From the NCBI RefSeq assembly GCF_900120195.1, contig NZ_LT635539.1, positions 915,257 through 979,256 on the forward strand: DNA of 64,000 nucleotides, given 5' to 3'. Below the pieces are notes generated by a model that searched no databases, had not been told where the DNA came from, and saw nothing but the letters and a program-made list of their open reading frames with translations. Position numbers and translations under genes: made by a program. The stretch is from Blautia sp. Marseille-P3087. Its GTDB lineage: Bacteria > Bacillota > Clostridia > Lachnospirales > Lachnospiraceae. Numbering within the stretch: position 1 is the stretch's first letter; each line of letters opens with the position of its first letter. This document shows, in pieces, positions 1 through 64,000 of the stretch.

Positions 1-1
1 T

Positions 2-1687
2 GATCTCGATACTGTCGATGAGTCTGTGATCGGTGACGGTATCTCTTTTGACAAAAAAGATATTGCCAAAAACCTGACTCTGTTTCTTTATCCGGATGAT
101 TCCGATGAAGATGGTCGTCTGCTCCGCATCTATCAGCAGTACTTTATGGTTTCTGCTGGTGCACAGCTGATTCTTGATGAATGCATGACCCGAGGCTGTA
201 ATCTGCACGATCTCGCAGATTATGCGGCAATCCAGATCAACGATACTCATCCGAGCATGGTAATTCCGGAACTCATCCGTCTTCTCGGACTGCATGGAAT
301 CGAATTTGAAGAAGCTGTTCAGATTGTTACTGACACCTGCGCGTATACAAACCACACAATTTTAGCAGAAGCACTTGAAAAATGGCCGCGTCATTATCTT
401 GACACCGTTGTACCGCAGCTTATGCCTATTATCGAAAAGCTGGATGCAATTGCAAAAACACGTACTGATAATGCCACACTTGCTATCATTGACCAGAATC
501 AGGTTGTACACATGGCACATATGGATATTCATTTTTCCCATTCCACAAATGGTGTTGCCACACTGCACACTCAGATTCTGAAAGAAAGTGAACTCGCCGG
601 ATTTTATCAGATGTATCCTGAAAAATTCAACAACAAAACAAACGGTATCACTTTCCGACGCTGGCTTTTGAAATGCAACCCTACATTAACCAGTGAAATT
701 GAAAACCTGATCGGAGACGGATTCAAAAAAGATGCCTCTGAACTCAAAAAACTCCTTGCTTATACCAATGATACCGAGGTACTGTCCAAAATCCGCACAA
801 TCAAAAAAGATAATAAAAAACAGCTTGCAGCATGGCTCGCTGACAAACAGGGCATCCAGCTGAACACAGATGCAATGTTTTCTATCCAGTCAAAACGACT
901 TCACGAATACAAACGCCAGCAGCTGAATCTTTTATTCCTGATTCACGAATATCTGGAGATCAAAGCCGGTCATGTGCCTGCCACCCCACTTGTCAGCATT
1001 TTCGGTGCCAAAGCAGCACCTGCTTATATCATTGCAAAAGATATCATCCACGGTCTTCTGACTCTGTCTCAGGTAATCAGCGAAGATCCGCAGGTCTCCA
1101 GATGGCTTCAGCTTGCATTTGTTGAGAACTATAATGTATCTGCCGCAGAAAAAATGATTCCGGCATGCGACCTTTCCGAGCAGATCAGTCTTGCTTCCAA
1201 GGAGGCATCCGGAACCGGAAATATGAAATTTATGCTGAATGGCGCACTGACACTCGGAACTATGGATGGCGCCAATGTCGAAATCGCAGAAGCAGTCGGA
1301 AATGACAACATCTACATCTTCGGTCAGAGCAGTAAACAGGTCATCCACCACTATGCTGCTGCCGATTACTGTGCCCGTGACTGGTATGAAGCTGATCCGA
1401 ATCTGCGCCGTGCTATCGACTTCCTCACAAGTGAGGAAATGTTGAAATATGGCGACGAAGAACATCTGAAACGACTTCAGCATGAATTGACCAATAAAGA
1501 CTGGTTCCAGACTCTTCCGGATTTCAACGCTTATGTGGTTCGCAAAGAACAGGCGATGAAAGACTATGCAGTCAACCCGGAAGACTGGAGCCGCAGAACA
1601 CTGATCAATATTGCAGAAGCAGGATTCTTCTCATCAGACAGAACGATTGCCGAATACGATCAGGATATCTGGCATCTGGGAAAATAA
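2..1687 (+). CDS. glgP: Glycogen/starch phosphorylase, 3' part (5' end outside window)
   Basis: Cytosolic PLP enzyme that releases glucose-1-phosphate from glycogen or maltodextrin ends. The frame is open from base 2, so the 561 residues seen are the C-terminal two thirds of a protein that is usually about 800 residues. The PLP-lysine block is present (EASGTGNMKFMLNGAL), followed by GTMDGANVEI, and further upstream KTNGITFRRWL; all three are hallmarks of GT35 phosphorylases. The sequence runs to a normal end (DIWHLGK, TAA). The next gene is convergent, 22 bp away. The true start and promoter lie left of the window; an in-frame GTG at 26 is internal and is not proposed as the start. Confidence 0.96.
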   Translation, partial: DLDTVDESVIGDGISFDKKDIAKNLTLFLYPDDSDEDGRLLRIYQQYFMVSAGAQLILDECMTRGCNLHDLADYAAIQINDTHPSMVIPELIRLLGLHGIEFEEAVQIVTDTCAYTNHTILAEALEKWPRHYLDTVVPQLMPIIEKLDAIAKTRTDNATLAIIDQNQVVHMAHMDIHFSHSTNGVATLHTQILKESELAGFYQMYPEKFNNKTNGITFRRWLLKCNPTLTSEIENLIGDGFKKDASELKKLLAYTNDTEVLSKIRTIKKDNKKQLAAWLADKQGIQLNTDAMFSIQSKRLHEYKRQQLNLLFLIHEYLEIKAGHVPATPLVSIFGAKAAPAYIIAKDIIHGLLTLSQVISEDPQVSRWLQLAFVENYNVSAAEKMIPACDLSEQISLASKEASGTGNMKFMLNGALTLGTMDGANVEIAEAVGNDNIYIFGQSSKQVIHHYAAADYCARDWYEADPNLRRAIDFLTSEEMLKYGDEEHLKRLQHELTNKDWFQTLPDFNAYVVRKEQAMKDYAVNPEDWSRRTLINIAEAGFFSSDRTIAEYDQDIWHLGK

Positions 1688-1709
1688 GTGACCCGATACA
1701 TTCAGAAAA

Positions 1710-3386
1710 TCACTCACCGGGGTTGGAGCGACGGATCTGTTCCGTCAGCTCCTCACCACCCTGCTCATACCATTCTTTTACAAACGTATCAAAATAAGAA
1801 ACCGGCTTCACACCCATAATGATCTGGATGAACGAATCTTTTTCAAGCTGCTGCAGAGATTTCGGCAACTCACCATCTGCATCGTCCAGATACTTCTGCG
1901 CCTGTGACTGATAGCCGCCATCTATAAGGAGTCCCACTGCGGAAATTCTTGATTTGTAGGCAGCCCAGTCTTCCGGAGTCGATGATTTGCCGTGAAGATA
2001 ATTCTCACATGCGACATAGTAAGATTTTTCTAAGCCCCATAAACTTTCTTTTTTGTCTGTACCATTCTGAACCGCACGTATATCCTTTGTAATCTGAAAT
2101 GTTGCTTCATTATAATCGACATTGATGACCAGTGGTCTTGCTGTCGGCTCTACATTCAACGCAGAATATTCATTGACGTCATCTGCATCTTCTGCTTCAT
2201 ATCTTGTATAATCAAACAATACACTGATGATTTTCATCACAATTTCCGGATGCTTATATCCCTTACGCACAACCACATATTTATTATCACGAAAAGAAGC
2301 ATACGCATTATCATGTTCCGGCTGCTGCAGATAGTATGGTTCCCAGTCTGCATTTTTATCTTTTTCATATACATCCATCAACGGATTATTCGGTGTCCAC
2401 CATAGTCCGAAAAAGGCTCCACATTTTCCACTTACCACAAGATCACGCAGATTGTTCTGGGCACGCAGTGCAAAATTTTGATCAATGACACCTCTTTCAT
2501 ATAACTCATGAAGATAGCTCAATGCATTTTGGGTCTGCTGTGTCACGGAACCATATACAATCTCACCATTTTGATTTACCCAGCGTTGCGGACTCGCATG
2601 ATACCTGTCAAACACCGGCTCTACCGAATAACTGGAGCTGGTACTTCCGACAAGATCTGTGTCGCATACCAGCCCCACCGGATCTTCACCCTCTTCTGTT
2701 CCCATCCCGTTTTCCACAAATGCTTCGATAATTTCAAAGGCATCGTCCAGTGTCTTCGGTTCGTCAAGCCCAAGTTCATCCATCCAGTCTTTTCGAAGCC
2801 ATAGAAGTCTCGGACCATGATCGATCACAGTTTCCGGGATTGCCATCAGCTTTCCGTTGAACTTCCCCGCATCCAGAAGGTCACTGCCATAACTCTCGAA
2901 CATCTCCTTGATTCTTGTCGTTGTACAGCTTTCATAGACATCCGACAGGTCCTCTACAAGATCATTTTCTACCAGTTCTTTAAGTGTCTCTCTGTCAGAA
3001 ACAACAAGTACATCTGGCAGTGTCTGGTCTTTTACCAGAATATTGATAAACTCATCATAACGGTCTTCCCGTTCCATATATACGTTGTCGTTCTGGATAT
3101 TCAACATCTTCCGAAGATATCTCGTATAGACATTATCTTCGTAGGTGTTTCCATCCGGGAGGTTTGAATTGTTTACCCCACTCATCTGACCAAGTGTATA
3201 GGTCACCAGTTCAGGATATGCTGCATATGGACTCTCTTCTGCTTTTTGCCATGCTTCTGTGTCCTCGGCAGCATCTGCACTCTGCGTTTCCTGCGTCTGC
3301 CTTTTGTCCTGCCGACCTGCACCACCACATCCACTCAATGCAAAAGCGCAGGAAAGTATCAGTGCTGTTATTTTTTTATACTTCAT
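1710..3386 (-). CDS. Extracellular solute-binding lipoprotein (carbohydrate ABC type)
   Basis: 558 residues. The N-terminus is a lipoprotein signal with lipobox LSGC at about residues 17-20, then an acidic linker and a periplasmic-binding-protein fold of the large LipO/YtcQ-like group common in Clostridia. The start is preceded by AAGGAGGG and overlaps the end of the histidine kinase by 11 bp, so it is translated from the same message as the two-component genes. A membrane-tethered sugar binder cotranscribed with a YesM/YesN pair may either feed a transporter or present ligand to the kinase. The ABC operon beside it already has its own binding protein, so a sensory role is plausible. Substrate not identifiable from sequence. 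Confidence 0.85.
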   Translation of the reverse strand: MKYKKITALILSCAFALSGCGGAGRQDKRQTQETQSADAAEDTEAWQKAEESPYAAYPELVTYTLGQMSGVNNSNLPDGNTYEDNVYTRYLRKMLNIQNDNVYMEREDRYDEFINILVKDQTLPDVLVVSDRETLKELVENDLVEDLSDVYESCTTTRIKEMFESYGSDLLDAGKFNGKLMAIPETVIDHGPRLLWLRKDWMDELGLDEPKTLDDAFEIIEAFVENGMGTEEGEDPVGLVCDTDLVGSTSSSYSVEPVFDRYHASPQRWVNQNGEIVYGSVTQQTQNALSYLHELYERGVIDQNFALRAQNNLRDLVVSGKCGAFFGLWWTPNNPLMDVYEKDKNADWEPYYLQQPEHDNAYASFRDNKYVVVRKGYKHPEIVMKIISVLFDYTRYEAEDADDVNEYSALNVEPTARPLVINVDYNEATFQITKDIRAVQNGTDKKESLWGLEKSYYVACENYLHGKSSTPEDWAAYKSRISAVGLLIDGGYQSQAQKYLDDADGELPKSLQQLEKDSFIQIIMGVKPVSYFDTFVKEWYEQGGEELTEQIRRSNPGE

Positions 3387-5097
3387 CTTTCCTGCCCTCC
3401 TTCGGAAATCTCATCATAACTGTCGTCCCCTCATCCGGTGCACTGAAAATCCTTATTCCATAATTTTCTCCATATAAAATCCGGATGCGGTCATTGACGT
3501 TTTTAAGTCCATAGCCTTTTGCCTGATAAGTTACAAGCGTCTCTGCTTTTTCCTGCGGCATTCCCATTCCATTATCCCGGACTGTGATTACTACATCATC
3601 ACCATTCCCCCGGAAAGACAGGAAGATTTTTTTGTCTCCGTCTTCTTTTTCATCAATGCCATGCTCAATCGCATTTTCAACAACCGGCTGCAGGAGCAGT
3701 TTCGGCATTTTTTCATTTTTGATTGTCGGATCAATATCCCAGTCCACTGTAAAATTGTTATCGTGCATAGTAAGCTGGATTTCAAGATATGCCTGCATAT
3801 TCTGAATACAATTCTCAACCGTAACTACGTCCTCACCTTTGCTGAGTGCTGTACGGTAAAATGTCGACAAGGCAAGTGTCACCTTGCTGATTTCCATCTG
3901 ATTGCTGCGGATTGCCATCCAGTTCATCATTGAAAGTGTATTATACAGGAAATGTGGATTAATCTGCGCCTGCAGTGCTTTCAACTCATATTCTTTGAGT
4001 GCAATCTTATTTACATACACTTCATCAATCAAACGGTTGATCTCATCCATCATATTGTGGAAACTATTAATCAGGATACCAACTTCATCTTCAGAATCGC
4101 TGCTTACCGTAACTTCACGGCTTCCATGATTGACCTGATCCATATTTTTTGTAAGTTCTTCAATCTTTCGTGTAAAAATTCTTGAAAAAGAAAGTCCCAG
4201 AAACAAAATAATAAAACCACAGGCAATAATCAGCGGAATCTCCTCAAGAAGAATTCTCCTTACAGACCCCGAGATCGCATCCTGACTTTTGTAAAAGTAA
4301 AATACCCAGTCATTTTCCTCACTTTCGGTTTGCGTCCAGGTACATGTCTGACTGATTTTACTAAGCAGTTTGTCCGCAGTCTGCGAAGTATCCTTTTTGT
4401 TATCGTCGGACAACTTAAGTTCTTTCAAGCCGGTTTTGTTATACAGCACATTGCCATCTTGATCCGCTATAATTCCACCATTTTCATCGGTCAGAATATT
4501 CGTCAGCGGCTGAAATATCTTATCATAATCCAACGAAATACAGAGAACCGCATTCAACTTCTGCTGGGCATAGATCATACGTACAGCTACAACTTCTCCC
4601 CTCGTCCGATCTACTTTCCACTGAATCCGTACATCATCTTTCAGCCCTTCACTCCACCACTCTTCCTGCATTTTGTCAAGTGGAACAAGTGTATATTCAT
4701 GTTCGACCTGAATACTGTCGGCAAAAAGCTGAATCCGGTTGATCGCATCGTGATAAGATTTCGGTACGGACAAAAGCGGATCTGCAATCTCCGTATACTT
4801 CTCGTAAGCAGTATAATTATCGATATTTTTTTCTTTAATGATCTCTTCAATATCCGGCGAGTACGTCAGATAGTTCAGAAGACTCGCATATACTGCGGTC
4901 TGGCTGTCGATACTCTCTTTGGTCTGCTCCATAATTGACTGCATATCTTCCAGTTCACTACTTCGTACCATCGTACTCTGACGGCTGTGACTGTACAGTG
5001 CAAGCACCGTCATCGGCACCAGGCTCGTCACGACAAGAAGAATCGTCAGCTTGTGGCGGTATTTCATATTTTTGAATATCTTACGAAGTCTGTTCAT
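3376..5097 (-). CDS. Sensor histidine kinase, YesM family
   Basis: 573 residues from the chosen ATG at 5097, which has AGGAACCGGAGAGG just upstream; the open frame continues further but would overlap the regulator gene by over 100 bp. Order: transmembrane helix near residues 15-35, an extracytoplasmic sensor region of about 250 residues, a second helix near 290-310, HAMP-like linker, HisKA_7TM/His_kinase region with INPHFLYNT (His near residue 380), and HATPase with VVENAIEHGID and DNGMGM. This is the architecture of YesM-type kinases that sense extracellular sugars or their binding proteins. It overlaps the response regulator gene by 17 bp, so the two are translationally coupled and should act as a pair. 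Confidence 0.93.
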   Translation of the reverse strand: MNRLRKIFKNMKYRHKLTILLVVTSLVPMTVLALYSHSRQSTMVRSSELEDMQSIMEQTKESIDSQTAVYASLLNYLTYSPDIEEIIKEKNIDNYTAYEKYTEIADPLLSVPKSYHDAINRIQLFADSIQVEHEYTLVPLDKMQEEWWSEGLKDDVRIQWKVDRTRGEVVAVRMIYAQQKLNAVLCISLDYDKIFQPLTNILTDENGGIIADQDGNVLYNKTGLKELKLSDDNKKDTSQTADKLLSKISQTCTWTQTESEENDWVFYFYKSQDAISGSVRRILLEEIPLIIACGFIILFLGLSFSRIFTRKIEELTKNMDQVNHGSREVTVSSDSEDEVGILINSFHNMMDEINRLIDEVYVNKIALKEYELKALQAQINPHFLYNTLSMMNWMAIRSNQMEISKVTLALSTFYRTALSKGEDVVTVENCIQNMQAYLEIQLTMHDNNFTVDWDIDPTIKNEKMPKLLLQPVVENAIEHGIDEKEDGDKKIFLSFRGNGDDVVITVRDNGMGMPQEKAETLVTYQAKGYGLKNVNDRIRILYGENYGIRIFSAPDEGTTVMMRFPKEGRKDEV

Positions 5098-6616
5098 CCT
5101 CTCCGGTTCCTTTCCTGTATGACTCCGGACTGCTTCCGTAATATTCACGAAAACTCCTGCAGAAATAAGAAACATTTGCAAATCCTACGCGTTCGCTGAT
5201 CTGAGCCACCTTCATATTGGTACTGCATAGAAGCTCTTTTGCTTTTTCCATGCGGAACACACGAATGTATCGGTTCAGATTCATGCCTGTCTCTTTCTTA
5301 AAAATAAAGCTCAGGTATCCGGACGACAGATAAACTTTCTCAGCCAGCATTTCCAGATTCAGATCTTCTTCATAATGCTGATAGATATAGTTCTTGACTG
5401 TTGCCACTTCATTCCTTGATGTGCTCATAGAACGTTCCAGAAAAGCCTCGTACTCTTTGATGTTATCTTCGGTCACTGCAAGGATTTCCATAATATTTTT
5501 GCACTTGTACAGTCTTTCTACTTCCTGTTCCAGGCGGCGCTCCCCTGAAAACTGGTTTTCCTGAAAAAGTTCCTGAATGACATTGGAAAATACAAATTTG
5601 ATATACATTGCAGAATACTGCGTGTTGTCGTGATATTTTTCTTTGAGGCATTCGAAATGTCTGCGCAACTGCTCTGTATCTTTACGTGTGATATCCTCTG
5701 AGATCATCTGCATGATCTGCGAATCCTGCACCTCGCCCACAGATAATTTCAATACATCATCCTCATTTGAAAAAACATGTTTTTCCGGATGATAGAATTT
5801 TTCTTCCATCTGCTGTTCCAGCTGTTCCAAAATCTCCGGCAGACATTCACAGCCCTCAAACTTCCTGCTGACTGCCAGATAAAAACTGTCCCTGTACTTT
5901 CGCTTCATATAGTTATAAAGATGATTTGCAACAAGCTGATAATCACAGTAAACATCCTGAAACAGAAGCAGTGACTGTCTCGCATTCAGATTCAGATAAA
6001 AGTAGACCCTCCGCAGTTCTTTCTGAATTTCATTCTCGAGGTTTTCTTCTGCCGTATCAAAAAAAGCCACATCAGACTCGATCAGGATTCCGCAATGCCA
6101 GCCGTTCCATTTGTCAAGGTCGATCATATCCTTTGCTTTTTCCAGTGTTTCTGTCTTTCCGGAATAAAGATAGTTCTGGAGAAAATACTGCTGCAGGAAA
6201 TTTTTCCCCTTAATCTCCTGGCTTTCTTTTTTCTTCCGGCGGTCAATCTCTTTCTCGGCCTTCTGGATCACTTTGTGGAAATCTTCCGGATTAACCGGCT
6301 TCAGAATATATTCTGTCACTCCGTAACGGATTGCTTCCTGTGCAAAGCTGAAATCACTGTAACCGCTGAAGATCACGATCTGTAATGCCGGATTTTCTTC
6401 TTTGGCACGTCTCGATAACTCCAGTCCATCCATATGCGGCATCTTGATATCAGTCAGAATAAGTTGAATATCCTCTGTACGGATAATCTGCAGTGCCTGT
6501 TTGCCATTCGAAGCTTCAAATACTTTTCGTTCCCCTTCTTCTCTGGACAAAAGGTATTTGAGACCTTCTCTTTCAATTTTTTCATCGTCTACGATCAGAA
6601 CATTTGTCATTTTCAT
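5081..6616 (-). CDS. Response regulator with AraC-type DNA-binding domain, YesN family
   Basis: 511 residues. An N-terminal receiver domain (residues 1-120) has the acidic pair DD at 10-11, phospho-acceptor Asp56 in LTDIKMPHMDG and the conserved lysine in YILKPVNPEDF. A long middle region (about 130-400) of the YesN type follows, then a C-terminal double helix-turn-helix AraC domain (about 405-505; LSSGYLSFIFKKETG, ISERVGFANVSYFCRSF). It is the first gene of a three-gene unit with the kinase and the binding lipoprotein. It most likely activates the divergently placed-in-series sugar ABC operon that ends 98 bp upstream; the target site is not proven. Confidence 0.94.
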   Translation of the reverse strand: MKMTNVLIVDDEKIEREGLKYLLSREEGERKVFEASNGKQALQIIRTEDIQLILTDIKMPHMDGLELSRRAKEENPALQIVIFSGYSDFSFAQEAIRYGVTEYILKPVNPEDFHKVIQKAEKEIDRRKKKESQEIKGKNFLQQYFLQNYLYSGKTETLEKAKDMIDLDKWNGWHCGILIESDVAFFDTAEENLENEIQKELRRVYFYLNLNARQSLLLFQDVYCDYQLVANHLYNYMKRKYRDSFYLAVSRKFEGCECLPEILEQLEQQMEEKFYHPEKHVFSNEDDVLKLSVGEVQDSQIMQMISEDITRKDTEQLRRHFECLKEKYHDNTQYSAMYIKFVFSNVIQELFQENQFSGERRLEQEVERLYKCKNIMEILAVTEDNIKEYEAFLERSMSTSRNEVATVKNYIYQHYEEDLNLEMLAEKVYLSSGYLSFIFKKETGMNLNRYIRVFRMEKAKELLCSTNMKVAQISERVGFANVSYFCRSFREYYGSSPESYRKGTGEDEQTS

Positions 6617-6641
6617 ACTCCTGTTTTGTTAGTTTAGATTC

Positions 6642-6647
6642 AGTATA
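6642..6647 (-). promoter_or_regulatory. Probable -10 box (TATACT) of the two-component operon
   Basis: TATACT reads leftward 26 bp upstream of the regulator start codon, and the start has CAGGAGT at a normal distance. No good -35 hexamer is seen at 16-18 bp, so strength or sigma class is uncertain. Confidence 0.4.
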
Positions 6648-6653
6648 GCATGA

Positions 6654-6690
6654 AGTCCCCGGAAAGAATATCTTCCCGGAGACTTTTTTT
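6654..6690. terminator. GC-rich hairpin with T-run between ABC operon and regulator
   Basis: AGTCCCCGGAAAGA (6654-6667) pairs with TCTTCCCGGAGACT (6670-6683) with two G-U pairs. The T7 run follows on the plus strand, so it is a good intrinsic terminator for rightward transcription. For the leftward ABC operon it offers a stable stem but only a poor U-tract. It may attenuate read-through from the permease genes into the regulator unit. Confidence 0.5.
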
Positions 6691-6713
6691 GTAAATGTAT
6701 TTTGTAGCTCGCA

Positions 6714-7550
6714 TCAGCCTTTTACGGCACCGGCTACAACACCTTCAATAATATATTTCTGGCATACAAGGTATACGATGATGATCGGAATGATATCGAT
6801 CATGATACTTGCCATCATTGGTCCCATCTGTACATGTCCATAGCTTCCGCGGAAATACTGGACTGCCATCGGAATCGTACGATATTTCTTAATATCCAGA
6901 ACCAGTGTCGGCAGAAGATAATCGTTCCATACCCACATCAGTTCAAGGATTGCCGTAGAAATAATCGTTGGTTTCAGAATTGGGACAAGCACTTTGAAAT
7001 AAACCTGCAGCGGACTGCATCCATCGATCAGAGCTGCCTCTTCGATTTCAAGCGGAATACCTTTTACAAATCCGGTAAACATAAATACTGCCAGCCCTGC
7101 ACCAAATCCAAGATAGATGATGCAGATGTTGTACGGATTGTTAAGATGTAAGGTATCTGCTGTTTTTGCCAGTGTAAACATAACCATCTGGAACGGTACT
7201 ACCATACTGAATACACAGAGGTAATAGAAAACCTTGGATAATGCTCCGTTTACACGAACAATATACCAGGCCGCCATAGAGCAGCACAGCATGATCAGAA
7301 CAACGGACATGACTGAGATCACAAGACTGTACCAGAAAGATTTGAGAAAATCCATCTGTGTAACACTTGCCACAAAGTTTGCAATGCCGTTCCAGGTTTC
7401 ACTTGTTGGAAGACCGAATACACCTGCGGTTGTAATTGCCGTCTCTTTTTTCAGTGAGTTGATCAGAATCAGTACGATCGGATACATCCAGAGGATGCAG
7501 ATAATTGTCAGTATAATTGTCGCAACAGGACTTTTCTTCTTATTTTCCAT
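6714..7550 (-). CDS. Carbohydrate ABC transporter permease, MalG/AraQ-like
   Basis: 278 residues with six predicted membrane helices. The EAA loop that docks the ATPase is clear (EEAALIDGCSPLQVYFKVLVP, near residue 185-205). It ends with a polar KG tail as usual for MalG-type subunits. Its start overlaps the last base of the partner permease gene, showing tight coupling. No ATPase gene is present in the operon, which is normal for Bacillota CUT1 systems that share one MsmX-like ATPase encoded elsewhere. Sugar not determinable. Confidence 0.94.
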   Translation of the reverse strand: MENKKKSPVATIILTIICILWMYPIVLILINSLKKETAITTAGVFGLPTSETWNGIANFVASVTQMDFLKSFWYSLVISVMSVVLIMLCCSMAAWYIVRVNGALSKVFYYLCVFSMVVPFQMVMFTLAKTADTLHLNNPYNICIIYLGFGAGLAVFMFTGFVKGIPLEIEEAALIDGCSPLQVYFKVLVPILKPTIISTAILELMWVWNDYLLPTLVLDIKKYRTIPMAVQYFRGSYGHVQMGPMMASIMIDIIPIIIVYLVCQKYIIEGVVAGAVKG

Positions 7551-8404
7551 TACTGCTGAACCTCCTTAGATGATGTAGCCCGAAGCTGGATCAGCGCGAT
7601 CACTACAACTAGAATAAAGAATACAACGGCTTTTGCCTGGCCGATACCCTTCCACTGTGGTCCGCTTCTTGCATAGAATGTATCGTAAATATTGAGTGCC
7701 AGTAACTGGGACTGTTTTCCCGGATCACCACCGGTCAGTGAGAGGTTCTGGTCGAACATCTTGAATCCATTTGTCAGTGTCAGGAATGTACAGATTGTAA
7801 CAGACGGCATGATCATCGGAAGTTTGATCTTAAATAAGATCTGTCTGCTTGTCGCGCCGTCGATCTGAGCAGCTTCGACCAAATCCGGAGATACGTTGTT
7901 CAGACCGGCAATGTAAATGATCATCATATATCCGATCTGCTGCCACATCAGAAGAATCAGCATACCGATAAATCCATTTCTCGCGGAAAGTGAAAGCAGC
8001 GGCTGTCCCCATTTGGACAGAAGACCATTTAACAGAGTCTGCCAGATGTATCCAAGTACGATACCACCAATCAGGTTCGGCATAAAGAATACTGTACGGA
8101 AAGCATTTGTTCCTTTGTATCCTTTTGTCAGTGCCAGTGCAATAAAGAATGCCAGTACGTTGATCAGAATACTGGATACGAATGCAAATACAACCGTCAG
8201 CCAGAAGGAATGGCTGAAAGTATTATCCAGTAAAATCTTGGAATAGTTCGAAAATCCTACAAATGTCACATCCTGTACAGTGGTAAACTTACAGAATGAA
8301 AGATAAATGCCCCAGATGAAAGGCCAAAGAAAACCAATTACGAATGCCGCAAAGGTTGGCAGTACAAAAATCGGCCACCACTTTTTGATTGTTCTTCCTA
8401 CCAT
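7550..8404 (-). CDS. Carbohydrate ABC transporter permease, MalF/UgpA-like
   Basis: 284 residues with six helices (first near residue 12-32). The EAA motif is VEAAQIDGATSRQILFKIKLP near residues 175-195. It lacks the extra long N-terminal domain of enteric MalF, matching the short Bacillota type. It is followed without a gap by the second permease and is preceded by the binding-protein gene 115 bp upstream. It forms the membrane channel heterodimer with the neighbouring permease. Confidence 0.94.
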   Translation of the reverse strand: MVGRTIKKWWPIFVLPTFAAFVIGFLWPFIWGIYLSFCKFTTVQDVTFVGFSNYSKILLDNTFSHSFWLTVVFAFVSSILINVLAFFIALALTKGYKGTNAFRTVFFMPNLIGGIVLGYIWQTLLNGLLSKWGQPLLSLSARNGFIGMLILLMWQQIGYMMIIYIAGLNNVSPDLVEAAQIDGATSRQILFKIKLPMIMPSVTICTFLTLTNGFKMFDQNLSLTGGDPGKQSQLLALNIYDTFYARSGPQWKGIGQAKAVVFFILVVVIALIQLRATSSKEVQQ

Positions 8405-8519
8405 GATGAATCTCCTCTTCCCTGTTCCGCAAAAATAATTATTACGGTTTTATGACTGACAGAAGGAGGCAAGAAATTCTGCCTCCTCCTGCTAATTACA
8501 TGTTATTTTCAAAATCAAA

Positions 8520-9794
8520 TTATTCAGAAAGAGCTTTTTCTGTAGCCCATCCATCAACGAATGCACTTACAACATCATCCCAGGAACCAGTGCCTGCTGC
8601 ATATGCGGTAAGAGCTGTTCCAAGACCGTTTTTCCACTCTTCAGACGGCATTGTTGTGAAGTTCCATGATACAGGTGTAAGACCTGCTTCTGTGTACTCA
8701 GCATCCTCTTTTACAAATACGTTTGTAGACTCCTGTGCTGTTTTGAAAGGAAGTGTGAATCCCATATCATCTGCCATGGATTTTGTTCCTGTTTCAGAGG
8801 TTACACACCAGTTCATGAAATCCAGAGTTGCCTGAATGTCTTCTTCAGATGCATTCTTGTTTACGCACCAGTAGTTCTCTGTACCTGTTGCAAGTCCCTC
8901 GTTCTCATCATCTACACCAAAGTAGATCGGGATCATTGCCATTTCATCATCACCGTATGTTTTGGACAGTTCTGCATATTCCCATGTACCATTCTGATAG
9001 AATACTGCTTCGCCGTTTACAAATTCGTTTCTGGAGTCATCTGCTGTCTTTGCAGAAAGTTCAGCTCCGTCACAGGTAGAATCTGTGATGTACAGGTCAA
9101 ACAGGTTCTTGTAGTTGTCAAGATATGTTCCTTTGATTGCCTCTGTATCATCGATTCCGTCTTCTTTGTATTCATAGTAAATCGGAAGGTTTGCAAGATG
9201 TGTTTTGAATCTCCAGTCAGAGGAGCCGTCCATACCTGCTGATGTGAAAGCACCTTTTACTCCGAGTTCGTCTTTTCTTGCCTGAATGTCATCAGCTACT
9301 TTCTTCAGATCATCATAGCTCTTGATGTCGTCCAGTGAATAGCCTGCTTTTTCAAGTAAAGTCTTGTTTGTAATAAGACCATAGGATTCGATTACGTATG
9401 CGATACCATCTACTGCATCTCCGTCTTTCAGTTCGTATGTATCAGATGTAAGACCTTTTGTGATTTCTGCATCTTTCAGATCATAGCAGTAATCTTTCCA
9501 GCTCTTAAGTCCAACCGGTCCGTTTACCTGGAACAGTGTCGGTGCATCGCTTTTAGCCATTTCAGACTGAAGTGTTGTCTCATACTGTCCTGATGCTGCA
9601 GTTACAACAGTTACTTCTGTTCCTGTTTCTTCTGTGTAAGCTTTTGCCAGGTTCTGCCATGCTTCATCTGCTTCCGGTTTGAAGTTCAGATAATAAACCT
9701 TTCCGCCACCGTCTGCCATAACCGGTACTGACGGAATCATTGTTGCTGCCATTAAAGCTGCCATACCCATTGCTGTAACTTTTTTCATTTTCAT
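8520..9794 (-). CDS. Extracellular sugar-binding protein of ABC importer
   Basis: 424 residues; family 1 solute-binding protein. A secretion signal is clear (basic start, hydrophobic stretch, cleavage expected after MIPSVPVMA), but there is no lipobox cysteine, which is unusual for a Gram-positive ABC binding protein, normally lipid-anchored. Mature domains look complete (KVYYLNFKPEADEAW at the start, typical GTGSWDDVVSAFVDGWA at the end). Strong AAGGAGAGG ribosome site 9 bp before ATG. It is the first gene of the operon with both permeases. It could stay attached by an uncleaved signal or by binding the permeases. Confidence 0.92.
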   Translation of the reverse strand: MKMKKVTAMGMAALMAATMIPSVPVMADGGGKVYYLNFKPEADEAWQNLAKAYTEETGTEVTVVTAASGQYETTLQSEMAKSDAPTLFQVNGPVGLKSWKDYCYDLKDAEITKGLTSDTYELKDGDAVDGIAYVIESYGLITNKTLLEKAGYSLDDIKSYDDLKKVADDIQARKDELGVKGAFTSAGMDGSSDWRFKTHLANLPIYYEYKEDGIDDTEAIKGTYLDNYKNLFDLYITDSTCDGAELSAKTADDSRNEFVNGEAVFYQNGTWEYAELSKTYGDDEMAMIPIYFGVDDENEGLATGTENYWCVNKNASEEDIQATLDFMNWCVTSETGTKSMADDMGFTLPFKTAQESTNVFVKEDAEYTEAGLTPVSWNFTTMPSEEWKNGLGTALTAYAAGTGSWDDVVSAFVDGWATEKALSE

Positions 9795-9847
9795 AGTGAT
9801 TGTCCTCTCCTTTTCTTGTAAGGTTTGTTCTTTCTTAAGCTGGTTTT

Positions 9848-9853
9848 ATTATA
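9848..9853 (-). promoter_or_regulatory. -10 box (TATAAT) of the sugar ABC operon
   Basis: Perfect TATAAT reading leftward, 54 bp before the binding-protein start codon. There is no recognisable -35 hexamer at 17 bp, where instead a perfect palindrome sits. That arrangement suits a promoter that needs an activator or is blocked by an operator-binding protein. Confidence 0.6.
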
Positions 9854-9860
9854 GTTTTTG

Positions 9861-9890
9861 TTGATTTTTTATACCATGATAAAAAATCAA
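9861..9890. promoter_or_regulatory. Perfect 30-bp palindrome, probable operator of sugar operon
   Basis: Two perfect 12-bp arms, TTGATTTTTTAT and its complement ATAAAAAATCAA, flank a 6-bp ACCATG spacer. The element starts 7 bp upstream of the -10 box and covers the -35 position of the sugar operon. A/T-rich arms make an RNA terminator unlikely (no U-run after the stem), so a dimeric DNA-binding protein is the better reading. The protein is unknown; YesN-type regulators more often use direct repeats. Confidence 0.6.
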
Positions 9891-9935
9891 GATTTATGTT
9901 CATTTTTCAATTTTGATATATAAAATTTTTCAATC

Positions 9936-10180
9936 AAGTCACCATTCTCGGGGTGTCGGTTGATGGAATTAGGATTTACTTTTCTCCAGGTCATCCATTT
10001 TCGACAAAATTGGTTTGCTCTTATTTCAGATAGTTCCTACTGAGTCATCCGATTGCAAAATTTTGGTTGTTCTATTTACAACATATAAAAAACCAAGTCA
10101 CTCTTCAGGCAATTTTCTGATGACCTTAGTACGAGTACCGTAACACTAAGTCACCATGCTCCATCGGAATGACTTGATTC
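9936..10180. repeat. Row of GTCAYYC motifs at ~53-bp spacing (intergenic)
   Basis: In the 399-bp gap between the sugar operon and the HdeD-like gene, the G of a GTCA(C/T)(C/T) motif falls at 9938, 9990, 10044, 10097 and 10150: steps of 52, 54, 53 and 53 bp. Weak further similarity (TTGGTTG, TTCTATTTA) follows the motif in units 2, 3 and 5. Inverted copies (TGATGACC near 10119, AATGACTT near 10169) lie in units 4 and 5. No open reading frame covers the array and 53 is not a multiple of 3. Function unknown; see findings. Confidence 0.5.
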
Positions 10181-10193
10181 TATTTATTTTCTA

Positions 10194-11207
10194 CTATTCA
10201 TTTTCTTTCCTACTGTCTTTGCGTTTGCGGGAAATCACATCCAGAAGGCTCTCGTCTTTCATATCGGAAAGATCTTCGTCGGTGATCGTCGGCTGAGATA
10301 CAGTATAAGCGCCTCTGCCGGCTGGCGGAATGTCACCTTCTGTCTCAGAGAAAGAATGCTCCGTTTCACCTGACGATACCTCTTCTTCACTTATCTGCAC
10401 ATCATCAAGTGATTCCTCCATTCGGGAAATGTCCACTTCTTCGACATGCTTTTCTTCTGCTGCTGCGTTCTCTGCAGTATCTGCGAAGTCATGCACTTCC
10501 TCCGGTGCGTCTTTCTTCTTACGGGAGCTCCACGGTGCGTACTCCGGTTCAGGCTGAATGTCTTTCTCTTCCTGTACAAAATCCTCCGCATTCATGCCAT
10601 CCACATCACTGTCTGTTCCGTCAGACAGGATTTTTCCATCTGCGTCTACTGCTTCTACATCCTGTTTCAGCTCTTTGAGACCTTTTTTCAGAAGAACCAG
10701 ATAGATCAGATCAATGATTCCGTTGCACAGGAAAATCCATCCTGCAAAAATTACTGTGTATTTTACCATCGTAAACGGATTGACCACAAGTGAAATACCA
10801 AGCGCAATAAAAATCAGGCTTCCAAACAAAAGGAATCTCCATGTATCGACTCCACGTTTCTTGAGTTTGAAGCTGCCCTTGAGTGTCCAGATGCTGTCAA
10901 CCAGAATAAATGTACCGAGTAAAATCGGGAGAAGTTTAACCACGATCTGTGGATTCATAAAAAGGAAAATTCCGAGTACCATCAGGATACCGCCGGAAAA
11001 CAGATCGAAGATCGTTGAATTTAATTTCTCGGCAACATAGATCAGGATGTGATACAATCCGACCAGAATCAAAAGGATTCCAAACACAAATTTACAGATG
11101 ACATTGATCATATTAACCGGCATAAATACGAGACATATGCCAAGAACAATATAGATCAGAGAAGTCACGATCTGACCTTTTAAAAAGTTATTGATTTTTT
11201 CCCACAT
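10194..11207 (-). CDS. DUF308 (HdeD-like) membrane protein with acidic cytoplasmic tail
   Basis: 337 residues. The first 190 hold six closely packed membrane helices in the repeated two-helix pattern of the DUF308/HdeD family (for example IVLGICLVFMPVNM, LMVLGIFLFMNPQIV, FIALGISLVVNPFTM). The remaining 145 residues are a charged, Asp/Glu-rich soluble tail that is absent from enteric HdeD and probably cytoplasmic. HdeD family members are linked to envelope stress; the exact job here is unknown. It stands alone, with 122 bp to the upstream ThrE-like gene and 399 bp to the sugar operon. Confidence 0.8.
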   Translation of the reverse strand: MWEKINNFLKGQIVTSLIYIVLGICLVFMPVNMINVICKFVFGILLILVGLYHILIYVAEKLNSTIFDLFSGGILMVLGIFLFMNPQIVVKLLPILLGTFILVDSIWTLKGSFKLKKRGVDTWRFLLFGSLIFIALGISLVVNPFTMVKYTVIFAGWIFLCNGIIDLIYLVLLKKGLKELKQDVEAVDADGKILSDGTDSDVDGMNAEDFVQEEKDIQPEPEYAPWSSRKKKDAPEEVHDFADTAENAAAEEKHVEEVDISRMEESLDDVQISEEEVSSGETEHSFSETEGDIPPAGRGAYTVSQPTITDEDLSDMKDESLLDVISRKRKDSRKENE

Positions 11208-11329
11208 TGGTTTCCGCTCCTTTCGCCCAGTGGATATCTAAGGAACAGTATACCGTCTTTTGGGCTGTTCGTCTATAGGACATTCTGTGCCGGATGTCAC
11301 TAATTCTACCCATACGGCTTCGACTTTTA

Positions 11330-12667
11330 TCAGGTACAGTAACGGAAGGTTTTGTCGGTCAGTATCCTTGCAAAAATCAGTCCGAGCGGCAGTGCTGCGA
11401 TGATCAGGATTGCTGCTGCAAACCACGATGCCGCAACAGAAAGTGACATCATACCCAGATTATAAATTCCACGGTACAGATAAAGTCCCGGAACCATAAT
11501 TACAATAGAAGGAACCGTCAGGGAGATTCTCGGGTAACCTGCTTTGTTTTTTATCAGAGAAGCAAAAATCCCCGCAGTCAGTGCGCCGATAAACGCAGCC
11601 ACTGCCGGTGGCATTCCTGCCAGATCCACAAGTTCGAGACGAAGTGTATTTGCAACTGCACCGATCAGGGCTGCCATCGTTGCAAGGCGCGCCGGACTGT
11701 TAAACATGATGGAGAATCCAAACACGCCACAAAAGCTTGCCATAAGGCGGAACAGAATCCACATTTCCACCGGCATGGACATCTTGATAAAGTCAACCGG
11801 TTTCAGGTGCAGGATCAGAGCCATGATCCACGCTGACATAGTTGCAACCAGAATGATGATCAGCGCGTACATCAGACGTTCCATCCCAGAGCGCATATCA
11901 AGCTTTGCAAGGTCAATTCCGCTGGTAATAAACGGAAAGCCCGGAATGATAAATAACATCGCGCAGATATACCCCGCCTCATGCTGAATGGAAATACCCC
12001 ACAGCATTTCTCCGATTTTCAGAAATCCTGCATATACCAGACATGCCAGTGAAACGGATGACACAATGCAAAGGAAAAGTGTGAAGTGATGCTTTGTCAG
12101 TTTGCAGCGAAGAAAGTTTCCAAAGCCTGCACCGACAAAAGCACAGAACATTTCCACCGGTCCTCCGCCGAGGAGAAATGTAAATCCGCAGCATGCAAGC
12201 GCAGCGGCAAATCCAAGGGCAATCGGAGAGTACAGCCCATGAATCCTTTCGATATCATCCAGAAGAGAATGCAACTCTTCTCCTGACATGTCTTTTCCAT
12301 CAATTTCAAATTCACGGATAAAATTTTCCAGACGATTCAGCTTTGAAGTGTTGACTCCTGTATTTGTCAGGCACAGAGACTGTGTAAATCCGTCCTGTCC
12401 GTCAAAGCAGGTATACTCAATGGACATCAGCCCAATATCTGCCGTACAGGTAATTCTCATCACTTCCGCAAGTGTATTCATAGAGCTTCTGACACGCCAC
12501 GCTCCTGTACCACAGGACAAAAGCATGATTCCGACTCGCCCGATGATGGATGCCTTTTCTGTCAGGCTTGCCTGCGTAACAGGTATATTCCCTCCATTTT
12601 CGTCCGTATATTCATGCCACGCAATATCCATGTGGTTTTTTCTGATCATCTGCCGCATATTTTCCAC
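11330..12667 (-). CDS. Threonine/serine exporter family protein (ThrE-like, fused)
   Basis: 445 residues. An N-terminal soluble part (about 1-130) and the first five-helix half match the ThrE domain (DUF1212); the C-terminal helices (about 300-445) match the ThrE_2/DUF3815 half, so both halves are fused in one protein. The conserved FIIPGFPFITSGIDL element is present near residue 235. The GTG at 12667 is the longest start; an in-frame ATG at 12658 is an alternative, and neither has a strong ribosome site. Predicted to export small hydroxy amino acids; substrate not tested. Confidence 0.85.
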   Translation of the reverse strand: MENMRQMIRKNHMDIAWHEYTDENGGNIPVTQASLTEKASIIGRVGIMLLSCGTGAWRVRSSMNTLAEVMRITCTADIGLMSIEYTCFDGQDGFTQSLCLTNTGVNTSKLNRLENFIREFEIDGKDMSGEELHSLLDDIERIHGLYSPIALGFAAALACCGFTFLLGGGPVEMFCAFVGAGFGNFLRCKLTKHHFTLFLCIVSSVSLACLVYAGFLKIGEMLWGISIQHEAGYICAMLFIIPGFPFITSGIDLAKLDMRSGMERLMYALIIILVATMSAWIMALILHLKPVDFIKMSMPVEMWILFRLMASFCGVFGFSIMFNSPARLATMAALIGAVANTLRLELVDLAGMPPAVAAFIGALTAGIFASLIKNKAGYPRISLTVPSIVIMVPGLYLYRGIYNLGMMSLSVAASWFAAAILIIAALPLGLIFARILTDKTFRYCT

Positions 12668-12695
12668 ATCCCTGCTGATTTTTCAGCTGTTAAAA

Positions 12696-13499
12696 TCATT
12701 TATCCTGCGCCTTCATTTCCGCCAGAATTGCTTCACGGCATCCCAGTCCGATACCGTTTGCAAGCTCAATATTTTTTTCCATTTCACGTTCAAAATGACA
12801 GAAGGGAAGAAAGATTCCGAGTGTACTGGTGTGTTTTTCAACGCCATGTTCGTCTCTTTTTCCGTAGTACATAAGCGAACGAGGAAGTTCTTCCTGCAAT
12901 TTCATCAATGCGTCCCATACTATGCTATATATTTTTTCTTCATTGATCTCAAACTCTACAGATTCCGGGAAATTAAACATCAGAAGGATTCCTCTGTGTT
13001 CGGAAATCTTTCTTGTCTCAATTTCTCCCTCCTCACTGTAGAAATGATTTTCTCTGAAACCGTCTGCCATATACATCTGGTAATCCGGAATTTCATCCTG
13101 CTGTTCAAATAATTTGCGGAACATTTTGTATTTTTTCTCCCAGAGGTGAAGTTCGGATTCATCGAAAAATTCCCCGTTTTCATCCGTCAATAAGATTGGA
13201 TTTTCCACACCTTTGTCATTGAAACGGATCGGAATCAAAAAGGAATTCCGAAGCAGATCAAAGACGCTGTTATTGCATACTGCCATCATAAATGCTGATA
13301 AATCTTTGTTTTCGTATGCATTAAATAAAGCTGCTGCAAAAACTGTTCCCGGAATGTCGGTTCCGGCACCTTCGCTTTCTTCCGCAGATGGAATTGCAGC
13401 AAAAAAAGTATTTTTCAGGCGGTCGCATGCGCGGGGATTTTTGAGTATCTCATCGAAAATCTGCTCCGCCTTTTCTTCTCTTGGGAATATTGTGCCCAT
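12696..13499 (-). CDS. Unrecognised soluble protein
   Basis: 267 residues, acidic, no signal peptide and no membrane segment. I do not recognise the family. Two short cysteines occur near the C-terminus (PFCHFE, GLGCRE) and a region around residues 60-100 reads like an SseB/enhanced-serine-sensitivity type fold (FAAALFNAYENKDLSAFMMAV, IPIRFNDKG, PILLTDENGEFFDE), but the match is too weak to name. It is 28 bp upstream of the ThrE-like gene and probably cotranscribed. It follows a strong terminator, so it likely begins a new unit. Confidence 0.7.
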   Translation of the reverse strand: MGTIFPREEKAEQIFDEILKNPRACDRLKNTFFAAIPSAEESEGAGTDIPGTVFAAALFNAYENKDLSAFMMAVCNNSVFDLLRNSFLIPIRFNDKGVENPILLTDENGEFFDESELHLWEKKYKMFRKLFEQQDEIPDYQMYMADGFRENHFYSEEGEIETRKISEHRGILLMFNFPESVEFEINEEKIYSIVWDALMKLQEELPRSLMYYGKRDEHGVEKHTSTLGIFLPFCHFEREMEKNIELANGIGLGCREAILAEMKAQDK

Positions 13500-13590
13500 A
13501 ATAAAGCCTCCTTTTGAGGCTTATTATAGGAGGATGGGTGGGGAATGTAAAATTCATATCTTCTATATTTAATATAATAGATTGATATAT

Positions 13591-13621
13591 AAAAACAGGC
13601 CGGGAGTTGTGTCCCGACCTG
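13591..13621 (-). terminator. Intrinsic terminator of the 13.7-18.4 kb surface-protein gene
   Basis: On the minus strand CAGGTCGGGA (13621-13612) pairs with TCCCGGCCTG (13605-13596) and is followed by five U's (13595-13591) and A/T-rich DNA. It is 58 bp past the stop codon. Confidence 0.85.
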
Positions 13622-13625
13622 CCGC

Positions 13626-13667
13626 GCATATAAGCTTCTGTGCTGACGGGCACAGAAGCTTATATGC
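13626..13667. repeat. Perfect 18-bp inverted repeat with 6-bp loop
   Basis: GCATATAAGCTTCTGTGC (13626-13643) and its exact complement (13650-13667) flank TGACGG. It lies between the stop codon of the large surface-protein gene and its U-run terminator, so the message would carry two stacked 3' hairpins. It could protect the message 3' end or be a relic of a mobile repeat. Confidence 0.9.
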
Positions 13668-13678
13668 ATATTATATGA

Positions 13679-14380
13679 TTATTTTACAGTTACTTTAATT
13701 ACGAAAGTTTCTCTTCCTGATCTTACGGTAATCTTCGCAGTTCCTTTGTTGCGTGCTGTGATGACACCATTACGATTTACAACTGCTACATCTCTGTTGG
13801 AGAAAGTATAGGTGATTCCATCCTGGGAGGTGACAGGTCCAAGTACCGGTTTCAGTGCCAGTTTCTGACCAACCTTCAGGGTTTCGCTGGATCTCAGGCC
13901 GAAAATCTTTGTTGTTATAACTTTGGTAGGCTGTACTTTTACAACCAGGCTTGCCTTCTTGCCGCTCTTGAGTGTTACAGTAACCTTAGCTGTTCCACTT
14001 ATTGTACCGGCTGTGATCACGCCTTTATTGTTAACGGTTACGATTCGTTTATTGCTGGAAGTCCAGGACTTCACGGAATCGCCGTTTGCCATTTTGACTT
14101 TGATCTTGTTGGTGCTGTGCTTATACTGCAGTCTGATACCGGTTGCATTCAGCTTAACTGTTGCTGCAAGCTTCTTTCCATAGTTTCTTGTAACTTTCTT
14201 ACCACATACAGAGCATGTTCCCTGCTGTTTTGCCGGTGCAAATACAGTTGCTTTCGCAATTGTCTTCCATGTATATTTGTGGTCATTTGTCTTGGTAATG
14301 GACTCTGTCTTTGTTGTCTTGCAGACTGTACAGGTGTAAGTCTTTTCTCCTGCTTCTTTACAGGTTGCTTTTTTGGTTAC
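13679..14380 (-). repeat. Copy 1 of 702-bp duplicated C-terminal module
   Basis: Encodes the last ~230 residues of the large surface protein. It aligns without gaps to 18624-19325, with most residues identical (shared GDSVKSWTS, TVNNKGVITAG, TLKSGKKASL). Indicates an intragenic duplication or module shuffling between neighbours. Confidence 0.88.
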
Positions 14381-17300
14381 TTTTCCTTCGTCGAAGGTGT
14401 GCTCTTTTGCTGTAAATTCAGCAAGTGGTTTAAAATAATACTTATGTGATGTCTTTGTAACTGTAAGCTGGTATTTTCCGGCTTTGTCAGCTTTTACATC
14501 AGCAATTCCTTCATCATTTGTTACAAATTCTGCTGTTTCATCAGTGTCAAGATTTTTCAGTTCAACGGTGCACTCCTTTTCATTCTCTACTGGTGTCATC
14601 ATTGAAAGACCTTTTACTGTTACTTCAAATTCTTTGCCGGCACAGATTTCTTCCGGAACATTTTCAAAGTAAATATACTCGTCTGTGTATCCGGTTGTAT
14701 CTGCAAGCACACAAAGGCTCAGTGTATCACCGCTCTTTAATACAGTTGTATTTGCAACAGTCCCCTTGCCATTTTCATCTGCTGGATATGTATTATTTAC
14801 ATAATATCCAAAATTTCCGGTAGTATTTTCAAACATAGTATTGATCCATCCATTTAATCCTACGTTAAGATATTTAGACGGATTTTCATCAAATGCATCT
14901 CCATACATCGATTTGTGCAGAACATAAAGTGCATCGGCTACTGTTACCTGATTCCTCATATTATCCGGTTTTACATATCCGTAAGCTGCTGCATCTTTAG
15001 ATGTAACATTAAATGTTCTCAGCCTTGCCTCTTCACCTGCCATATTCACTCTGACTGTTACAGTTGCAACAGCTGCATTCTGTGCATCTTTGGCTGCATC
15101 AATAGCTGCCTGAAGTGCCAGTGCTGCATCACTTACTTCTTTTTCTGTAAGATTTTCTTTGTTCAGGACATCTTTTGCTGTATTAATTGCCGCCTGAAGT
15201 GTTGACTTTGTTCCTTCCGGATACTGTCCCGCCTCTGTTCCTTCTGTCATTCCATCCAGAAGTGTCTGTGCTTCATCGATCAGTTTCTGAAGTCCCTCTG
15301 TTACCGGTCTGGTTCCCTTGATGGTAACAGTTACGGAAACAGGCTGTTTGTAAAGTTTCTGAAGAACTGTATTTTCCGGATGCTTTGCAGCAGCATCTTT
15401 GTAAAGTTCACTGCTGAGTACAGAAGAGATTGTAATCTGAGTGTCTGTTTCTCTTCTGGTAACAACAAGGTTCTCATGGGCTACTACTGCATTATTGGAA
15501 GATTTGAATTTGTTGTATCCTGCACCTTCCATTTCCCATGAATCTGTAAACTGCTCATCTGGGATAATACCTGTACCAGTCTTATCTGCATTGTTGTAGA
15601 TCCATTTTTTCTCTGCTGTCAGTTCCTGGAATGCATGCAGATTTCCGGTGATAGAATCTTTATCTGCATACAGGTTATCGTTGATTCCGTCAAAGTAATG
15701 TTCTTTTGCATAAGTCATCAGGTCAAGCTGATCCTGAACTTCTGCTTCTGTGATTGCTTTGACTGTAACCGGAATTTTCTTGCTTACGATTACATTATCA
15801 CGGGTAAAGGTAACAATAAGATTTACAGCAAGATCTTCATTGCTTGCAAAACGGTCTACGGCTGCTCTGTAACCATTCACCTTAATCGCATCATTGTCTG
15901 TTGTTACTGTGATTTCTTTGTTAGCGAATACGTATTTGTTATTGTCATCCTTTATTCTGGTGTATCTTGGAAGCTGAAGATCATAGGTGCAGTTCTTAAG
16001 ATCTGCTATCTGACTCTGATCATTGAAATTTTTAATCTGATCTGCTGTATAATATGTATCAAGAATTGCCTGAAGTTCTTCTTCTGTAGGTCCTGTCTGC
16101 CCGGTACCTTTAACAGTTACTTTGAATTCTTTTTTCAGAGTAGCAAAATCAGATATTTTCTCTACATAAGAATTCAACACAATATCATTTGCATTAAAGG
16201 TAGCTGTCAGAGTTACTTCTGTATCTTCCGGCTGTGGTTTGATCACGCCCTCTTTGGCATCGATCAGGGATCCCCATCCTGTATCTTTGAGACTGATTAC
16301 GTCCTTATTTGAAGATGTCCATGTGATCTTTGACCATGCTGTCATGGCGCTGGCGCTCAGGCACTGTGGAAGTGTCAGATTTGAAGTTACTTCTGCTGCA
16401 TCTGTATTGGAACCTTTGATCTTGTCCCAGGTAAGGTTATCCTTGTCTGCTTCTATTTTTGTATTGAAGTAATCACAGTCCCAGCAGATGGTTGCTGTGC
16501 TGGCTTCTGTCTCTGCCTTTGCGCCATTTTTTTCAAATACATAAACAACGCTTACATTTTTAAAATTAATTTTATTCTGATCCGGGGTCTGAGCCTTGTT
16601 GTAATGGATCGTTCCGTCTGTATCAACCCAGTCTGTATCTTCGCTGGATTTTACAGAAATGGTTACATCTGTTGTGTCAATGTCATAAGTACTGATCTTT
16701 GCTTTTACGACATCAATGATATTTTTGTCTTTTGCAAAATTCGGACGAAGTGATCCCAGCTCTGCATCAAATTTCGCTTTGATAGCATTTACGGTTGCTA
16801 CATCTGCCGGATCAATGCTTGATACCATCTTGACATTGAAGGAAATATTCTCATCATCGCCTGACGGTGCGTAGGTATCTGTTACCTCTCTGTAATCCGG
16901 TGCTGTCACAGTGTAAGTGTAAGTAACACCTTTCTGCATGGTGTAGGTTCCATCTTCATTTGCCTTGAGTACTACAGTATCAGGTTCATCCTCATCCCAT
17001 GGATCTTCCTCTTCGTAAGTCACCTTGATGGTCGCATTCTCAATTGCTTTGCTATCATTATCCACCGGCTTGATAGTTACGGTGTAATTGGTGATATTCT
17101 TCTCAAGCTGAATATCGATCGTACCATCTTTGTCCGGTGTGAACTCCTGATTTGAAACGGATTTATAATTTGGAGCTTCTACGCTATATTTATAAGTAGT
17201 TCCATCAATCAGATTATAACTTCCGTCTGCTTCTGGTTTTATGGTATCGTACCAGCCTTTTTTGACGGTTACTGTGGCACCGTTGACCGGGTTGCCGGAT

Positions 17301-18367
17301 TTGTCTGTTACGTTGAATCTGACGTTTCTTGTAACAATCTTCTTCAGTGTAACAGTTTTTACGGTGTTGACTTCTGTCGGATTGAAGGTGAAATAGCTTT
17401 CTTTGTAATCGTTATATCCATCTTTCTTGACAGTCAGAGTGTAAGTTGCACCCTTTTCCATGTCATAAGAACCGTCTGCCTTCGAAGAAACAGTATTCCA
17501 GTCTTTCTCCAATGTTACGTTTGCATCCTTGATTGGAGTACCATTTTCATCCTGTACCTTAACAGTCATAGTATAAGCTGGTTCTGCTGCTTCGATTGTG
17601 ATAGTAAATTCCTGCTCTGCAAGAGCTGCTGTAGCTGCCTGTGCCTCATCGTTGATTACAGAATCATCTGTATCTGCAGAAAACAGTCTCAGAGTTGCCT
17701 TAATACTCTTTGGACCTTCTTCTGCCGTCGGACGCTTAAGAATCGGAGTACTTCCTCGCTTCGCTGCTGTCTTGGTCGTAAGATTTAACCATTCGCCAGC
17801 TTCCTCGCTGTCAATATACCAGCCGTTCTTGTATGGACTGCTGAAGGTTCTGAAAAACACAGTAGTAAGATTACTTCCGGTTCCATTCGTTCTGAGACCT
17901 ATGGTATAAGTTAATCCATCTGCACTCTTGGCAACACCGGTTCCACCATTGGTGATTAACTTATTATTCTTGTTAGTAAGATAGGTATCATTAAGCCATT
18001 GGGCTGCAGCTGCTTTTGCTTCATCTGTACCAGTTGATTCATCCGCAAATGCTGCGATATCTCCACTATCTGCTGAAAATGAGTCTGCCTCTCCTCCTGC
18101 TTCAAATACATCTGTATCAACGGATGCATCCTCAGAATCTTCTACAGTTAAATTCTCTCCCATCAGGTCTTCCGCATTGTCCGTATCCTCGTCCTGAATG
18201 GAAATCTCCGCATTGTCTTCCTCATCTGCCTGTACTTCTATTGCTTCCTGTCCGCCATCAGAAAACTCGATATCCGCTGCAAATGCATTGGAAGGAATCA
18301 TCGTTACGGTCATCATTGCTGACATAGCAAGTGCTGACAAACGTTTCATCAATTCTTTTTTCTTCAC
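13679..18367 (-). CDS. Large secreted surface protein with DUF4430-type domain
   Basis: 1562 residues from a GTG at 18367 preceded by AAAGGAGGAGC; an in-frame ATG at 18349 is weaker. Order: signal peptide (…MIPSNAFAA), acidic linker, three carboxypeptidase-regulatory-like repeats (about 260-520), several bacterial Ig-like segments, a FIVAR-like helical repeat (about 1070-1140), a DUF4430-type domain (about 1150-1270; NFGYYVNNTYP, LKSGDTLSL), then a C-terminal module with two CxxC pairs and two Big_2-like repeats. That module is shared with the next upstream gene. There is no LPXTG anchor. A cobalamin-type riboswitch precedes it, so it should be made when corrinoid is scarce. I infer a surface corrinoid binder; ligand unproven. 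Confidence 0.82.
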   Translation of the reverse strand: MKKKELMKRLSALAMSAMMTVTMIPSNAFAADIEFSDGGQEAIEVQADEEDNAEISIQDEDTDNAEDLMGENLTVEDSEDASVDTDVFEAGGEADSFSADSGDIAAFADESTGTDEAKAAAAQWLNDTYLTNKNNKLITNGGTGVAKSADGLTYTIGLRTNGTGSNLTTVFFRTFSSPYKNGWYIDSEEAGEWLNLTTKTAAKRGSTPILKRPTAEEGPKSIKATLRLFSADTDDSVINDEAQAATAALAEQEFTITIEAAEPAYTMTVKVQDENGTPIKDANVTLEKDWNTVSSKADGSYDMEKGATYTLTVKKDGYNDYKESYFTFNPTEVNTVKTVTLKKIVTRNVRFNVTDKSGNPVNGATVTVKKGWYDTIKPEADGSYNLIDGTTYKYSVEAPNYKSVSNQEFTPDKDGTIDIQLEKNITNYTVTIKPVDNDSKAIENATIKVTYEEEDPWDEDEPDTVVLKANEDGTYTMQKGVTYTYTVTAPDYREVTDTYAPSGDDENISFNVKMVSSIDPADVATVNAIKAKFDAELGSLRPNFAKDKNIIDVVKAKISTYDIDTTDVTISVKSSEDTDWVDTDGTIHYNKAQTPDQNKINFKNVSVVYVFEKNGAKAETEASTATICWDCDYFNTKIEADKDNLTWDKIKGSNTDAAEVTSNLTLPQCLSASAMTAWSKITWTSSNKDVISLKDTGWGSLIDAKEGVIKPQPEDTEVTLTATFNANDIVLNSYVEKISDFATLKKEFKVTVKGTGQTGPTEEELQAILDTYYTADQIKNFNDQSQIADLKNCTYDLQLPRYTRIKDDNNKYVFANKEITVTTDNDAIKVNGYRAAVDRFASNEDLAVNLIVTFTRDNVIVSKKIPVTVKAITEAEVQDQLDLMTYAKEHYFDGINDNLYADKDSITGNLHAFQELTAEKKWIYNNADKTGTGIIPDEQFTDSWEMEGAGYNKFKSSNNAVVAHENLVVTRRETDTQITISSVLSSELYKDAAAKHPENTVLQKLYKQPVSVTVTIKGTRPVTEGLQKLIDEAQTLLDGMTEGTEAGQYPEGTKSTLQAAINTAKDVLNKENLTEKEVSDAALALQAAIDAAKDAQNAAVATVTVRVNMAGEEARLRTFNVTSKDAAAYGYVKPDNMRNQVTVADALYVLHKSMYGDAFDENPSKYLNVGLNGWINTMFENTTGNFGYYVNNTYPADENGKGTVANTTVLKSGDTLSLCVLADTTGYTDEYIYFENVPEEICAGKEFEVTVKGLSMMTPVENEKECTVELKNLDTDETAEFVTNDEGIADVKADKAGKYQLTVTKTSHKYYFKPLAEFTAKEHTFDEGKVTKKATCKEAGEKTYTCTVCKTTKTESITKTNDHKYTWKTIAKATVFAPAKQQGTCSVCGKKVTRNYGKKLAATVKLNATGIRLQYKHSTNKIKVKMANGDSVKSWTSSNKRIVTVNNKGVITAGTISGTAKVTVTLKSGKKASLVVKVQPTKVITTKIFGLRSSETLKVGQKLALKPVLGPVTSQDGITYTFSNRDVAVVNRNGVITARNKGTAKITVRSGRETFVIKVTVK

Positions 18368-18416
18368 TTTGCTCCTCCTTTTGTGAATTTCTTTCATGAA
18401 TCGTTGTTTCAACAAC

Positions 18417-18450
18417 AAAAAACAGAGCCTCATAATTCGATGAGTCTCTG
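18417..18450 (-). terminator. Riboswitch expression-platform terminator (unit A)
   Basis: Minus-strand CAGAGACTCAT (18450-18440) pairs with ATGAGGCTCTG (18433-18423) and is followed by six U's (18422-18417), 50 bp before the start codon. Position after the aptamer fits transcription control. Confidence 0.85.
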
Positions 18451-18583
18451 TCCTTTATAACGTGTTGGCTTGCCGACTAAAAATGACTTCCGCGCTTGAC
18501 ATTAAATACAGCAAATAACAGTTCCGGATTCACACCGGATTTCCTCAAACTGACTACAAAATCAGACCACGTCTGGTTATCTT
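18417..18583 (-). promoter_or_regulatory. Cobalamin-type riboswitch, unit A
   Basis: The leader of the 18367 gene contains the cobalamin aptamer core GGAAATCCGGTGTGAATCCGG (core at 18524-18538 and flanks), then ACTG, an internal hairpin and AAGTCA. The usual B12 box (ACCTGCC) is replaced by CCAACACGTTATAAAGGACAG, which can pair with ACGTGG at the 5' end to close the structure. Two other leaders in this window share the same plan. A terminator follows. Ligand by family: a corrinoid such as adenosyl- or methylcobalamin. Confidence 0.82.
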
Positions 18584-18594
18584 GTTGTCCGGTT

Positions 18595-18623
18595 ATTATA
18601 GCATTTTTACATAACAACGTCAA
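18595..18623 (-). promoter_or_regulatory. Promoter TTGACG-17-TATAAT for riboswitch unit A
   Basis: -35 TTGACG (18623-18618), 17-bp spacer, perfect -10 TATAAT (18600-18595). The -35 box touches the stop codon of the upstream gene. Transcription would start a few bases before the aptamer. Confidence 0.88.
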
Positions 18624-19325
18624 TTATTTTACGGTTACTCTGATTGTATAGTATTTCCTTCCGGATCTTACTGTGATCCTTGTGGCTCCTTTTGCCCGTG
18701 CTGTAATGACACCTTTGCGGTTTACAACTGCTACATTCCTGTTGGAAGAGGCATAGGTAATTCCTTCCTGGGAAGTGATCGGATTGATTACTGGTTTCAG
18801 GGTCAGTTTCTGTCCTCGCTTCAGAGTTTCTCTGGATCTCAGTCCACTGATGCTTGTTGTTATAACTTTTGTGGACTGAACTTTGACATTCAGACTTGCC
18901 TTTTTACCACTCTTAAGTGTTACTGTAATCTTTGCTGTTCCGTTCTGTCTTCCGGCCGTGATCACGCCTTTGTTGTTGACAGTTGCAATTCTTCTGTTGT
19001 TGGATGTCCAGGACTTCACAGAATCACCGTTTGCCATTGTGACTTTGATCTTGTTGGTACTGCGTCTCTGCTGAAGTCTGATGGAAGTTGCATTCAGTCT
19101 GATTGTTGCCGTAAGCTTCTTTCCATAGTTTTTTGTGACTGTCTTACCGCATACAGAGCATTTTCCCTGCTGTTTCGCCGGTGCAAATACAGTTGCTTTC
19201 GCAGTTGTCTTCCATGTATATTTATGGTCATTTGTCTTTGCAATGGTTTCTGTCTTTGTTTCTTTACAGACTGTACAGGTGTAAGTCTTCTCTCCTGTAT
19301 TCTTGCAGGTTGCTTTTTTTGTTAC
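18624..19325 (-). repeat. Copy 2 of 702-bp duplicated C-terminal module
   Basis: Same length as 13679-14380 and gapless relative to it. It encodes TYTCTVCKETKTE, CSVCGK and two Big_2-like repeats ending in ITVRSGRK...VTVK. Lysine/arginine-rich throughout, which would suit binding to anionic wall polymers in place of sortase anchoring (inference). Confidence 0.88.
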
Positions 19326-21896
19326 TACACCTTCATCCCACATATGCTGCACATGATTTCTCTTTGTCAGTTTATCCGCATCTGCTCCCAGAGGATCATC
19401 TGTACGGTTATGATTTTTCTTCCAGGTGCACCATTGAACCTTCGGCAATCCGTCTGTTCCATTTGCTGTATTAAAGTAAGCTGCTCCACTCTCATTCTCG
19501 TGTGTCTCACAGCCTGTATCGACAAATTCAACACCACCGATACCTTTTGCAGTACCGCAATCATCGTTAAATGTATTGCCTGTAATATCATCAAACTTAT
19601 TCAAACTCCTGTAATAGCCGATGATTCCACCAACGTTCGTTCCATTTGTCGCACTTACCTTACCGGTAAATGTATTGTTCTTAAAGGTATACGCATTCCA
19701 TGCCTGTGCCACAGCAACATCTCCGCCAAAAATACCTCCGACATTGTCTGCTCCGATAATTGTACCGGATGATGTACAGTTATCTACACACATTCGGATT
19801 CCATTTGGTGCACCGCTGCCCATATATCCACCGCCGACAATACCACCGGCATTTTTTCCACTTGCCTCAACAACACCGTCAAATGTTGAATCAGAAACGC
19901 TCTTGTCTCCCATAGAATTATCATTAGTCGCAGCAATACCGCCTACATAATCAACTCCGTAAACCGTTGCATGGCTTACACAATTTCTGACGCTTCCCTG
20001 CAGACGTCCAACAATCGATCCTATGCCTGACTGATCTCTGTTATAACCTATTACAACTCCTTCTTCAATCGTACAGTTCTGTACCGTTGCAAGGAAACCT
20101 GCAGAGCATCCTCCATACGGGTTTGTTGTTATATTAGCACCGAGAAGACCTGATTTCAGAGTACTTGATCCGCTCTTTAATGTAATATTGTCAAGCAAAA
20201 CTGCTTTACCGGAGAGTCCGACACCTTCCAGATTATTGATCAGTCCATATCCGGCAATCTTTGTACCATAGATATTCAGATTGCGAACTTCTGCACCCTT
20301 TACATAGCCCAGAAGCGGAAGTCCGCCTTCCGGAACAGTGATCGTATGATTCTGACCATCAAGGATTCCGCTGAATGCACGAAGATTTTTCCCTGATTTA
20401 ATGTTATTTGTGCCGTCGATTGTTTCACCGATCGGAGTCCATCCTTCCGGCAGAGTAATGTCGTCTGTAAGAACAAAATATGTGTTTTCAGGAATTTTTC
20501 CTGCTTTTACAAGCTTTTTGAGTCTTATAAGATTTTTCGCTGTTGAAAGCTGATACGGACTTGCTTCTGTTCCCTGACCTTCAAAAGCAGAACCTGTTAC
20601 GTTAAGATAGATACCACCTGGTGAAGAACATATTACATCCGTATGCTCGACTCCCGGCTGCCCCGGAATCCCTACAAAGTATTCTCCATTTGGAATATTG
20701 TCAAGATCAACCTTCAGTTCTCCATTTTCCGTTTCTCCGAGAAGTGTCCATGATGCCACATCACCATCCCACATATCATCAACCGGAATATAATAGAGCT
20801 GATACTTTCCAGTCATCTTATTCTGCGCTGTTTCTCCACCATTCATGCCCGCTTGCGCGCGCCAGGTCTGAAACGTAATACTGTCTTTTTCGCCACGATC
20901 TGCAACAACCCTAGTACGGCTTTCATTCTCATCCGTCAGATAATTAAATCCTGCTCCGGAATCTGAATAGAAATTCCAATCAGAATAATGTGCTAACGTT
21001 ACAACATCACCATCATGTAATAAGATCTGATCAGCAGTACTTCCCCATCCAGTCGATGCAAGAGGATATTCATAATTTAAATAATAATTAAGGTTTTGAT
21101 CCAAGCCCCAGAGATGCTCCATGTACAGAGATCCTGGACTTCCTGTAACATTAAGTGTTTTTCCATCATCCAAACACCCTTCATCTTTCAGAAATCCCTG
21201 TCCGGCTTCGTCATCTCCAAGTCCGAAATACAGAACTTCTGTCGCATAAATTATAAGATGTAATAATGTGACATGATTACGTGCTGTCTCGGCCGTTCCC
21301 ACCATTCCAGTTGTTCCTTTATCGCTTGAAGAATACTTTTCTGATTTAAAATAAAATTTCTCTAATCCATACTTGGCAAGGTCAAAATACGGAACTGTCA
21401 ACTGTTTCAACGCAACCGGTCTATCAATTGCTCCATCTTCAAATTCGTTATCCGCAAATCTGTCATCCTGTGAAAACGAAAAATTGACTGTTACTGTTGC
21501 TGTTTCCCCGTCTGATTCGGAATCACCATCACTGAATGCTTCAACGGCATTCTGATCGTCTGCATCACTGAAAACCTCTACCTCATCTGCATCTGTTTCC
21601 TCGGTATCTGTATCGTCCTGTACCTGTGCGTCCTCAATTGTGATGTCATCCTCATCTGTATCCTCAGTATCCCAAGGACCTTCAAATGAAATTTCTGGGT
21701 CTGCTTCGTCCTGCTGAATTTCTTCTGCGTTTTCCTCATCTGTAACCTGTTCTTCCTGCTGTTCCAGCGCATATCCCTCATCAAAGGATATTTCCTGTGC
21801 ATACGCAGTCACATTGAGACCTGTACACATCATGATTGCCGCCATCATCCACGCAAGAAGTCTCATACGAATTGATGGTCTTTTGTTGTTTTTCAT
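18624..21896 (-). CDS. Secreted surface protein with DUF4430-type and GLUG-like repeats
   Basis: 1090 residues. Signal peptide (…LNVTAYAQ), a ~100-residue Asp/Glu-rich linker, a DUF4430-type region (about 130-310; HVTLLHLIIYATEVLYFG, LNYYLNYEYPL, LHDGDVVTL), a stretch with GLUG-like beta-helix repeats (about 540-790; GSIVGRLQGSVRNC, GGIIGYY), and the C-terminal CxxC/Big_2-like module duplicated in the downstream neighbour. No LPXTG motif. AGGAGGAAG precedes the ATG. It has its own promoter and cobalamin-type riboswitch. The shared leader, DUF4430 and tail make it a likely partner or paralogue of the 13679 product in corrinoid capture (inferred). Confidence 0.82.
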   Translation of the reverse strand: MKNNKRPSIRMRLLAWMMAAIMMCTGLNVTAYAQEISFDEGYALEQQEEQVTDEENAEEIQQDEADPEISFEGPWDTEDTDEDDITIEDAQVQDDTDTEETDADEVEVFSDADDQNAVEAFSDGDSESDGETATVTVNFSFSQDDRFADNEFEDGAIDRPVALKQLTVPYFDLAKYGLEKFYFKSEKYSSSDKGTTGMVGTAETARNHVTLLHLIIYATEVLYFGLGDDEAGQGFLKDEGCLDDGKTLNVTGSPGSLYMEHLWGLDQNLNYYLNYEYPLASTGWGSTADQILLHDGDVVTLAHYSDWNFYSDSGAGFNYLTDENESRTRVVADRGEKDSITFQTWRAQAGMNGGETAQNKMTGKYQLYYIPVDDMWDGDVASWTLLGETENGELKVDLDNIPNGEYFVGIPGQPGVEHTDVICSSPGGIYLNVTGSAFEGQGTEASPYQLSTAKNLIRLKKLVKAGKIPENTYFVLTDDITLPEGWTPIGETIDGTNNIKSGKNLRAFSGILDGQNHTITVPEGGLPLLGYVKGAEVRNLNIYGTKIAGYGLINNLEGVGLSGKAVLLDNITLKSGSSTLKSGLLGANITTNPYGGCSAGFLATVQNCTIEEGVVIGYNRDQSGIGSIVGRLQGSVRNCVSHATVYGVDYVGGIAATNDNSMGDKSVSDSTFDGVVEASGKNAGGIVGGGYMGSGAPNGIRMCVDNCTSSGTIIGADNVGGIFGGDVAVAQAWNAYTFKNNTFTGKVSATNGTNVGGIIGYYRSLNKFDDITGNTFNDDCGTAKGIGGVEFVDTGCETHENESGAAYFNTANGTDGLPKVQWCTWKKNHNRTDDPLGADADKLTKRNHVQHMWDEGVVTKKATCKNTGEKTYTCTVCKETKTETIAKTNDHKYTWKTTAKATVFAPAKQQGKCSVCGKTVTKNYGKKLTATIRLNATSIRLQQRRSTNKIKVTMANGDSVKSWTSNNRRIATVNNKGVITAGRQNGTAKITVTLKSGKKASLNVKVQSTKVITTSISGLRSRETLKRGQKLTLKPVINPITSQEGITYASSNRNVAVVNRKGVITARAKGATRITVRSGRKYYTIRVTVK

Positions 21897-21925
21897 CTTC
21901 TTCCTCCTTTTATAAATTTGGCAAC

Positions 21926-21957
21926 AAAAAACAGAGCCCCAATACTATGAGTCTCTG
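21926..21957 (-). terminator. Riboswitch expression-platform terminator (unit B)
   Basis: Minus-strand CAGAG...CTCTG stem with an imperfect upper part (21957-21932) followed by six U's (21931-21926), 30 bp before the start codon. Same place as in units A and C. Confidence 0.75.
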
Positions 21958-22093
21958 CCCTATACAACGCGTTGGATACACTGACTTAAAACATTCTACG
22001 CATTTAATATTTCATACAGTAAAATAAGTTCCGGATTCGCACCGGATTTCCTCAAACAGATCATACAAATGATCCGACCACGCCTGGTTATTT
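21926..22093 (-). promoter_or_regulatory. Cobalamin-type riboswitch, unit B
   Basis: Aptamer core GGAAATCCGGTGCGAATCCGG (core 22031-22045), then ACTGTATG, an internal hairpin and AAGTCAG. CCAACGCGTTGTATAGGGCAG replaces the canonical B12 box, and its CCAACGC can pair with GCGTGG near the 5' end. Relative to unit A (ACGTGG with CCAACACGT) this looks like a compensatory change, supporting a conserved helix. Confidence 0.82.
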
Positions 22094-22103
22094 TGTTGTT
22101 AAA

Positions 22104-22132
22104 ATTGTAACATTTTCCCACATTACTGTCAA
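22104..22132 (-). promoter_or_regulatory. Promoter TTGACA-17-TACAAT for riboswitch unit B
   Basis: Consensus -35 TTGACA (22132-22127), 17-bp spacer, -10 TACAAT (22109-22104). It lies 35 bp after the S-component stop codon. Confidence 0.88.
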
Positions 22133-22133
22133 T

Positions 22134-22164
22134 TTTTATTTTTACAATTTGAAACCCCGGGTTT
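22134..22164 (-). terminator. Weak hairpin after the ECF S-component gene
   Basis: AAACCC CG GGGTTT self-complementary core at 22152-22164 just past the stop codon, followed by an A/U-rich tail without a clean U-run. It may end the long riboswitch-C operon. Confidence 0.3.
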
Positions 22165-22166
22165 TG

Positions 22167-23033
22167 TCAATCCTGGATCAGTCCATATTTACGTTTGATC
22201 CTTTCCAGCTTTTCGAGAAGCGGTCTGCTTAAAACCCATAAAAAAATCACAGTAGATACTGCATGGACCAGATCTACCGGCGCGCCTGAAATATAATTTG
22301 CGATCAGGCTTTCTTTCGTTATATATCCATAGGACATCAGTACACCTGCCGGGTTCATGATTCCTCCATAGATCAAAAATACGCTCAAAAATCCAAATAC
22401 ACAGAGATCTGCTTTCCGTGCTTTCAGAATACCCACACGGTATAATATTCCTGCAAGAAAACCAATCAGACCAAAAGCGAACATCTGCCACGGGGTCCAT
22501 GGTCCCTGTCCCATAAACATATTCGACAAAAGCATGATCATACACCCCACCAGAAATCCGGCCTCACCACCAAAGGAAACCCCTGTAAGGATTACAATTG
22601 CCGCAACCGGTTTGAAGCTCGGAAGCATAAAGAATGCTGCACGCCCTGCAACGCCGATCGCCGCAAGCACCGATATGACCATGATTTCTCTTGCTTTTGG
22701 CTTTCTGCCTTCAAACATCATAAAAAACGGCAACATTGCGGCAACTACAAGAATCAGGCTGCACAGAAGGTATTTTCTTCCATGAAAGATCCTGACAGAT
22801 ATATACAGCAATACCGGTATGACCAGAAGCAGAAGCACAATTGCCAACCAGGTCCGACGGCTGACTTTTCCATCTTTTTTCATCTGTCGGATAATCAGAC
22901 CATCCGACGGAAGGGTATATTCTTCCAGATCATGACCGTCTTTCTCTTCCCGCACAACCGGAGCACTTCCGGCATCCAGAAACTCATCCAGAAACTCATC
23001 CAGAAACTGATCTAATTCCTGCCCTTTAAGCAC
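22167..23033 (-). CDS. ECF transporter S component (substrate-binding membrane subunit)
   Basis: 288 residues. A hydrophilic, acidic N-terminus (about 1-60) precedes a helix near 62-82 and then a six-helix ECF S-component core. NMFMGQGPWTPWQMFAFGLIG near residue 175-195 is a signature of this family, and LIYGGIMNPAG near 225 follows. The start is GTG and overlaps the ATPase gene by 22 bp. It is last in the operon ECF T, ECF A, ECF S. A cobalamin-type riboswitch controls the operon, so a corrinoid substrate is inferred. S components bind different vitamins with little sequence signal, so this is not certain from the gene alone. Confidence 0.88.
   Translation of the reverse strand: MLKGQELDQFLDEFLDEFLDAGSAPVVREEKDGHDLEEYTLPSDGLIIRQMKKDGKVSRRTWLAIVLLLLVIPVLLYISVRIFHGRKYLLCSLILVVAAMLPFFMMFEGRKPKAREIMVISVLAAIGVAGRAAFFMLPSFKPVAAIVILTGVSFGGEAGFLVGCMIMLLSNMFMGQGPWTPWQMFAFGLIGFLAGILYRVGILKARKADLCVFGFLSVFLIYGGIMNPAGVLMSYGYITKESLIANYISGAPVDLVHAVSTVIFLWVLSRPLLEKLERIKRKYGLIQD
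22973..23008 (-). repeat. Three perfect 12-bp tandem repeats in S-component gene
   Basis: Unit CATCCAGAAACT three times on the plus strand, coding for FLDE-FLDE-FLDA at residues 10-21. In-frame, so copy changes would alter the length of the acidic N-terminus without frameshift. Confidence 0.92.
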
Positions 23034-24739
23034 TTTACCACATCCCTTCCTGTAACCGCCCCCGGAAAGAACTGTCTTGCCATACGGTTCGCTGCTGTCG
23101 TATAGAAGCTGTTTCCTGCAAAAAACTCACGTGTTTCTTTATTTGTGACAATATTTCCCTCGAAAAAAAGTCCAACACGATCTGCATACTCCGCCACAAA
23201 CTCCACATCATGTGAGATCATGAAAATCGTAATTCCATGCTGCTGCAATTTCTTCAGAATCTCGCCCAGTTCTTCTTTGTATTCTGCATCCATTCCTTTT
23301 GTCGGTTCATCCATCAAAAGAATCTTCGGTCGCAGTAAAAGTACCTTTGCCAGTGCCAGCCTCTGCTGCTCTCCTCCGCTCAGATCATACGGATGTCTCT
23401 CAAGAAGTCCTTCCAGATGTGTCAGACTGACGATTCCCTCGATTGCCTTTTCTTTCTTCATATTTATCGGATATTCCGGAGATGTTTTTTCTTTTTTGCC
23501 ACCTATCACTGAATACAGGTCTTCCAGCACCGTCTTTTTGAGAAAAAGACTCTGCGGATTCTGTGGAAGCACCCCCAGATATCCATTGTACAGTTCCCTA
23601 TCACTGAATTTGCGGATATCCTGCCCATCCAGTATTATTTTTCCACGATAAGGTGCCCGGATACGACAAAGCAGGGACAATGTTGTACTTTTTCCGGTTC
23701 CGTTTCCACCGACAACTGCATAAAATTCGCCTTTTTTTACCTGAAAGGACAGATCCCTGATAACATCCGCACTTTCCTTTTCATAACGGAACCATACTTC
23801 TTTTACTTCTATGGCAGGCTTTTCTTTTTTATTTTTTCCCTGTTTCCTGTTTTGTGTCTCTTCTGCCTGTGCTTCCCGAATTTCCCTTCCCCGAACAACT
23901 TCCGGATGAAGGTTCAGATATTCCTGCATCCACATTCTTCCGTCACTTACTGTAAGCGGACAGGCAAGCTCACTGTCTACCGACGCAAAAATCTGCATAG
24001 GTACCGGCATAGATAAAAACATGCCATGTTCACGTCTTTTCAGCTCCAGACCGATTTTCCCCGGTGTTCCTTCTGTGATCAGTTTTCCCTGATCCATCAC
24101 AAATACTTTATCTGCAAACGGAATGATATCCTGCAGTCTATGTTCGGTAATGATGACAGTTGTTCCGATATCCCGGTTTATTTTTTTGACCGTTTCCAGA
24201 AAATCAGACGCAGCAATCGGATCAAGCTGAGAAGTTGGTTCATCAAGGATCAGAAGCGACGGATGCATTGCCATGATAGCCGCCAGATTCAATAACTGTT
24301 TCTGACCGCCGGACAGCTCCTTTACCTCACGGTAAAACCAGCTGTGGATTCCAAAATAGCTTGCCATTTCTGCTACACGTAACCGGATCGTGGCATTGTC
24401 ATACCCCAGACTCTCGAGTCCAAACGCAAGTTCATGCCACACTTTATCCGTAACGATCTGGTTGTCCGGATTCTGCATGACAAACCCGATGTCTTTACTC
24501 TGTGTTCTGTGATCCAGCTCAGCCAGCGGCTTTCCTTTGTAAAAAATCATTCCCTTTCTCTCACCATGCGGTGCCAATACGCTTTTCATTTGCCGGAGAA
24601 GTGTACTTTTTCCGCATCCGCTTCTTCCACAAATGACATTCAGCGTGCCTTCTTTTATATCTAAACTGATTTCTGTAAGTGCCCGCTTCTCCTGATCCGG
24701 ATAGCTGAAACTGAAATTTCTGATTTCCAATATGTTCAT
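23012..24739 (-). CDS. ECF transporter ATPase, two ABC domains fused (EcfA1-EcfA2)
   Basis: 575 residues holding both ATPase halves in one chain. First half: Walker A GRSGCGKST (residues 39-46), signature LSGGQKQ, Walker B LLILDEPTSQLD. Second half: Walker A GGNGTGKST near 340, signature LSGGEQQR, Walker B ILLMDEPTKGMD. A charged linker (about 225-310) joins them. It powers the importer with the adjacent T and S subunits. The start overlaps the T-subunit gene by 4 bp. Fusion and a dedicated S gene suggest a self-standing (group I-like) ECF system rather than one sharing a general module. Confidence 0.95.
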   Translation of the reverse strand: MNILEIRNFSFSYPDQEKRALTEISLDIKEGTLNVICGRSGCGKSTLLRQMKSVLAPHGERKGMIFYKGKPLAELDHRTQSKDIGFVMQNPDNQIVTDKVWHELAFGLESLGYDNATIRLRVAEMASYFGIHSWFYREVKELSGGQKQLLNLAAIMAMHPSLLILDEPTSQLDPIAASDFLETVKKINRDIGTTVIITEHRLQDIIPFADKVFVMDQGKLITEGTPGKIGLELKRREHGMFLSMPVPMQIFASVDSELACPLTVSDGRMWMQEYLNLHPEVVRGREIREAQAEETQNRKQGKNKKEKPAIEVKEVWFRYEKESADVIRDLSFQVKKGEFYAVVGGNGTGKSTTLSLLCRIRAPYRGKIILDGQDIRKFSDRELYNGYLGVLPQNPQSLFLKKTVLEDLYSVIGGKKEKTSPEYPINMKKEKAIEGIVSLTHLEGLLERHPYDLSGGEQQRLALAKVLLLRPKILLMDEPTKGMDAEYKEELGEILKKLQQHGITIFMISHDVEFVAEYADRVGLFFEGNIVTNKETREFFAGNSFYTTAANRMARQFFPGAVTGRDVVKCLKGRN

Positions 24740-25734
24740 GAATACTGTTTCTCCTGTTCCAGTTCTTCATATATTTTTCTGTACGTAAGTCCGATTTCTG
24801 TTCCGACTGATTTCTGGCTTCTGGAAAGTGCAGTCCGCTCTGCCAGATTCAAAAATACCGGAAGGAAACAAAATACAGCAAAGGCAAGATACGTTATCAC
24901 TGCCAGCACTGGTCCACAGCCGGAGGAAACATGATTTATACCCGTCAGTTGAATCTTCGGATCATAGACAGCAAAGGCAGCCCCCTTCGCGCATCCAAAA
25001 GCAAATACTGCTGTCAATATGGCAAACGCGCCGGTAAGCCACCCGTCTCTTTTTGTATATCTGTATATTGAAAAGGCTGTGCGTCCATGCAGCCCATATC
25101 CTCTGCTTCTCATGGAATCTGAAGTTTCTATTGCATTTTCCAGTGCCCATGTAACCAGAATAGAAAGTATATTCATTCCATGCTTCGCCTTCGCAAGTAT
25201 ACTTCCATTTGTCACATCGCGCCCCATTGCTTTCTGTCCGTTACGGATTACCCTGAGCTGTGTGGTAAATCTCGGCACAAATCTGAGTGCCATAGACAGA
25301 ACCAGTGACAATGCCGGTATGATCCTGCCAAAAAGATATACAAATTTGTCTGTTGTCATTACACAATTGTAACAACTGAACCACTGAATCACAATGAACA
25401 TCACAGCACCGAGCACCAGACCATACACCAGTGCTTCCAGTGTGATCCAGTTTCCACTGGCTTCTACGTAATACAGCATTGTCACACCATAGTGGTTAAA
25501 CAGCGGATTTAATAATGCTACAATTAAAAGACCGGGCAGCGTTATGAGAAAATTCTGTTTTAATGTTTTTTTCCATCCATTCAGAAGAAAGGCATACATC
25601 ACTGCTGCGATATATGAAATCAGCAGAAATACCGGATGCTGATTGAACATTGTAAACAAAAATACCACAGCGAAGTAAAAAAAGTTCAGAAAAGGATGGC
25701 AGCCTGAAAAGGCATCGTTTACTTTGTCATTCAT
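24736..25734 (-). CDS. ECF transporter T component (EcfT)
   Basis: 332 residues with several membrane helices and the coupling helices typical of EcfT: SDSMRSRGYGLHGRTAF near residue 215 carries the X-R-G motif that fits into the ATPase grooves. The C-terminus is charged. It overlaps both neighbours by 4 bp (ATGA junctions), so stoichiometric translation with the propeller protein and ATPase is expected. It links ATP use to toppling of the S component. Confidence 0.93.
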   Translation of the reverse strand: MNDKVNDAFSGCHPFLNFFYFAVVFLFTMFNQHPVFLLISYIAAVMYAFLLNGWKKTLKQNFLITLPGLLIVALLNPLFNHYGVTMLYYVEASGNWITLEALVYGLVLGAVMFIVIQWFSCYNCVMTTDKFVYLFGRIIPALSLVLSMALRFVPRFTTQLRVIRNGQKAMGRDVTNGSILAKAKHGMNILSILVTWALENAIETSDSMRSRGYGLHGRTAFSIYRYTKRDGWLTGAFAILTAVFAFGCAKGAAFAVYDPKIQLTGINHVSSGCGPVLAVITYLAFAVFCFLPVFLNLAERTALSRSQKSVGTEIGLTYRKIYEELEQEKQYS

Positions 25735-28700
25735 TTTGCCATCCTCCTTCTGTAATAATGCTGTGCTCTGATCCAGAAGATCATGTATGCAGTTCCCAGT
25801 CCTGCAACCAGTATCAGAATCCAGACATGAAGCGGTATCGTCTTCGCCTCTGTAAGCACAGTTTCTGCCAGATTTTCATCTGTATTCGCGGAAACCGTTT
25901 CAACTGCTTCTCCATCGGCAGTTTCTGTCTTTTCATTTTTATCTGTTTCTTCGCTGTCCTCTGTATCTTTTTTGCCGGATTTTGATTCTTTGTCTTTTGT
26001 TTTTTCAGATTTTTCTGTTTTGGATGTCTTTTTGGAAGTGTCTTTTGTTTTTCCTGACTGTTTTTGACCGTCAGACTCTCCTGATGAATTGCCGTTTTTA
26101 TCCTTTGTGCTGTCGCTGCCTGAACCATTTCCATTTACCAGCTTCAGGTTTTCTTTTGAGCCGTTTCCGTCTGAACCCTTTCCCGGTGTTGTTGCTTCTG
26201 ATTTGTGACCTCCGCTTCCCGGACGTGCCGCTATATTATTCTTGTTGTTGTCTTCCCCATTACCCGGAATCTGACCTTTTTTCTTCACATCCGGGATGCG
26301 GATAACAAGCTGGTCACTCACATTTCCGGTGCTGTCTTTGACAACGATCACCAGATCTTTTTCGCCATCAGTCAGTCCCTTCAGCATAATGGTATCTGTT
26401 CCTGCCTGAATCTCGGTTCCTTTCCCTTTTATATTCAGTTTCGGAATTTTCTTTCCTGCATCTACGACCTGATAGTAGCGATACCCTTTTTCACTGGATT
26501 TGTATACTACAGATGCTTTGTCCACGGAAAGTCTGCTGGCACTGACTTTTTTCAGTACCGGTGCCGTGATGTCGGTAAGCTTCAGTGTCACATAATAGTT
26601 TTTCTTCGTGCCGTCTTCCGCAGTTACCTGTATTCTGACTTTTGCCTCTTTTTCTCCGCCTGCAAAAACTATCTTCCAGAAAGCATGTCCGCCTGCCGCG
26701 GTACTCTGACTGATGGTTTCATCTTTCTGTACTGTTGAACCCCGGATACCCGCCAGTGCGTATACCTGTATGGATGCTTTTTTATTAGTTGTCTGTGCCC
26801 ATATATTCAGACTCTTTCTCTCTGCTCCATAGACCGCGGTGTACTTTGTTTCCTGCTTCTTAAAAGACGGAGCCAGCTTCTGTATCCCCTTACCATACGT
26901 ATCTGAACTGGATACATACAGATTTTTCAATGATGTATCAGAATTCATTGTTGATTTCAGAGAATAACTGTATTCTGTCTTTGTTTTTTCTGCCACAACT
27001 GTTTCATTCAGTGTTTCATGACCGTCCCGGGATATGGTAATCTGATATGTATTTCCGACAATAAACGGATATTTTTTGTTCTTCGGAATAACCTCCTGTC
27101 CATCCTGATTGACCACCTTTATCTCAGCATCAGAAGGAGTCACCTTTATTGCCACATTTATTCCTGCATAGACATGTATCGAAATGGCATATGGTGCTTC
27201 CATAATGTTTCCGGTTTCATCCTTTGCCAGAATATACAGGACTTTTTCTTCTTTGTCCGGGACTGTCAGATCCAGCGTATTCTCTCCCTGTGCCATTGTC
27301 TCCGTAAAATCTCCGGTAAAGGATGGCGTTTCCCCGGCCTTTCCAGACACATAAGCATAACTGCCCTTTTCGTTGGAGGTGAAAGTCACTCTGATCTTGT
27401 TGTTTTCATAACGCACTGCTTTTTTGCCTGAAAGGACAGGCGGATAAACATCTGCTCTTCTGAGTAATACCTGATAAACTTCGGTCTTTCCGGTTCTGGT
27501 CTGAACGGTTACTTTTACCAGTGCCTCTGACTCATTATCTCCAAAATACACTGCAATTCTGTGTGCTTTGCCGCTTCCGGAGGTTTTGCCGAAATTTGTG
27601 ATTTTTTTGATTCCCCGGATACCTTCTGCAGTCACCGATGCACTGTCTTCTTCCGGTAATGCAAAAATATTCATTCGAGTACTGTTTCCGGTATATGTTT
27701 CTGTCATATATTCTTTCTGTTCCGAAGTAAATTCCGGTTTCAGCCCGATCCTGCTTCCACCATCCGTATAAGCATTGCTCGTACTCACTGTCAGATTAGC
27801 CAGCAAAGCACTGCTGTGATCTCCCGTAACAGTAAAAACATATTTCGTGCTTTTGCCGTTTTTAGACACTACTGCAGTAACAGGCACATCCTCTCCCTGA
27901 AAGCTGGCACTGAATGTTCCGTCACAGACTTTGCCGTTTACTGTCAGCGCTGCGCCCTGTGGTATTCCGAATTTGAGCGTTACCTTTTTTGTTCCGTCCT
28001 CACAGGATAATTCATATGTAGATCGATCCTTACGGTAACTTCTGTCCCAGGTTACTTTTCCATGGTCTGATGTAGCTTCCACACTTCGCAGACATGCGAC
28101 ATTTGTTTCAATCGCCATCATATAGTTGGAATCATTCTTATAATATATGGTTCCGTCTTTGTCTGCACAGAGTGTGCTGATGCTGTACTGTTGCTGGTCA
28201 GTATCCGGTGTAAAGATTTCTTCTGCTGCACCTTTTGTCTGTCCCGGCTCATCTTTCAGAAGATAAATTCCACCCGGAAAGGCATTGGCAGTAAAATAAA
28301 CATAAACCCTGCCATCCGGCTTTCCGTCCCCGTTAAAATCTTCTTTTTCATATGCCGTTGACAGAAGCGGGGCCGCCTGTGGATATCCCGGTACTGAAAC
28401 AGAATATGCCAGTTTCAGTTCATTGTCTGATTCGGCAATGACATCAAAATGATGTCCGCCGTCAGCATTAAACTGTCCCCCCTGTCCACAGACACCGATA
28501 TATATCCTGCCTTTATAAACAAGCGGTGTCGCTGTTGCCATACCTCCGAGGTTGTAGCTTAATACCTGTCCGAAGGTTCCGTCATCATTCATTTTTACCT
28601 TGTAAAGATATCCGCCCTTTGTGGCAAAATATACATAACCATTGTCAAAAGAAACTGTCGTACGAATGTCTCCATTTACACCGGTCAGTTTATCAAGTAA

Positions 28701-30839
28701 CTGTCCTGTTTTTGTAGAAACAGAGTAAAGAATCGATGTGTTTGTATAATTTCCCATATCCGATCCATCATCCGAACCAAATACAAGATAATCGCCAGAT
28801 GCATAGGCCCCTGCCCAATAAAATCCGCCTTTATGGCTGTACTTCCATGTACAGTGCTTTATTTCATCTCCCCTGGACGGATCTTCATCTGTAACAGACA
28901 GTGCAAAATAGATTCCTGCTGTCGTTTCAGAATTCCAGGTACCTGTATAAATATAACCGTCTCTGTACGTGATAGGGCTAAGAGTCTGGCCGCCTACCGT
29001 TTCACTGATCCACAGAGATTTCAGCGTCGTTGCACTGACTGCCTGTATCTGGCCTCCTCCAACCTGTGCAAACAGCATGCCCTCTGCATAGGTAAGCGGA
29101 TTCAGGGCAAATACCATACTGCCTGCCAGTTCTTCACTTACTGCGACGATCTCACCGGTGTTTCTGTCCATTTTATAGATAAATTTGCCGGAAGCTGCAT
29201 AAAGATATCCGCCTAATACCAGTGGTGGTGTTACAGCTGCGTTCCAGTCACCGCCCATTTTTACAGCCCACTTCTGAACAGTTTCATCCACGTTCGACGG
29301 GGTTTCCGAAGAAATAACTCCATTGTTGGTGTCACTGTTTCTGTAATTGATCCAGTCATTGTCCTCTATATCCGGCTGTCTGGAATCACTCTCTTCAAGA
29401 TCTGCTGTTATCTCGCTCTGTTCGCCTGCCACAAAACTTCCCTGGCACGCTTTATATCCATAACATGACACAGTCCACTGATATGTTTTACCGAGCATCA
29501 GTCCATCATACAGAAGGCTGTTATCTGCCGATGCAGAAATACGCAGTCCCTTTTCATCGTACACACATACAACCGCATTTGCGGGACTGACTTTGAATTC
29601 TGTACTTGCTCCTGCCAGTTTGGACACAATCAGATGATACTCACTCTCAGTAGTATAGGTCTTTCCCTGATACTCCGGGTCATTATAGCCACCTTCTGCT
29701 GACATATGGAAGGTAATATCCGTATCACCCTCTTCATTCAGTGGAACCTGTATAGTATTTCGATTCTGCAGTGGAACTCCATTTACGGTCAGCCCATAAT
29801 ACGCATCAATTGAATACGGTTTTACATTTATCTGCACAGAATCTACATCTGCAGCTACAGATGCAGTATAAATTCTGTTTGCACTGTTAAATTTTTCTCT
29901 GATAATGTTTGTTGCAAGGTCACTGTCCGTCGGAAGATAACATCCGATGGACGACAGATCCAGCCTTCGAAGAACAATTATCTTATATGTCTGCTGGTGT
30001 TCTGCATTCCCTGCAGTAATCGTATAAACACCTCTGGATCCTCCGTTCGCGCCCTTCGCAAAAACACGCCCGCTCAGACGGTATCTCTTTCCTTCTGAAA
30101 ATGCCTTCCGATCCATGTTCAGAGTTTTCTGTGCACCCTCGACTGTCCAGCCGGACATTGTTACTTTTGCATCATCCGGAAGTGTATCCATCAGATCCGC
30201 AGATACGTAAAACGCTGTTGCCAGTGCATAGGAGCTGTATTCTACCGTATATACTTTGCCGCCAAATTCAGCATCCAGATCTTCACGTCTTTCCGGATTA
30301 ATTGTAACTGCATCCGGTGAGCCGCTGTAACTCGTATATACCGTCAGATTTTCAAGAAAATCGGCTGAATCATCTACTTCAGCTGCACTTTTGGAATCCT
30401 CCTCTGTTGTTTTGATATCCGCTGTCGCTTCCTGAGAAGGATTTTCTTTATTTTCGTCTGAAGATGTTTTTTCGTCATTCGTATCTTCCGGAGTTTCCGG
30501 TCCTTCATTTTGGCTGTTGTCTCCATCCGGAGTTTCGTCCGGCTCTTCCTCTGTATCTCCACTGATATCAATATCTTCTCCGGAATCCGTATTATCATCC
30601 GGAACTTCCGGCTCTTCATCAGGACTTTCCGGTTCTTCGCCCGGAATTTCTGATTCTCCACCCGGAGTTTCCGGCTCCTGTTCAGCTTCGCCGGAATTTT
30701 CTGCTGTTTCCGAAAGTTCAGACTGTTCCGTGATATTCTCAGTATTCGATTGTGAAAGTATGGCATCCTCTGCTCCGTAAACCGGAACACTTCCCAGTAA
30801 GAGAGCCAGAGACAAAAGTGCTGTCAGAATTTTTTTCAT
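25731..30839 (-). CDS. Giant surface protein with PQQ-type beta-propeller and cadherin-like domains
   Basis: 1702 residues. Signal peptide (…LGSVPVYGA), a ~140-residue acidic Pro/Glu/Ser linker, cadherin-like beta-sandwich domains (about 160-410), a short beta domain, then a PQQ-type beta-propeller (about 495-930; repeated A-x-xx-G-x-x-Y patterns such as GYLYAASGKFIYKMDRNTGEIVA, GRIYIGVCGQ), two further cadherin-like units, a Ser/Gly/Lys-rich spacer and a C-terminal membrane helix with RAQHYYRRRMAK inside. The protein is thus anchored by its own helix. It sits directly upstream of the ECF genes with ATGA overlap. By analogy with BtuG propellers, corrinoid binding is inferred. Confidence 0.85.
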   Translation of the reverse strand: MKKILTALLSLALLLGSVPVYGAEDAILSQSNTENITEQSELSETAENSGEAEQEPETPGGESEIPGEEPESPDEEPEVPDDNTDSGEDIDISGDTEEEPDETPDGDNSQNEGPETPEDTNDEKTSSDENKENPSQEATADIKTTEEDSKSAAEVDDSADFLENLTVYTSYSGSPDAVTINPERREDLDAEFGGKVYTVEYSSYALATAFYVSADLMDTLPDDAKVTMSGWTVEGAQKTLNMDRKAFSEGKRYRLSGRVFAKGANGGSRGVYTITAGNAEHQQTYKIIVLRRLDLSSIGCYLPTDSDLATNIIREKFNSANRIYTASVAADVDSVQINVKPYSIDAYYGLTVNGVPLQNRNTIQVPLNEEGDTDITFHMSAEGGYNDPEYQGKTYTTESEYHLIVSKLAGASTEFKVSPANAVVCVYDEKGLRISASADNSLLYDGLMLGKTYQWTVSCYGYKACQGSFVAGEQSEITADLEESDSRQPDIEDNDWINYRNSDTNNGVISSETPSNVDETVQKWAVKMGGDWNAAVTPPLVLGGYLYAASGKFIYKMDRNTGEIVAVSEELAGSMVFALNPLTYAEGMLFAQVGGGQIQAVSATTLKSLWISETVGGQTLSPITYRDGYIYTGTWNSETTAGIYFALSVTDEDPSRGDEIKHCTWKYSHKGGFYWAGAYASGDYLVFGSDDGSDMGNYTNTSILYSVSTKTGQLLDKLTGVNGDIRTTVSFDNGYVYFATKGGYLYKVKMNDDGTFGQVLSYNLGGMATATPLVYKGRIYIGVCGQGGQFNADGGHHFDVIAESDNELKLAYSVSVPGYPQAAPLLSTAYEKEDFNGDGKPDGRVYVYFTANAFPGGIYLLKDEPGQTKGAAEEIFTPDTDQQQYSISTLCADKDGTIYYKNDSNYMMAIETNVACLRSVEATSDHGKVTWDRSYRKDRSTYELSCEDGTKKVTLKFGIPQGAALTVNGKVCDGTFSASFQGEDVPVTAVVSKNGKSTKYVFTVTGDHSSALLANLTVSTSNAYTDGGSRIGLKPEFTSEQKEYMTETYTGNSTRMNIFALPEEDSASVTAEGIRGIKKITNFGKTSGSGKAHRIAVYFGDNESEALVKVTVQTRTGKTEVYQVLLRRADVYPPVLSGKKAVRYENNKIRVTFTSNEKGSYAYVSGKAGETPSFTGDFTETMAQGENTLDLTVPDKEEKVLYILAKDETGNIMEAPYAISIHVYAGINVAIKVTPSDAEIKVVNQDGQEVIPKNKKYPFIVGNTYQITISRDGHETLNETVVAEKTKTEYSYSLKSTMNSDTSLKNLYVSSSDTYGKGIQKLAPSFKKQETKYTAVYGAERKSLNIWAQTTNKKASIQVYALAGIRGSTVQKDETISQSTAAGGHAFWKIVFAGGEKEAKVRIQVTAEDGTKKNYYVTLKLTDITAPVLKKVSASRLSVDKASVVYKSSEKGYRYYQVVDAGKKIPKLNIKGKGTEIQAGTDTIMLKGLTDGEKDLVIVVKDSTGNVSDQLVIRIPDVKKKGQIPGNGEDNNKNNIAARPGSGGHKSEATTPGKGSDGNGSKENLKLVNGNGSGSDSTKDKNGNSSGESDGQKQSGKTKDTSKKTSKTEKSEKTKDKESKSGKKDTEDSEETDKNEKTETADGEAVETVSANTDENLAETVLTEAKTIPLHVWILILVAGLGTAYMIFWIRAQHYYRRRMAK

Positions 30840-32195
30840 TTACCATTCTCCCCAGGTTTCTCCGTTTTGCCCGGCTCCCACATCAGCTCCTGCATAGAGT
30901 GAGAATCTGAGTCTTACCACATCTCCGTCTGCCGGGAAATATGCGGACATTCCGTTGTTCATATATTCACCGTTTACAAAATAAAGCCACCCTGAATCCA
31001 TTGTGAAATCAAATTCGCCCAGCCAGTCATTATCATGCTCTGTCAGCTGACTGTTTACTTCAGTAAGATGTGCCAGCAGTTCCTCCGGGATCGCCGCCCC
31101 GGCTGTCAGTCCGCTTCTTCCGATTGACCTAAGATAAAATCCGGAATTGGCTTCACCAATATTTCTCCAGTCAAAACCATTTTCATCCAATACTCTCAAT
31201 AATACCGATGCCATGGATTCTCCCTGATAATATTCGACAGCTTCCGGTCCCAGAAGATTCCCAAGACCAACTGTTCCCGCTTCTATACTGAGCGAAATCG
31301 TTCCTTCCGGTTCCTGCTGCCCATCCTCGCCTTTGTAGATTGTGTATTCCGGAATTGTGGTGCTCCAGCCTTCACTGTCTGTAACCTTTATGCTGACTGT
31401 GTTTGCACCATCTTCCAGTTCGATACGATAAGAAACTATTCCCTGTGCATCTGTTCCGATGGAATACAGTTTCTCCCCGTTTCCATATACTTCAAGTGCT
31501 GACGAGGAAAGTACATTTCCATGATAATCAAAAGCCTGTACAAAAAATGTCCTGTACGATGCATTGACGGTTTCTCCGTTTTCAAGATCGGTCGCCACAG
31601 ATGGATATTTATTTTCTTCCGGCGCAGGTTCCGGATCATCATCCTCTGATGGAACTTCAGTGTTTTCCTGATTTCGGTCATCATTCTGCTCCGGCTGTGT
31701 TTCATCGCCATTTTCACCGTCATCGTTATTTCCATCATCATAGTGAACTTCATTCGGAAGGACTTCTTCTTCATCAGTTTCCTGATTATCTTCTGCCTGA
31801 GCAGAAGTTTCCTCTGGTTCACCTGCTGTATTGTCTACAGTCTGCCCGGAATTATCTGAATTTTCGGAGATCTGCTGTTCCGGCTCCTGCTCCTGTTCCT
31901 CTTCTGTTTCCGGCTCCTCCGGGTCTTCCAGTGTCTGCGCCTGTACTTCTGTACTCTCTGCTCCATTCTGATTATCTGTGTCCGCCCCTGCATATGTAAA
32001 GCCTTTTCCCAAATATCCTTTAAAAGAACTGTCTGCGCTGATTCCCTGCACCGGATTGTCTGCTATTTCCGGCTGTTGTCTGCCAAGTCCCCAGACAATC
32101 GAGGCCCCAAATAAAAGCAAACCTGCTATCAGGAGTACAGCTGCCAGCAAATCTTTCTTTCTGTTTTTTTTATTTTGTTTATTACGATTTTTCAT
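30840..32195 (-). CDS. Membrane-anchored DUF4430 (transcobalamin-type) surface protein
   Basis: 451 residues. Very basic N-terminus, one membrane helix (about 16-36) that may be an uncleaved anchor, a ~150-residue Glu/Asp-rich stalk, an Ig-like segment (about 200-290) and a C-terminal DUF4430 domain (about 295-445) with SGWLYFVNGEYMNNG and FPADGDVVRLRFSLYAG. That W/Y-x-VNG and DGD pattern is the DUF4430 hallmark, a family (PF14478) also found in human intrinsic factor and transcobalamin. It abuts the propeller gene with no spacing, so both are from one message. Likely presents or relays corrinoid near the membrane (inferred). Confidence 0.86.
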   Translation of the reverse strand: MKNRNKQNKKNRKKDLLAAVLLIAGLLLFGASIVWGLGRQQPEIADNPVQGISADSSFKGYLGKGFTYAGADTDNQNGAESTEVQAQTLEDPEEPETEEEQEQEPEQQISENSDNSGQTVDNTAGEPEETSAQAEDNQETDEEEVLPNEVHYDDGNNDDGENGDETQPEQNDDRNQENTEVPSEDDDPEPAPEENKYPSVATDLENGETVNASYRTFFVQAFDYHGNVLSSSALEVYGNGEKLYSIGTDAQGIVSYRIELEDGANTVSIKVTDSEGWSTTIPEYTIYKGEDGQQEPEGTISLSIEAGTVGLGNLLGPEAVEYYQGESMASVLLRVLDENGFDWRNIGEANSGFYLRSIGRSGLTAGAAIPEELLAHLTEVNSQLTEHDNDWLGEFDFTMDSGWLYFVNGEYMNNGMSAYFPADGDVVRLRFSLYAGADVGAGQNGETWGEW

Positions 32196-32231
32196 CTGAC
32201 ATCTGCCTCCTCTCTGAATAATTTTTTTCTT

Positions 32232-34547
32232 TTACAGCAATCTTTCTATATATTTTATGATCCACAGATCATACCATCTGGTTTTTATCTTTAATTCTGT
32301 CTTTATTTTTTTCACACATTGTTCTGCGGTTTTTCTTTCTTCATCTGAGATGTTATGCGGACTGAATGCAGCTTTCTCACCAATCTGCCATGTATTCTCA
32401 TAAGCTTCTGTCAGTTCATCCGTGTATGTTCCATGTGCATAAAGCTTTGCCGCATATCCGGTCATGGCTCTGACCGCAGCTCGGTTATCAGCAGCTGCAA
32501 ATGCTTTTTTTCGTTTTGCCTCTGCAATGATCCGCTGACCACTGATTGCCAGGAAAAACATCATGCAGAAAATATCAAACACAAACAGTAAAAGAAGTAA
32601 AAATCTCGCCAGACCCATGATTGCAAGTTTCAGATTCCAATGTGTCTGAATCTCCTGCGAATTATCTGTCTTTGTTTCTGTTTCCGGCAGAGATGCCGCC
32701 TTGCTTCCCTCTGCCTCAAGTCCGACGGTAAGATCCGGTTCTTCCATAACTCCATAATATTCCGGAGTCATTTCCACCGGCACCCATCCGAGACCATCTA
32801 TGTAGATTTCCGTCCATGCGTGACCGTTTTTACCCGAAATCTGAATGCCGGCACCTTTGTTTTTGTCTTTTATATCATCTGGTGTTACCAGATACCCTTC
32901 TACATAACGTGATGGTATTCCATAATAGCGGAACATCAGTGCTGCCGCTGTAGCATAATGAACACTGTGCCCGATTTTGGATTTTGTCAGGAAATTTTTC
33001 GTAAAATCTCCGGCTCCGTTATACACATCTGTCGCTGTACTGTATGTCATATTTTTTTCGAGATATGCGCGGATTCTTGAGATAGCAGTGTAATAATCTG
33101 TATGTCCCTGCTCTCTGTTTCCGGCATTTCCCAGCTCCTGTGTAAACAGGGCTTCCAAAACCGCCGGAAGTGCCGTATCTTCTTCATAGACAAATGCATT
33201 GTAATAGCTTTCGTCTTCTCTCAGATTGCGTGCATCACCTTTTGATAAAACCTGATATCCCTCTGCTCCCAATGTGGTGAAATCTTTCACGAGATTCCCC
33301 ATAGACTTCAGCGTATAATCACGTTTTCCAAACAATCCGCCTGACCTTAGGGTACTGTCTGTCAGAGATGTTTCTCCGGTATATCCTTCCGGAAGTTCTG
33401 ACATCTCGTAAGGTGTATAAAGATATCGGCTGTCCGCATTCTGATTCTGTATCCGGATACTGCCACTTTCCTTTGAAAGCGAGTCGTCTTCTACCACATT
33501 TCTTATTCCTGCAATCTGCATCTGTCCATAGAATCCATCCTGATGCAGCCAGTAAAACAGATCCCGGACTTTCCATGCGTCTGCAGTCGAAATTGATTTC
33601 CATTCATCCCCGTCATACACACTGCCTACAAATCCTCTGAGATAAAGCGAATCCGGCTGATCCATCTGTACTGTCAGCGCTGTATCATCAGATGCTGTCC
33701 AGGCACCGGCTGATTTCAGTCTGCCGTTCGGAAGACTGTTCACTTTTCCTGTCTTGAAGCGGAAGCGGTCTGTCTGATCCAGAAATTCCGTTCTGGCATT
33801 GGCAACAAGTTCGGAGCTCTGATACTGCTCCTGTGGCACGATCATCCGAAAAACGCCGCCACTCACTGCCACTGTCAGGCATACCAGAATTGCTCCTGCC
33901 AGAAATACCGCAGTATTTTCGACAAAATTCTGTCCTGTATTTCTTTCAGAATGCATCCTGTTTACAAGCAGAAATGAAGCCAGATAGAAGACAGCCAGTT
34001 TTACCCGACCTGGTTGAATATTCAGCATAAAAATCAACACCGGAAAGCCCATACTCCACAGAATCGTAATAAAACGCAGCCTCAGTCTGAGTACTGCAAA
34101 AGCCACCAGTCCGGTCACCAGCGCCAGCAGCATCCAGAATATAAACTGGTCATTTGCCATATTTTCTTCTGACACGGTATACTGAGTCAGGTAAATTCCT
34201 GCTTTGCTTCCCAGTACTTCTACCGTCTGATTCCACAATCCGGTCATTCCATTCTGAACATGAGTATGTAAAACCATAAACAATGCTGCTGCACATACAA
34301 AACACGCCACACCGACCGGTACTCCGAAGCGCTGCCATCTTTCAAGCAGAAGCCAGAGCAGAATGCTTCCTCCTGTCAAAGCGACAAACATGACAGGCGC
34401 ATGGCCTTTCGTCAGTATATGAATCATTTCTTCTGTACCCACTCCAAATACCAGAGTCAACAGAACTGCTTCCAGAAGGATTCCCGGAAACAGTTTTTTA
34501 TTAAATTTATTTATTTTTTGCTGTTCCTGTGAAATCCATAACTCCAT
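32232..34547 (-). CDS. TgpA-like membrane transglutaminase-fold protein, nucleophile Cys replaced by Ser
   Basis: 771 residues. Six to seven N-terminal helices (about 20-225), an extracytoplasmic transglutaminase-like domain (about 290-610) and a further helix near 640-665 with a cytoplasmic tail (DUF4129-like). The core reads GHSVHYATAAALMFRYYGIPSRYVEGY; relatives have Cys where Ser528 (codon 32964-32966, AGT) stands. The His region HAWTEIYIDGLGWVPVEMTP is intact. Hence either an inactive binding domain or a serine variant. It overlaps the DUF58 gene by 41 bp, with GAGGAAT as ribosome site. TgpA/DUF58/MoxR trios usually act together on envelope or exported proteins; the target is unknown. 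Confidence 0.88.
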   Translation of the reverse strand: MELWISQEQQKINKFNKKLFPGILLEAVLLTLVFGVGTEEMIHILTKGHAPVMFVALTGGSILLWLLLERWQRFGVPVGVACFVCAAALFMVLHTHVQNGMTGLWNQTVEVLGSKAGIYLTQYTVSEENMANDQFIFWMLLALVTGLVAFAVLRLRLRFITILWSMGFPVLIFMLNIQPGRVKLAVFYLASFLLVNRMHSERNTGQNFVENTAVFLAGAILVCLTVAVSGGVFRMIVPQEQYQSSELVANARTEFLDQTDRFRFKTGKVNSLPNGRLKSAGAWTASDDTALTVQMDQPDSLYLRGFVGSVYDGDEWKSISTADAWKVRDLFYWLHQDGFYGQMQIAGIRNVVEDDSLSKESGSIRIQNQNADSRYLYTPYEMSELPEGYTGETSLTDSTLRSGGLFGKRDYTLKSMGNLVKDFTTLGAEGYQVLSKGDARNLREDESYYNAFVYEEDTALPAVLEALFTQELGNAGNREQGHTDYYTAISRIRAYLEKNMTYSTATDVYNGAGDFTKNFLTKSKIGHSVHYATAAALMFRYYGIPSRYVEGYLVTPDDIKDKNKGAGIQISGKNGHAWTEIYIDGLGWVPVEMTPEYYGVMEEPDLTVGLEAEGSKAASLPETETKTDNSQEIQTHWNLKLAIMGLARFLLLLLFVFDIFCMMFFLAISGQRIIAEAKRKKAFAAADNRAAVRAMTGYAAKLYAHGTYTDELTEAYENTWQIGEKAAFSPHNISDEERKTAEQCVKKIKTELKIKTRWYDLWIIKYIERLL

Positions 34548-35688
34548 TCATATTCCTCATTCCCAGTTCCTGATGATAATTTTCTTTTGTATAAATGATC
34601 TCATCTGTATTCCGGTCCGGATTCTGTCCACAGCGCAGTACCGTGACCAGTCCTTTCTGTTTCAGATATTGGACTTCATGGTCTTCCGCTTCCCCCGTAA
34701 TGTAGATATAATTCGCAAAATTTTTTATTCCGGGATTCTTCATATATTCCCTGACTGTCTGCGCTTCTTTATTTCCGCCGCCATATCTCAGAAATAAGTA
34801 CATAATATTTTCATATGCCTGCGCAGAATGAACCTTCTCTATATGCAGGCATCCATTTCTTCCGTCATATACCGCTGCCTGACATGGGATTTTTCTCTCC
34901 ATGAAGCTCAGAAGCAGTGCTGAAAAAATTTCCATAACGGCTTCTGCTTTCTGCGGATTGCTTTCCTTCTGAAACGGTTCCGCAAGAATCAGCACTGCAT
35001 CATCTACCGGAAAACTTTTTTCGCGGATCACTGTGCTGTCTAATTTGCCACTCAGTTTCCAGTGTATCTGTCTGACGCTGTCGCCCGGTCGGTATTCACG
35101 AATATCAAAAGTCTCACCCGGATCATCACCCGGGCGAAATGTCGAATAGCGGAAGCTTTCCATATCAAAGCCTTCCCGGGTCAGAACTGACAGATCCAGT
35201 GTCTGTCTTTCCGGCATTACTACAATATCTGCATGTGCATTTCCTTTTCGTTTCTTATGAAAAATCTGAAGGAAATCTCCACTTTCCCATTTTTCGAAAG
35301 AAAATCTCAGACATCCGCACCACTGACTGCTTCCTTCAAAAGTACATTTGATTTCATTTCTGCCCATCAGCGAAAACGGCAGCAGTATGTTTTTTTCTTC
35401 TCCGGTAAAGGTATTGTTACATGTTACTTCACCTTTCCCGTAAAAAACCGGCCACAGGGACTGGTTTTCCAGCTCCAGTTTTCCCTGAAAAATGCTGTCC
35501 TTTTCTGTCACACGAGGAAGTTTCAGTGTACTCTTTATATGTCTGCCCGACAGCTGACAATAAACTCCTGACATGACAAGCACCACACCGGATACCGCCA
35601 GTATGCATACATACAGATATTCTCCCGTATAAAGAGCAGCCAGTGCCATACATATAAACCAAATTACAATAAGAATCCTTTTTTTCAT
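34507..35688 (-). CDS. DUF58 domain protein (vWA-like), MoxR partner
   Basis: 393 residues. Two short N-terminal helices (about 5-45), a beta-rich region, and the DUF58 signature REYRPGDSVRQIHWKLSGK near residue 195-215 followed by a vWA-like segment. DUF58 proteins are found beside MoxR ATPases and transglutaminase-like membrane proteins, exactly the order here. It starts 1 bp after the MoxR stop. Role in this operon is probably assembly or maturation of the exported binders (inferred from position only). Confidence 0.92.
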   Translation of the reverse strand: MKKRILIVIWFICMALAALYTGEYLYVCILAVSGVVLVMSGVYCQLSGRHIKSTLKLPRVTEKDSIFQGKLELENQSLWPVFYGKGEVTCNNTFTGEEKNILLPFSLMGRNEIKCTFEGSSQWCGCLRFSFEKWESGDFLQIFHKKRKGNAHADIVVMPERQTLDLSVLTREGFDMESFRYSTFRPGDDPGETFDIREYRPGDSVRQIHWKLSGKLDSTVIREKSFPVDDAVLILAEPFQKESNPQKAEAVMEIFSALLLSFMERKIPCQAAVYDGRNGCLHIEKVHSAQAYENIMYLFLRYGGGNKEAQTVREYMKNPGIKNFANYIYITGEAEDHEVQYLKQKGLVTVLRCGQNPDRNTDEIIYTKENYHQELGMRNMNGVMDFTGTAKNK

Positions 35689-36624
35689 TTATCCCTCTAC
35701 TTTTGGTGACGGTACTGTCTCAAGGATCTCACCCAAAATCTGTCTTGCTGTTTTTTCTTCATATCTTGCACGTGATTCAAGAACCATTCTGTGTCCTGCC
35801 ACATCTTCAAAAACATTTACCACATCTTCCGGCACCATGTAATCACGTCCTGCCAGATATGCGGCAGCCTTTGCCATACGGCACAGCGCAAGCGTTCCAC
35901 GCGGACTTAAACCCAGCATAATCAGTTCATGTTTTCTTGTTGCTTCTGCAAGATCCGCTATATAGGATAAAACTTCATCAGATACATATACTTTTCTGAC
36001 CTGTGCCTGCAATTCAAGAATTTCCTCACTGTTCAGCACTGCTTTTGCATTCTGAAGTGGATTGACCTCCTGACGGTCACGAAGAATGTCTACCAAACTG
36101 CCATGGTCCGGATATCCCATTGTCGTACTGATCATAAAACGGTCAAGCTGTGATTCCGGAAGCATCTGTGTACCGGAAGACCCAACCGGGTTCTCTGTCG
36201 CAATTACAACAAACGGCTTCGGTACCGGATGACTCTCTCCGTCTACAGTTACCATTCCCTCTTCCATGACCTCAAGAAGCGCAGACTGCGTTTTGCTTGA
36301 AGTACGGTTGATCTCATCTGCCAGAAGCAGATTGCACATCACAGAACCCGGACGATAAATAAAACTATTGCTTTCTTTATCATACATCGTAAATCCTGTT
36401 ACATCTGACGGTACAACATCCGGTGTAAACTGTATTCTCTGAAATTCCATTCCCATCAGTCGGCTGAGCGCCAGTGCTGTCGTTGTCTTTCCCACTCCCG
36501 GGACATCCTCCAGAAGTACATGCCCTTCTGCCAGAACCGCCATAATGATCTTGTCTGTGATCTCACTTTTTCCTTTTATGATCTTTGCCAGTTCTGTTCT
36601 GAGTTCTCTGATCTTATCTGCCAC
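35689..36624 (-). CDS. MoxR-family AAA+ ATPase
   Basis: 311 residues. Walker A EDVPGVGKTT near residue 38-47, Walker B LLLADEINRTSSKTQSALLE near 105, sensor 1 VIATENPVG near 150 and arginine-finger region, all typical of MoxR. Cytoplasmic chaperone-like ATPase that works with vWA/DUF58 proteins. 35 bp after the alpha-barrel lipoprotein gene and immediately before DUF58. Confidence 0.95.
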   Translation of the reverse strand: MADKIRELRTELAKIIKGKSEITDKIIMAVLAEGHVLLEDVPGVGKTTTALALSRLMGMEFQRIQFTPDVVPSDVTGFTMYDKESNSFIYRPGSVMCNLLLADEINRTSSKTQSALLEVMEEGMVTVDGESHPVPKPFVVIATENPVGSSGTQMLPESQLDRFMISTTMGYPDHGSLVDILRDRQEVNPLQNAKAVLNSEEILELQAQVRKVYVSDEVLSYIADLAEATRKHELIMLGLSPRGTLALCRMAKAAAYLAGRDYMVPEDVVNVFEDVAGHRMVLESRARYEEKTARQILGEILETVPSPKVEG

Positions 36625-36659
36625 AGTTTTTCCTCCTGATTTCTGCGCTTATTTGCTTT

Positions 36660-37652
36660 TTATCTGTGATCTGTCATATCGTAAAAAGTATTTTTTTCAT
36701 CCTGAAGTCTCTCATAGGAAACCAATGCACACAATGCCTGATCTGTTGCCATCGGATCACTTTCACCATCCTGTGTGTGCGAAAAACTGCCATCCTTCTG
36801 ATAATACTTCATCAGAATGTCATACAGTCCTTTTCCATCCTTCTGAAAACGTTCATCTTTATTACAGTCGATTCCCACCGTACTTAAAGCAATCATCGTC
36901 TGCGATACCGATTCGGAACTTTTTTCTCCATATACGGTATAACCACCATCTGCATCCTGCGCATCTGCCAGAAATTCAATTCCACGATCAATTGTCTGCT
37001 GTACATTTTCCTCACTGCTATATGCTTCCAGACACTGTAAAGTCATCGCTGTTATATCGATATCCGCTTCATCTGCATTATCATCCATGGAAAAACCTCC
37101 GTCTGTTTTTTCCTGTTTCAAAATGTAGTTCAGATATTTCTGCTGAAGTTCTCCGTCTGTTTCTTCGCTGTCCGCATTCAGCGCCAGTAATGCAAATACC
37201 GCACCGTTCAGTCCCTGCGCAGTCACTGTATCAAAATCATCCAGTTTTTCTTTCAGATCATATCCGCCAATATTCGAAGCATCTTCCCCGATTGCCGTCA
37301 GAGCAAGAATCACTCTGGAATACTCCGTGTATTTATTTTCACTTAAGATTCCATCCTGTTCTTTCAGATATTTTTCTACATTTGCTCTGTATTTTTCAAA
37401 GTAATTACTGTCTACATTTTCTTCCGAGCGTGCCAGGGCAATTACTGTCCACTCCCCGCCAAGAGAATCCACTGCCGGATCTGTCACCGTTTCTTGTTCA
37501 TAAGCGGCCGTTTTGTGAATTGCGTCTTTTAACTCAGGCGTCTTCGCACTGGTGCATCCCGTCATTGTAAGCACCAGTATCAATGCAAGTGCTGCCGGAA
37601 TACCGTTTCGTTTCACTTTTTTATAAAGATACTTTTTCTTTGTACAAATCAT
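36660..37652 (-). CDS. Lipoprotein with prenyltransferase/squalene-oxidase repeats (alpha/alpha barrel)
   Basis: 330 residues. Lipoprotein signal with lipobox MTGC near residue 33, then alpha-helical repeats with QW-like signatures: DGGFSMDD...DITAMTLQCLEAY, DADGGYTVYG...SQTMIALSTVG, DGESDPMATDQALCAL. Such repeats build an alpha/alpha barrel, the fold of the N-terminal domain of intrinsic factor and transcobalamin. Its start overlaps the stop of the DUF4430 lipoprotein (ATGA), so the two domain types of those vertebrate proteins are made side by side as two lipoproteins. A general prenyltransferase activity is unlikely given export. Corrinoid binding is inferred. Confidence 0.85.
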   Translation of the reverse strand: MICTKKKYLYKKVKRNGIPAALALILVLTMTGCTSAKTPELKDAIHKTAAYEQETVTDPAVDSLGGEWTVIALARSEENVDSNYFEKYRANVEKYLKEQDGILSENKYTEYSRVILALTAIGEDASNIGGYDLKEKLDDFDTVTAQGLNGAVFALLALNADSEETDGELQQKYLNYILKQEKTDGGFSMDDNADEADIDITAMTLQCLEAYSSEENVQQTIDRGIEFLADAQDADGGYTVYGEKSSESVSQTMIALSTVGIDCNKDERFQKDGKGLYDILMKYYQKDGSFSHTQDGESDPMATDQALCALVSYERLQDEKNTFYDMTDHR

Positions 37653-38188
37653 TTTTCTGAATCTTTTCCTTTACTTTTTTCATATTTATTTCCGACATCT
37701 GCTCCAAGATTGCAGGTGTAACGCCATTCAATCTTATCACCGTCTTTCAGTTTGTACTCTGAGCATCCGTAGTTTGGATACTTTCCGTTTACACTGTACA
37801 TCCAGCCGGAGTTTTTGCCACAGTCCATTTCATACAGCTGATTGATTCCTTCTATATAATAGCTTTTGTACAACGGAGTATACTTGGATGACATATGTAT
37901 TCCATTTTCACCGCAGACTTTCTTCAATACATCAAAAACTGTTTCTCCGCCCTGAAAGGCAACCTCAGTCTCTTTAAGTATCCATCCATCTTCCGGAATA
38001 AATTCTTCTTTTGTCTTTTTCAGGTTATCCATATTATCCAGAATATTACTGCATTCAATAGAAATCGTACAGTTTCCATTCGGTAATTTTTCTCCGCCAA
38101 ATGCACAACTGCTGAACCAGCAGCAAATAAGCATAATACAGCAGATAACAGCCAATGCTCTGGTTCTTTTTTCTGATTTTATTTTCAA
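37649..38188 (-). CDS. DUF4430 lipoprotein (transcobalamin beta-domain type)
   Basis: 179 residues: signal with lipobox FSSC near residue 28, then almost only a DUF4430 domain. Key pattern SGWMYSVNGKYPNYG, then YKLKDGDKIEWRYTCNLGADVG, matches the domain family that forms the C-terminal part of human intrinsic factor and transcobalamin. It overlaps the LRR gene by 4 bp upstream and the alpha-barrel lipoprotein by 4 bp downstream. Together the two lipoproteins could clamp a corrinoid between them as the two domains of transcobalamin do (inference). Confidence 0.88.
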   Translation of the reverse strand: MKIKSEKRTRALAVICCIMLICCWFSSCAFGGEKLPNGNCTISIECSNILDNMDNLKKTKEEFIPEDGWILKETEVAFQGGETVFDVLKKVCGENGIHMSSKYTPLYKSYYIEGINQLYEMDCGKNSGWMYSVNGKYPNYGCSEYKLKDGDKIEWRYTCNLGADVGNKYEKSKGKDSEK

Positions 38189-39066
38189 CCTTCTTTTCTC
38201 TCCATCATTTCTTCCACATATTCACATTTAAAGCCATATTCCTTTGCATAATGATCTACCTTACTGCCTTTTCGACAGACAAGTGTACAACTCTTGTTGA
38301 TGATCCACGGTCCAATCTCATCCGGATCATGCAGAATCTCCAGACGTTCCAGTCTGCTGCATCCGTGAAATGCCCAGCGACCGATTGTCTTCACACTTTC
38401 AGGTATGTAGACTTCTCTTAAATGTTTACAGCGAAAAAAGGCACTTTCACCAATCACTTTCAAATTTGGCGGAAGCTCCAGTTTCTCCATCGCGCAGAAA
38501 TAAAAGGCTTCCTCCCCAATTTCTCTCACCGTAACCGGTAAATTGATTTCCCTGAGCTCTTTACATCTGTAAAATGCCCTGCGCCCAATTACCTGCGTAC
38601 GGAGTGGCAATCTGACGGTTGTAAGATTTACACAGGAATCAAACACTGCCTCTGAAATAACCGTACAACGTGAATTATTCGGAAACTTCACGATTCGAAG
38701 TGTATTACACTCCTGATATGCCTGTGCTCCCAGTCTCTCCAGTGACTCCGGAAAAACAACTTTTCGAAGTCTGTGATTTTCCGCAAATGCTCTTTTCTTT
38801 ACTTCCAGCAAACCCTCTGGAAAAACTACTGCTTTCTGAAACTGGCATCCTTCAAATGCCTGTTTACCGATGATTCGGCATTCCTGTGGCAATACTACCT
38901 CATGTACTTTGCCATTATTTAGAAAACATTTATCGCCAATATATCTATATCCGGCAGGAATCCTGCCAGCCTCGCCGCCCCTTCTGTTTCGCTCATTCTG
39001 CGCAGTATATGTACGGACATCATATCTTAACTGATTCCACCCGATTTCAGTATTCAGTTTTTCCAT
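38185..39066 (-). CDS. BspA-type (LRR_5) leucine-rich repeat protein, no signal peptide
   Basis: 293 residues. At least eight ~23-residue LRR_5 units (for example FEGCQFQKAVVFPEGLLEVKKRAF, FYRCKELREINLPVTVREIGEEAF). Most family members are exported, but this one starts MEKLNTEIGWNQLRYDV with no hydrophobic signal, so it appears cytoplasmic. It is the first gene behind riboswitch unit C and overlaps the DUF4430 lipoprotein gene by 4 bp. AGGGGG lies 12 bp before the ATG. Function in the operon unknown. Confidence 0.85.
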   Translation of the reverse strand: MEKLNTEIGWNQLRYDVRTYTAQNERNRRGGEAGRIPAGYRYIGDKCFLNNGKVHEVVLPQECRIIGKQAFEGCQFQKAVVFPEGLLEVKKRAFAENHRLRKVVFPESLERLGAQAYQECNTLRIVKFPNNSRCTVISEAVFDSCVNLTTVRLPLRTQVIGRRAFYRCKELREINLPVTVREIGEEAFYFCAMEKLELPPNLKVIGESAFFRCKHLREVYIPESVKTIGRWAFHGCSRLERLEILHDPDEIGPWIINKSCTLVCRKGSKVDHYAKEYGFKCEYVEEMMERKEG

Positions 39067-39092
39067 GTCTCAATTTTCCCCCTAAAAACAAT

Positions 39093-39124
39093 AAAAACAG
39101 AGTCCCATTCATAATGGGCCTCTG
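39093..39124 (-). terminator. Riboswitch expression-platform terminator (unit C)
   Basis: Minus-strand CAGAGGCCCATT (39124-39113) pairs with AATGGGACTCTG (39109-39098), one mismatch, followed by U5 (39097-39093), 27 bp before the LRR start codon. Confidence 0.85.
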
Positions 39125-39253
39125 TCCTCTATACAACGTGTTAAATCTGACTTATTATGCAAGAAGCATATTCACAGCAGCTATTTGAACTGTTCCGGAT
39201 TCTCACCGGATTACGTTAAACTGCCTTTTACGACAGACCACGCCTGGTTATCC
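39093..39253 (-). promoter_or_regulatory. Cobalamin-type riboswitch, unit C (head of the 11-gene operon)
   Basis: Aptamer core AATCCGGTGAGAATCCGG (core 39195-39209), then ACAG, GCTGCTGTGA, a hairpin (ATATGCTTCTTGCATA) and AAGTCAGAT. This is the closest of the three to the canonical short cobalamin aptamers of Clostridia, except that AACACGTTGTATAG stands where ACCTGCC is expected. It should switch off the LRR-to-S-component operon when corrinoid is plentiful. Confidence 0.85.
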
Positions 39254-39265
39254 AATTTTTTCTAA

Positions 39266-39294
39266 AGTATATCATTTTGATAAATTTATGTCAA
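39266..39294 (-). promoter_or_regulatory. Promoter TTGACA-17-TATACT for riboswitch unit C
   Basis: -35 TTGACA (39294-39289) inside the end of the TIM-barrel gene, exact 17-bp spacer, -10 TATACT (39271-39266). Confidence 0.9.
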
Positions 39295-40026
39295 TAAAGA
39301 CTGTACACATATCTGTACATCTTCTTTATTCATACATTCGATCGTCCATGTGCGTGTCTCCGTCCGCGGTAAATACGAAAGAACTTCTCTCCACGGCAGA
39401 TTTCCTCTGCCAAGTCCAAGATGAGAATCTCTTTCTCCGGCATTGTCATGGATGTGAACATGGCGGACATAAGGTGCCAGTTCCTCTGCCCACTCAATAA
39501 CCGAAATATCAGAGTAACAATGTGCATGCCCGATATCAAAGCAGAGTCCGAAGTCCGGATGCTCCACCTGCTCATATACATCACGCAGAAGCCGCCAGTC
39601 CTCATCGAGAACATTTTCCATATCAATTTCGAGTCCCTCTTTATCTTGCAGGAAATCGTTAAAGAACCGACTCACCTGATTCGCCCAGCCCTGACGGTAA
39701 TATACTGCAGGGATCATTCCTGAATGGTATACGATTTTTTTTGCGCCAAGTAACTTACCGACCTGATAACACTGCTCAAACCGCTCCATCGTCACACGGC
39801 GGATCATGCTGTCAAATGTTGCCGGGATGAGATCCAGAAACGGGCCATGCAGTGTCAGTGGCGGATTTCCCATCTTTACAAGACGTTCTTTGTATGTTTC
39901 TATCGTTTTGTCCAGATGGTCAAGATTTTCCGAAATGGAAAATTCGATACTTTCCACTCCAAGTTCACTGCTTTTTAAAAGTTCCTGCATTTCTTCATCC
40001 GGCAGCAGATGACTGATATAGATCAC
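39286..40026 (-). CDS. Sugar-phosphate isomerase/epimerase-like TIM-barrel protein
   Basis: 246 residues from a GTG at 40026; an in-frame TTG at 40050 would place AAGGAG inside the gene, so the GTG, 12 bp after that site, is preferred though the spacing is long. AP_endonuc_2/xylose-isomerase-like barrel: LTLHGPFLDL, KIVYHSG, LEIDMENV, FDIGHAHCYS, VRHVHIHDNAG, TIECMN carry the metal-binding Glu/Asp/His set. Reaction unknown; the family includes isomerases, epimerases and endonuclease IV-like proteins. Upstream is DUF951. Confidence 0.85.
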   Translation of the reverse strand: MIYISHLLPDEEMQELLKSSELGVESIEFSISENLDHLDKTIETYKERLVKMGNPPLTLHGPFLDLIPATFDSMIRRVTMERFEQCYQVGKLLGAKKIVYHSGMIPAVYYRQGWANQVSRFFNDFLQDKEGLEIDMENVLDEDWRLLRDVYEQVEHPDFGLCFDIGHAHCYSDISVIEWAEELAPYVRHVHIHDNAGERDSHLGLGRGNLPWREVLSYLPRTETRTWTIECMNKEDVQICVQSLLT

Positions 40027-40054
40027 GTTATTTGTTCGCTCCTTTGACAACAGA

Positions 40055-40249
40055 TTATTCCTGCGTTTTTTTCTTTAAGTTTCTGGTGTTTTTTTCTACC
40101 ATCTTACGTGGAACCATGATCATATGTCCGCATCCCATACATTTCAGACGGAAATCAGCTCCCACACGCAGGATCTCCCACTCTTTACTTCCACATGGAT
40201 GTCCCTTTTTTAGGGTCACAATATCTCCAACATCATAGATAAGTCCCAT
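40055..40249 (-). CDS. DUF951 small protein
   Basis: 64 residues, basic, with KKGHPCGSKEWEILRVGADFRLKC and GCGH, the DUF951 pattern (single compact domain, CxxC-like cysteines). Strong AAGGAGAA precedes the start. In Bacillota this family is often near ribosome or chromosome genes, function unknown. Confidence 0.9.
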   Translation of the reverse strand: MGLIYDVGDIVTLKKGHPCGSKEWEILRVGADFRLKCMGCGHMIMVPRKMVEKNTRNLKKKTQE

Positions 40250-40264
40250 GCTCTGTCATTCTCC

Positions 40265-40996
40265 TTATTTCTGATTTACTTTTATCTGTGAAAAGACCTG
40301 TCCGATCGGCTCCTTGATCAGAAGATCGGCATTTCTGTCTCTCGGTGTGGAGGATTTATTGATCACTACAAGCGCTTCGCCGCGGAAATAGTCAATAAGG
40401 CCAGCTGCCGGATATACTGCCAGCGACGTTCCTCCGATGATCAGAATCTGCGCATCCGAAATTGCTCTCACAGATTCTTCGATCGTATTTGTATCCAATC
40501 CCTCTTCATAAAGCACCACATCCGGCTTAATCATACCTCCGCATTCGCAGCGCGGCACACCGGTACTGTGTTTCATATGTGCGAAGTCAAAAGATTTTCC
40601 ACAGCGCATGCAGTGATTACGGTAAACACTTCCATGAAGCTCCAGTACCTTCTGACTGCCTGCCATCTGATGAAGGTTATCAATATTCTGTGTGATCACC
40701 GCTTTGAGTTTACCTGCCTTTTCAAGTTCGGCAAGTTTCAGATGTGCAGCATTCGGTTTCGCTGTATCACATAGCATCTTATCACGATAAAATTTGTAAA
40801 ATTCATCCGGATGGCTTAAGAAAAAGCTGTGGCTTAAAATTGTCTCCGGCGGAAAGTCATATTTCTGATGATAAAGTCCATCCTGAGAACGGAAATCCGG
40901 TATTCCACTCTCTGTCGAAACACCGGCACCTCCAAAAAATACGATGTTGTCATGCCCATCGATCAGTTCCTGTAATTTCATAATCTTTTCATCCAT
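40265..40996 (-). CDS. cobB: NAD-dependent protein deacylase (sirtuin)
   Basis: 243 residues from the ATG at 40996 with GGGAGGG in front; a longer open frame overlapping the sortase gene is rejected. NAD site GAGVSTESGIPDFRS (residues ~23-37), TQNIDNLHQMAG, catalytic His in ELHGSV, zinc cysteines CMRCG and CECGG (two pairs), and GGTSLAVYPAA complete a class U/III-type bacterial sirtuin. It removes acyl groups from lysines, coupling to NAD. The cobB name here refers to the sirtuin and is unrelated to cobalamin synthesis. Confidence 0.94.
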   Translation of the reverse strand: MDEKIMKLQELIDGHDNIVFFGGAGVSTESGIPDFRSQDGLYHQKYDFPPETILSHSFFLSHPDEFYKFYRDKMLCDTAKPNAAHLKLAELEKAGKLKAVITQNIDNLHQMAGSQKVLELHGSVYRNHCMRCGKSFDFAHMKHSTGVPRCECGGMIKPDVVLYEEGLDTNTIEESVRAISDAQILIIGGTSLAVYPAAGLIDYFRGEALVVINKSSTPRDRNADLLIKEPIGQVFSQIKVNQK

Positions 40997-41009
40997 GGAA
41001 AACCCTCCC

Positions 41010-41918
41010 TTATCCTGCGATATCAAGAGATATCTCATCCGTATTTTCCTCATCTGCTGTACTGTCCGTATTCGTCGCAGCACCATCTGCACCATCTGCA
41101 TCCTCCGCATCAACTCTCTTACCCTGCACAACAAAACGGGTAGATTCATTGCCGGTACAGGTAGACAATGTCACGATCTTATCTTTGATCGTAAGATCTG
41201 TATCATCTGTCTGGATTTCGGAATAACCTTTTATCGTCTCCAGGTATTTCTCGAACTCTTCGCCCGGACCTTTAAACAATGTATAGGTATCGCTGTTTAC
41301 ACCGGTTGTATAAGCAGAAATGATCTCGTAACGGTAATTGCGCTCCGGTGTCAGGATCCAAAAATATTTATCCTGCTTATAAAGCTTGTCATCCTCTCTG
41401 AACTTCTTCAGATGTCCGAACATCGAACCATTCTTCATATTATGGCCATATACAAGTGTATTACAATCGCTGAAATCACCACTGTTTTCATAATCTACAA
41501 AGATTGTTCCGGCAAAGTTGTAATTTTTCTCATAGGTTTGATGCAGGTATGTCTGGTTATCTTTACCTTTGACGATCGGATAGCTGATATCCGGAAGTGC
41601 ATCTACATAAATCCATCCCACAACATCCTCATTGACACTCTTGAGTTTGTCAAAATCCACCTCGATCGGCGGTTTTAATTGTGCATTTGGTCCGGCAACT
41701 TCGGCACTGTCAGCATCACGCTCGGTAACTGCCATTTCCTCGATCTGATTGTATTCATCTGTACCTTTTTTGTATTCTGTGTAAATATGGTAGAGATTAA
41801 ATGCCGCGTAGCAGAAAACCACGATTGCCGCGATCAGTGCGATCGTCAGCAGCACATCACTCTTCTTTTTTTTCTTTTGTTCAGGCTGTTTCTGAGTGTT
41901 GTTTTTGTTTTCTTCCAT
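41010..41918 (-). CDS. srtB: Class B sortase
   Basis: 302 residues from the ATG at 41918, which lies 7 bp after AAGGAG; upstream ATGs in the open frame are too near or have no site. One N-terminal helix (about 22-44), sortase domain with catalytic His in LVYGHNMKNGSMF, Cys in VTLSTCTG and Arg in STRFVV, and a Glu/Asp-rich C-terminal tail. Transpeptidase that ties sorted proteins to the wall. No LPXTG or NPQTN substrate is evident in this window, so its clients are elsewhere. The tail after the domain is unusually long and acidic. Confidence 0.92.
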   Translation of the reverse strand: MEENKNNTQKQPEQKKKKKSDVLLTIALIAAIVVFCYAAFNLYHIYTEYKKGTDEYNQIEEMAVTERDADSAEVAGPNAQLKPPIEVDFDKLKSVNEDVVGWIYVDALPDISYPIVKGKDNQTYLHQTYEKNYNFAGTIFVDYENSGDFSDCNTLVYGHNMKNGSMFGHLKKFREDDKLYKQDKYFWILTPERNYRYEIISAYTTGVNSDTYTLFKGPGEEFEKYLETIKGYSEIQTDDTDLTIKDKIVTLSTCTGNESTRFVVQGKRVDAEDADGADGAATNTDSTADEENTDEISLDIAG

Positions 41919-42837
41919 AATCATACTCCTTAGGCTTAGTTTTATTGCTGCGTACCTTTTCGGGCATTCCAAGAAGGACAATTGCGATCACAGTCAGGAA
42001 CAGTCCGATAAATTCGATTGCGGCCGGCATCTCCCCGAAACAGAAAATACCGAATACCATCGCTGCCACCGGCTCACCGGCTGCAAGAATGGAGACTTTC
42101 CCCGCATCCATATACTGAAAACCAATCGTATAAAATGTATACGGAAGAACTGCACCACAGATTGCATGAAGTACCATAAATATAGCACCATGCACAGGAG
42201 CTTCTGTAAAATACGCTCCAAGGATCTTCCAGTCGGTAAACGGAATCAACGTCACTGCAATCACAACCATACAGTAAAACGTGATCGTCAGTCCGGAATA
42301 GCCTCTTTTCATGGCAATTTTGGTAAACAGGCTGTACATGGCATAAAAAACACCGCTTGCCACTCCGAGAAGAATCCCGTAACCGCTGATTTTCATACCT
42401 CCAAGGTTTTCCAGCAATCCGCTTGCAAGACTGCATCCGAAGACTGCAAGTGCTGCACAGCCGGCCTTACGTATAGTGATCTTTTCTTTAAAAAACACTC
42501 TCTCAAGAATCAGGACATACACCGGTGACAGGCTCAGAAGTACTGTTGCCAGTGACAGGTGTACATAATTTACTGCTTCATTATAAGTAAGATTTACCCC
42601 AAACATGCCCAGCCAGCTTGCCAGCACAAAGATTCACAGATCCTTCAGACGTATTTTCAGCTGGCTCTTATCAATTACAGCAATCCCTATCAGCATCAGA
42701 ATCACAGAAATCATCGTTCGTGATCCGACGATCGTCGCAGTGTCCATTCCATAGCCGCTTAAAGACCGTATAAAAATCCCGACAGAACCCCACAGGATTC
42801 CTGCTGATACCGGGAAAAACCAGGCAACTTTTTTCAT
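41881..42837 (-). pseudogene. EamA/DMT-family transporter, interrupted by in-frame TGA
   Basis: One continuous frame encodes a ten-helix drug/metabolite exporter, but codon 68 (42636-42634) is TGA. Residues before it (MKKVAWFFPVSAGILWGSVG...LKIRLKDL) and after it (IFVLASWLGMFGVNLTYNEAV...) join without frameshift, and family members have Trp in the D-L-W-I-F position, so a single TGG-to-TGA change is the simplest cause. The second part has internal ATGs but no ribosome site was found. It overlaps the sortase start by 38 bp. Possibly a fixed loss of function, read-through, or sequencing error. Confidence 0.85.
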
Positions 42838-42869
42838 TTGTACTCTCCTCGTCTATATCTCATCTGTTT

Positions 42870-42896
42870 GTTACTGTTCACTCCGTTCACAGTAAC
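42870..42896. repeat. Inverted repeat GTTACTGT...ACAGTAAC
   Basis: 8-bp perfect arms with an 11-bp centre, 33 bp upstream of the broken transporter gene. GTTACTGTTC recurs at 42977-42986, and GTTACTG at 51181. This resembles a dispersed intergenic palindrome rather than a gene-specific site. Confidence 0.6.
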
Positions 42897-43024
42897 TCTG
42901 TTTCTCCCATGATATCACTTTTTCACAAAAATGGCTATGAGATTTTCCCATGATATGTTAAAATGAATTTATTATGGTTACTGTTCGCAGCAATCTAATA
43001 TTATCCTAATCGGAGGTAGATACA

Positions 43025-44257
43025 ATGGCAAAAAAAAATCTTATTGTCGGTCAGTCCGGCGGACCTACTGCCGTTATCAACAGCAGTCTCTATGGAGTTG
43101 TCTCTGAAGGTCTTTCCCATCCGGACACGATTGAGCATGTATATGGTATGGTAAACGGTATCGAAGGATTCCTTAATGACCGTGTACTTGATTTTGAAGA
43201 AGCTCTTCCCGGCGAAAAGCTTGAATATTTAACTCATACCCCGGGTGCTTATCTCGGTTCCTGCCGCTACAAACTGCCGGAATCTCTCGAAGATCCGGTT
43301 TATCCGGCACTTTTCCGCAAATTTGAGGAGCTCAATATCGGTTGGTTCTTCTATATTGGTGGCAATGATTCCATGGATACCGTCAGTAAACTTTCCCGCT
43401 ACGCGGCAAGCATTGGCAGTTCTATCCGCGTGATCGGTGAACCGAAGACGATTGATAATGATCTGGTAAATACCGACCATACCCCGGGCTTCGGAAGTGC
43501 CGCCAAATACGTTGCTTCCACAGTCCGTGAAATCACGACAGATGCCAACGTCTACGAAAAAAAATCCGTCACGATCATCGAGATCATGGGACGTCATGCC
43601 GGATGGCTCACTGCTGCCAGTGCCCTTGCGCGTAAATACGAAGGAGACAATCCTCTGTTCATTTACCTTCCGGAAGTTGCCTTTGACCAGGATGCTTTCC
43701 TGCGTGATCTTGAAAAAGCTTTTGAGAAAAACTGTAATCTTATCGTCTGTGTTTCCGAAGGTATTCACGATGCTGACGGCACCTTCATCTGCGAATACGA
43801 TAGTTCTGTAGGTACAGATACTTTTGGTCATAAGATGCTTGCCGGATGCGGCAAATATCTGGAAAATCTCGTGCGCAGCCGCCTTGGTGTCAAAGCACGC
43901 TCCGTTGAGCTTAATGTCAGCCAGCGCTGCTCTGCTACATTAATTTCCGCAACAGATCAGCAGGAGGCCATTGCCGCCGGAAAATTCGGTGTACAGGCTG
44001 CCCTTGACGGAGAAACAGGAAAGATGGTTTCTTTTATCCGCCAGACAGACACAGCAGGATCCTATCAGATGGTTTGCGGACTTGAAGATGTCAACGCCAT
44101 CTGCAATGAAGAAAAAACAGTTCCTGTTGAATGGATCACTCCGGACGGACACGATGTTACCGAAGATTTTATCTATTATGCCCGTCCGCTGATTCAGGGA
44201 AATATTAACGTTCCACTCGGAGAAGATGGTCTGCCGGAATTTGTATATCGTAAATAA
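43025..44257 (+). CDS. 6-phosphofructokinase, probably PPi-dependent
   Basis: 410 residues, within the long clade of PfkA-type enzymes. VGQSGGPTAVINSSLYG binds phosphate, GGNDSMDT replaces the GGDGS of ATP enzymes (the Asp favours pyrophosphate), and PKTIDNDL and EIMGRHAGWL form the fructose-6-phosphate site. Commits fructose-6-phosphate to glycolysis, reversibly if PPi-linked. TCGGAGGT lies 9 bp before ATG. Ends before a bidirectional terminator. Phosphoryl donor is inferred from motifs only. Confidence 0.93.
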   Translation: MAKKNLIVGQSGGPTAVINSSLYGVVSEGLSHPDTIEHVYGMVNGIEGFLNDRVLDFEEALPGEKLEYLTHTPGAYLGSCRYKLPESLEDPVYPALFRKFEELNIGWFFYIGGNDSMDTVSKLSRYAASIGSSIRVIGEPKTIDNDLVNTDHTPGFGSAAKYVASTVREITTDANVYEKKSVTIIEIMGRHAGWLTAASALARKYEGDNPLFIYLPEVAFDQDAFLRDLEKAFEKNCNLIVCVSEGIHDADGTFICEYDSSVGTDTFGHKMLAGCGKYLENLVRSRLGVKARSVELNVSQRCSATLISATDQQEAIAAGKFGVQAALDGETGKMVSFIRQTDTAGSYQMVCGLEDVNAICNEEKTVPVEWITPDGHDVTEDFIYYARPLIQGNINVPLGEDGLPEFVYRK

Positions 44258-44304
44258 TTTTGATTCAGAACATTTAATTCTGATTGATGCAGCATAAACA
44301 AAAA

Positions 44305-44337
44305 GACAGCGGCGAATAATTCGTCACTGTCTTTTTT
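44305..44337. terminator. Terminator between PFK and purine permease
   Basis: GACAGCGGCGAAT (44305-44317) with ATTCGTCACTGTC (44319-44331), G-U pairs allowed, then T6. An A-run precedes the stem, so it serves both convergent genes. Confidence 0.88.
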
Positions 44338-44358
44338 ATTGTATATGATATATACTTC

Positions 44359-45756
44359 TTAATGCTGTTCAAATTCTTCATGGTCTTTGCGGATACGTTC
44401 TTTGACTCTCTTTCTGAGTCTTGCTTCATATTTCCTTTCATCACAGCTCTTCGGCAGTATGATGTTCAATATAACTGCGATTAATGTTGCAAGTACGACC
44501 GGAGATTTACCAAAAATCGTTGTTACCCACCCCGGAAAACTTGCAAGTGCCGCGGATGCCTGTGAAACACCCACACCAATTGCTGCCGCAAGACCAACGA
44601 TTGAGGAATTTCGGTAATCCATCTCTTCGGACGCTACCAGCTTCATTCCGGTCATGGCGATCGAAGCAAATACAGAAACCGTCGCGCCACCAAGAACACA
44701 CTGTGGAATCGTAGTCAGCAGCGCTGAAAACTTCGGTACGATTCCTGCGACACCAAGGATCACAGCTGCCAGTCCAAGCACCCAGCGATTAATAACCTTT
44801 GTCGTTGTCACGATACCAACATTCTGACTGTACGTTGCTGTCGGAAGTCCGCCAAGCAGAGCTCCGATTATATTTGTTACTCCATATGCGGTGATACCAT
44901 TCTGTAATTCTCTGTCTTCCGGTTCACGATCCATAGCACCGATCGTTGTCGCAGAATAATCTCCGATTGCCTGAACAGAGTTGATTGCAAACAGCAGCCC
45001 GATTGCCACACAGGCAGAAATCTCAAAATGAATTCCAAAATGCATGAACTGCGGAAGCTGAAACATTTTTGCCTGTCCAACACTTGACAGACTGACCATT
45101 CCAAACGGAATTGAAACCACGTATCCTACAATGATACCAATTAAAATAGAGGCCAGTTTCAGAATTCCCCTGCCAAAATGATTCAGTCCTGTCACAACCG
45201 CCAGTGTCAGAAATGCCACAAGCCAGTTCTGCCAGGAACCATAATCCGAATTACTTGTTCCGCCGGCCATATAATTAATTGCTGTCGGATAAAGGGAAAG
45301 TCCGATTGTAAATACAACGGTTCCCGTAATCAGCGGCGGGAAAAATACGCGGATTTTTTTAACCAGAAGTCCCATGATAATTGCCACAATGCCGCCAATG
45401 ATCTGTGCTCCCAGAATCGTACTGATTCCGTACCCTTCTGCGATTGCCTGCATACTCGGTACATAGGCAAAACTTACTCCCATGATCATAGGAAGACCGG
45501 ATCCTAAATTAAATCCCTTCTTCTTTCCAATTGGAAATAACTGGAGCAATGTGGACAATGCCGATACCACCAGCGATGCCTGAATCAGAATCACTCTGTC
45601 TTTTGCCCTTAATCCATCACCACCTACTGCTCCGGCTACAATGATTGCCGGTGTAACGCAACCCACAATCATTGCAACTACATGCTGCAATGCCAGCGGA
45701 AGTGCCTCCTGAAATTTCGGAATGCCGTTCAGTTCAAAAATGCTTCCTCTTTTCAT
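44359..45756 (-). CDS. Nucleobase:cation symporter, NCS2 (xanthine/uracil permease family)
   Basis: 465 residues, about 14 helices. LPTATYSQNVGIVTTTKV is the NAT signature near residue 310. AVGGDGL and FNLGSGLPMIMGVSFAYVP are typical of PbuX/UapA-type xanthine or urate carriers in Clostridia. The C-terminus is charged (RKRVKERIRKDHEEFEQH). Its leader has a promoter and hairpins but no recognisable purine aptamer. Substrate is a purine by family, not proven. Confidence 0.92.
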   Translation of the reverse strand: MKRGSIFELNGIPKFQEALPLALQHVVAMIVGCVTPAIIVAGAVGGDGLRAKDRVILIQASLVVSALSTLLQLFPIGKKKGFNLGSGLPMIMGVSFAYVPSMQAIAEGYGISTILGAQIIGGIVAIIMGLLVKKIRVFFPPLITGTVVFTIGLSLYPTAINYMAGGTSNSDYGSWQNWLVAFLTLAVVTGLNHFGRGILKLASILIGIIVGYVVSIPFGMVSLSSVGQAKMFQLPQFMHFGIHFEISACVAIGLLFAINSVQAIGDYSATTIGAMDREPEDRELQNGITAYGVTNIIGALLGGLPTATYSQNVGIVTTTKVINRWVLGLAAVILGVAGIVPKFSALLTTIPQCVLGGATVSVFASIAMTGMKLVASEEMDYRNSSIVGLAAAIGVGVSQASAALASFPGWVTTIFGKSPVVLATLIAVILNIILPKSCDERKYEARLRKRVKERIRKDHEEFEQH

Positions 45757-45815
45757 GTTTCCTCCTGACTGGTTTTCAATACGATCTCCTCGTTTGTATA
45801 TTGAAAATCCAATTT

Positions 45816-45837
45816 GACTGTTATTTATTGAACAGTC
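45816..45837 (-). promoter_or_regulatory. Leader hairpin of the permease gene
   Basis: GACTGTT CAATAAAT AACAGTC (minus strand) forms a 7-bp stem in the ~80-nt untranslated leader. A second imperfect stem (CAATA...GTATTG, about 45778-45804) covers the region next to the ribosome site. No purine riboswitch core is visible. Confidence 0.45.
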
Positions 45838-45851
45838 CTATTTTTCTTGTA

Positions 45852-45880
45852 ATTATAACAAATTTCAGGCTCAAAAACAA
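45852..45880 (-). promoter_or_regulatory. Promoter TTGTTT-17-TATAAT of the purine permease
   Basis: -35 TTGTTT (45880-45875), 17-bp spacer, perfect -10 TATAAT (45857-45852). Confidence 0.75.
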
Positions 45881-45958
45881 TTCGTGAGGTTTAAAAGTTT
45901 TGCCGTCATTGCTACCAAATTTTCACATGCATTTTTGTATACTTTTCTGTGATTTTCT

Positions 45959-46351
45959 TTATTTTACCAATTCAAAGAAATCTGTCAGATCATCCGTCTC
46001 ACACTCACCTTTTTCCATCCAGAAATCTGCCATTTGCCGGCACCCAACGTTTTTGCCGCATTTATCATGTTTCGGTCTACACCGGATACCGTATCGCATA
46101 CCTACCGGAAGTGCTACGATCACAGACCAGATCCAGCCTACTAAAACTCTGGCTGTGGATTCCCAGCAGTTTGCCCACAGCGAACCGTCTTTCGCCATCT
46201 CTATGATTTTCTTTACTACTTCTGTAGGACTTGGCAAAAACAAATCGCTGATCAGTCCCCCGTAAGTTGCTATGCACCAGAATCCAATGATCAGTGCAAA
46301 ACATATTCCTGATAAAATCTTTCCGTTATCTCTTACTGTCTTTTTCTTCAT
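45959..46351 (-). pseudogene. Remnant of SsuC/TauC-type ABC permease with unrelated tail
   Basis: 130 residues. The first ~85 match the N-terminal helix and loop of sulfonate/nitrate ABC permeases (SDLFLPSPTEVVKKIIEMA, ESTARVLVGWIWSVIVALPVGM). After that the frame changes to a Cys-rich, hydrophilic sequence (CRPKHDKCGKNVGCRQMADFW) and stops; the membrane core and EAA loop are missing. No ATPase or binding protein is near. Most likely a decayed gene fused by deletion to foreign sequence. Confidence 0.78.
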
Positions 46352-46464
46352 GTCTGCATTCTTTTCTTTTTCGTTCTACCACGCTACCGTGTTGTAGCAG
46401 TGATATGTCAACCTATATTTTCTCAAAAAGCAAGGATTTTTTTCAACGTAAAACATTTTTCCAG

Positions 46465-46524
46465 AAAAAAAGAACCATCCATGAGTACGGTTTCTTTAAA
46501 TAATCCGTACTCTGAATGATTCTT
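46465..46524 (-). terminator. Long-stem terminator of the class II aldolase gene
   Basis: About 20 bp of stem (46524-46505 with 46490-46470, G-U pairs and one bulge; GAGTACGG/CCGTACTC perfect near the loop), 14-nt loop, then U6-7 read leftward. Confidence 0.85.
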
Positions 46525-46584
46525 TATTTTTTCTGCTTATATTATATATCCGTCTGAAACACTCTTATGAGATTTTTCAGATCA

Positions 46585-47673
46585 TTATTTCTTACTGCGG
46601 TATGCTTCTGCTTCCCAGTGTGTAATAAAATATGTAATCTCATCTGTCATCTGCAGTGGACCACCAAAACTTTCCGCATATACGGCAAGCTTAATGGCAT
46701 CTTTTACCAGAAGCTGTGCCTTCGCTGCTTTCTCCTTATCGTCTTCCATGATAAATGCACCTATACCCTGTACAAGGATCAGACGTGGCTCTTTGTCATT
46801 CTCTTTCATAAATGCGTCCAGCACTTCTTTTGCCTGATCAATATTTTCTACAAATAACGGATATGGTCCGCAATATACAATGTGATCCGGTGTAAATGGT
46901 TTCAGAAGCGGTGCTGCTGATGTTTTATCTTTTACAAAATTATCAGCTTCTGCAGCCGGTACAACTTCTACTACATGTCCGAGTAACTGAGAAAGCTTCT
47001 GTGCCGCCTGCTCTTTTTCCGGTGTAACAGCATCACTTACATCGGCTGTTCTCTTAACCTGTTTTTCTAATTTACTGATCACACTATCAAATAACACACC
47101 AATTTCTTCTACTGTATTTGCTGCAACAAAAATTCCGTGATTCTGAAGCAGAAGTATCTGAACATCTTTTCCGTATTTCTCTTTATATGCATTCATTTTT
47201 TCGAAGCAAAGACGTGCAAGTGTATAGCCTGGTTTGCAAATATCGATCCAGAGCACTTCCCTACCAAGAAGTTCTTCGCAAAGCGCCTGCGCACCTTTTC
47301 CACAGGTCAGTCCATTAATAAGGGTCGGATGAACATGCAGTACGTAAGTATATGCAAATAAATTGTGAAGCAGTGCTTCTACGCTTGGACGCTTTGTTTT
47401 GTCATCGTCCGTTACAGCTGCCATTACATCTGCAAGATATGCAGCTTCACGTTCAACATCGTTTTTCGGATATTCCGTCTTCATGATTTCGTTCAGGCGT
47501 GCTCTGTCCATTTTGACAAATCCTTCTGCCTTAATTGTGGCAAGCTGTGTGCCGGAACCTTTTACATAAAGTGCAGTATCGTTTTTGACGGAGGTGTTAC
47601 CACCGCCTGCCAGCACATAAGCCGGGTTACTTCCGTATGTGTTTGACATTTTTACTAAAGTTGAAAGATCCAT
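46585..47673 (-). CDS. Class II aldolase/adducin family protein (rhamnulose-phosphate aldolase-like)
   Basis: 362 residues. GGGNTSVK near 24, metal ligands HVHP near 113, and LLQNHG near 170 identify a zinc class II aldolase. The C-terminal ~110 residues resemble the aldolase half of the RhaD/RhaE-type proteins but without the dehydrogenase half. It probably cleaves a deoxyketose phosphate to DHAP and an aldehyde; no sugar kinase or isomerase is next to it. GAGGAGGAAT precedes ATG and a strong terminator follows. Confidence 0.88.
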   Translation of the reverse strand: MDLSTLVKMSNTYGSNPAYVLAGGGNTSVKNDTALYVKGSGTQLATIKAEGFVKMDRARLNEIMKTEYPKNDVEREAAYLADVMAAVTDDDKTKRPSVEALLHNLFAYTYVLHVHPTLINGLTCGKGAQALCEELLGREVLWIDICKPGYTLARLCFEKMNAYKEKYGKDVQILLLQNHGIFVAANTVEEIGVLFDSVISKLEKQVKRTADVSDAVTPEKEQAAQKLSQLLGHVVEVVPAAEADNFVKDKTSAAPLLKPFTPDHIVYCGPYPLFVENIDQAKEVLDAFMKENDKEPRLILVQGIGAFIMEDDKEKAAKAQLLVKDAIKLAVYAESFGGPLQMTDEITYFITHWEAEAYRSKK

Positions 47674-47806
47674 AAGTCTAATTCCTCCTCATTTGTCGTT
47701 ATGTAGTTTTCCACTTCTCATTGTACACGATATCAAACGATTTAGCTATGTAAATTTCATTATTTGATATCTGTAATCTAAAATAGATTCTTTGTCTCTC
47801 ATTTTC

Positions 47807-49495
47807 TCACGTCAGCAGCTCGAACGTATGATACAGATCCAGTCTTCCATAACCCCATTCCGGATTAGGGTAGATCAGATTCAGATCGCGGACTGCGCCT
47901 CTGCTCAGATAATTTTTTACGCTGTTTCCGGTAAAGTAGGGCTCGTTTTCCCGAATCAGTGACCATTCAAATAAAAGCGCCGCCATTCCTGCTGTCTGAG
48001 CTGCCGCAAGGCTGGTTCCTGTTGCGGGGGCAAATTCTGCACCAGCTCCGATCGAAGCCGTCAGGATATCCACTCCGGGCGCTGCAAAATCCGGTTTTAC
48101 CACATTTTCTGTATTATATCCGCGGCTTGCCTGCACATACAGGCTGTTGTCCCGGTACTGATATGCCGTAACGGTCATCGCATCCGCCGCATCCCCCGGT
48201 GATGTAACCGTATACTCTGGCGAGGGTTCCAGAAAATATGTATCATCCGAAATCATTCCACGTACTGGAAGCCACATGTGAAATCGGCTTTCCCCGGGTA
48301 TTCTCTCTCCCACCAGAAACTTCCATATACCGACAGCCGGATGCAGAAACCGAATAAAAATCAGTGTATTTCCCGTACGCCGCTCAATCGGCACATAATT
48401 CACCAACACTTTTGTCTCGACAAATACAAAATACAGTTCCTGTGTGCTGTTTTTTAAAGAAGTGCTGATCGATAACTGTTCTCCTGTCGGCGACTGGATC
48501 GTCATAGAATAAAAATTAGGAGAGTCTCCCCAGAATTCCAACATAAATCCTCGAGTACTCTCCTTTTCGCCCACACGCAGTTCTATTGTATCTTTAATAT
48601 TCGCTGCGCTCAGTGTCTTCATATAATGGTGTCTTGCTGTGCCTTCGTTTCCGGCAGGCACTGAAACAGCATTCTGACTGAATGCCGCAATACTGTTGAT
48701 ATATTCATTCAGTGGTCCCTCTCCCTGATGCGCGCCCATACTGCTGCCGAGTCCAATACAGATTGACAGCGGTTTCTGATTTTCTGCCGCCACACGCAGG
48801 ACATACGCAATCGCAAGCATGATATCATCTTCCTGATAAATATCCGCCTCCTGCGGAAGAAGATATAAATCACGCAGATACCGCTTTGCCTGTTTTAGTT
48901 TGACAACTACAAGTTCCGCCTCCGGGGCAGCGCCGGAAAAGCCTTCTTTTTCGATACTGTAACCTGCCGCCGTGGCAGCTACTTCCGTTCCGTGCCCGCT
49001 TTTATCCATTGATGGAACCACTTCCCACGGATTTTCTGCCGAAAGAGCCTGCTCAATCTCCCCTCGGTTAAACTCTCTTCCAAACGGAATCCTCTCCGTC
49101 AGGCCACTTTCCAGTTCCTGATCCCAGATACTCAGAATTTTACTGGTCATTCCCCTGTGAAATGCCGGATGCAGATAATCAATTCCGGAATCAATTATTG
49201 CCACCAGTGTTCCGCTGCCCTTAAGCTTCAGATATGGATGCCCATGAAGTCTTGTTACCCCTGACGCGCTCAGCGCACCAGTATCCATATATGTATAGCA
49301 TCTTGGAATAGACGAATAAGAATAACTGTTTAATGCCAGTTCCGGGATTTCCTGTATCGGTACATATAATACCCCAAACAGGTCATTGATGATCTGAAAT
49401 CTCTCATCCGGCTGATATTCCGGTACTCCCTCTATATTCTGCTTATAACGGATAATAAAATTTTCGTATTGCTGATTCTGTGCCGGTATGCTCAT
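47807..49495 (-). CDS. S8 family peptidase, CspB-like subtilase
   Basis: 562 residues with an N-terminal prodomain-like part, no signal peptide and the Csp jelly-roll insert between His and Ser. All three catalytic motifs are intact: Asp in AIIDSGIDYLHP, His in SGHGTEVAATAAG, Ser in GTSLAAAQTAG. Csp subtilases of Clostridia activate spore cortex lysis during germination, yet no SleC-type gene is nearby and some Lachnospiraceae Csp relatives have other roles. An isolated gene; end 11 bp from no other CDS on this strand, Lgt lies 76 bp upstream. Confidence 0.9.
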   Translation of the reverse strand: MSIPAQNQQYENFIIRYKQNIEGVPEYQPDERFQIINDLFGVLYVPIQEIPELALNSYSYSSIPRCYTYMDTGALSASGVTRLHGHPYLKLKGSGTLVAIIDSGIDYLHPAFHRGMTSKILSIWDQELESGLTERIPFGREFNRGEIEQALSAENPWEVVPSMDKSGHGTEVAATAAGYSIEKEGFSGAAPEAELVVVKLKQAKRYLRDLYLLPQEADIYQEDDIMLAIAYVLRVAAENQKPLSICIGLGSSMGAHQGEGPLNEYINSIAAFSQNAVSVPAGNEGTARHHYMKTLSAANIKDTIELRVGEKESTRGFMLEFWGDSPNFYSMTIQSPTGEQLSISTSLKNSTQELYFVFVETKVLVNYVPIERRTGNTLIFIRFLHPAVGIWKFLVGERIPGESRFHMWLPVRGMISDDTYFLEPSPEYTVTSPGDAADAMTVTAYQYRDNSLYVQASRGYNTENVVKPDFAAPGVDILTASIGAGAEFAPATGTSLAAAQTAGMAALLFEWSLIRENEPYFTGNSVKNYLSRGAVRDLNLIYPNPEWGYGRLDLYHTFELLT

Positions 49496-49570
49496 CTTCT
49501 CTGCCCCGGTTCTTCTGCTCTTTCCTTACAGCCTATGCAAAAATTTCCTCTTTATGAATCCGTTAAAACC

Positions 49571-50329
49571 TTATGCATTTTTCTTTTTTGTACGTGTAAT
49601 CAGAATCGCAATTCCTGCCGCCAGAATAAACAGGCTGATAAACTGTGAAGTCGATAGGCTTCCCACACTTCCACGGATCAAATCTCCACGGAAAAATTCC
49701 AGCACAAATCTTCCGATACTGTAAAAAATCAGGTAAAAAGCCGCAACCTGTCCGTCTGCCTTTTTACGTCTTGCAATATACAAAAGAATACCAAAATGCA
49801 GGAAATCAAGAATACTTGAATAAAGCTGTGTCGGAATCAGAGCCACATGATTCGGTGCAAAGTCAGAATTCTGGAAAGTGACGGATATAATACTGTCTGT
49901 TTCTCTTCCGTAACAGCATCCTGCCAGAAAACATCCAATTCTTCCAAAGCCCTGTGCCAGTGCTACGGACGGCATCACAAGGTCAAAATATTTCCAGAAA
50001 TATGCTTTTTTGATCCGGCAATACATCCAGCCTGCCAGAATACCACCGATAATTCCGCCATATACCACAAATCCATCTGCCAGCGTGTCAAAGAAAAATC
50101 CCGGATCTTCTGCAATGCTTTTCCATTCTGTGATCCAGAACAGAAGCTTTGCAAAGAGAAGACCACCCATCAGGCACCAGAGAACAAGTGAAAACACATG
50201 CTCACTGTCCAGATTTTGTTTCTTAGCTCTGTATTCTGTAACGATCCATGCTGCCAGCACACCTGTCGCGATCATAAAGCCATAACCATAAACAGTCAGC
50301 GGTCCGATCGTAAAAAGTTCATTTTTCAT
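49571..50329 (-). CDS. lgt: Prolipoprotein diacylglyceryl transferase
   Basis: 252 residues, seven helices. The Lgt-type GRIGCFLAGCCYGRETD signature is at about residues 130-146; catalytic His/Arg sites fit the family. It adds diacylglyceryl to the lipobox cysteine of prolipoproteins, including several surface lipoproteins in this window. The start overlaps the arginase-like gene by 4 bp. Confidence 0.92.
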   Translation of the reverse strand: MKNELFTIGPLTVYGYGFMIATGVLAAWIVTEYRAKKQNLDSEHVFSLVLWCLMGGLLFAKLLFWITEWKSIAEDPGFFFDTLADGFVVYGGIIGGILAGWMYCRIKKAYFWKYFDLVMPSVALAQGFGRIGCFLAGCCYGRETDSIISVTFQNSDFAPNHVALIPTQLYSSILDFLHFGILLYIARRKKADGQVAAFYLIFYSIGRFVLEFFRGDLIRGSVGSLSTSQFISLFILAAGIAILITRTKKKNA

Positions 50330-51159
50330 TCCGAGCCCATCCTTTCAGATGATTTTTGCATTTTCTCCCACAGTCTCAAAATTGCCTCATTCGCGTGATC
50401 ATTCAAAAAATCCTCGCTGCAGGAATCCATATCACACTCACCGCAGACATCCATTCCAAGTATATTCTGTCGCTCCAGTACAAGCTCAAGAAAGCTCATA
50501 AGTTCCGAAAGGTGCATATCCCCCTGGCTCCATGTAGTCGAAGCATCTCCTTTACAAAGAACATCCTTGTCCACCGAAACATACAGTGGCAGATCTTCAG
50601 ATAGATTATTAAAGAAACCCTCTTTCTCCTCTGTCGTCATCGTACTTAGTTTCTCTCGGGATAAAAAAAGGACTTTTTGCTGCAAATCCGGCTCAACCTG
50701 TGTATAAGCTTCTTCATCCGGACCAACAAGAATCACTTCCTGCAGAAGTGGAAGTTCCTCCAGTGATGCCGCAATCCATCCGCCACAGGACAAAAGCCCG
50801 CCAAATGCCGGTGGCTGCATATCTGTATGATTGTCAAAAACAAGCAGGCGAAATGGTATCTGCAGTTTTTCCAGCCATAAACGTGTCATATAGTGATAGT
50901 TTCCAGAATCAATGAAATGAAGCCCCTTTCCTGTAAAAGCCTGAATTTCCTTTCGTATCCGGTCAGACGCCTCAGCGTCACAATAGCAGTTACAGCCGGA
51001 CAGATCACTTAATTCTGTCCAGGATATTTCTTCTTCTGCATAATTCTTATAAAAGTTCTGATTTTTATAAATCCCGGAGAAATTCGTTATGACTGTTTCT
51101 TTAAAATCAATTGTCTGCGTTATTCTGTTATTTTTGTTTTTCTCTGTATTTTTCATCAT
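50326..51159 (-). CDS. Arginase/agmatinase superfamily protein
   Basis: 277 residues, ureohydrolase fold. Metal motif FDNHTDMQ near 128 and SVDKDVL near 213 supply the Mn ligands; GNYHYM near 105 gives the His. The third canonical motif is partly changed, so arginase, agmatinase or formiminoglutamase activity cannot be chosen. Translationally coupled to lgt by ATGA overlap, an unexplained pairing. Confidence 0.85.
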   Translation of the reverse strand: MMKNTEKNKNNRITQTIDFKETVITNFSGIYKNQNFYKNYAEEEISWTELSDLSGCNCYCDAEASDRIRKEIQAFTGKGLHFIDSGNYHYMTRLWLEKLQIPFRLLVFDNHTDMQPPAFGGLLSCGGWIAASLEELPLLQEVILVGPDEEAYTQVEPDLQQKVLFLSREKLSTMTTEEKEGFFNNLSEDLPLYVSVDKDVLCKGDASTTWSQGDMHLSELMSFLELVLERQNILGMDVCGECDMDSCSEDFLNDHANEAILRLWEKMQKSSERMGSE

Positions 51160-51224
51160 GACGCTATCTTAACATGAAAAGTTACTGCGAACAAGTCTGT
51201 CAGTACACATATATCCTGTATGTC

Positions 51225-51258
51225 AAAAAAAGGAACCGGTGCCGGGCACCGATTCCTT
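51225..51258 (-). terminator. Intrinsic terminator of the FBA gene
   Basis: AAGGAATCGGTGC / GCACCGGTTCCTT 13-bp stem (one mismatch) with short loop, then U7 reading left (51231-51225). Confidence 0.92.
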
Positions 51259-51289
51259 ATGATTCTCCCTAACGGGTATTATGCAATTC

Positions 51290-52153
51290 TCAGGCTTTTC
51301 CAACAGAACCGAAAAGTTCCATTTTTTCTTTAACAGTAGCTTTGATTGCTTCTGTTCCAGGAGCAAGAAGTTTACGTGGGTCAAATCCTTTACCCTGCTG
51401 ATCTTTGCCTTCTTCGATGTATTTACGTGTAGCTGCTGCGAAGGAAAGCTGGCACTCAGTATTAACGTTAATTTTAGATACACCAAGATCGATTGCTTTC
51501 TTAATCATATCTGCCGGGATACCTGTACCACCATGAAGTACAAGTGGCATATCTCCTGTAAGCTGCTGGATAGCATCCAGAGTTTCGAAACTTAAGCCTT
51601 TCCAGTTTGCAGGATATTTACCATGGATGTTACCGATACCTGCTGCAAGGAAATCAATACCAAGATCTGCAACCATCTTGCATTCCTGAGGATCTGCGCA
51701 TTCACCCATGCCTACAACACCGTCTTCTTCACCACCAATGGAACCAACTTCTGCTTCCAGAGACATTCCATGCTCAGCAACGATCTTAACCAGTTCTTTT
51801 GTTTTTGCTACGTTCTCTTCGATCGGATAATGGGAACCATCAAACATGATAGATGTGAAACCTGCTTCTACGCATTTCAGGCATCCTTCATAGCTGCCGT
51901 GATCAAGGTGAAGTGCAACCGGAACAGTGATGTTCAGTTCTTCCAGCATACCTTTAACCATACCAACAACTGTTTTGTAACCTGTCATGTATTTTCCTGC
52001 ACCTTCGGATACACCAAGGATAACCGGGGAGTTGAGTTCCTGTGCGGTAAGCAGGATTGCTTTTGTCCACTCAAGGTTGTTAATGTTGAACTGACCAACT
52101 GCATAATGACCAGCTTTTGCTTTTTTCAACATTTCTGAAGCGTTTACTAACAT
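51290..52153 (-). CDS. fba: Class II fructose-bisphosphate aldolase
   Basis: 287 residues, complete zinc aldolase barrel. HLDHGSYEGC binds zinc, EAEVGSIGGEEDGV and LHGGTGIPADM bind substrate. Cleaves fructose-1,6-bisphosphate in glycolysis. AGGAGGAATTTATC precedes ATG. Own promoter and terminator: a monocistronic, probably strongly expressed gene. Confidence 0.96.
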   Translation of the reverse strand: MLVNASEMLKKAKAGHYAVGQFNINNLEWTKAILLTAQELNSPVILGVSEGAGKYMTGYKTVVGMVKGMLEELNITVPVALHLDHGSYEGCLKCVEAGFTSIMFDGSHYPIEENVAKTKELVKIVAEHGMSLEAEVGSIGGEEDGVVGMGECADPQECKMVADLGIDFLAAGIGNIHGKYPANWKGLSFETLDAIQQLTGDMPLVLHGGTGIPADMIKKAIDLGVSKINVNTECQLSFAAATRKYIEEGKDQQGKGFDPRKLLAPGTEAIKATVKEKMELFGSVGKA

Positions 52154-52197
52154 GATAAATTCCTCCTAATCTTTTTGGGCAATATTACCAGACCCAA

Positions 52198-52226
52198 ATT
52201 ATATGTTTAGTTTAACAGATTAAGTC
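52198..52226 (-). promoter_or_regulatory. Promoter of fba with overlapping palindrome
   Basis: -10 TATAAT (52203-52198), 17-bp spacer, weak -35 GACTTA. AACAGA TTAAG TCTGTT (52214-52230) is a palindrome that spans the spacer and -35 region and could be an operator. Confidence 0.6.
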
Positions 52227-52278
52227 TGTTTCGTCTACCTTATTTATATAAAAAAAACTGTATACATTGTGATTTATT

Positions 52279-53061
52279 TCACGAACCCGTACTTCTGTGA
52301 TATTCTGATGTAAGATGATTGAGAATATCGTCCATATTTTGAGAATTCACTTTTGCCCTCTGAATCTGGGAAAATTCTTTTTTTCTATTCTGCACGGCAG
52401 TCAGTATTTCTTCTTCCACTCCCAGCGTCTTTGCCATATTTTTGTATTCTTCCTCACTGTATGACATGGAAAAAGCCGTCAGATACGTTTCCAGTGCTTC
52501 TGTACTCCGGCCTCCCTCATATGCCCGGCGGAAACACTCTATTGCTTTATCCATCTGGAAAAGATAACTGTATGCACAGCCAAGGTTATGATAAATACAT
52601 TCTGTCAGACCTTCCCGTATCTCTTCGAGATCTTTTCTGTCAAGTAACTTCTGGTAAACCTGAATCGCATGAACATACATTTTATTTTCCATCAGAGCAT
52701 CACCTTTGCATTTTTCACGCATCGCCGGTGTTTCTTTATCAAATTTCTGCAAACGAGTATTCAATACTTTCAGTTCTTCATAGGTCAGATAATTGATTTC
52801 CTTAAATACCGGATAGACAAGATCCTCGGCACTTGCAAATTTTCCCATTTTCGGACGCAGCTTTGCTGCAAGTGCAGGAAGTTTCAATTCCTCTTGAATC
52901 CAGTTGCACAGTCCTTCATTAAGGATTGTCTGATCGATCAGATAAAGATTGTGGTCAAGATAATAACACAATTCTTCCAGCGAATAAATATTCATGCTGA
53001 TATTTTCTATAAAGTAAGGTGCCTCTGCCCTTTCGGTCTGACACAGTATATATCCGCTCAC
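52279..53061 (-). CDS. Tetratricopeptide-like protein of the DUF5717/DUF5716 operon
   Basis: 260 residues from a GTG at 53061 (AGGAGGGG in front, 4-bp overlap with the upstream stop); the longer open frame is rejected. N-terminal part unrecognised (YSLEELCYYLDHNLYLID, typical of Lachnospiraceae partners); residues ~130-215 contain TPR-like helices (ALMENKMYVHAIQVYQKLL, LFQMDKAIECFRRAY). No signal or membrane helix. Probably a scaffold for the ATPase encoded before it. Confidence 0.85.
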   Translation of the reverse strand: MSGYILCQTERAEAPYFIENISMNIYSLEELCYYLDHNLYLIDQTILNEGLCNWIQEELKLPALAAKLRPKMGKFASAEDLVYPVFKEINYLTYEELKVLNTRLQKFDKETPAMREKCKGDALMENKMYVHAIQVYQKLLDRKDLEEIREGLTECIYHNLGCAYSYLFQMDKAIECFRRAYEGGRSTEALETYLTAFSMSYSEEEYKNMAKTLGVEEEILTAVQNRKKEFSQIQRAKVNSQNMDDILNHLTSEYHRSTGS

Positions 53062-54320
53062 GCAATCCCCTCCTGCCATCTGGTCGTTTCTTTCCATTCT
53101 TTCCCTGAAGCCGGAAACATCTCTCCAAATCCAAGGTCTTTCACTGTGATACAGCATTCTTCTGCTGATATATATCGAAGTGATATGCTGAGACGTGTCG
53201 TTCTGTTGGGGCGCTGCGGCAGTCCCGGAAGTTTCATCACAATATGCCTTCTTTCGGATTCACGCATATGTTCCACTACAAATACCAGTTCATCGGTATC
53301 ATCCAGAATCAGTTCGATATCCGCACTGCTTTCATACCAGTTTCTTCCAGCTTCAATCAATGGATAATAAGTCGGCGCACCCATAACACGCATCTCCATT
53401 CCCACACTCGTAAGAACAAGCGAACGGCTCATATATCGATAATCCCGAAGCCTGTGTGTAATAAAACGTTCTGCCCCGGCTGCACATGCCCCTCTGGCAA
53501 ACAGATTGTTTCCATAAAATACCTTACGTTTCTGATAGCAGAGAAGTTTGACTGACTTCTTTGCCCATTCCTGATCAAATCCATCTCCGTTTATCTGAAT
53601 ACTGGAGTAAAGCTCTTTACTCAGTGTATTCTGCACAAAAGCATAAAAATCTGCATCTCTCTGCGTCATATCTTCACTGAGATCTGTCTCCACCGGTGTT
53701 TCCAGCATAACAGGAACCGGTTTGTTTCCGCCATTCATAACCATTCTGCGGAATGTCACATGTCGGTCATGGAAACTGTACCAGCCAACGCTCCTGTTCC
53801 ATGTTTCCATTTTCTGTGTCATCACGTAATAATAGAAGCTTTCCTCGTAATCCTGAAGAATACAGTGTTCTTTCGGGATCCCCAGAAATCCGCATGCTTT
53901 CTGCAGATTATCCACTTGTACAGCATCCAGCGTTTCCATAGAAATTACCAGTGCACGGATGTTTTTTTCCACATCGGCAACGCCGAGAAGTTTCATCATC
54001 CCGCGAATATAGTATGCCAGCAGCTCCCACGGTTCCTTTTGTTCTTCCGCTACAATGATTCTCTCTCTGCTCTTTGAAACCGCATAGAGATCACTGACCA
54101 GAAATCCGCCTTTTTCTCTGGCAAAGTACTCTGCTTCCAGACCAACGCAATAATCCTTCTGCTCCAGTCGCCTGCAGAGACTGGTTGGCATCTCAAACTG
54201 ACTGCTGCCCACCTTTACCGGAAGTGAGCGCGGTTCATCTGCCTTACGGTCATAGTAACAGATCTGGGAATATTCTTTTCCAAAATCAATTCCGATTATC
54301 AAATCTTTTGTCTCGTTCAT
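53058..54320 (-). CDS. DUF5716 actin/Hsp70-fold ATPase-like protein
   Basis: 420 residues. IIGIDFGKEYSQICYY (residues 8-23) is a phosphate-1 loop of the actin/Hsp70/FGGY fold; LVISMETLDAVQ and DYEESFYYYV near 145-190 follow, and the C-terminal half is beta-rich with an unknown interaction domain. Middle gene of three, coupled by 4-bp overlaps on both sides. Function unknown; the fold suggests nucleotide-driven conformational change on a large partner. Confidence 0.88.
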   Translation of the reverse strand: MNETKDLIIGIDFGKEYSQICYYDRKADEPRSLPVKVGSSQFEMPTSLCRRLEQKDYCVGLEAEYFAREKGGFLVSDLYAVSKSRERIIVAEEQKEPWELLAYYIRGMMKLLGVADVEKNIRALVISMETLDAVQVDNLQKACGFLGIPKEHCILQDYEESFYYYVMTQKMETWNRSVGWYSFHDRHVTFRRMVMNGGNKPVPVMLETPVETDLSEDMTQRDADFYAFVQNTLSKELYSSIQINGDGFDQEWAKKSVKLLCYQKRKVFYGNNLFARGACAAGAERFITHRLRDYRYMSRSLVLTSVGMEMRVMGAPTYYPLIEAGRNWYESSADIELILDDTDELVFVVEHMRESERRHIVMKLPGLPQRPNRTTRLSISLRYISAEECCITVKDLGFGEMFPASGKEWKETTRWQEGIA

Positions 54321-57300
54321 TTCTCATTTTCCTTTTTGATGGTGAACATGTTCTGTACGTATTGTTCCTGCCTCATAAACCGTTTCAGTTCTTTTTCCGC
54401 CTCATTTTTTTTGCCGAGCTTTCTTGCAGAAAGTATCTGATTCAGGATCTGATATCTGCTTCCCGGTGTTCCTTCGATCTTTTTCATTGTAAGAACCCGT
54501 TCCACGGTTTTCTGCACTTTCTTTCCATCATCAATTTTGAAATAATACCGCAGTGACTCCCCATAAAACAAGGTAAAGGCACGTACAAAAATACCCTGGT
54601 ACATTTCTTTCAGCGGCTCACATTTGTATTCCCTGTCATTTCCGATTCCGGTATCCAGACTGTAAAACAACGTTACTTTCGCGCCCGGCGCCGCATGACA
54701 TTCTACAAAAGTCTTATCATCCAGCTGATACGGACTCAAAAGCTCCGGTGACATTCTTCGGAAAAAGCCGAACATCAGATGTTCCTTCGCACATTCTTTC
54801 AGTATTCCCTGCTGAATACCGACATATTCCGGTTTTGGATCCTGCTCCCTGGAAATCTCTTTCAGAAGTGCCAGTCTGCAGATCCGGTTCACCGGCCATT
54901 TGTTAAAATAAGCATATTCCAGACGTCCACGCACAAACGCGCTCATCGTGTATTCTTTTACAAATACCCCATATGCGACCTGTGTCAGATAAGCTCCGAT
55001 AATCCGTTCTTTTCCCGACTGACTGACATAAGATTCCAACACTGCTTCGCCTTCTTTACGGTAATCCGAAGTAAAGATCAGAAGGCTTAAAATACGTTCT
55101 TCCAGATCATATGTTTCCATCTCAAACCCTCTGGCACTCTTCCAGATAGACAAAAGCTCGTCCATCGGCCCGAAGCGATATTTCATCAGGTAATATAAAA
55201 TAACTTCATCGTATTTTCCATTTCGATATACTTCAGATGCAAGTGCCAGAAGTTCTTCATCCTCTGCCATGTTACTCTTCAGTATCATACGGCTTGTAAG
55301 CTTCAGAAGGCTTGTAAGCTCCAGCCCTTCATATCCGAATTCTTCTACAAGTCCCATTGCCTGGCGGAACAGTCTGCGGGAGATCAGAACCTCCAGAAGT
55401 GTTGTGCGGTCAACCAGTGCATACTGACGATAATCCATTCTTTCAAGATATTTGTCAAGATCCTGTCCATGTACATTCTGTGCATAAAATTCCAGAATTT
55501 TTTTCCGTATGGATCTGCGGTATGTTTCCGTGCAGGAAGAAAGTTCTGCAAGGCGCTGAAAATATGCAAGATTTTCTCTGCTCATTTTGGCTGTCTCACA
55601 ATAATGAAGCAAAAGCCCCGGCTCTTCGACACCCAGTTTCAGTAATTCCGGGATTACTTTCTCCTCATCCGTCAGTTTTTTCAGATTATATGGTATCGTT
55701 GCCGCATAGCGACGCTGTTTACCATCCTGAAAAAGAATTGCAGCATCCTCTGTATAGAGCCGAATATATGCCACCCCCTGAGTGCACGGATATACTTCTT
55801 CCTCCTGAAGCTGTTTATGGCGAACGATTATCTGCCGCACCTTGTCATCGTCGCAATACAGTCTGTGCATAAACAGCTTCGGTGCAAGACGCTCGCCCTC
55901 TTCCCTGCTGAACGGTTCAAACAGGAATTCCTGATAAAGTGTCGCATAATTTTCATCCAGCTGCCCGTCACAGAGTTTTCGATATGCGAAACGCTCCATA
56001 CTTTCTTTATAATTTTCATATGTATGAGGATCTGTGTCTTTCGCAGCGATCACACTTGCATAAACATATGCTTTCCGTGCATCTCCGAGAGAATTATCAT
56101 TGTAGGCAAAATACATCAGAAGTGCCTTCGGAAGCTGTCTTCGATAAGAAATCTCCATCGTCTCCACATAATATTCATAGAGTCTGGTAATTCGAAGCCC
56201 CTGCTCAACCGCCAGTGAAAACCACTGGAAATACTTTTGTTTCCGTGGTTCACCCTTCATTATATATTTGCAGATTGCCTCCAGAACATCGTCCGAAGGA
56301 AACTTCTCATAACCAGCCGCCAGTGTCTGATACAGACTGCCATAAAATTTCTTTTCGTAGCCGGAAAGATATGCAAGGCGCATCACAAGTTCTTCCGTGA
56401 GCAGTCCATGCTTTCCTGCAAAACAGAACACCTGCATCCAAAATGGGCTCAGACGGTGCAGCAGGGAAACATCCTCACTTATGAGTTTCCATGCTTCCAC
56501 ATAAAGCAGCGGACTAAAGCAGCCCTTTTCGTAAAGTTCTTCCAGCATAAACAACACTTTCGATGGTGTCGTTCTATATGTACTGTCCAGCTGAAGAAGC
56601 AGCCACAAAAGTATAAAGCTGTCTTCTTTCTGACGAAAGAAATTTTGCAGCCGCCAAACAGCCTGTCCTTTATCCCGATATAAACCGCATACTGTGCAAA
56701 GATACAGATAAATGCCTGCCTGCTCCAGTTCCTCTCTTGTAAACTCCTTGAGCTGATATTGTTTCAGCAGGGATGCTGCGGTCTGATCATCGCCTTTTAT
56801 ATGTGCAATATATGCCTGATAAAAATGATATTCCGGATATTCACATCCCGAAACCTTCAGCCGGTCCAGTATCCGTTCCGTATGTGAAATCCATGTCTCA
56901 CAGTCTGTATGTCCGATACGATACTCTATATAATCATGTATAAGCTCTGCTTTGTGCTTCTTTTCTTCTCTGCGAATGTCAATACGGATCTGCGGACTCT
57001 TTGACGCAGTCACCTGATATCTCAGTTCCTGATACGGGCTTCTTACAATGATCTCACCAATCTGGTTACCGGATTTTAACTGATCTGCATGAATGACATA
57101 GTTCAGTTTCAGACAGCTTCCGATGAATTCTTCATCCGTAACGACCTTACGTTCCGGCTCAAGGAATCCCCCCTTGCTTTCTATATCCAGGCGAAGATGT
57201 CCCCAGCCGCTCCTCTGGATCTCAAAGGATTCCTGTATGGTTTCTTTGACATTATAAAACTCTGTTTCTGTAGTTTTAAGTGAAATCGAAACAGCCGCTT

Positions 57301-57862
57301 TTTGTTTCGTGGCAACCAGAAATTCTTCCAGATTCTGCCATGTTACAGGCTGCTTTGAAAGGCCTGCGTAAAGCGCCTTCTGTTTCGGATCTGCCTCTGC
57401 AATCACAGTGGCAAAATTTTTATCTGTAAAAATCCTGTAAGCCTCTCTGAAATCCTTATGTGCAATCTCCGTAAGAGCTTCCAAATCCCTGACTTCACTT
57501 CCAAAGCTTCGCATTTCTTCTTTTACGGCCTGAATTCGAAACGGAACCTTGTACTCACCTGTACTTGAAGTCACGCACAGCCAGCCGGTACATACCTCTC
57601 CCGGTTGCATACCTGAACCGTCTATTCCATAAGGCATCCGCACTGTCGTGCCGGAGAAACGACTGCTGCCCGGTACAAATCTGCGGTTCGAAGACGTCAC
57701 ATATCCCTGAATCCGGTCATTGTTTTCTGTTCCAAAGTAGAGTTCGCCCTGCGCTGTGCTTCCGGCTTCCAGCGTAATCTCCAGCCGGTCCTTCGAGAAA
57801 AGGAGTTCCGGCTGCTCATATTCAAATTTTCCGTTCAGTATCTGTTCTATCTTTTTTTTCAA
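54317..57862 (-). CDS. DUF5717 very large cytoplasmic protein
   Basis: 1181 residues from a TTG start with AGGTG 8 bp before it; no signal peptide or membrane helix. N-terminal ~320 residues are beta-rich (two copies of a strand pattern around ITLEAGSTAQGELYFGT and LRLDIESKGGFLEPE), the rest is helical repeats like an armadillo/TPR solenoid, with a beta tail (TLFYSLDTGIGND). Matches the Lachnospiraceae DUF5717 family. Always found with DUF5716 (family knowledge); role unknown. Confidence 0.88.
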   Translation of the reverse strand: MKKKIEQILNGKFEYEQPELLFSKDRLEITLEAGSTAQGELYFGTENNDRIQGYVTSSNRRFVPGSSRFSGTTVRMPYGIDGSGMQPGEVCTGWLCVTSSTGEYKVPFRIQAVKEEMRSFGSEVRDLEALTEIAHKDFREAYRIFTDKNFATVIAEADPKQKALYAGLSKQPVTWQNLEEFLVATKQKAAVSISLKTTETEFYNVKETIQESFEIQRSGWGHLRLDIESKGGFLEPERKVVTDEEFIGSCLKLNYVIHADQLKSGNQIGEIIVRSPYQELRYQVTASKSPQIRIDIRREEKKHKAELIHDYIEYRIGHTDCETWISHTERILDRLKVSGCEYPEYHFYQAYIAHIKGDDQTAASLLKQYQLKEFTREELEQAGIYLYLCTVCGLYRDKGQAVWRLQNFFRQKEDSFILLWLLLQLDSTYRTTPSKVLFMLEELYEKGCFSPLLYVEAWKLISEDVSLLHRLSPFWMQVFCFAGKHGLLTEELVMRLAYLSGYEKKFYGSLYQTLAAGYEKFPSDDVLEAICKYIMKGEPRKQKYFQWFSLAVEQGLRITRLYEYYVETMEISYRRQLPKALLMYFAYNDNSLGDARKAYVYASVIAAKDTDPHTYENYKESMERFAYRKLCDGQLDENYATLYQEFLFEPFSREEGERLAPKLFMHRLYCDDDKVRQIIVRHKQLQEEEVYPCTQGVAYIRLYTEDAAILFQDGKQRRYAATIPYNLKKLTDEEKVIPELLKLGVEEPGLLLHYCETAKMSRENLAYFQRLAELSSCTETYRRSIRKKILEFYAQNVHGQDLDKYLERMDYRQYALVDRTTLLEVLISRRLFRQAMGLVEEFGYEGLELTSLLKLTSRMILKSNMAEDEELLALASEVYRNGKYDEVILYYLMKYRFGPMDELLSIWKSARGFEMETYDLEERILSLLIFTSDYRKEGEAVLESYVSQSGKERIIGAYLTQVAYGVFVKEYTMSAFVRGRLEYAYFNKWPVNRICRLALLKEISREQDPKPEYVGIQQGILKECAKEHLMFGFFRRMSPELLSPYQLDDKTFVECHAAPGAKVTLFYSLDTGIGNDREYKCEPLKEMYQGIFVRAFTLFYGESLRYYFKIDDGKKVQKTVERVLTMKKIEGTPGSRYQILNQILSARKLGKKNEAEKELKRFMRQEQYVQNMFTIKKENEK

Positions 57863-57910
57863 TCTGGTTCACCTGATCATCCTTGAAATCGTATTTTTCG
57901 TATTGAAATT

Positions 57911-57939
57911 ATTATACACTACATCGAGGTGAGAAGCAA
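57911..57939 (-). promoter_or_regulatory. Promoter TTGCTT-17-TATAAT of DUF5717 operon
   Basis: -35 TTGCTT (57939-57934), 17-bp spacer, perfect -10 TATAAT (57916-57911), 49 bp before the TTG start. Divergent from the sigma-factor gene. Confidence 0.8.
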
Positions 57940-58041
57940 GGAAACGCCTAATGCCAGTATTTTTTTCATTATTTTCTGGGAAAAGCACAGGAAACTTGTC
58001 TTGAACATAAACTATATAGAAATCCCGCTTGAGGTGGACAC

Positions 58042-58662
58042 TTGAAAACATTCTTAAAACCTTTGACTTCCGCAGAGGAAAAACTCTGCCTCAAACGCTG
58101 CCGAAAAGGGGATTCTGAAGCAAAACGTATTCTTATTGAGCATAACCTGCGTCTGGTTGCCCACGTTGCAAAAAAATATCAAAATACCGGTGAAGACCTT
58201 GAGGATCTGATTTCCATCGGGACGATCGGACTGATCAAGGCTATTTCTACTTTTGATGTTGACCGGTCTGCCAGACTTTCCACTTATGCTGCGCGATGTA
58301 TTGACAATGAGCTTCTGATGATGCTCCGTTCACGCAAAAAATGTTCCAGAGAAGTCTCTCTGTATGAACCGATTGGAACAGACAAAGAAGGAAATGAGAT
58401 CAGTCTGCTTGATATCATCGAAAGCCCTCCGGTGGATATCGTTGAGAATTACTCCACACAACAGGACATTCTTCATCTCCTTTCGTCTATAAAGAGCATT
58501 CTTTCTCCAAAGGAATATCAGGTCATCTGCTACCGCTACGGCATCTTTAATGAACCTGAGCTGACCCAGCGCGAGATTGCCTCCCGCCTTGATATCAGCC
58601 GCTCCTATGTCTCCCGCATCGAAAAAAATGCTCTAAAAAAATTACGTACTTTATTCCATTGA
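58042..58662 (+). CDS. Sporulation-type RNA polymerase sigma factor, SigK-like
   Basis: 206 residues from a TTG start after GAGGTGGACAC. Sigma-70 region 2 (NLRLVAHVAKKYQNTG, DLISIGTIGLIKAISTF, RLSTYAARCIDNELLM), region 3 and region 4 (SPKEYQVICYRYG, TQREIASRLDISRSYVSRIEKNALKKL). REVSLYEPIGTDKEGNEISLLDII is most like SigK/SigE. It has no long pro-peptide, and no skin element is seen. Late mother-cell sporulation sigma by similarity; which of SigE/SigK/SigG-type is not certain. Confidence 0.88.
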   Translation: MKTFLKPLTSAEEKLCLKRCRKGDSEAKRILIEHNLRLVAHVAKKYQNTGEDLEDLISIGTIGLIKAISTFDVDRSARLSTYAARCIDNELLMMLRSRKKCSREVSLYEPIGTDKEGNEISLLDIIESPPVDIVENYSTQQDILHLLSSIKSILSPKEYQVICYRYGIFNEPELTQREIASRLDISRSYVSRIEKNALKKLRTLFH

Positions 58663-58728
58663 TTTTCTCTGAGAAATCTTCTAAAATCATAAATGGATCA
58701 GTCTATGATCGGAAGGAGAATACCACTT

Positions 58729-60891
58729 ATGAGAAATACCAATCGCAACCCATTTCTTTCATGCATACGTAAATTTTCCGGTTTTATTTTCATTCTGTTG
58801 TTGTGCGTGACTTTATGCAGTTCACTGACAGAACCTGTTCAGGTGGAGGCAGCGACAAATCCTGTTTCTATCACTTCATGCAGACTGAACGGAACAAAAA
58901 AAATACGTATCACAGCCACTGTTTCAAACATACGAAGGATAGGCGGTTCCAGATGCTATCTTTTTGCACTGACTCCGGGAAGCAGCCGGATTTCTTCATC
59001 CGCCAGACCTGTTGCATCTGCACGCAAAGCAAACAAGATGACATTTTCCTGTCCTTCTACTTTAAACAATACCAGTCTTCTTTATCATGGTTTTGCAATC
59101 GCTTCGAGAAACAGCAGAGGCAAATACACCCAAATCAGTACAAAACGATATATTTCAAATCCCGGTGCACTTGCCAGATACCGCTACCGCTTCCCGAAAG
59201 CAGTTTCCAAAAAGGGGCTGCAGATCAACGCCGATATGCTTGAAGACGCCGAGGAGCTGAATGTACATAACTCTGTCATCAATATTGATTTCAGTCAGCT
59301 CCTTGCACCACCAGTCCTTAGAAATTCCAGATATTCTTATGCCTGGAAGTATAATGGTAAAACTTATTGGTTCGTAAAAGACTCTGTTTCTTATTATGAC
59401 CGACAGCTGCAATCATTAAAGTCCACCTCTTCCGTCAACAGCGCTGTCCTTCTTTTAAGCTGGCGCGATGATCTTAGGGGACTGATTTATCCGCAGGGGC
59501 GTTATAAAGGGCACAGTTTTTATGCCTGGAACACTGCCAACCCTGCTGCAAGAAATTATCTGCAGGCAACGCTTAATTTTCTTGCCAACCGTTACAGTAC
59601 TACCAATGGAAAATACGGACGAATCGTAAACTGGATCGTCGGAAACGAAGTCAACAATTACTGGACATATAATTATGCGGGTTCCAAGAACTTAAATCAG
59701 TATGCAAAAGTCTATGCCGACCAGTTCCGTCTGGCATATAATGTGCTGACAAGCGTCTATTCAAATGCAAGAGTTTACATTTCACTGGATCATCTGTGGA
59801 ATACTAACAATGTGAGTGGTACTTTTGCTTCGCGCAAAATGCTGGACGCATTTGCTACAAGACTTCGTGCTGATGGAAACATCGCATGGAACCTTGCTTA
59901 CCACCCTTACAGTTCGCCACTGACAGAGCCACGCTTCTGGGCCAACACAAACGGGCAGATCAGAAATTCGCTTTCTTCTCCTGTAATCAATATGGGAAAT
60001 ATCCAGATTCTGACTCGTTACATCCGCCAGAAATACGGTTCCCGAACAAGGATCATTCTTTCTGAACAGGGGTATACTTCTATCCAGAACGGAAAAAATG
60101 TTGAAAAACTTCAGGCCGCCGCGATTGCATATTCGTACCTGATTTCTGAATCAGACAACATGATCGACTCTCTCATCATTCACCGTCAGGTCGATCACAC
60201 AGCTGAGATCAGTCAGGGATTAAACCTCGGATTATGGACAACTTCCGCAAGTTCTTCCTCACCCGAGAATGCCAGATCAAAAAAATTATCCTGGAATATC
60301 TATAAATACATGGACACCAGCCTTTCCAATTTCGCAACAAGTTCACTGGTATCTTCAATTGGTGGTGCCAGAAGCTGGAGACAGCTTATTCCTTCTTACA
60401 GCAACAGACTTTACAACAAAGTTTCCTGTACAATTGGAAGACTAACCCCGGTAAGTGGTTATAAAAAGACAGGTTCTGTTTCCAAAAGCTGGACAGCCTA
60501 CGGTGCTTCCAGAAGTTTCAATAAAAAAGGCGATAATTTTACTATATACCGGAACACCTCCCGCAATCAGAATATTTCATGGGGATATACGCAAAGTTTT
60601 AAGAAAAACCTTAATGTTTCTTCTTCTCCACGTTTCTGCACTACTCTCCGTGTAACAGGGGCAACCAAAACTTCTGTCCAGATTAAAATACGCTTCTTTT
60701 GCGGAAAACAATATTTTGAATGTGCACGAAATATCCCTACCCGCAGGACTGTTCATTTGTCTACTACTCTTGCCAACTGGAAATATCGCAAGAATATCAC
60801 CAAAATCCAGATCCTTGCCCAACCGGTAAGCGGTGCTTCCTGGAAATCCGGAGCAAGATTTGAACTGACTGCGCCGGTATTGTGCCGTTAA
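58729..60891 (+). CDS. Secreted DUF5722 protein (glycoside-hydrolase-like fold)
   Basis: 720 residues from the ATG at 58729 (GGAAGGAG 10 bp before); an upstream in-frame ATG at 58693 has no site. Signal-type hydrophobic helix near 18-35, cleavage after VEA-A-T. A small beta domain precedes a TIM-barrel-like part (about 150-510) with NWIVGNEVNNYW and ILSEQGYTS, spaced like the acid and nucleophile glutamates of clan GH-A. A C-terminal carbohydrate-binding-like beta domain follows. Named DUF5722 by pattern. Follows sigK by 66 bp, so may be sporulation-linked. Confidence 0.83.
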   Translation: MRNTNRNPFLSCIRKFSGFIFILLLCVTLCSSLTEPVQVEAATNPVSITSCRLNGTKKIRITATVSNIRRIGGSRCYLFALTPGSSRISSSARPVASARKANKMTFSCPSTLNNTSLLYHGFAIASRNSRGKYTQISTKRYISNPGALARYRYRFPKAVSKKGLQINADMLEDAEELNVHNSVINIDFSQLLAPPVLRNSRYSYAWKYNGKTYWFVKDSVSYYDRQLQSLKSTSSVNSAVLLLSWRDDLRGLIYPQGRYKGHSFYAWNTANPAARNYLQATLNFLANRYSTTNGKYGRIVNWIVGNEVNNYWTYNYAGSKNLNQYAKVYADQFRLAYNVLTSVYSNARVYISLDHLWNTNNVSGTFASRKMLDAFATRLRADGNIAWNLAYHPYSSPLTEPRFWANTNGQIRNSLSSPVINMGNIQILTRYIRQKYGSRTRIILSEQGYTSIQNGKNVEKLQAAAIAYSYLISESDNMIDSLIIHRQVDHTAEISQGLNLGLWTTSASSSSPENARSKKLSWNIYKYMDTSLSNFATSSLVSSIGGARSWRQLIPSYSNRLYNKVSCTIGRLTPVSGYKKTGSVSKSWTAYGASRSFNKKGDNFTIYRNTSRNQNISWGYTQSFKKNLNVSSSPRFCTTLRVTGATKTSVQIKIRFFCGKQYFECARNIPTRRTVHLSTTLANWKYRKNITKIQILAQPVSGASWKSGARFELTAPVLCR

Positions 60892-60920
60892 TCCTCTCTA
60901 TGATAGTCACTTCTTATGCC

Positions 60921-60960
60921 AAAAAGATCAGGTACCTGAAATGGGTATCTGATCTTTTTT
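60921..60960. terminator. Bidirectional terminator between DUF5722 and U32 genes
   Basis: GATCAGGTACC (60926-60936) with GGTATCTGATC (60944-60954), A5 before and T6 after. Confidence 0.9.
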
Positions 60961-60974
60961 ATTATAGCTGTAAT

Positions 60975-62210
60975 TTAATTTTCTGATGCTTCTGCTCTTC
61001 TTAAGAGATCGTATTTCTCTATCCCTGTTCCAAGGTCTACAGCAAGTTTCTGCTGCGGATGCGGCGCACTCTCAACAGATTCACCATTTTCATTGTAGAT
61101 TGCCTTAACCGTCACAGACAAGTTTCTTCCGTCCGGCTTCATGATTTCGATAGTCTCACCGACACAGAATTTATTTCTCTGGGTAATATGTGCAAATCCT
61201 TTCTCATCAATTTCTTCCGCATATCCCAGATAAGTATATTCTTTTACGTAAGTATTGTTGTCATAGATCTGTGTATTCTGATCTGGTTTTCCATAGAAGA
61301 ATCCCGTCGTAAACTGTCTGTATGTGCAGTTTGAAATCTGTTCCTGATACCATGGCATGTTCGCTTTATATTTCTCAGGAGATTCCAGATAGTCATCGAT
61401 TGCCTTACGGTATGTTCTCGCGACTGTTGCTACATAAAGTGCAGTTTTCATACGTCCCTCGATCTTCAGGCTGTCGATCCCACTGTTCAGGACATCATCC
61501 ATATGCTCAATCATACAGAGATCCTTGGAGTTAAAAATATAAGTGCCCCTCTCATTTTCATAAACCGGCATGTATTCGCCCGGACGCTTTTCCTCAACTA
61601 CAGAATATTTCCAACGGCATGGATGTGTACATGCGCCCTGATTGGCATCTCTTCCTACAAGATAATTGCTCAGCAGGCATCTTCCTGAATAGGAAATGCA
61701 CATTGCTCCATGTATAAATGTCTCAATTTCCATATCATCCGAAATATTTGCACGGATCTCACGAATCTCTTTCAGAGACAGTTCACGTGCAGTTACAACA
61801 CGTTTGGCTCCGAGACGGTACCAGAATCGATAAGTCTCATAATTGGTATTATTTGCCTGTGTACTGATGTGGCATTCGATCTCAGGGCAGATTTCACGGG
61901 CATAAGTAAAGATTCCCGGGTCTGCAATGATCAGTGCATCTGGTTTTAATTCCTTGAGTTCCTGCAGATATTCACGTACTCCCGGAAGGTCATCGTTATG
62001 CGCAAGAATGTTTACTGTCACATAGACTTTTACACCATGTTCATGTGCAAAAGCGATTCCTTCTGCCATATCTTCTTTTGAAAAGTTCTTCGCCTTCGCA
62101 CGAAGCCCAAATGCTTCACCACCGATATAAACGGCATCTGCGCCAAATACAACGGCGATCTTAAGAACTTCCAGACTGCTTGCCGGAACCAGCAATTCAA
62201 TTTTTCTCAT
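60975..62210 (-). CDS. U32 family peptidase-like protein, TrhP type
   Basis: 411 residues. Signature ETFIHGAMCISYSGRCLLSNYL near residue 170 holds the U32 cysteines; further Cys in GACTHPCRW. This long two-domain form with the C-terminal beta extension (about 320-400) corresponds to TrhP, which helps make 5-hydroxyuridine at tRNA wobble positions. AGGAGGAATT before ATG. Overlaps the methyltransferase gene by 4 bp, and 5-methoxyuridine made by TrmR-type enzymes requires ho5U, so the pairing is meaningful. Confidence 0.92.
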   Translation of the reverse strand: MRKIELLVPASSLEVLKIAVVFGADAVYIGGEAFGLRAKAKNFSKEDMAEGIAFAHEHGVKVYVTVNILAHNDDLPGVREYLQELKELKPDALIIADPGIFTYAREICPEIECHISTQANNTNYETYRFWYRLGAKRVVTARELSLKEIREIRANISDDMEIETFIHGAMCISYSGRCLLSNYLVGRDANQGACTHPCRWKYSVVEEKRPGEYMPVYENERGTYIFNSKDLCMIEHMDDVLNSGIDSLKIEGRMKTALYVATVARTYRKAIDDYLESPEKYKANMPWYQEQISNCTYRQFTTGFFYGKPDQNTQIYDNNTYVKEYTYLGYAEEIDEKGFAHITQRNKFCVGETIEIMKPDGRNLSVTVKAIYNENGESVESAPHPQQKLAVDLGTGIEKYDLLRRAEASEN

Positions 62211-62854
62211 AATTCCTCCTTAACACTCACAGAAACACCGTCGCCCAATGGAATGATACTCGTCGTAAGCTGTGGGTGATGCTTCAGTTCAAAAAGATAA
62301 TCTCTCATTCGTTTATAAATCGTACGGTTTCTGCGTTCCACAAGGTAGTGAGACTCGATCAGTTCCCCCTCCTGCAGAACATTATCCGACATCAGGATTC
62401 CGCCCGGTGCAAGAAGTCTTACAACATCTGGAAGCCAGTGAATATACTGACCTTTGGCTGCATCCATAAAGATCAGATCATAAGAGTCTTTAAGTTCTTT
62501 CAGGATTTCTCCTGCATCTCCTTCCAGAAATGTAATCTGTTTTTCTCTTCCTGCTTTTTTGAAATTCTCTTTTGCGAGCGGAATTCGTTTTTCGTAATTT
62601 TCAATCGTTGTTATATGCAGATCCGGTCTGCCGTATTCACACATAAGAAGTGTGGAGAAGCCAACGGCTGTCCCCACTTCCAGAATTTTCTGCGGTTTTG
62701 CAAGCGCCAGCAGAGTTTTGATGAAACTCTGCATCTCCTTACGGATGATCGGAACTCCCTCAGAAAGAGCAGAACACTCCAGTTCATCAAGAAATGGAGT
62801 GTTGCCTGTATCAAGAGAATTTATAAATGTTCGCATTCTTTCTTCTACGATCAC
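62207..62854 (-). CDS. O-methyltransferase, SAM-dependent (TrmR candidate)
   Basis: 215 residues. SAM site ILEVGTAVGFSTLLM near 60-74, acidic ITTIENYE, LIFMDAAKGQY and DNVLQEGEL make a cation-type family 3 O-methyltransferase, as in COMT and TrmR (YrrM). Bacterial TrmR methylates ho5U34 to mo5U34 in tRNA; position with TrhP and 4-bp overlaps on both sides supports that reading over a catechol substrate. Confidence 0.9.
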   Translation of the reverse strand: MIVEERMRTFINSLDTGNTPFLDELECSALSEGVPIIRKEMQSFIKTLLALAKPQKILEVGTAVGFSTLLMCEYGRPDLHITTIENYEKRIPLAKENFKKAGREKQITFLEGDAGEILKELKDSYDLIFMDAAKGQYIHWLPDVVRLLAPGGILMSDNVLQEGELIESHYLVERRNRTIYKRMRDYLFELKHHPQLTTSIIPLGDGVSVSVKEEL

Positions 62855-63252
62855 GAAGTTACTCCCTCCTGCTCCGCATCTCCCGCAAGAATACCCATGA
62901 TTCTGGTCGGTGTATATGCAGTGCTGAGAAGATAAGTTCCCGGTCTCATTTTGCCGCTGTAATTGGAAAGCTTTTCCTGTATAACAAATACCAGTGTATC
63001 TTCGATCAGGCCTTTGCTTTTCAGTGTTTTGGCAATATCATAAGCCGTTGCGTCTTCTTTGATCACAACCGTTACTTCCTGTCCCTCTCCCGGACTCATT
63101 GCCTGCTGGTTAAATATGTTGTATCCAAACTGGTATGTGACTTTTCCGATCCAGATAACAAGAACAGCCACACATACATACAGAGCTATTTTGAAAAAAC
63201 CTCCCGCAACGATGACTCCTGCTGCGCCTACCCGGTCTTTTGTATCTCCCAT
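62851..63252 (-). CDS. MltG/YceG-like N-terminal domain protein (truncated, membrane)
   Basis: 133 residues, one helix near 20-42, then the LysM-like lead domain of endolytic transglycosylase MltG (VVIKEDATAYDIAKTLKSKGLIEDTLVF, LRPGTY). The catalytic barrel with its Glu is missing; full MltG is above 300 residues. The compact end and intact reading frame suggest a standing small version, also seen in Lachnospiraceae. In one operon with TrmR and TrhP. Confidence 0.85.
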   Translation of the reverse strand: MGDTKDRVGAAGVIVAGGFFKIALYVCVAVLVIWIGKVTYQFGYNIFNQQAMSPGEGQEVTVVIKEDATAYDIAKTLKSKGLIEDTLVFVIQEKLSNYSGKMRPGTYLLSTAYTPTRIMGILAGDAEQEGVTS

Positions 63253-63286
63253 ATCGGCTCCTTTCTGTCTGTAAAAGCTTCGTGTC

Positions 63287-64000
63287 TTATGCTTCCATGA
63301 TGATCGGCAGGATCATCGGACTTCTCTTTGTTCTCTTCCATAGGAAATCACTGAGTGCATCTTTCACTACATTTTTGATCTTGCCCCAGTCTGTGATGTT
63401 GCGGTCCAGGCAGGAATCAAGTGCATTCTCAACAACTTCTTTTGCATGTTCCATCAGATCCTCAGATTCTCTTACATATACGAAACCTCTGGATACGATA
63501 TCCGGTCCTGCAAGAACAACGTTGCTGTGTCGCTCCAGTGTCATGACAACGATCATAATGCCGTCTTCTGCAAGGTGCTGACGGTCACGAAGGACAATGT
63601 TTCCGACATCACCGACACCAAGACCGTCTACAAGAATTGCTCCTGTCTGAACGGATCCTGTTACCTGAGCACTGTTTTCATCCATTTCAAGAACGTTGCC
63701 GGATGCAAGGATAAAGATATTTTCTTTCGGGATACCGAGATCCTCAACCACATGTTTCTGTGCGGTCAGATGGCGGTATTCACCATGAACCGGAATTGCA
63801 TATTTCGGTCTTACCAGTGAATAGATCAGCTTGATTTCTTCCTGGCATGCATGTCCTGATACATGAACATCCTGGAAAATAACTTTTGCCCCTTTCATAG
63901 ACAGTTCGTTGATAACCTTTGACACGGCTTTTTCGTTTCCTGGAATCGGGTTGGAACTGAAAATGATCGTATCGTTTGGTTTAATTGTAATTTTCTTGTG
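63287..64000 (-). CDS. rnj: Ribonuclease J, C-terminal part (5' end outside window)
   Basis: The frame is open to base 64000, 25 codons before the GTG at 63925, with IKPNDTIIFSSNPIPGNEKA as in metallo-beta-lactamase RNases. VHVSGHACQEE gives a late active-site His, and ALDSCLDRN...WGKIKNVVKDALSDFLWKRTKRSPMILPIIMEA is the RNase J C-terminal domain. Processes and degrades mRNA from 5' ends and internally. 34 bp upstream of the MltG-like gene. Confidence 0.95.
   Translation of the reverse strand, partial: HKKITIKPNDTIIFSSNPIPGNEKAVSKVINELSMKGAKVIFQDVHVSGHACQEEIKLIYSLVRPKYAIPVHGEYRHLTAQKHVVEDLGIPKENIFILASGNVLEMDENSAQVTGSVQTGAILVDGLGVGDVGNIVLRDRQHLAEDGIMIVVMTLERHSNVVLAGPDIVSRGFVYVRESEDLMEHAKEVVENALDSCLDRNITDWGKIKNVVKDALSDFLWKRTKRSPMILPIIMEA

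Follow-up and report, generated by a model that had tools for sequence, protein, structure and literature searches.

Gene organization of the locus

The window, by which we mean the whole stretch of 64,000 nt that was analysed, belongs to Blautia sp. Marseille-P3087 (assembly GCF_900120195.1, contig NZ_LT635539.1, positions 915,257-979,256, forward strand). Its minus strand carries a unit of 11 genes, which extends from 39066 down to 22167 and in which neighbouring genes overlap or are separated by at most 36 bp. The second and third genes encode the two proteins of interest, P1 and P2. In the order of transcription, the features of the unit, its leader, and the two surface protein genes that follow are:

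39092-39231, minus strand: operon leader matching the AdoCbl-type cobalamin riboswitch (RF01482, 40.4 bits, full model)
38185-39066, minus strand: BspA-type leucine-rich-repeat (LRR) protein, first gene of the unit (Pfam LRR_5, E 3.1e-53)
37649-38188, minus strand: P1, stand-alone DUF4430 (transcobalamin beta-domain-like) lipoprotein (Pfam DUF4430, E 9.9e-24)
36660-37652, minus strand: P2, alpha/alpha-barrel lipoprotein (Pfam Prenyltrans, E 7.9e-10)
35689-36624, minus strand: MoxR-type AAA ATPase (Pfam AAA_3, E 1.6e-55)
34507-35688, minus strand: DUF58 protein (Pfam DUF58, E 7.1e-6)
32232-34547, minus strand: TgpA-type membrane transglutaminase (Pfam Transglut_core, E 1.6e-22; TgpA_N, E 1e-14)
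30840-32195, minus strand: P3, second DUF4430 protein (Pfam DUF4430, E 2.2e-6)
25731-30839, minus strand: P4, large surface protein with cadherin-like repeats (Pfam Cadherin-like, E 4.4e-19)
24736-25734, minus strand: EcfT transmembrane component (Pfam CbiQ, E 5.1e-6)
23012-24739, minus strand: fused EcfA1-EcfA2 ATPases (NCBIfam ECF_ATPase_1, E 4.9e-106)
22167-23033, minus strand: CbrT-like ECF S-component (phmmer 6fnp_A, E 7.4e-15)
18624-21896, minus strand: surface protein with Big_2 repeats (from the translation)
13679-18433, minus strand: surface protein with carboxypeptidase-regulatory-like and Big_2 repeats (from the translation)

P3 also has a weak match to Cadherin-like below the Pfam cut-off (E 0.0012). 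The last two proteins contain segments that by eye resemble a divergent DUF4430, for which Pfam gives no match at E up to 0.1, and the first of them is perhaps not part of the unit because its gene starts 270 bp past the S-component gene. P4 has a weak PQQ/BamB-propeller match just under the Pfam cut-off (PQQ_2, E 1e-5), and the B12 catcher BtuG is a propeller (PMC6143338). The trio of MoxR, DUF58, and TgpA genes (32232-36624) perhaps serves surface-protein processing. It recurs near barrel or DUF4430 genes in the loci L033, L034, L035, L046, and L048, and adjoins homologues of P3 and P4 in L069. Upstream of the unit, the minus strand encodes a Sortase-domain and a Sir2-family protein (41010-41981 and 40265-41149).

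Domains and predicted structures of P1 and P2

P1 comprises 179 aa with a TTG start codon, and its DUF4430 domain spans residues 81-158. P2 comprises 330 aa and matches SQHop_cyclase_C (E 2.5e-6) as second Pfam family. Judged by eye, P2 contains the lipobox-like site MTGC; the site in P1, FSSC, is weak if taken alone, and orthologues of P1 carry LCGC and TAGC. The LRR gene and P1 overlap in TTGA (38185-38188), P1 and P2 in ATGA (37649-37652, 4 bp), and the pair of overlapping genes for a DUF4430-only and an alpha/alpha-barrel lipoprotein described in the initial annotation is therefore real. Four-bp ATGA overlaps are commonplace in operons, and this one indicates translational coupling of P1 and P2 at most, and nothing beyond. 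Transcobalamin, intrinsic factor, and haptocorrin (2bb5, 2pmv, 4kki) share with P2 and P1 the combination of an alpha/alpha barrel and a DUF4430 beta domain, DUF4430 being located at the C-terminus of the transcobalamin proteins (PMC4350170). That the domains at the locus are those of transcobalamin and intrinsic factor, placed on separate chains, had already been noticed in the initial annotation and is borne out by the Pfam matches and the structure models. Members of the transcobalamin/intrinsic factor family have both domains on one chain. Here, they are found on two ORFs, and P1/P2 are therefore not classed as an intrinsic factor.

The AF2 model of P2 is an alpha/alpha barrel (pLDDT 95.7, pTM 0.94). 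The Foldseek matches of this model are a mixture of terpene cyclases, sugar-acting alpha/alpha barrels, transcobalamin, and intrinsic factor, with terpene cyclases ranked first and transcobalamin 2v3n at rank 6 (E 2.9e-5, TM 0.60). VIA also has terpene cyclases first, finds terpene cyclases and epimerases (Z up to 24) closer than transcobalamin, and contains no transcobalamin among its best 50 matches, which excludes nothing. Given that squalene-hopene and drimenyl diphosphate cyclases are the best matches of the barrel in both sequence and fold, the barrel might be regarded as a terpene cyclase or prenyl-handling enzyme, in which case the B12 link of the operon would be about something else. 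However, none of the 71 aligned barrels has the DXDD motif of class II cyclases at the corresponding site, where a T is invariant and a D and an M are kept in 70 of the 71, and on this ground the barrel was rejected as a terpene cyclase. Because P2 is in addition a predicted lipoprotein encoded beside a CbrT-like transporter, and its relatives are linked to cobalamin riboswitches, an enzyme of this kind is extremely improbable.

A natural fusion of both domains from Cohnella thailandensis (L124:8993-10369) gave a model that is good per domain (pLDDT 92, pTM 0.75). Its best 15 Foldseek matches are all transcobalamin, intrinsic factor, or haptocorrin (E 6.7e-10 to 9.6e-8), and are followed by the isolated human transcobalamin beta domain (TM 0.73-0.74 by target length, rmsd 2.7 A). 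VIA, which aligned mostly the barrel, places terpene cyclases first for the fusion as well, and the absence of transcobalamin among its best 50 matches again excludes nothing. Sequence-profile searches with either domain or both retrieved no transcobalamin or intrinsic factor chains from the PDB. The fusion model cannot be superposed on transcobalamin in its closed form: across the two domains, the rmsd is about 21 A. As the model is open, a closed pocket is not observed. Human TC-beta and TC-alpha (CD320-bound), when expressed separately, have been found to co-elute only with cobalamin added (PMC5599065). The open predicted conformation fits this behaviour, although a wrong idea would look alike.

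Riboswitch and transporter

The RF01482 match ends 25 bases ahead of the LRR gene and has an E of 2.4e-6 in the 261 bases searched. Its 40.4 bits are below the Rfam gathering score of 50, and in an Rfam scan of the whole window no family scores above gathering. In three congeners, the corresponding sequence ahead of the LRR gene has 36.5 bits for RF01482 (L033), and 28.5 (L034) and 32.3 bits (L035) for RF00174, whose gathering score is 31.5, so that only L035 passes. From these sequence comparisons, the leader in the window is taken as a divergent but genuine cobalamin riboswitch. Immediately ahead of it lies an AP_endonuc_2 (xylose-isomerase-like TIM barrel) gene (39286-40050, minus strand), a homologue of which two congeners have within the operon, flanked by EcfS and the gene for the barrel (L034 10285-11046). 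The cobamide-remodelling enzyme CbiR is a member of the AP_endonuc_2 superfamily (PMC7733943).

The window encodes a complete set of an S-component homologous to CbrT, EcfT, and two ATPases. At E <=1, phmmer finds 6fnp_A as the only ECF match of the S-component among PDB sequences, and 6FNP is ECF-CbrT, the B12 transporter of Lactobacillus delbrueckii (PMC5997447). Thus, the cobalamin-riboswitch operon proposed in the initial annotation holds, with a sub-threshold AdoCbl-type leader and a CbrT-like ECF transporter. The S-component scores 40.5 bits with the Pfam riboflavin S-component family (cut-off 26.7), and 27.9 bits with the NCBIfam riboflavin model, far under the cut-off of 99. Because it passes the Pfam riboflavin cut-off, family models alone cannot name the ligand. 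Instead of B12, the system might take up cobinamide or a different cobamide, or else a cofactor of an unrelated kind. Other ligands are allowed for by the authors of the 2007 study of bacterial transcobalamin-like domains and by one of its reviewers (PMC1796856), and the riboflavin score and the adjacent gene of the CbiR superfamily (PMC7733943) could be seen in the same light. Against this, the riboswitch and the similarity to CbrT point to corrinoids, as far as sequences can tell and without telling which one, and we regard a different ligand as rather improbable.

The same genome has one cobalamin riboswitch some 2.4 kb ahead of the gene for a glycyl-radical enzyme and another one ahead of a cluster with a BtuC-like permease (below the cut-off of the model), and encodes a CbiG C-terminal domain. 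The CbiG domain and the permease cluster suggest that the species may have its own corrinoid synthesis and a further candidate importer. The role of the operon may then lie in the uptake of one particular corrinoid or in supply during periods of scarcity.

Distribution in other genomes

P2 has matches in 23 of the 98 genomes searched, its own genome counted. DUF4430 is present in 22 of these 23 genomes and the RF00174 cobalamin riboswitch in at least 17. Linkage was assessed over the genomes with a barrel match, including that of the window: at least 18 of the 39 barrel matches are preceded, within 12 kb, by a cobalamin riboswitch on the same strand, while 0.18 are expected from riboswitch density, a value based on rounded genome sizes and on counting paralogues as independent. 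On either strand, a cobalamin riboswitch lies within 12 kb of the barrel in at least 13 of the 23 genomes.

A wider scan with one genome per species and a fused query yielded 509 related stretches, of which the best 80 were analysed. Most of these are from Bacillota and include Lachnospiraceae and Oscillospiraceae as well as Paenibacillus, Aneurinibacillus, and Lacticaseibacillus. EcfT, a fused chain, and a chain with DUF4430 alone occur together in a MAG of Bifidobacteriaceae (L091) and in one of Bathyarchaeota (L094), and a Coriobacteriales MAG (L087) has a fused chain on a short contig. Among the genomes of these best 80 of 509 stretches, 48 were searched for the cobalamin riboswitch, which was found in 37, and at least 25 of the 48 loci have it on the same strand less than 1 kb upstream. 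Fused versions of P2 and P1, the existence of which the initial annotation had considered, are present in many genomes and show the domain order of transcobalamin.

The gene content was tallied for the 47 loci of the best 80 of 509 that contain EcfT, leaving out the other 33 of the 80. A DUF4430-only chain is encoded in 46 of the 47, and in 41 directly upstream of EcfT. In the window, in contrast, P1 does not adjoin EcfT, with six genes in between. DUF4430-only and fused barrel-DUF4430 chains occur together in 31 of the 47 ECF loci, a share that is biased towards fusions because the best 80 of 509 were picked by a single fused query; in one locus a fused chain is present and a DUF4430-only chain is missing. 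Loci without a fused chain amounted to 15 of the 47 at first count and to at most 12 after Pfam scans, because the barrels of L104 (E 0.007), L129 (E 0.011), and L138 (E 1.2e-5) turned out to match DUF4430 weakly. Nine of these at most 12 loci have barrel chains of at most 534 aa, seven of which were scanned with Pfam and gave no DUF4430 match; the other two, L110 and L121, have a second, weak DUF4430 frame beside the P1-type gene.

Pairs of the P1/P2 type are found in other genomes, too, in either gene order. Barrel chains can be lid-less: six examples of 294-343 aa are not long enough to include a DUF4430 domain (window, L033, L034, L035, L041, and L045), and a DUF4430-only gene adjoins the barrel in four of the six cases and lies on a separate contig in L034 and L035. 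According to a rough pattern, a hydrophobic N-terminal stretch is present in all 46 P1-type chains scored (members with E < 1e-25), 15 of which also show a lipobox; among 19 short barrel chains, 17 have the stretch but no lipobox. In the genus of the window, the barrel chain also has a lipobox-like site by eye. In two congeners (G022 and G041; L056 9462-9980 and L057 4580-5164) the P1 orthologue lies away from the barrel on another contig, where it adjoins thiE and is near thiD, and no cobalamin riboswitch was found there in the 13-14 kb searched.

P1 as a distinct subunit

The initial annotation had called the pair a split intrinsic factor. A division, within this lineage, of a one-chain intrinsic-factor-like protein into separate genes for P1 and P2 would be compatible with the commonness of fused chains in transcobalamin domain order. 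It would also be compatible with the barrel tree, in which lid-bearing and lid-less chains are interspersed: the label barrel-only changes 23 times, at least 15 of which are forced, and lids therefore seem to have been acquired or lost repeatedly. The DUF4430 tree, however, gives a different picture. It contains 126 rows, 81 from DUF4430-only and 45 from fused chains, over 131 columns, which are few for that number of rows. Matches covering less than 60 profile positions were excluded from the trees, and barrel fragments under about 200-240 residues from alignments and trees. A P1-type set is formed by 67 of the 81 DUF4430-only rows, including P1 of the window, and by none of the 45 fused-chain rows. 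The branch has an SH-aLRT of 96 without a filter on the DUF4430-only rows, and of 82 if these are prefiltered by a P1-type profile and the fused lids are left unfiltered. The remaining 14 DUF4430-only rows, 13 of them weak matches, fall outside the set. With or without the filter, P1 of the window thus groups in the P1-type set and not among the fused lids. Together with the coexistence of DUF4430-only and fused chains in 31 of the 47 ECF loci, this indicates that the P1-type chain is a distinct subunit and not a broken half. The cutting of one intrinsic factor into P1 and P2 is accordingly disfavoured and very unlikely; P2 may come from a barrel whose lid was lost, but that lid is not P1.

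Possible modes of corrinoid binding and transfer

The operon is with high probability an ECF uptake system for corrinoids, the vitamin B12 family, and the reading of P1 and P2 as B12 binders is well supported. We infer that the ligand is a corrinoid, that P1 and P2 hold it jointly, and that a hand-over step follows. P1 and P2 would form the outer, ligand-catching part of the system. The P2 barrel and the DUF4430 domain of P1, each on its own membrane-tethered chain, would most probably enclose a corrinoid, which would also be the glue between both, and P1 would pass it on towards the CbrT-like S-component. That P1 and P2 share one ligand is slightly more probable than not. For the whole chain of events, joint catching by P1 and P2 and transfer by P1 to the S-component, we consider the chances to be even, our confidence being reduced by the separation of P1 from EcfT in the window. 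The two-chain reading is favoured by the AdoCbl-type leader, the S-component with CbrT as nearest relative, the riboswitch linkage in relatives, the Foldseek matches of the fusion, and the DUF4430-only chain in nearly all ECF loci (46 of 47, upstream of EcfT in 41; best 80 of 509). The human transcobalamin halves that meet only with cobalamin provide a precedent (PMC5599065). Counted against it are the open fusion model, the ranking of terpene cyclases first by VIA, the lack of a transcobalamin or intrinsic factor profile match in the PDB, the six genes separating P1 from EcfT, the sub-threshold riboswitch, and the P1 orthologues that adjoin thiamine genes in G022 and G041.

Because of the fused barrels in 31 of the 47 loci (best 80 of 509) and of P3 in the window, P1 need not be the lid of P2. 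It could be a separate receiver: the barrel would close with another DUF4430 domain, its own in species with fused chains and, in the window, that of P3 or of a different surface protein, whereas P1 would take the corrinoid and dock on the ECF transporter. The presence of DUF4430-only chains even beside barrels with their own lid, the separate position of the 67 rows of the P1-type set, and the hydrophobic N-termini of P1-type chains, which most short barrels share without a lipobox, agree with such a role. It is harder to reconcile with L099, L100, and L119, where the P1-type chain is the sole DUF4430 chain found in the locus and the short barrel has no Pfam DUF4430, although these genomes have one or two further DUF4430 matches. 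The distance of P1 from EcfT in the window is also counted against it. We regard this alternative as possible but doubtful.

Joint holding by P1 and P2 could also be combined with transfer in that the barrel holds the corrinoid, and the tethered P1-type chain swaps in as lid and then docks on the CbrT-like S-component. We propose this lid exchange only tentatively, and it is somewhat less probable still, its chances being slightly reduced since P1 and EcfT are not neighbours in the window. Release of B12 from haptocorrin, intrinsic factor, and transcobalamin reportedly requires proteolytic degradation (PMC11107200). A two-chain sandwich could loosen, and B12 would be freed without the proteolysis needed by the one-chain animal carriers. 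The two-chain form thus suggests a proteolysis-free release, and its loose build from two pieces makes capture and hand-over testable. To our knowledge, ECF transporters are usually pictured without a separate extracellular substrate-delivery protein; if lid exchange were true, ECF importers of B12 would gain an extracellular substrate-delivery pair.

Comparison with known systems

Bacterial transcobalamin-like domains were described by Burroughs, Balaji, Iyer, and Aravind in 2007, as fusions with toroids in both orders and as stand-alone forms, in operons with CbiO and CbiQ, and B12 scavenging was predicted for them (PMC1796856). The secreted SLBB and toroid proteins encoded with a CbiO/CbiQ-like transporter in the window correspond to this SLBB transcobalamin-like clade, with its secreted toroid-SLBB proteins, stand-alone SLBB proteins, and CbiO/CbiQ operons. 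The idea is therefore not new in outline, and the claim of a new arrangement in the initial annotation has to be restricted. It may still apply to the pairing of a lid-less barrel with a conserved DUF4430-only chain in CbrT-like operons, since the portions of that paper available to us describe no partnership between one chain with only the toroid and another with only SLBB (PMC1796856). In addition, the word riboswitch does not appear in its main text (PMC1796856), and CbrT was characterised only later (2018). Among the matches listed in the openly licensed literature, no title indicates that these bacterial proteins have been tested experimentally. The apparent novelty lies in the occurrence, together with lid-less barrels, of a conserved P1-type chain that stands alone and is encoded immediately ahead of EcfT in 41 of the 47 ECF loci (best 80 of 509; not in the window).

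ECF-CbrT of L. delbrueckii has an S-component homologous to that in the window (E 7.4e-15), but a barrel or DUF4430 partner is not mentioned in the available parts of its description, the main text of which does not contain the word lipoprotein (PMC5997447). BtuG of Bacteroides is likewise a surface lipoprotein that catches B12 for an importer, but, unlike P1 and P2, it is a seven-bladed propeller and partnered with BtuB (PMC6143338). A recurrent two-chain relative of intrinsic factor beside a CbrT-like importer provides concrete candidate genes for B12 capture in Gram-positives. It also offers a view of the bacterial stock proposed as source of the animal B12 carriers, for which Burroughs et al. 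suggested a transfer of the fused form (PMC1796856). The animal carriers consist of one chain, whereas two separate lipoproteins are combined with an ECF importer here.
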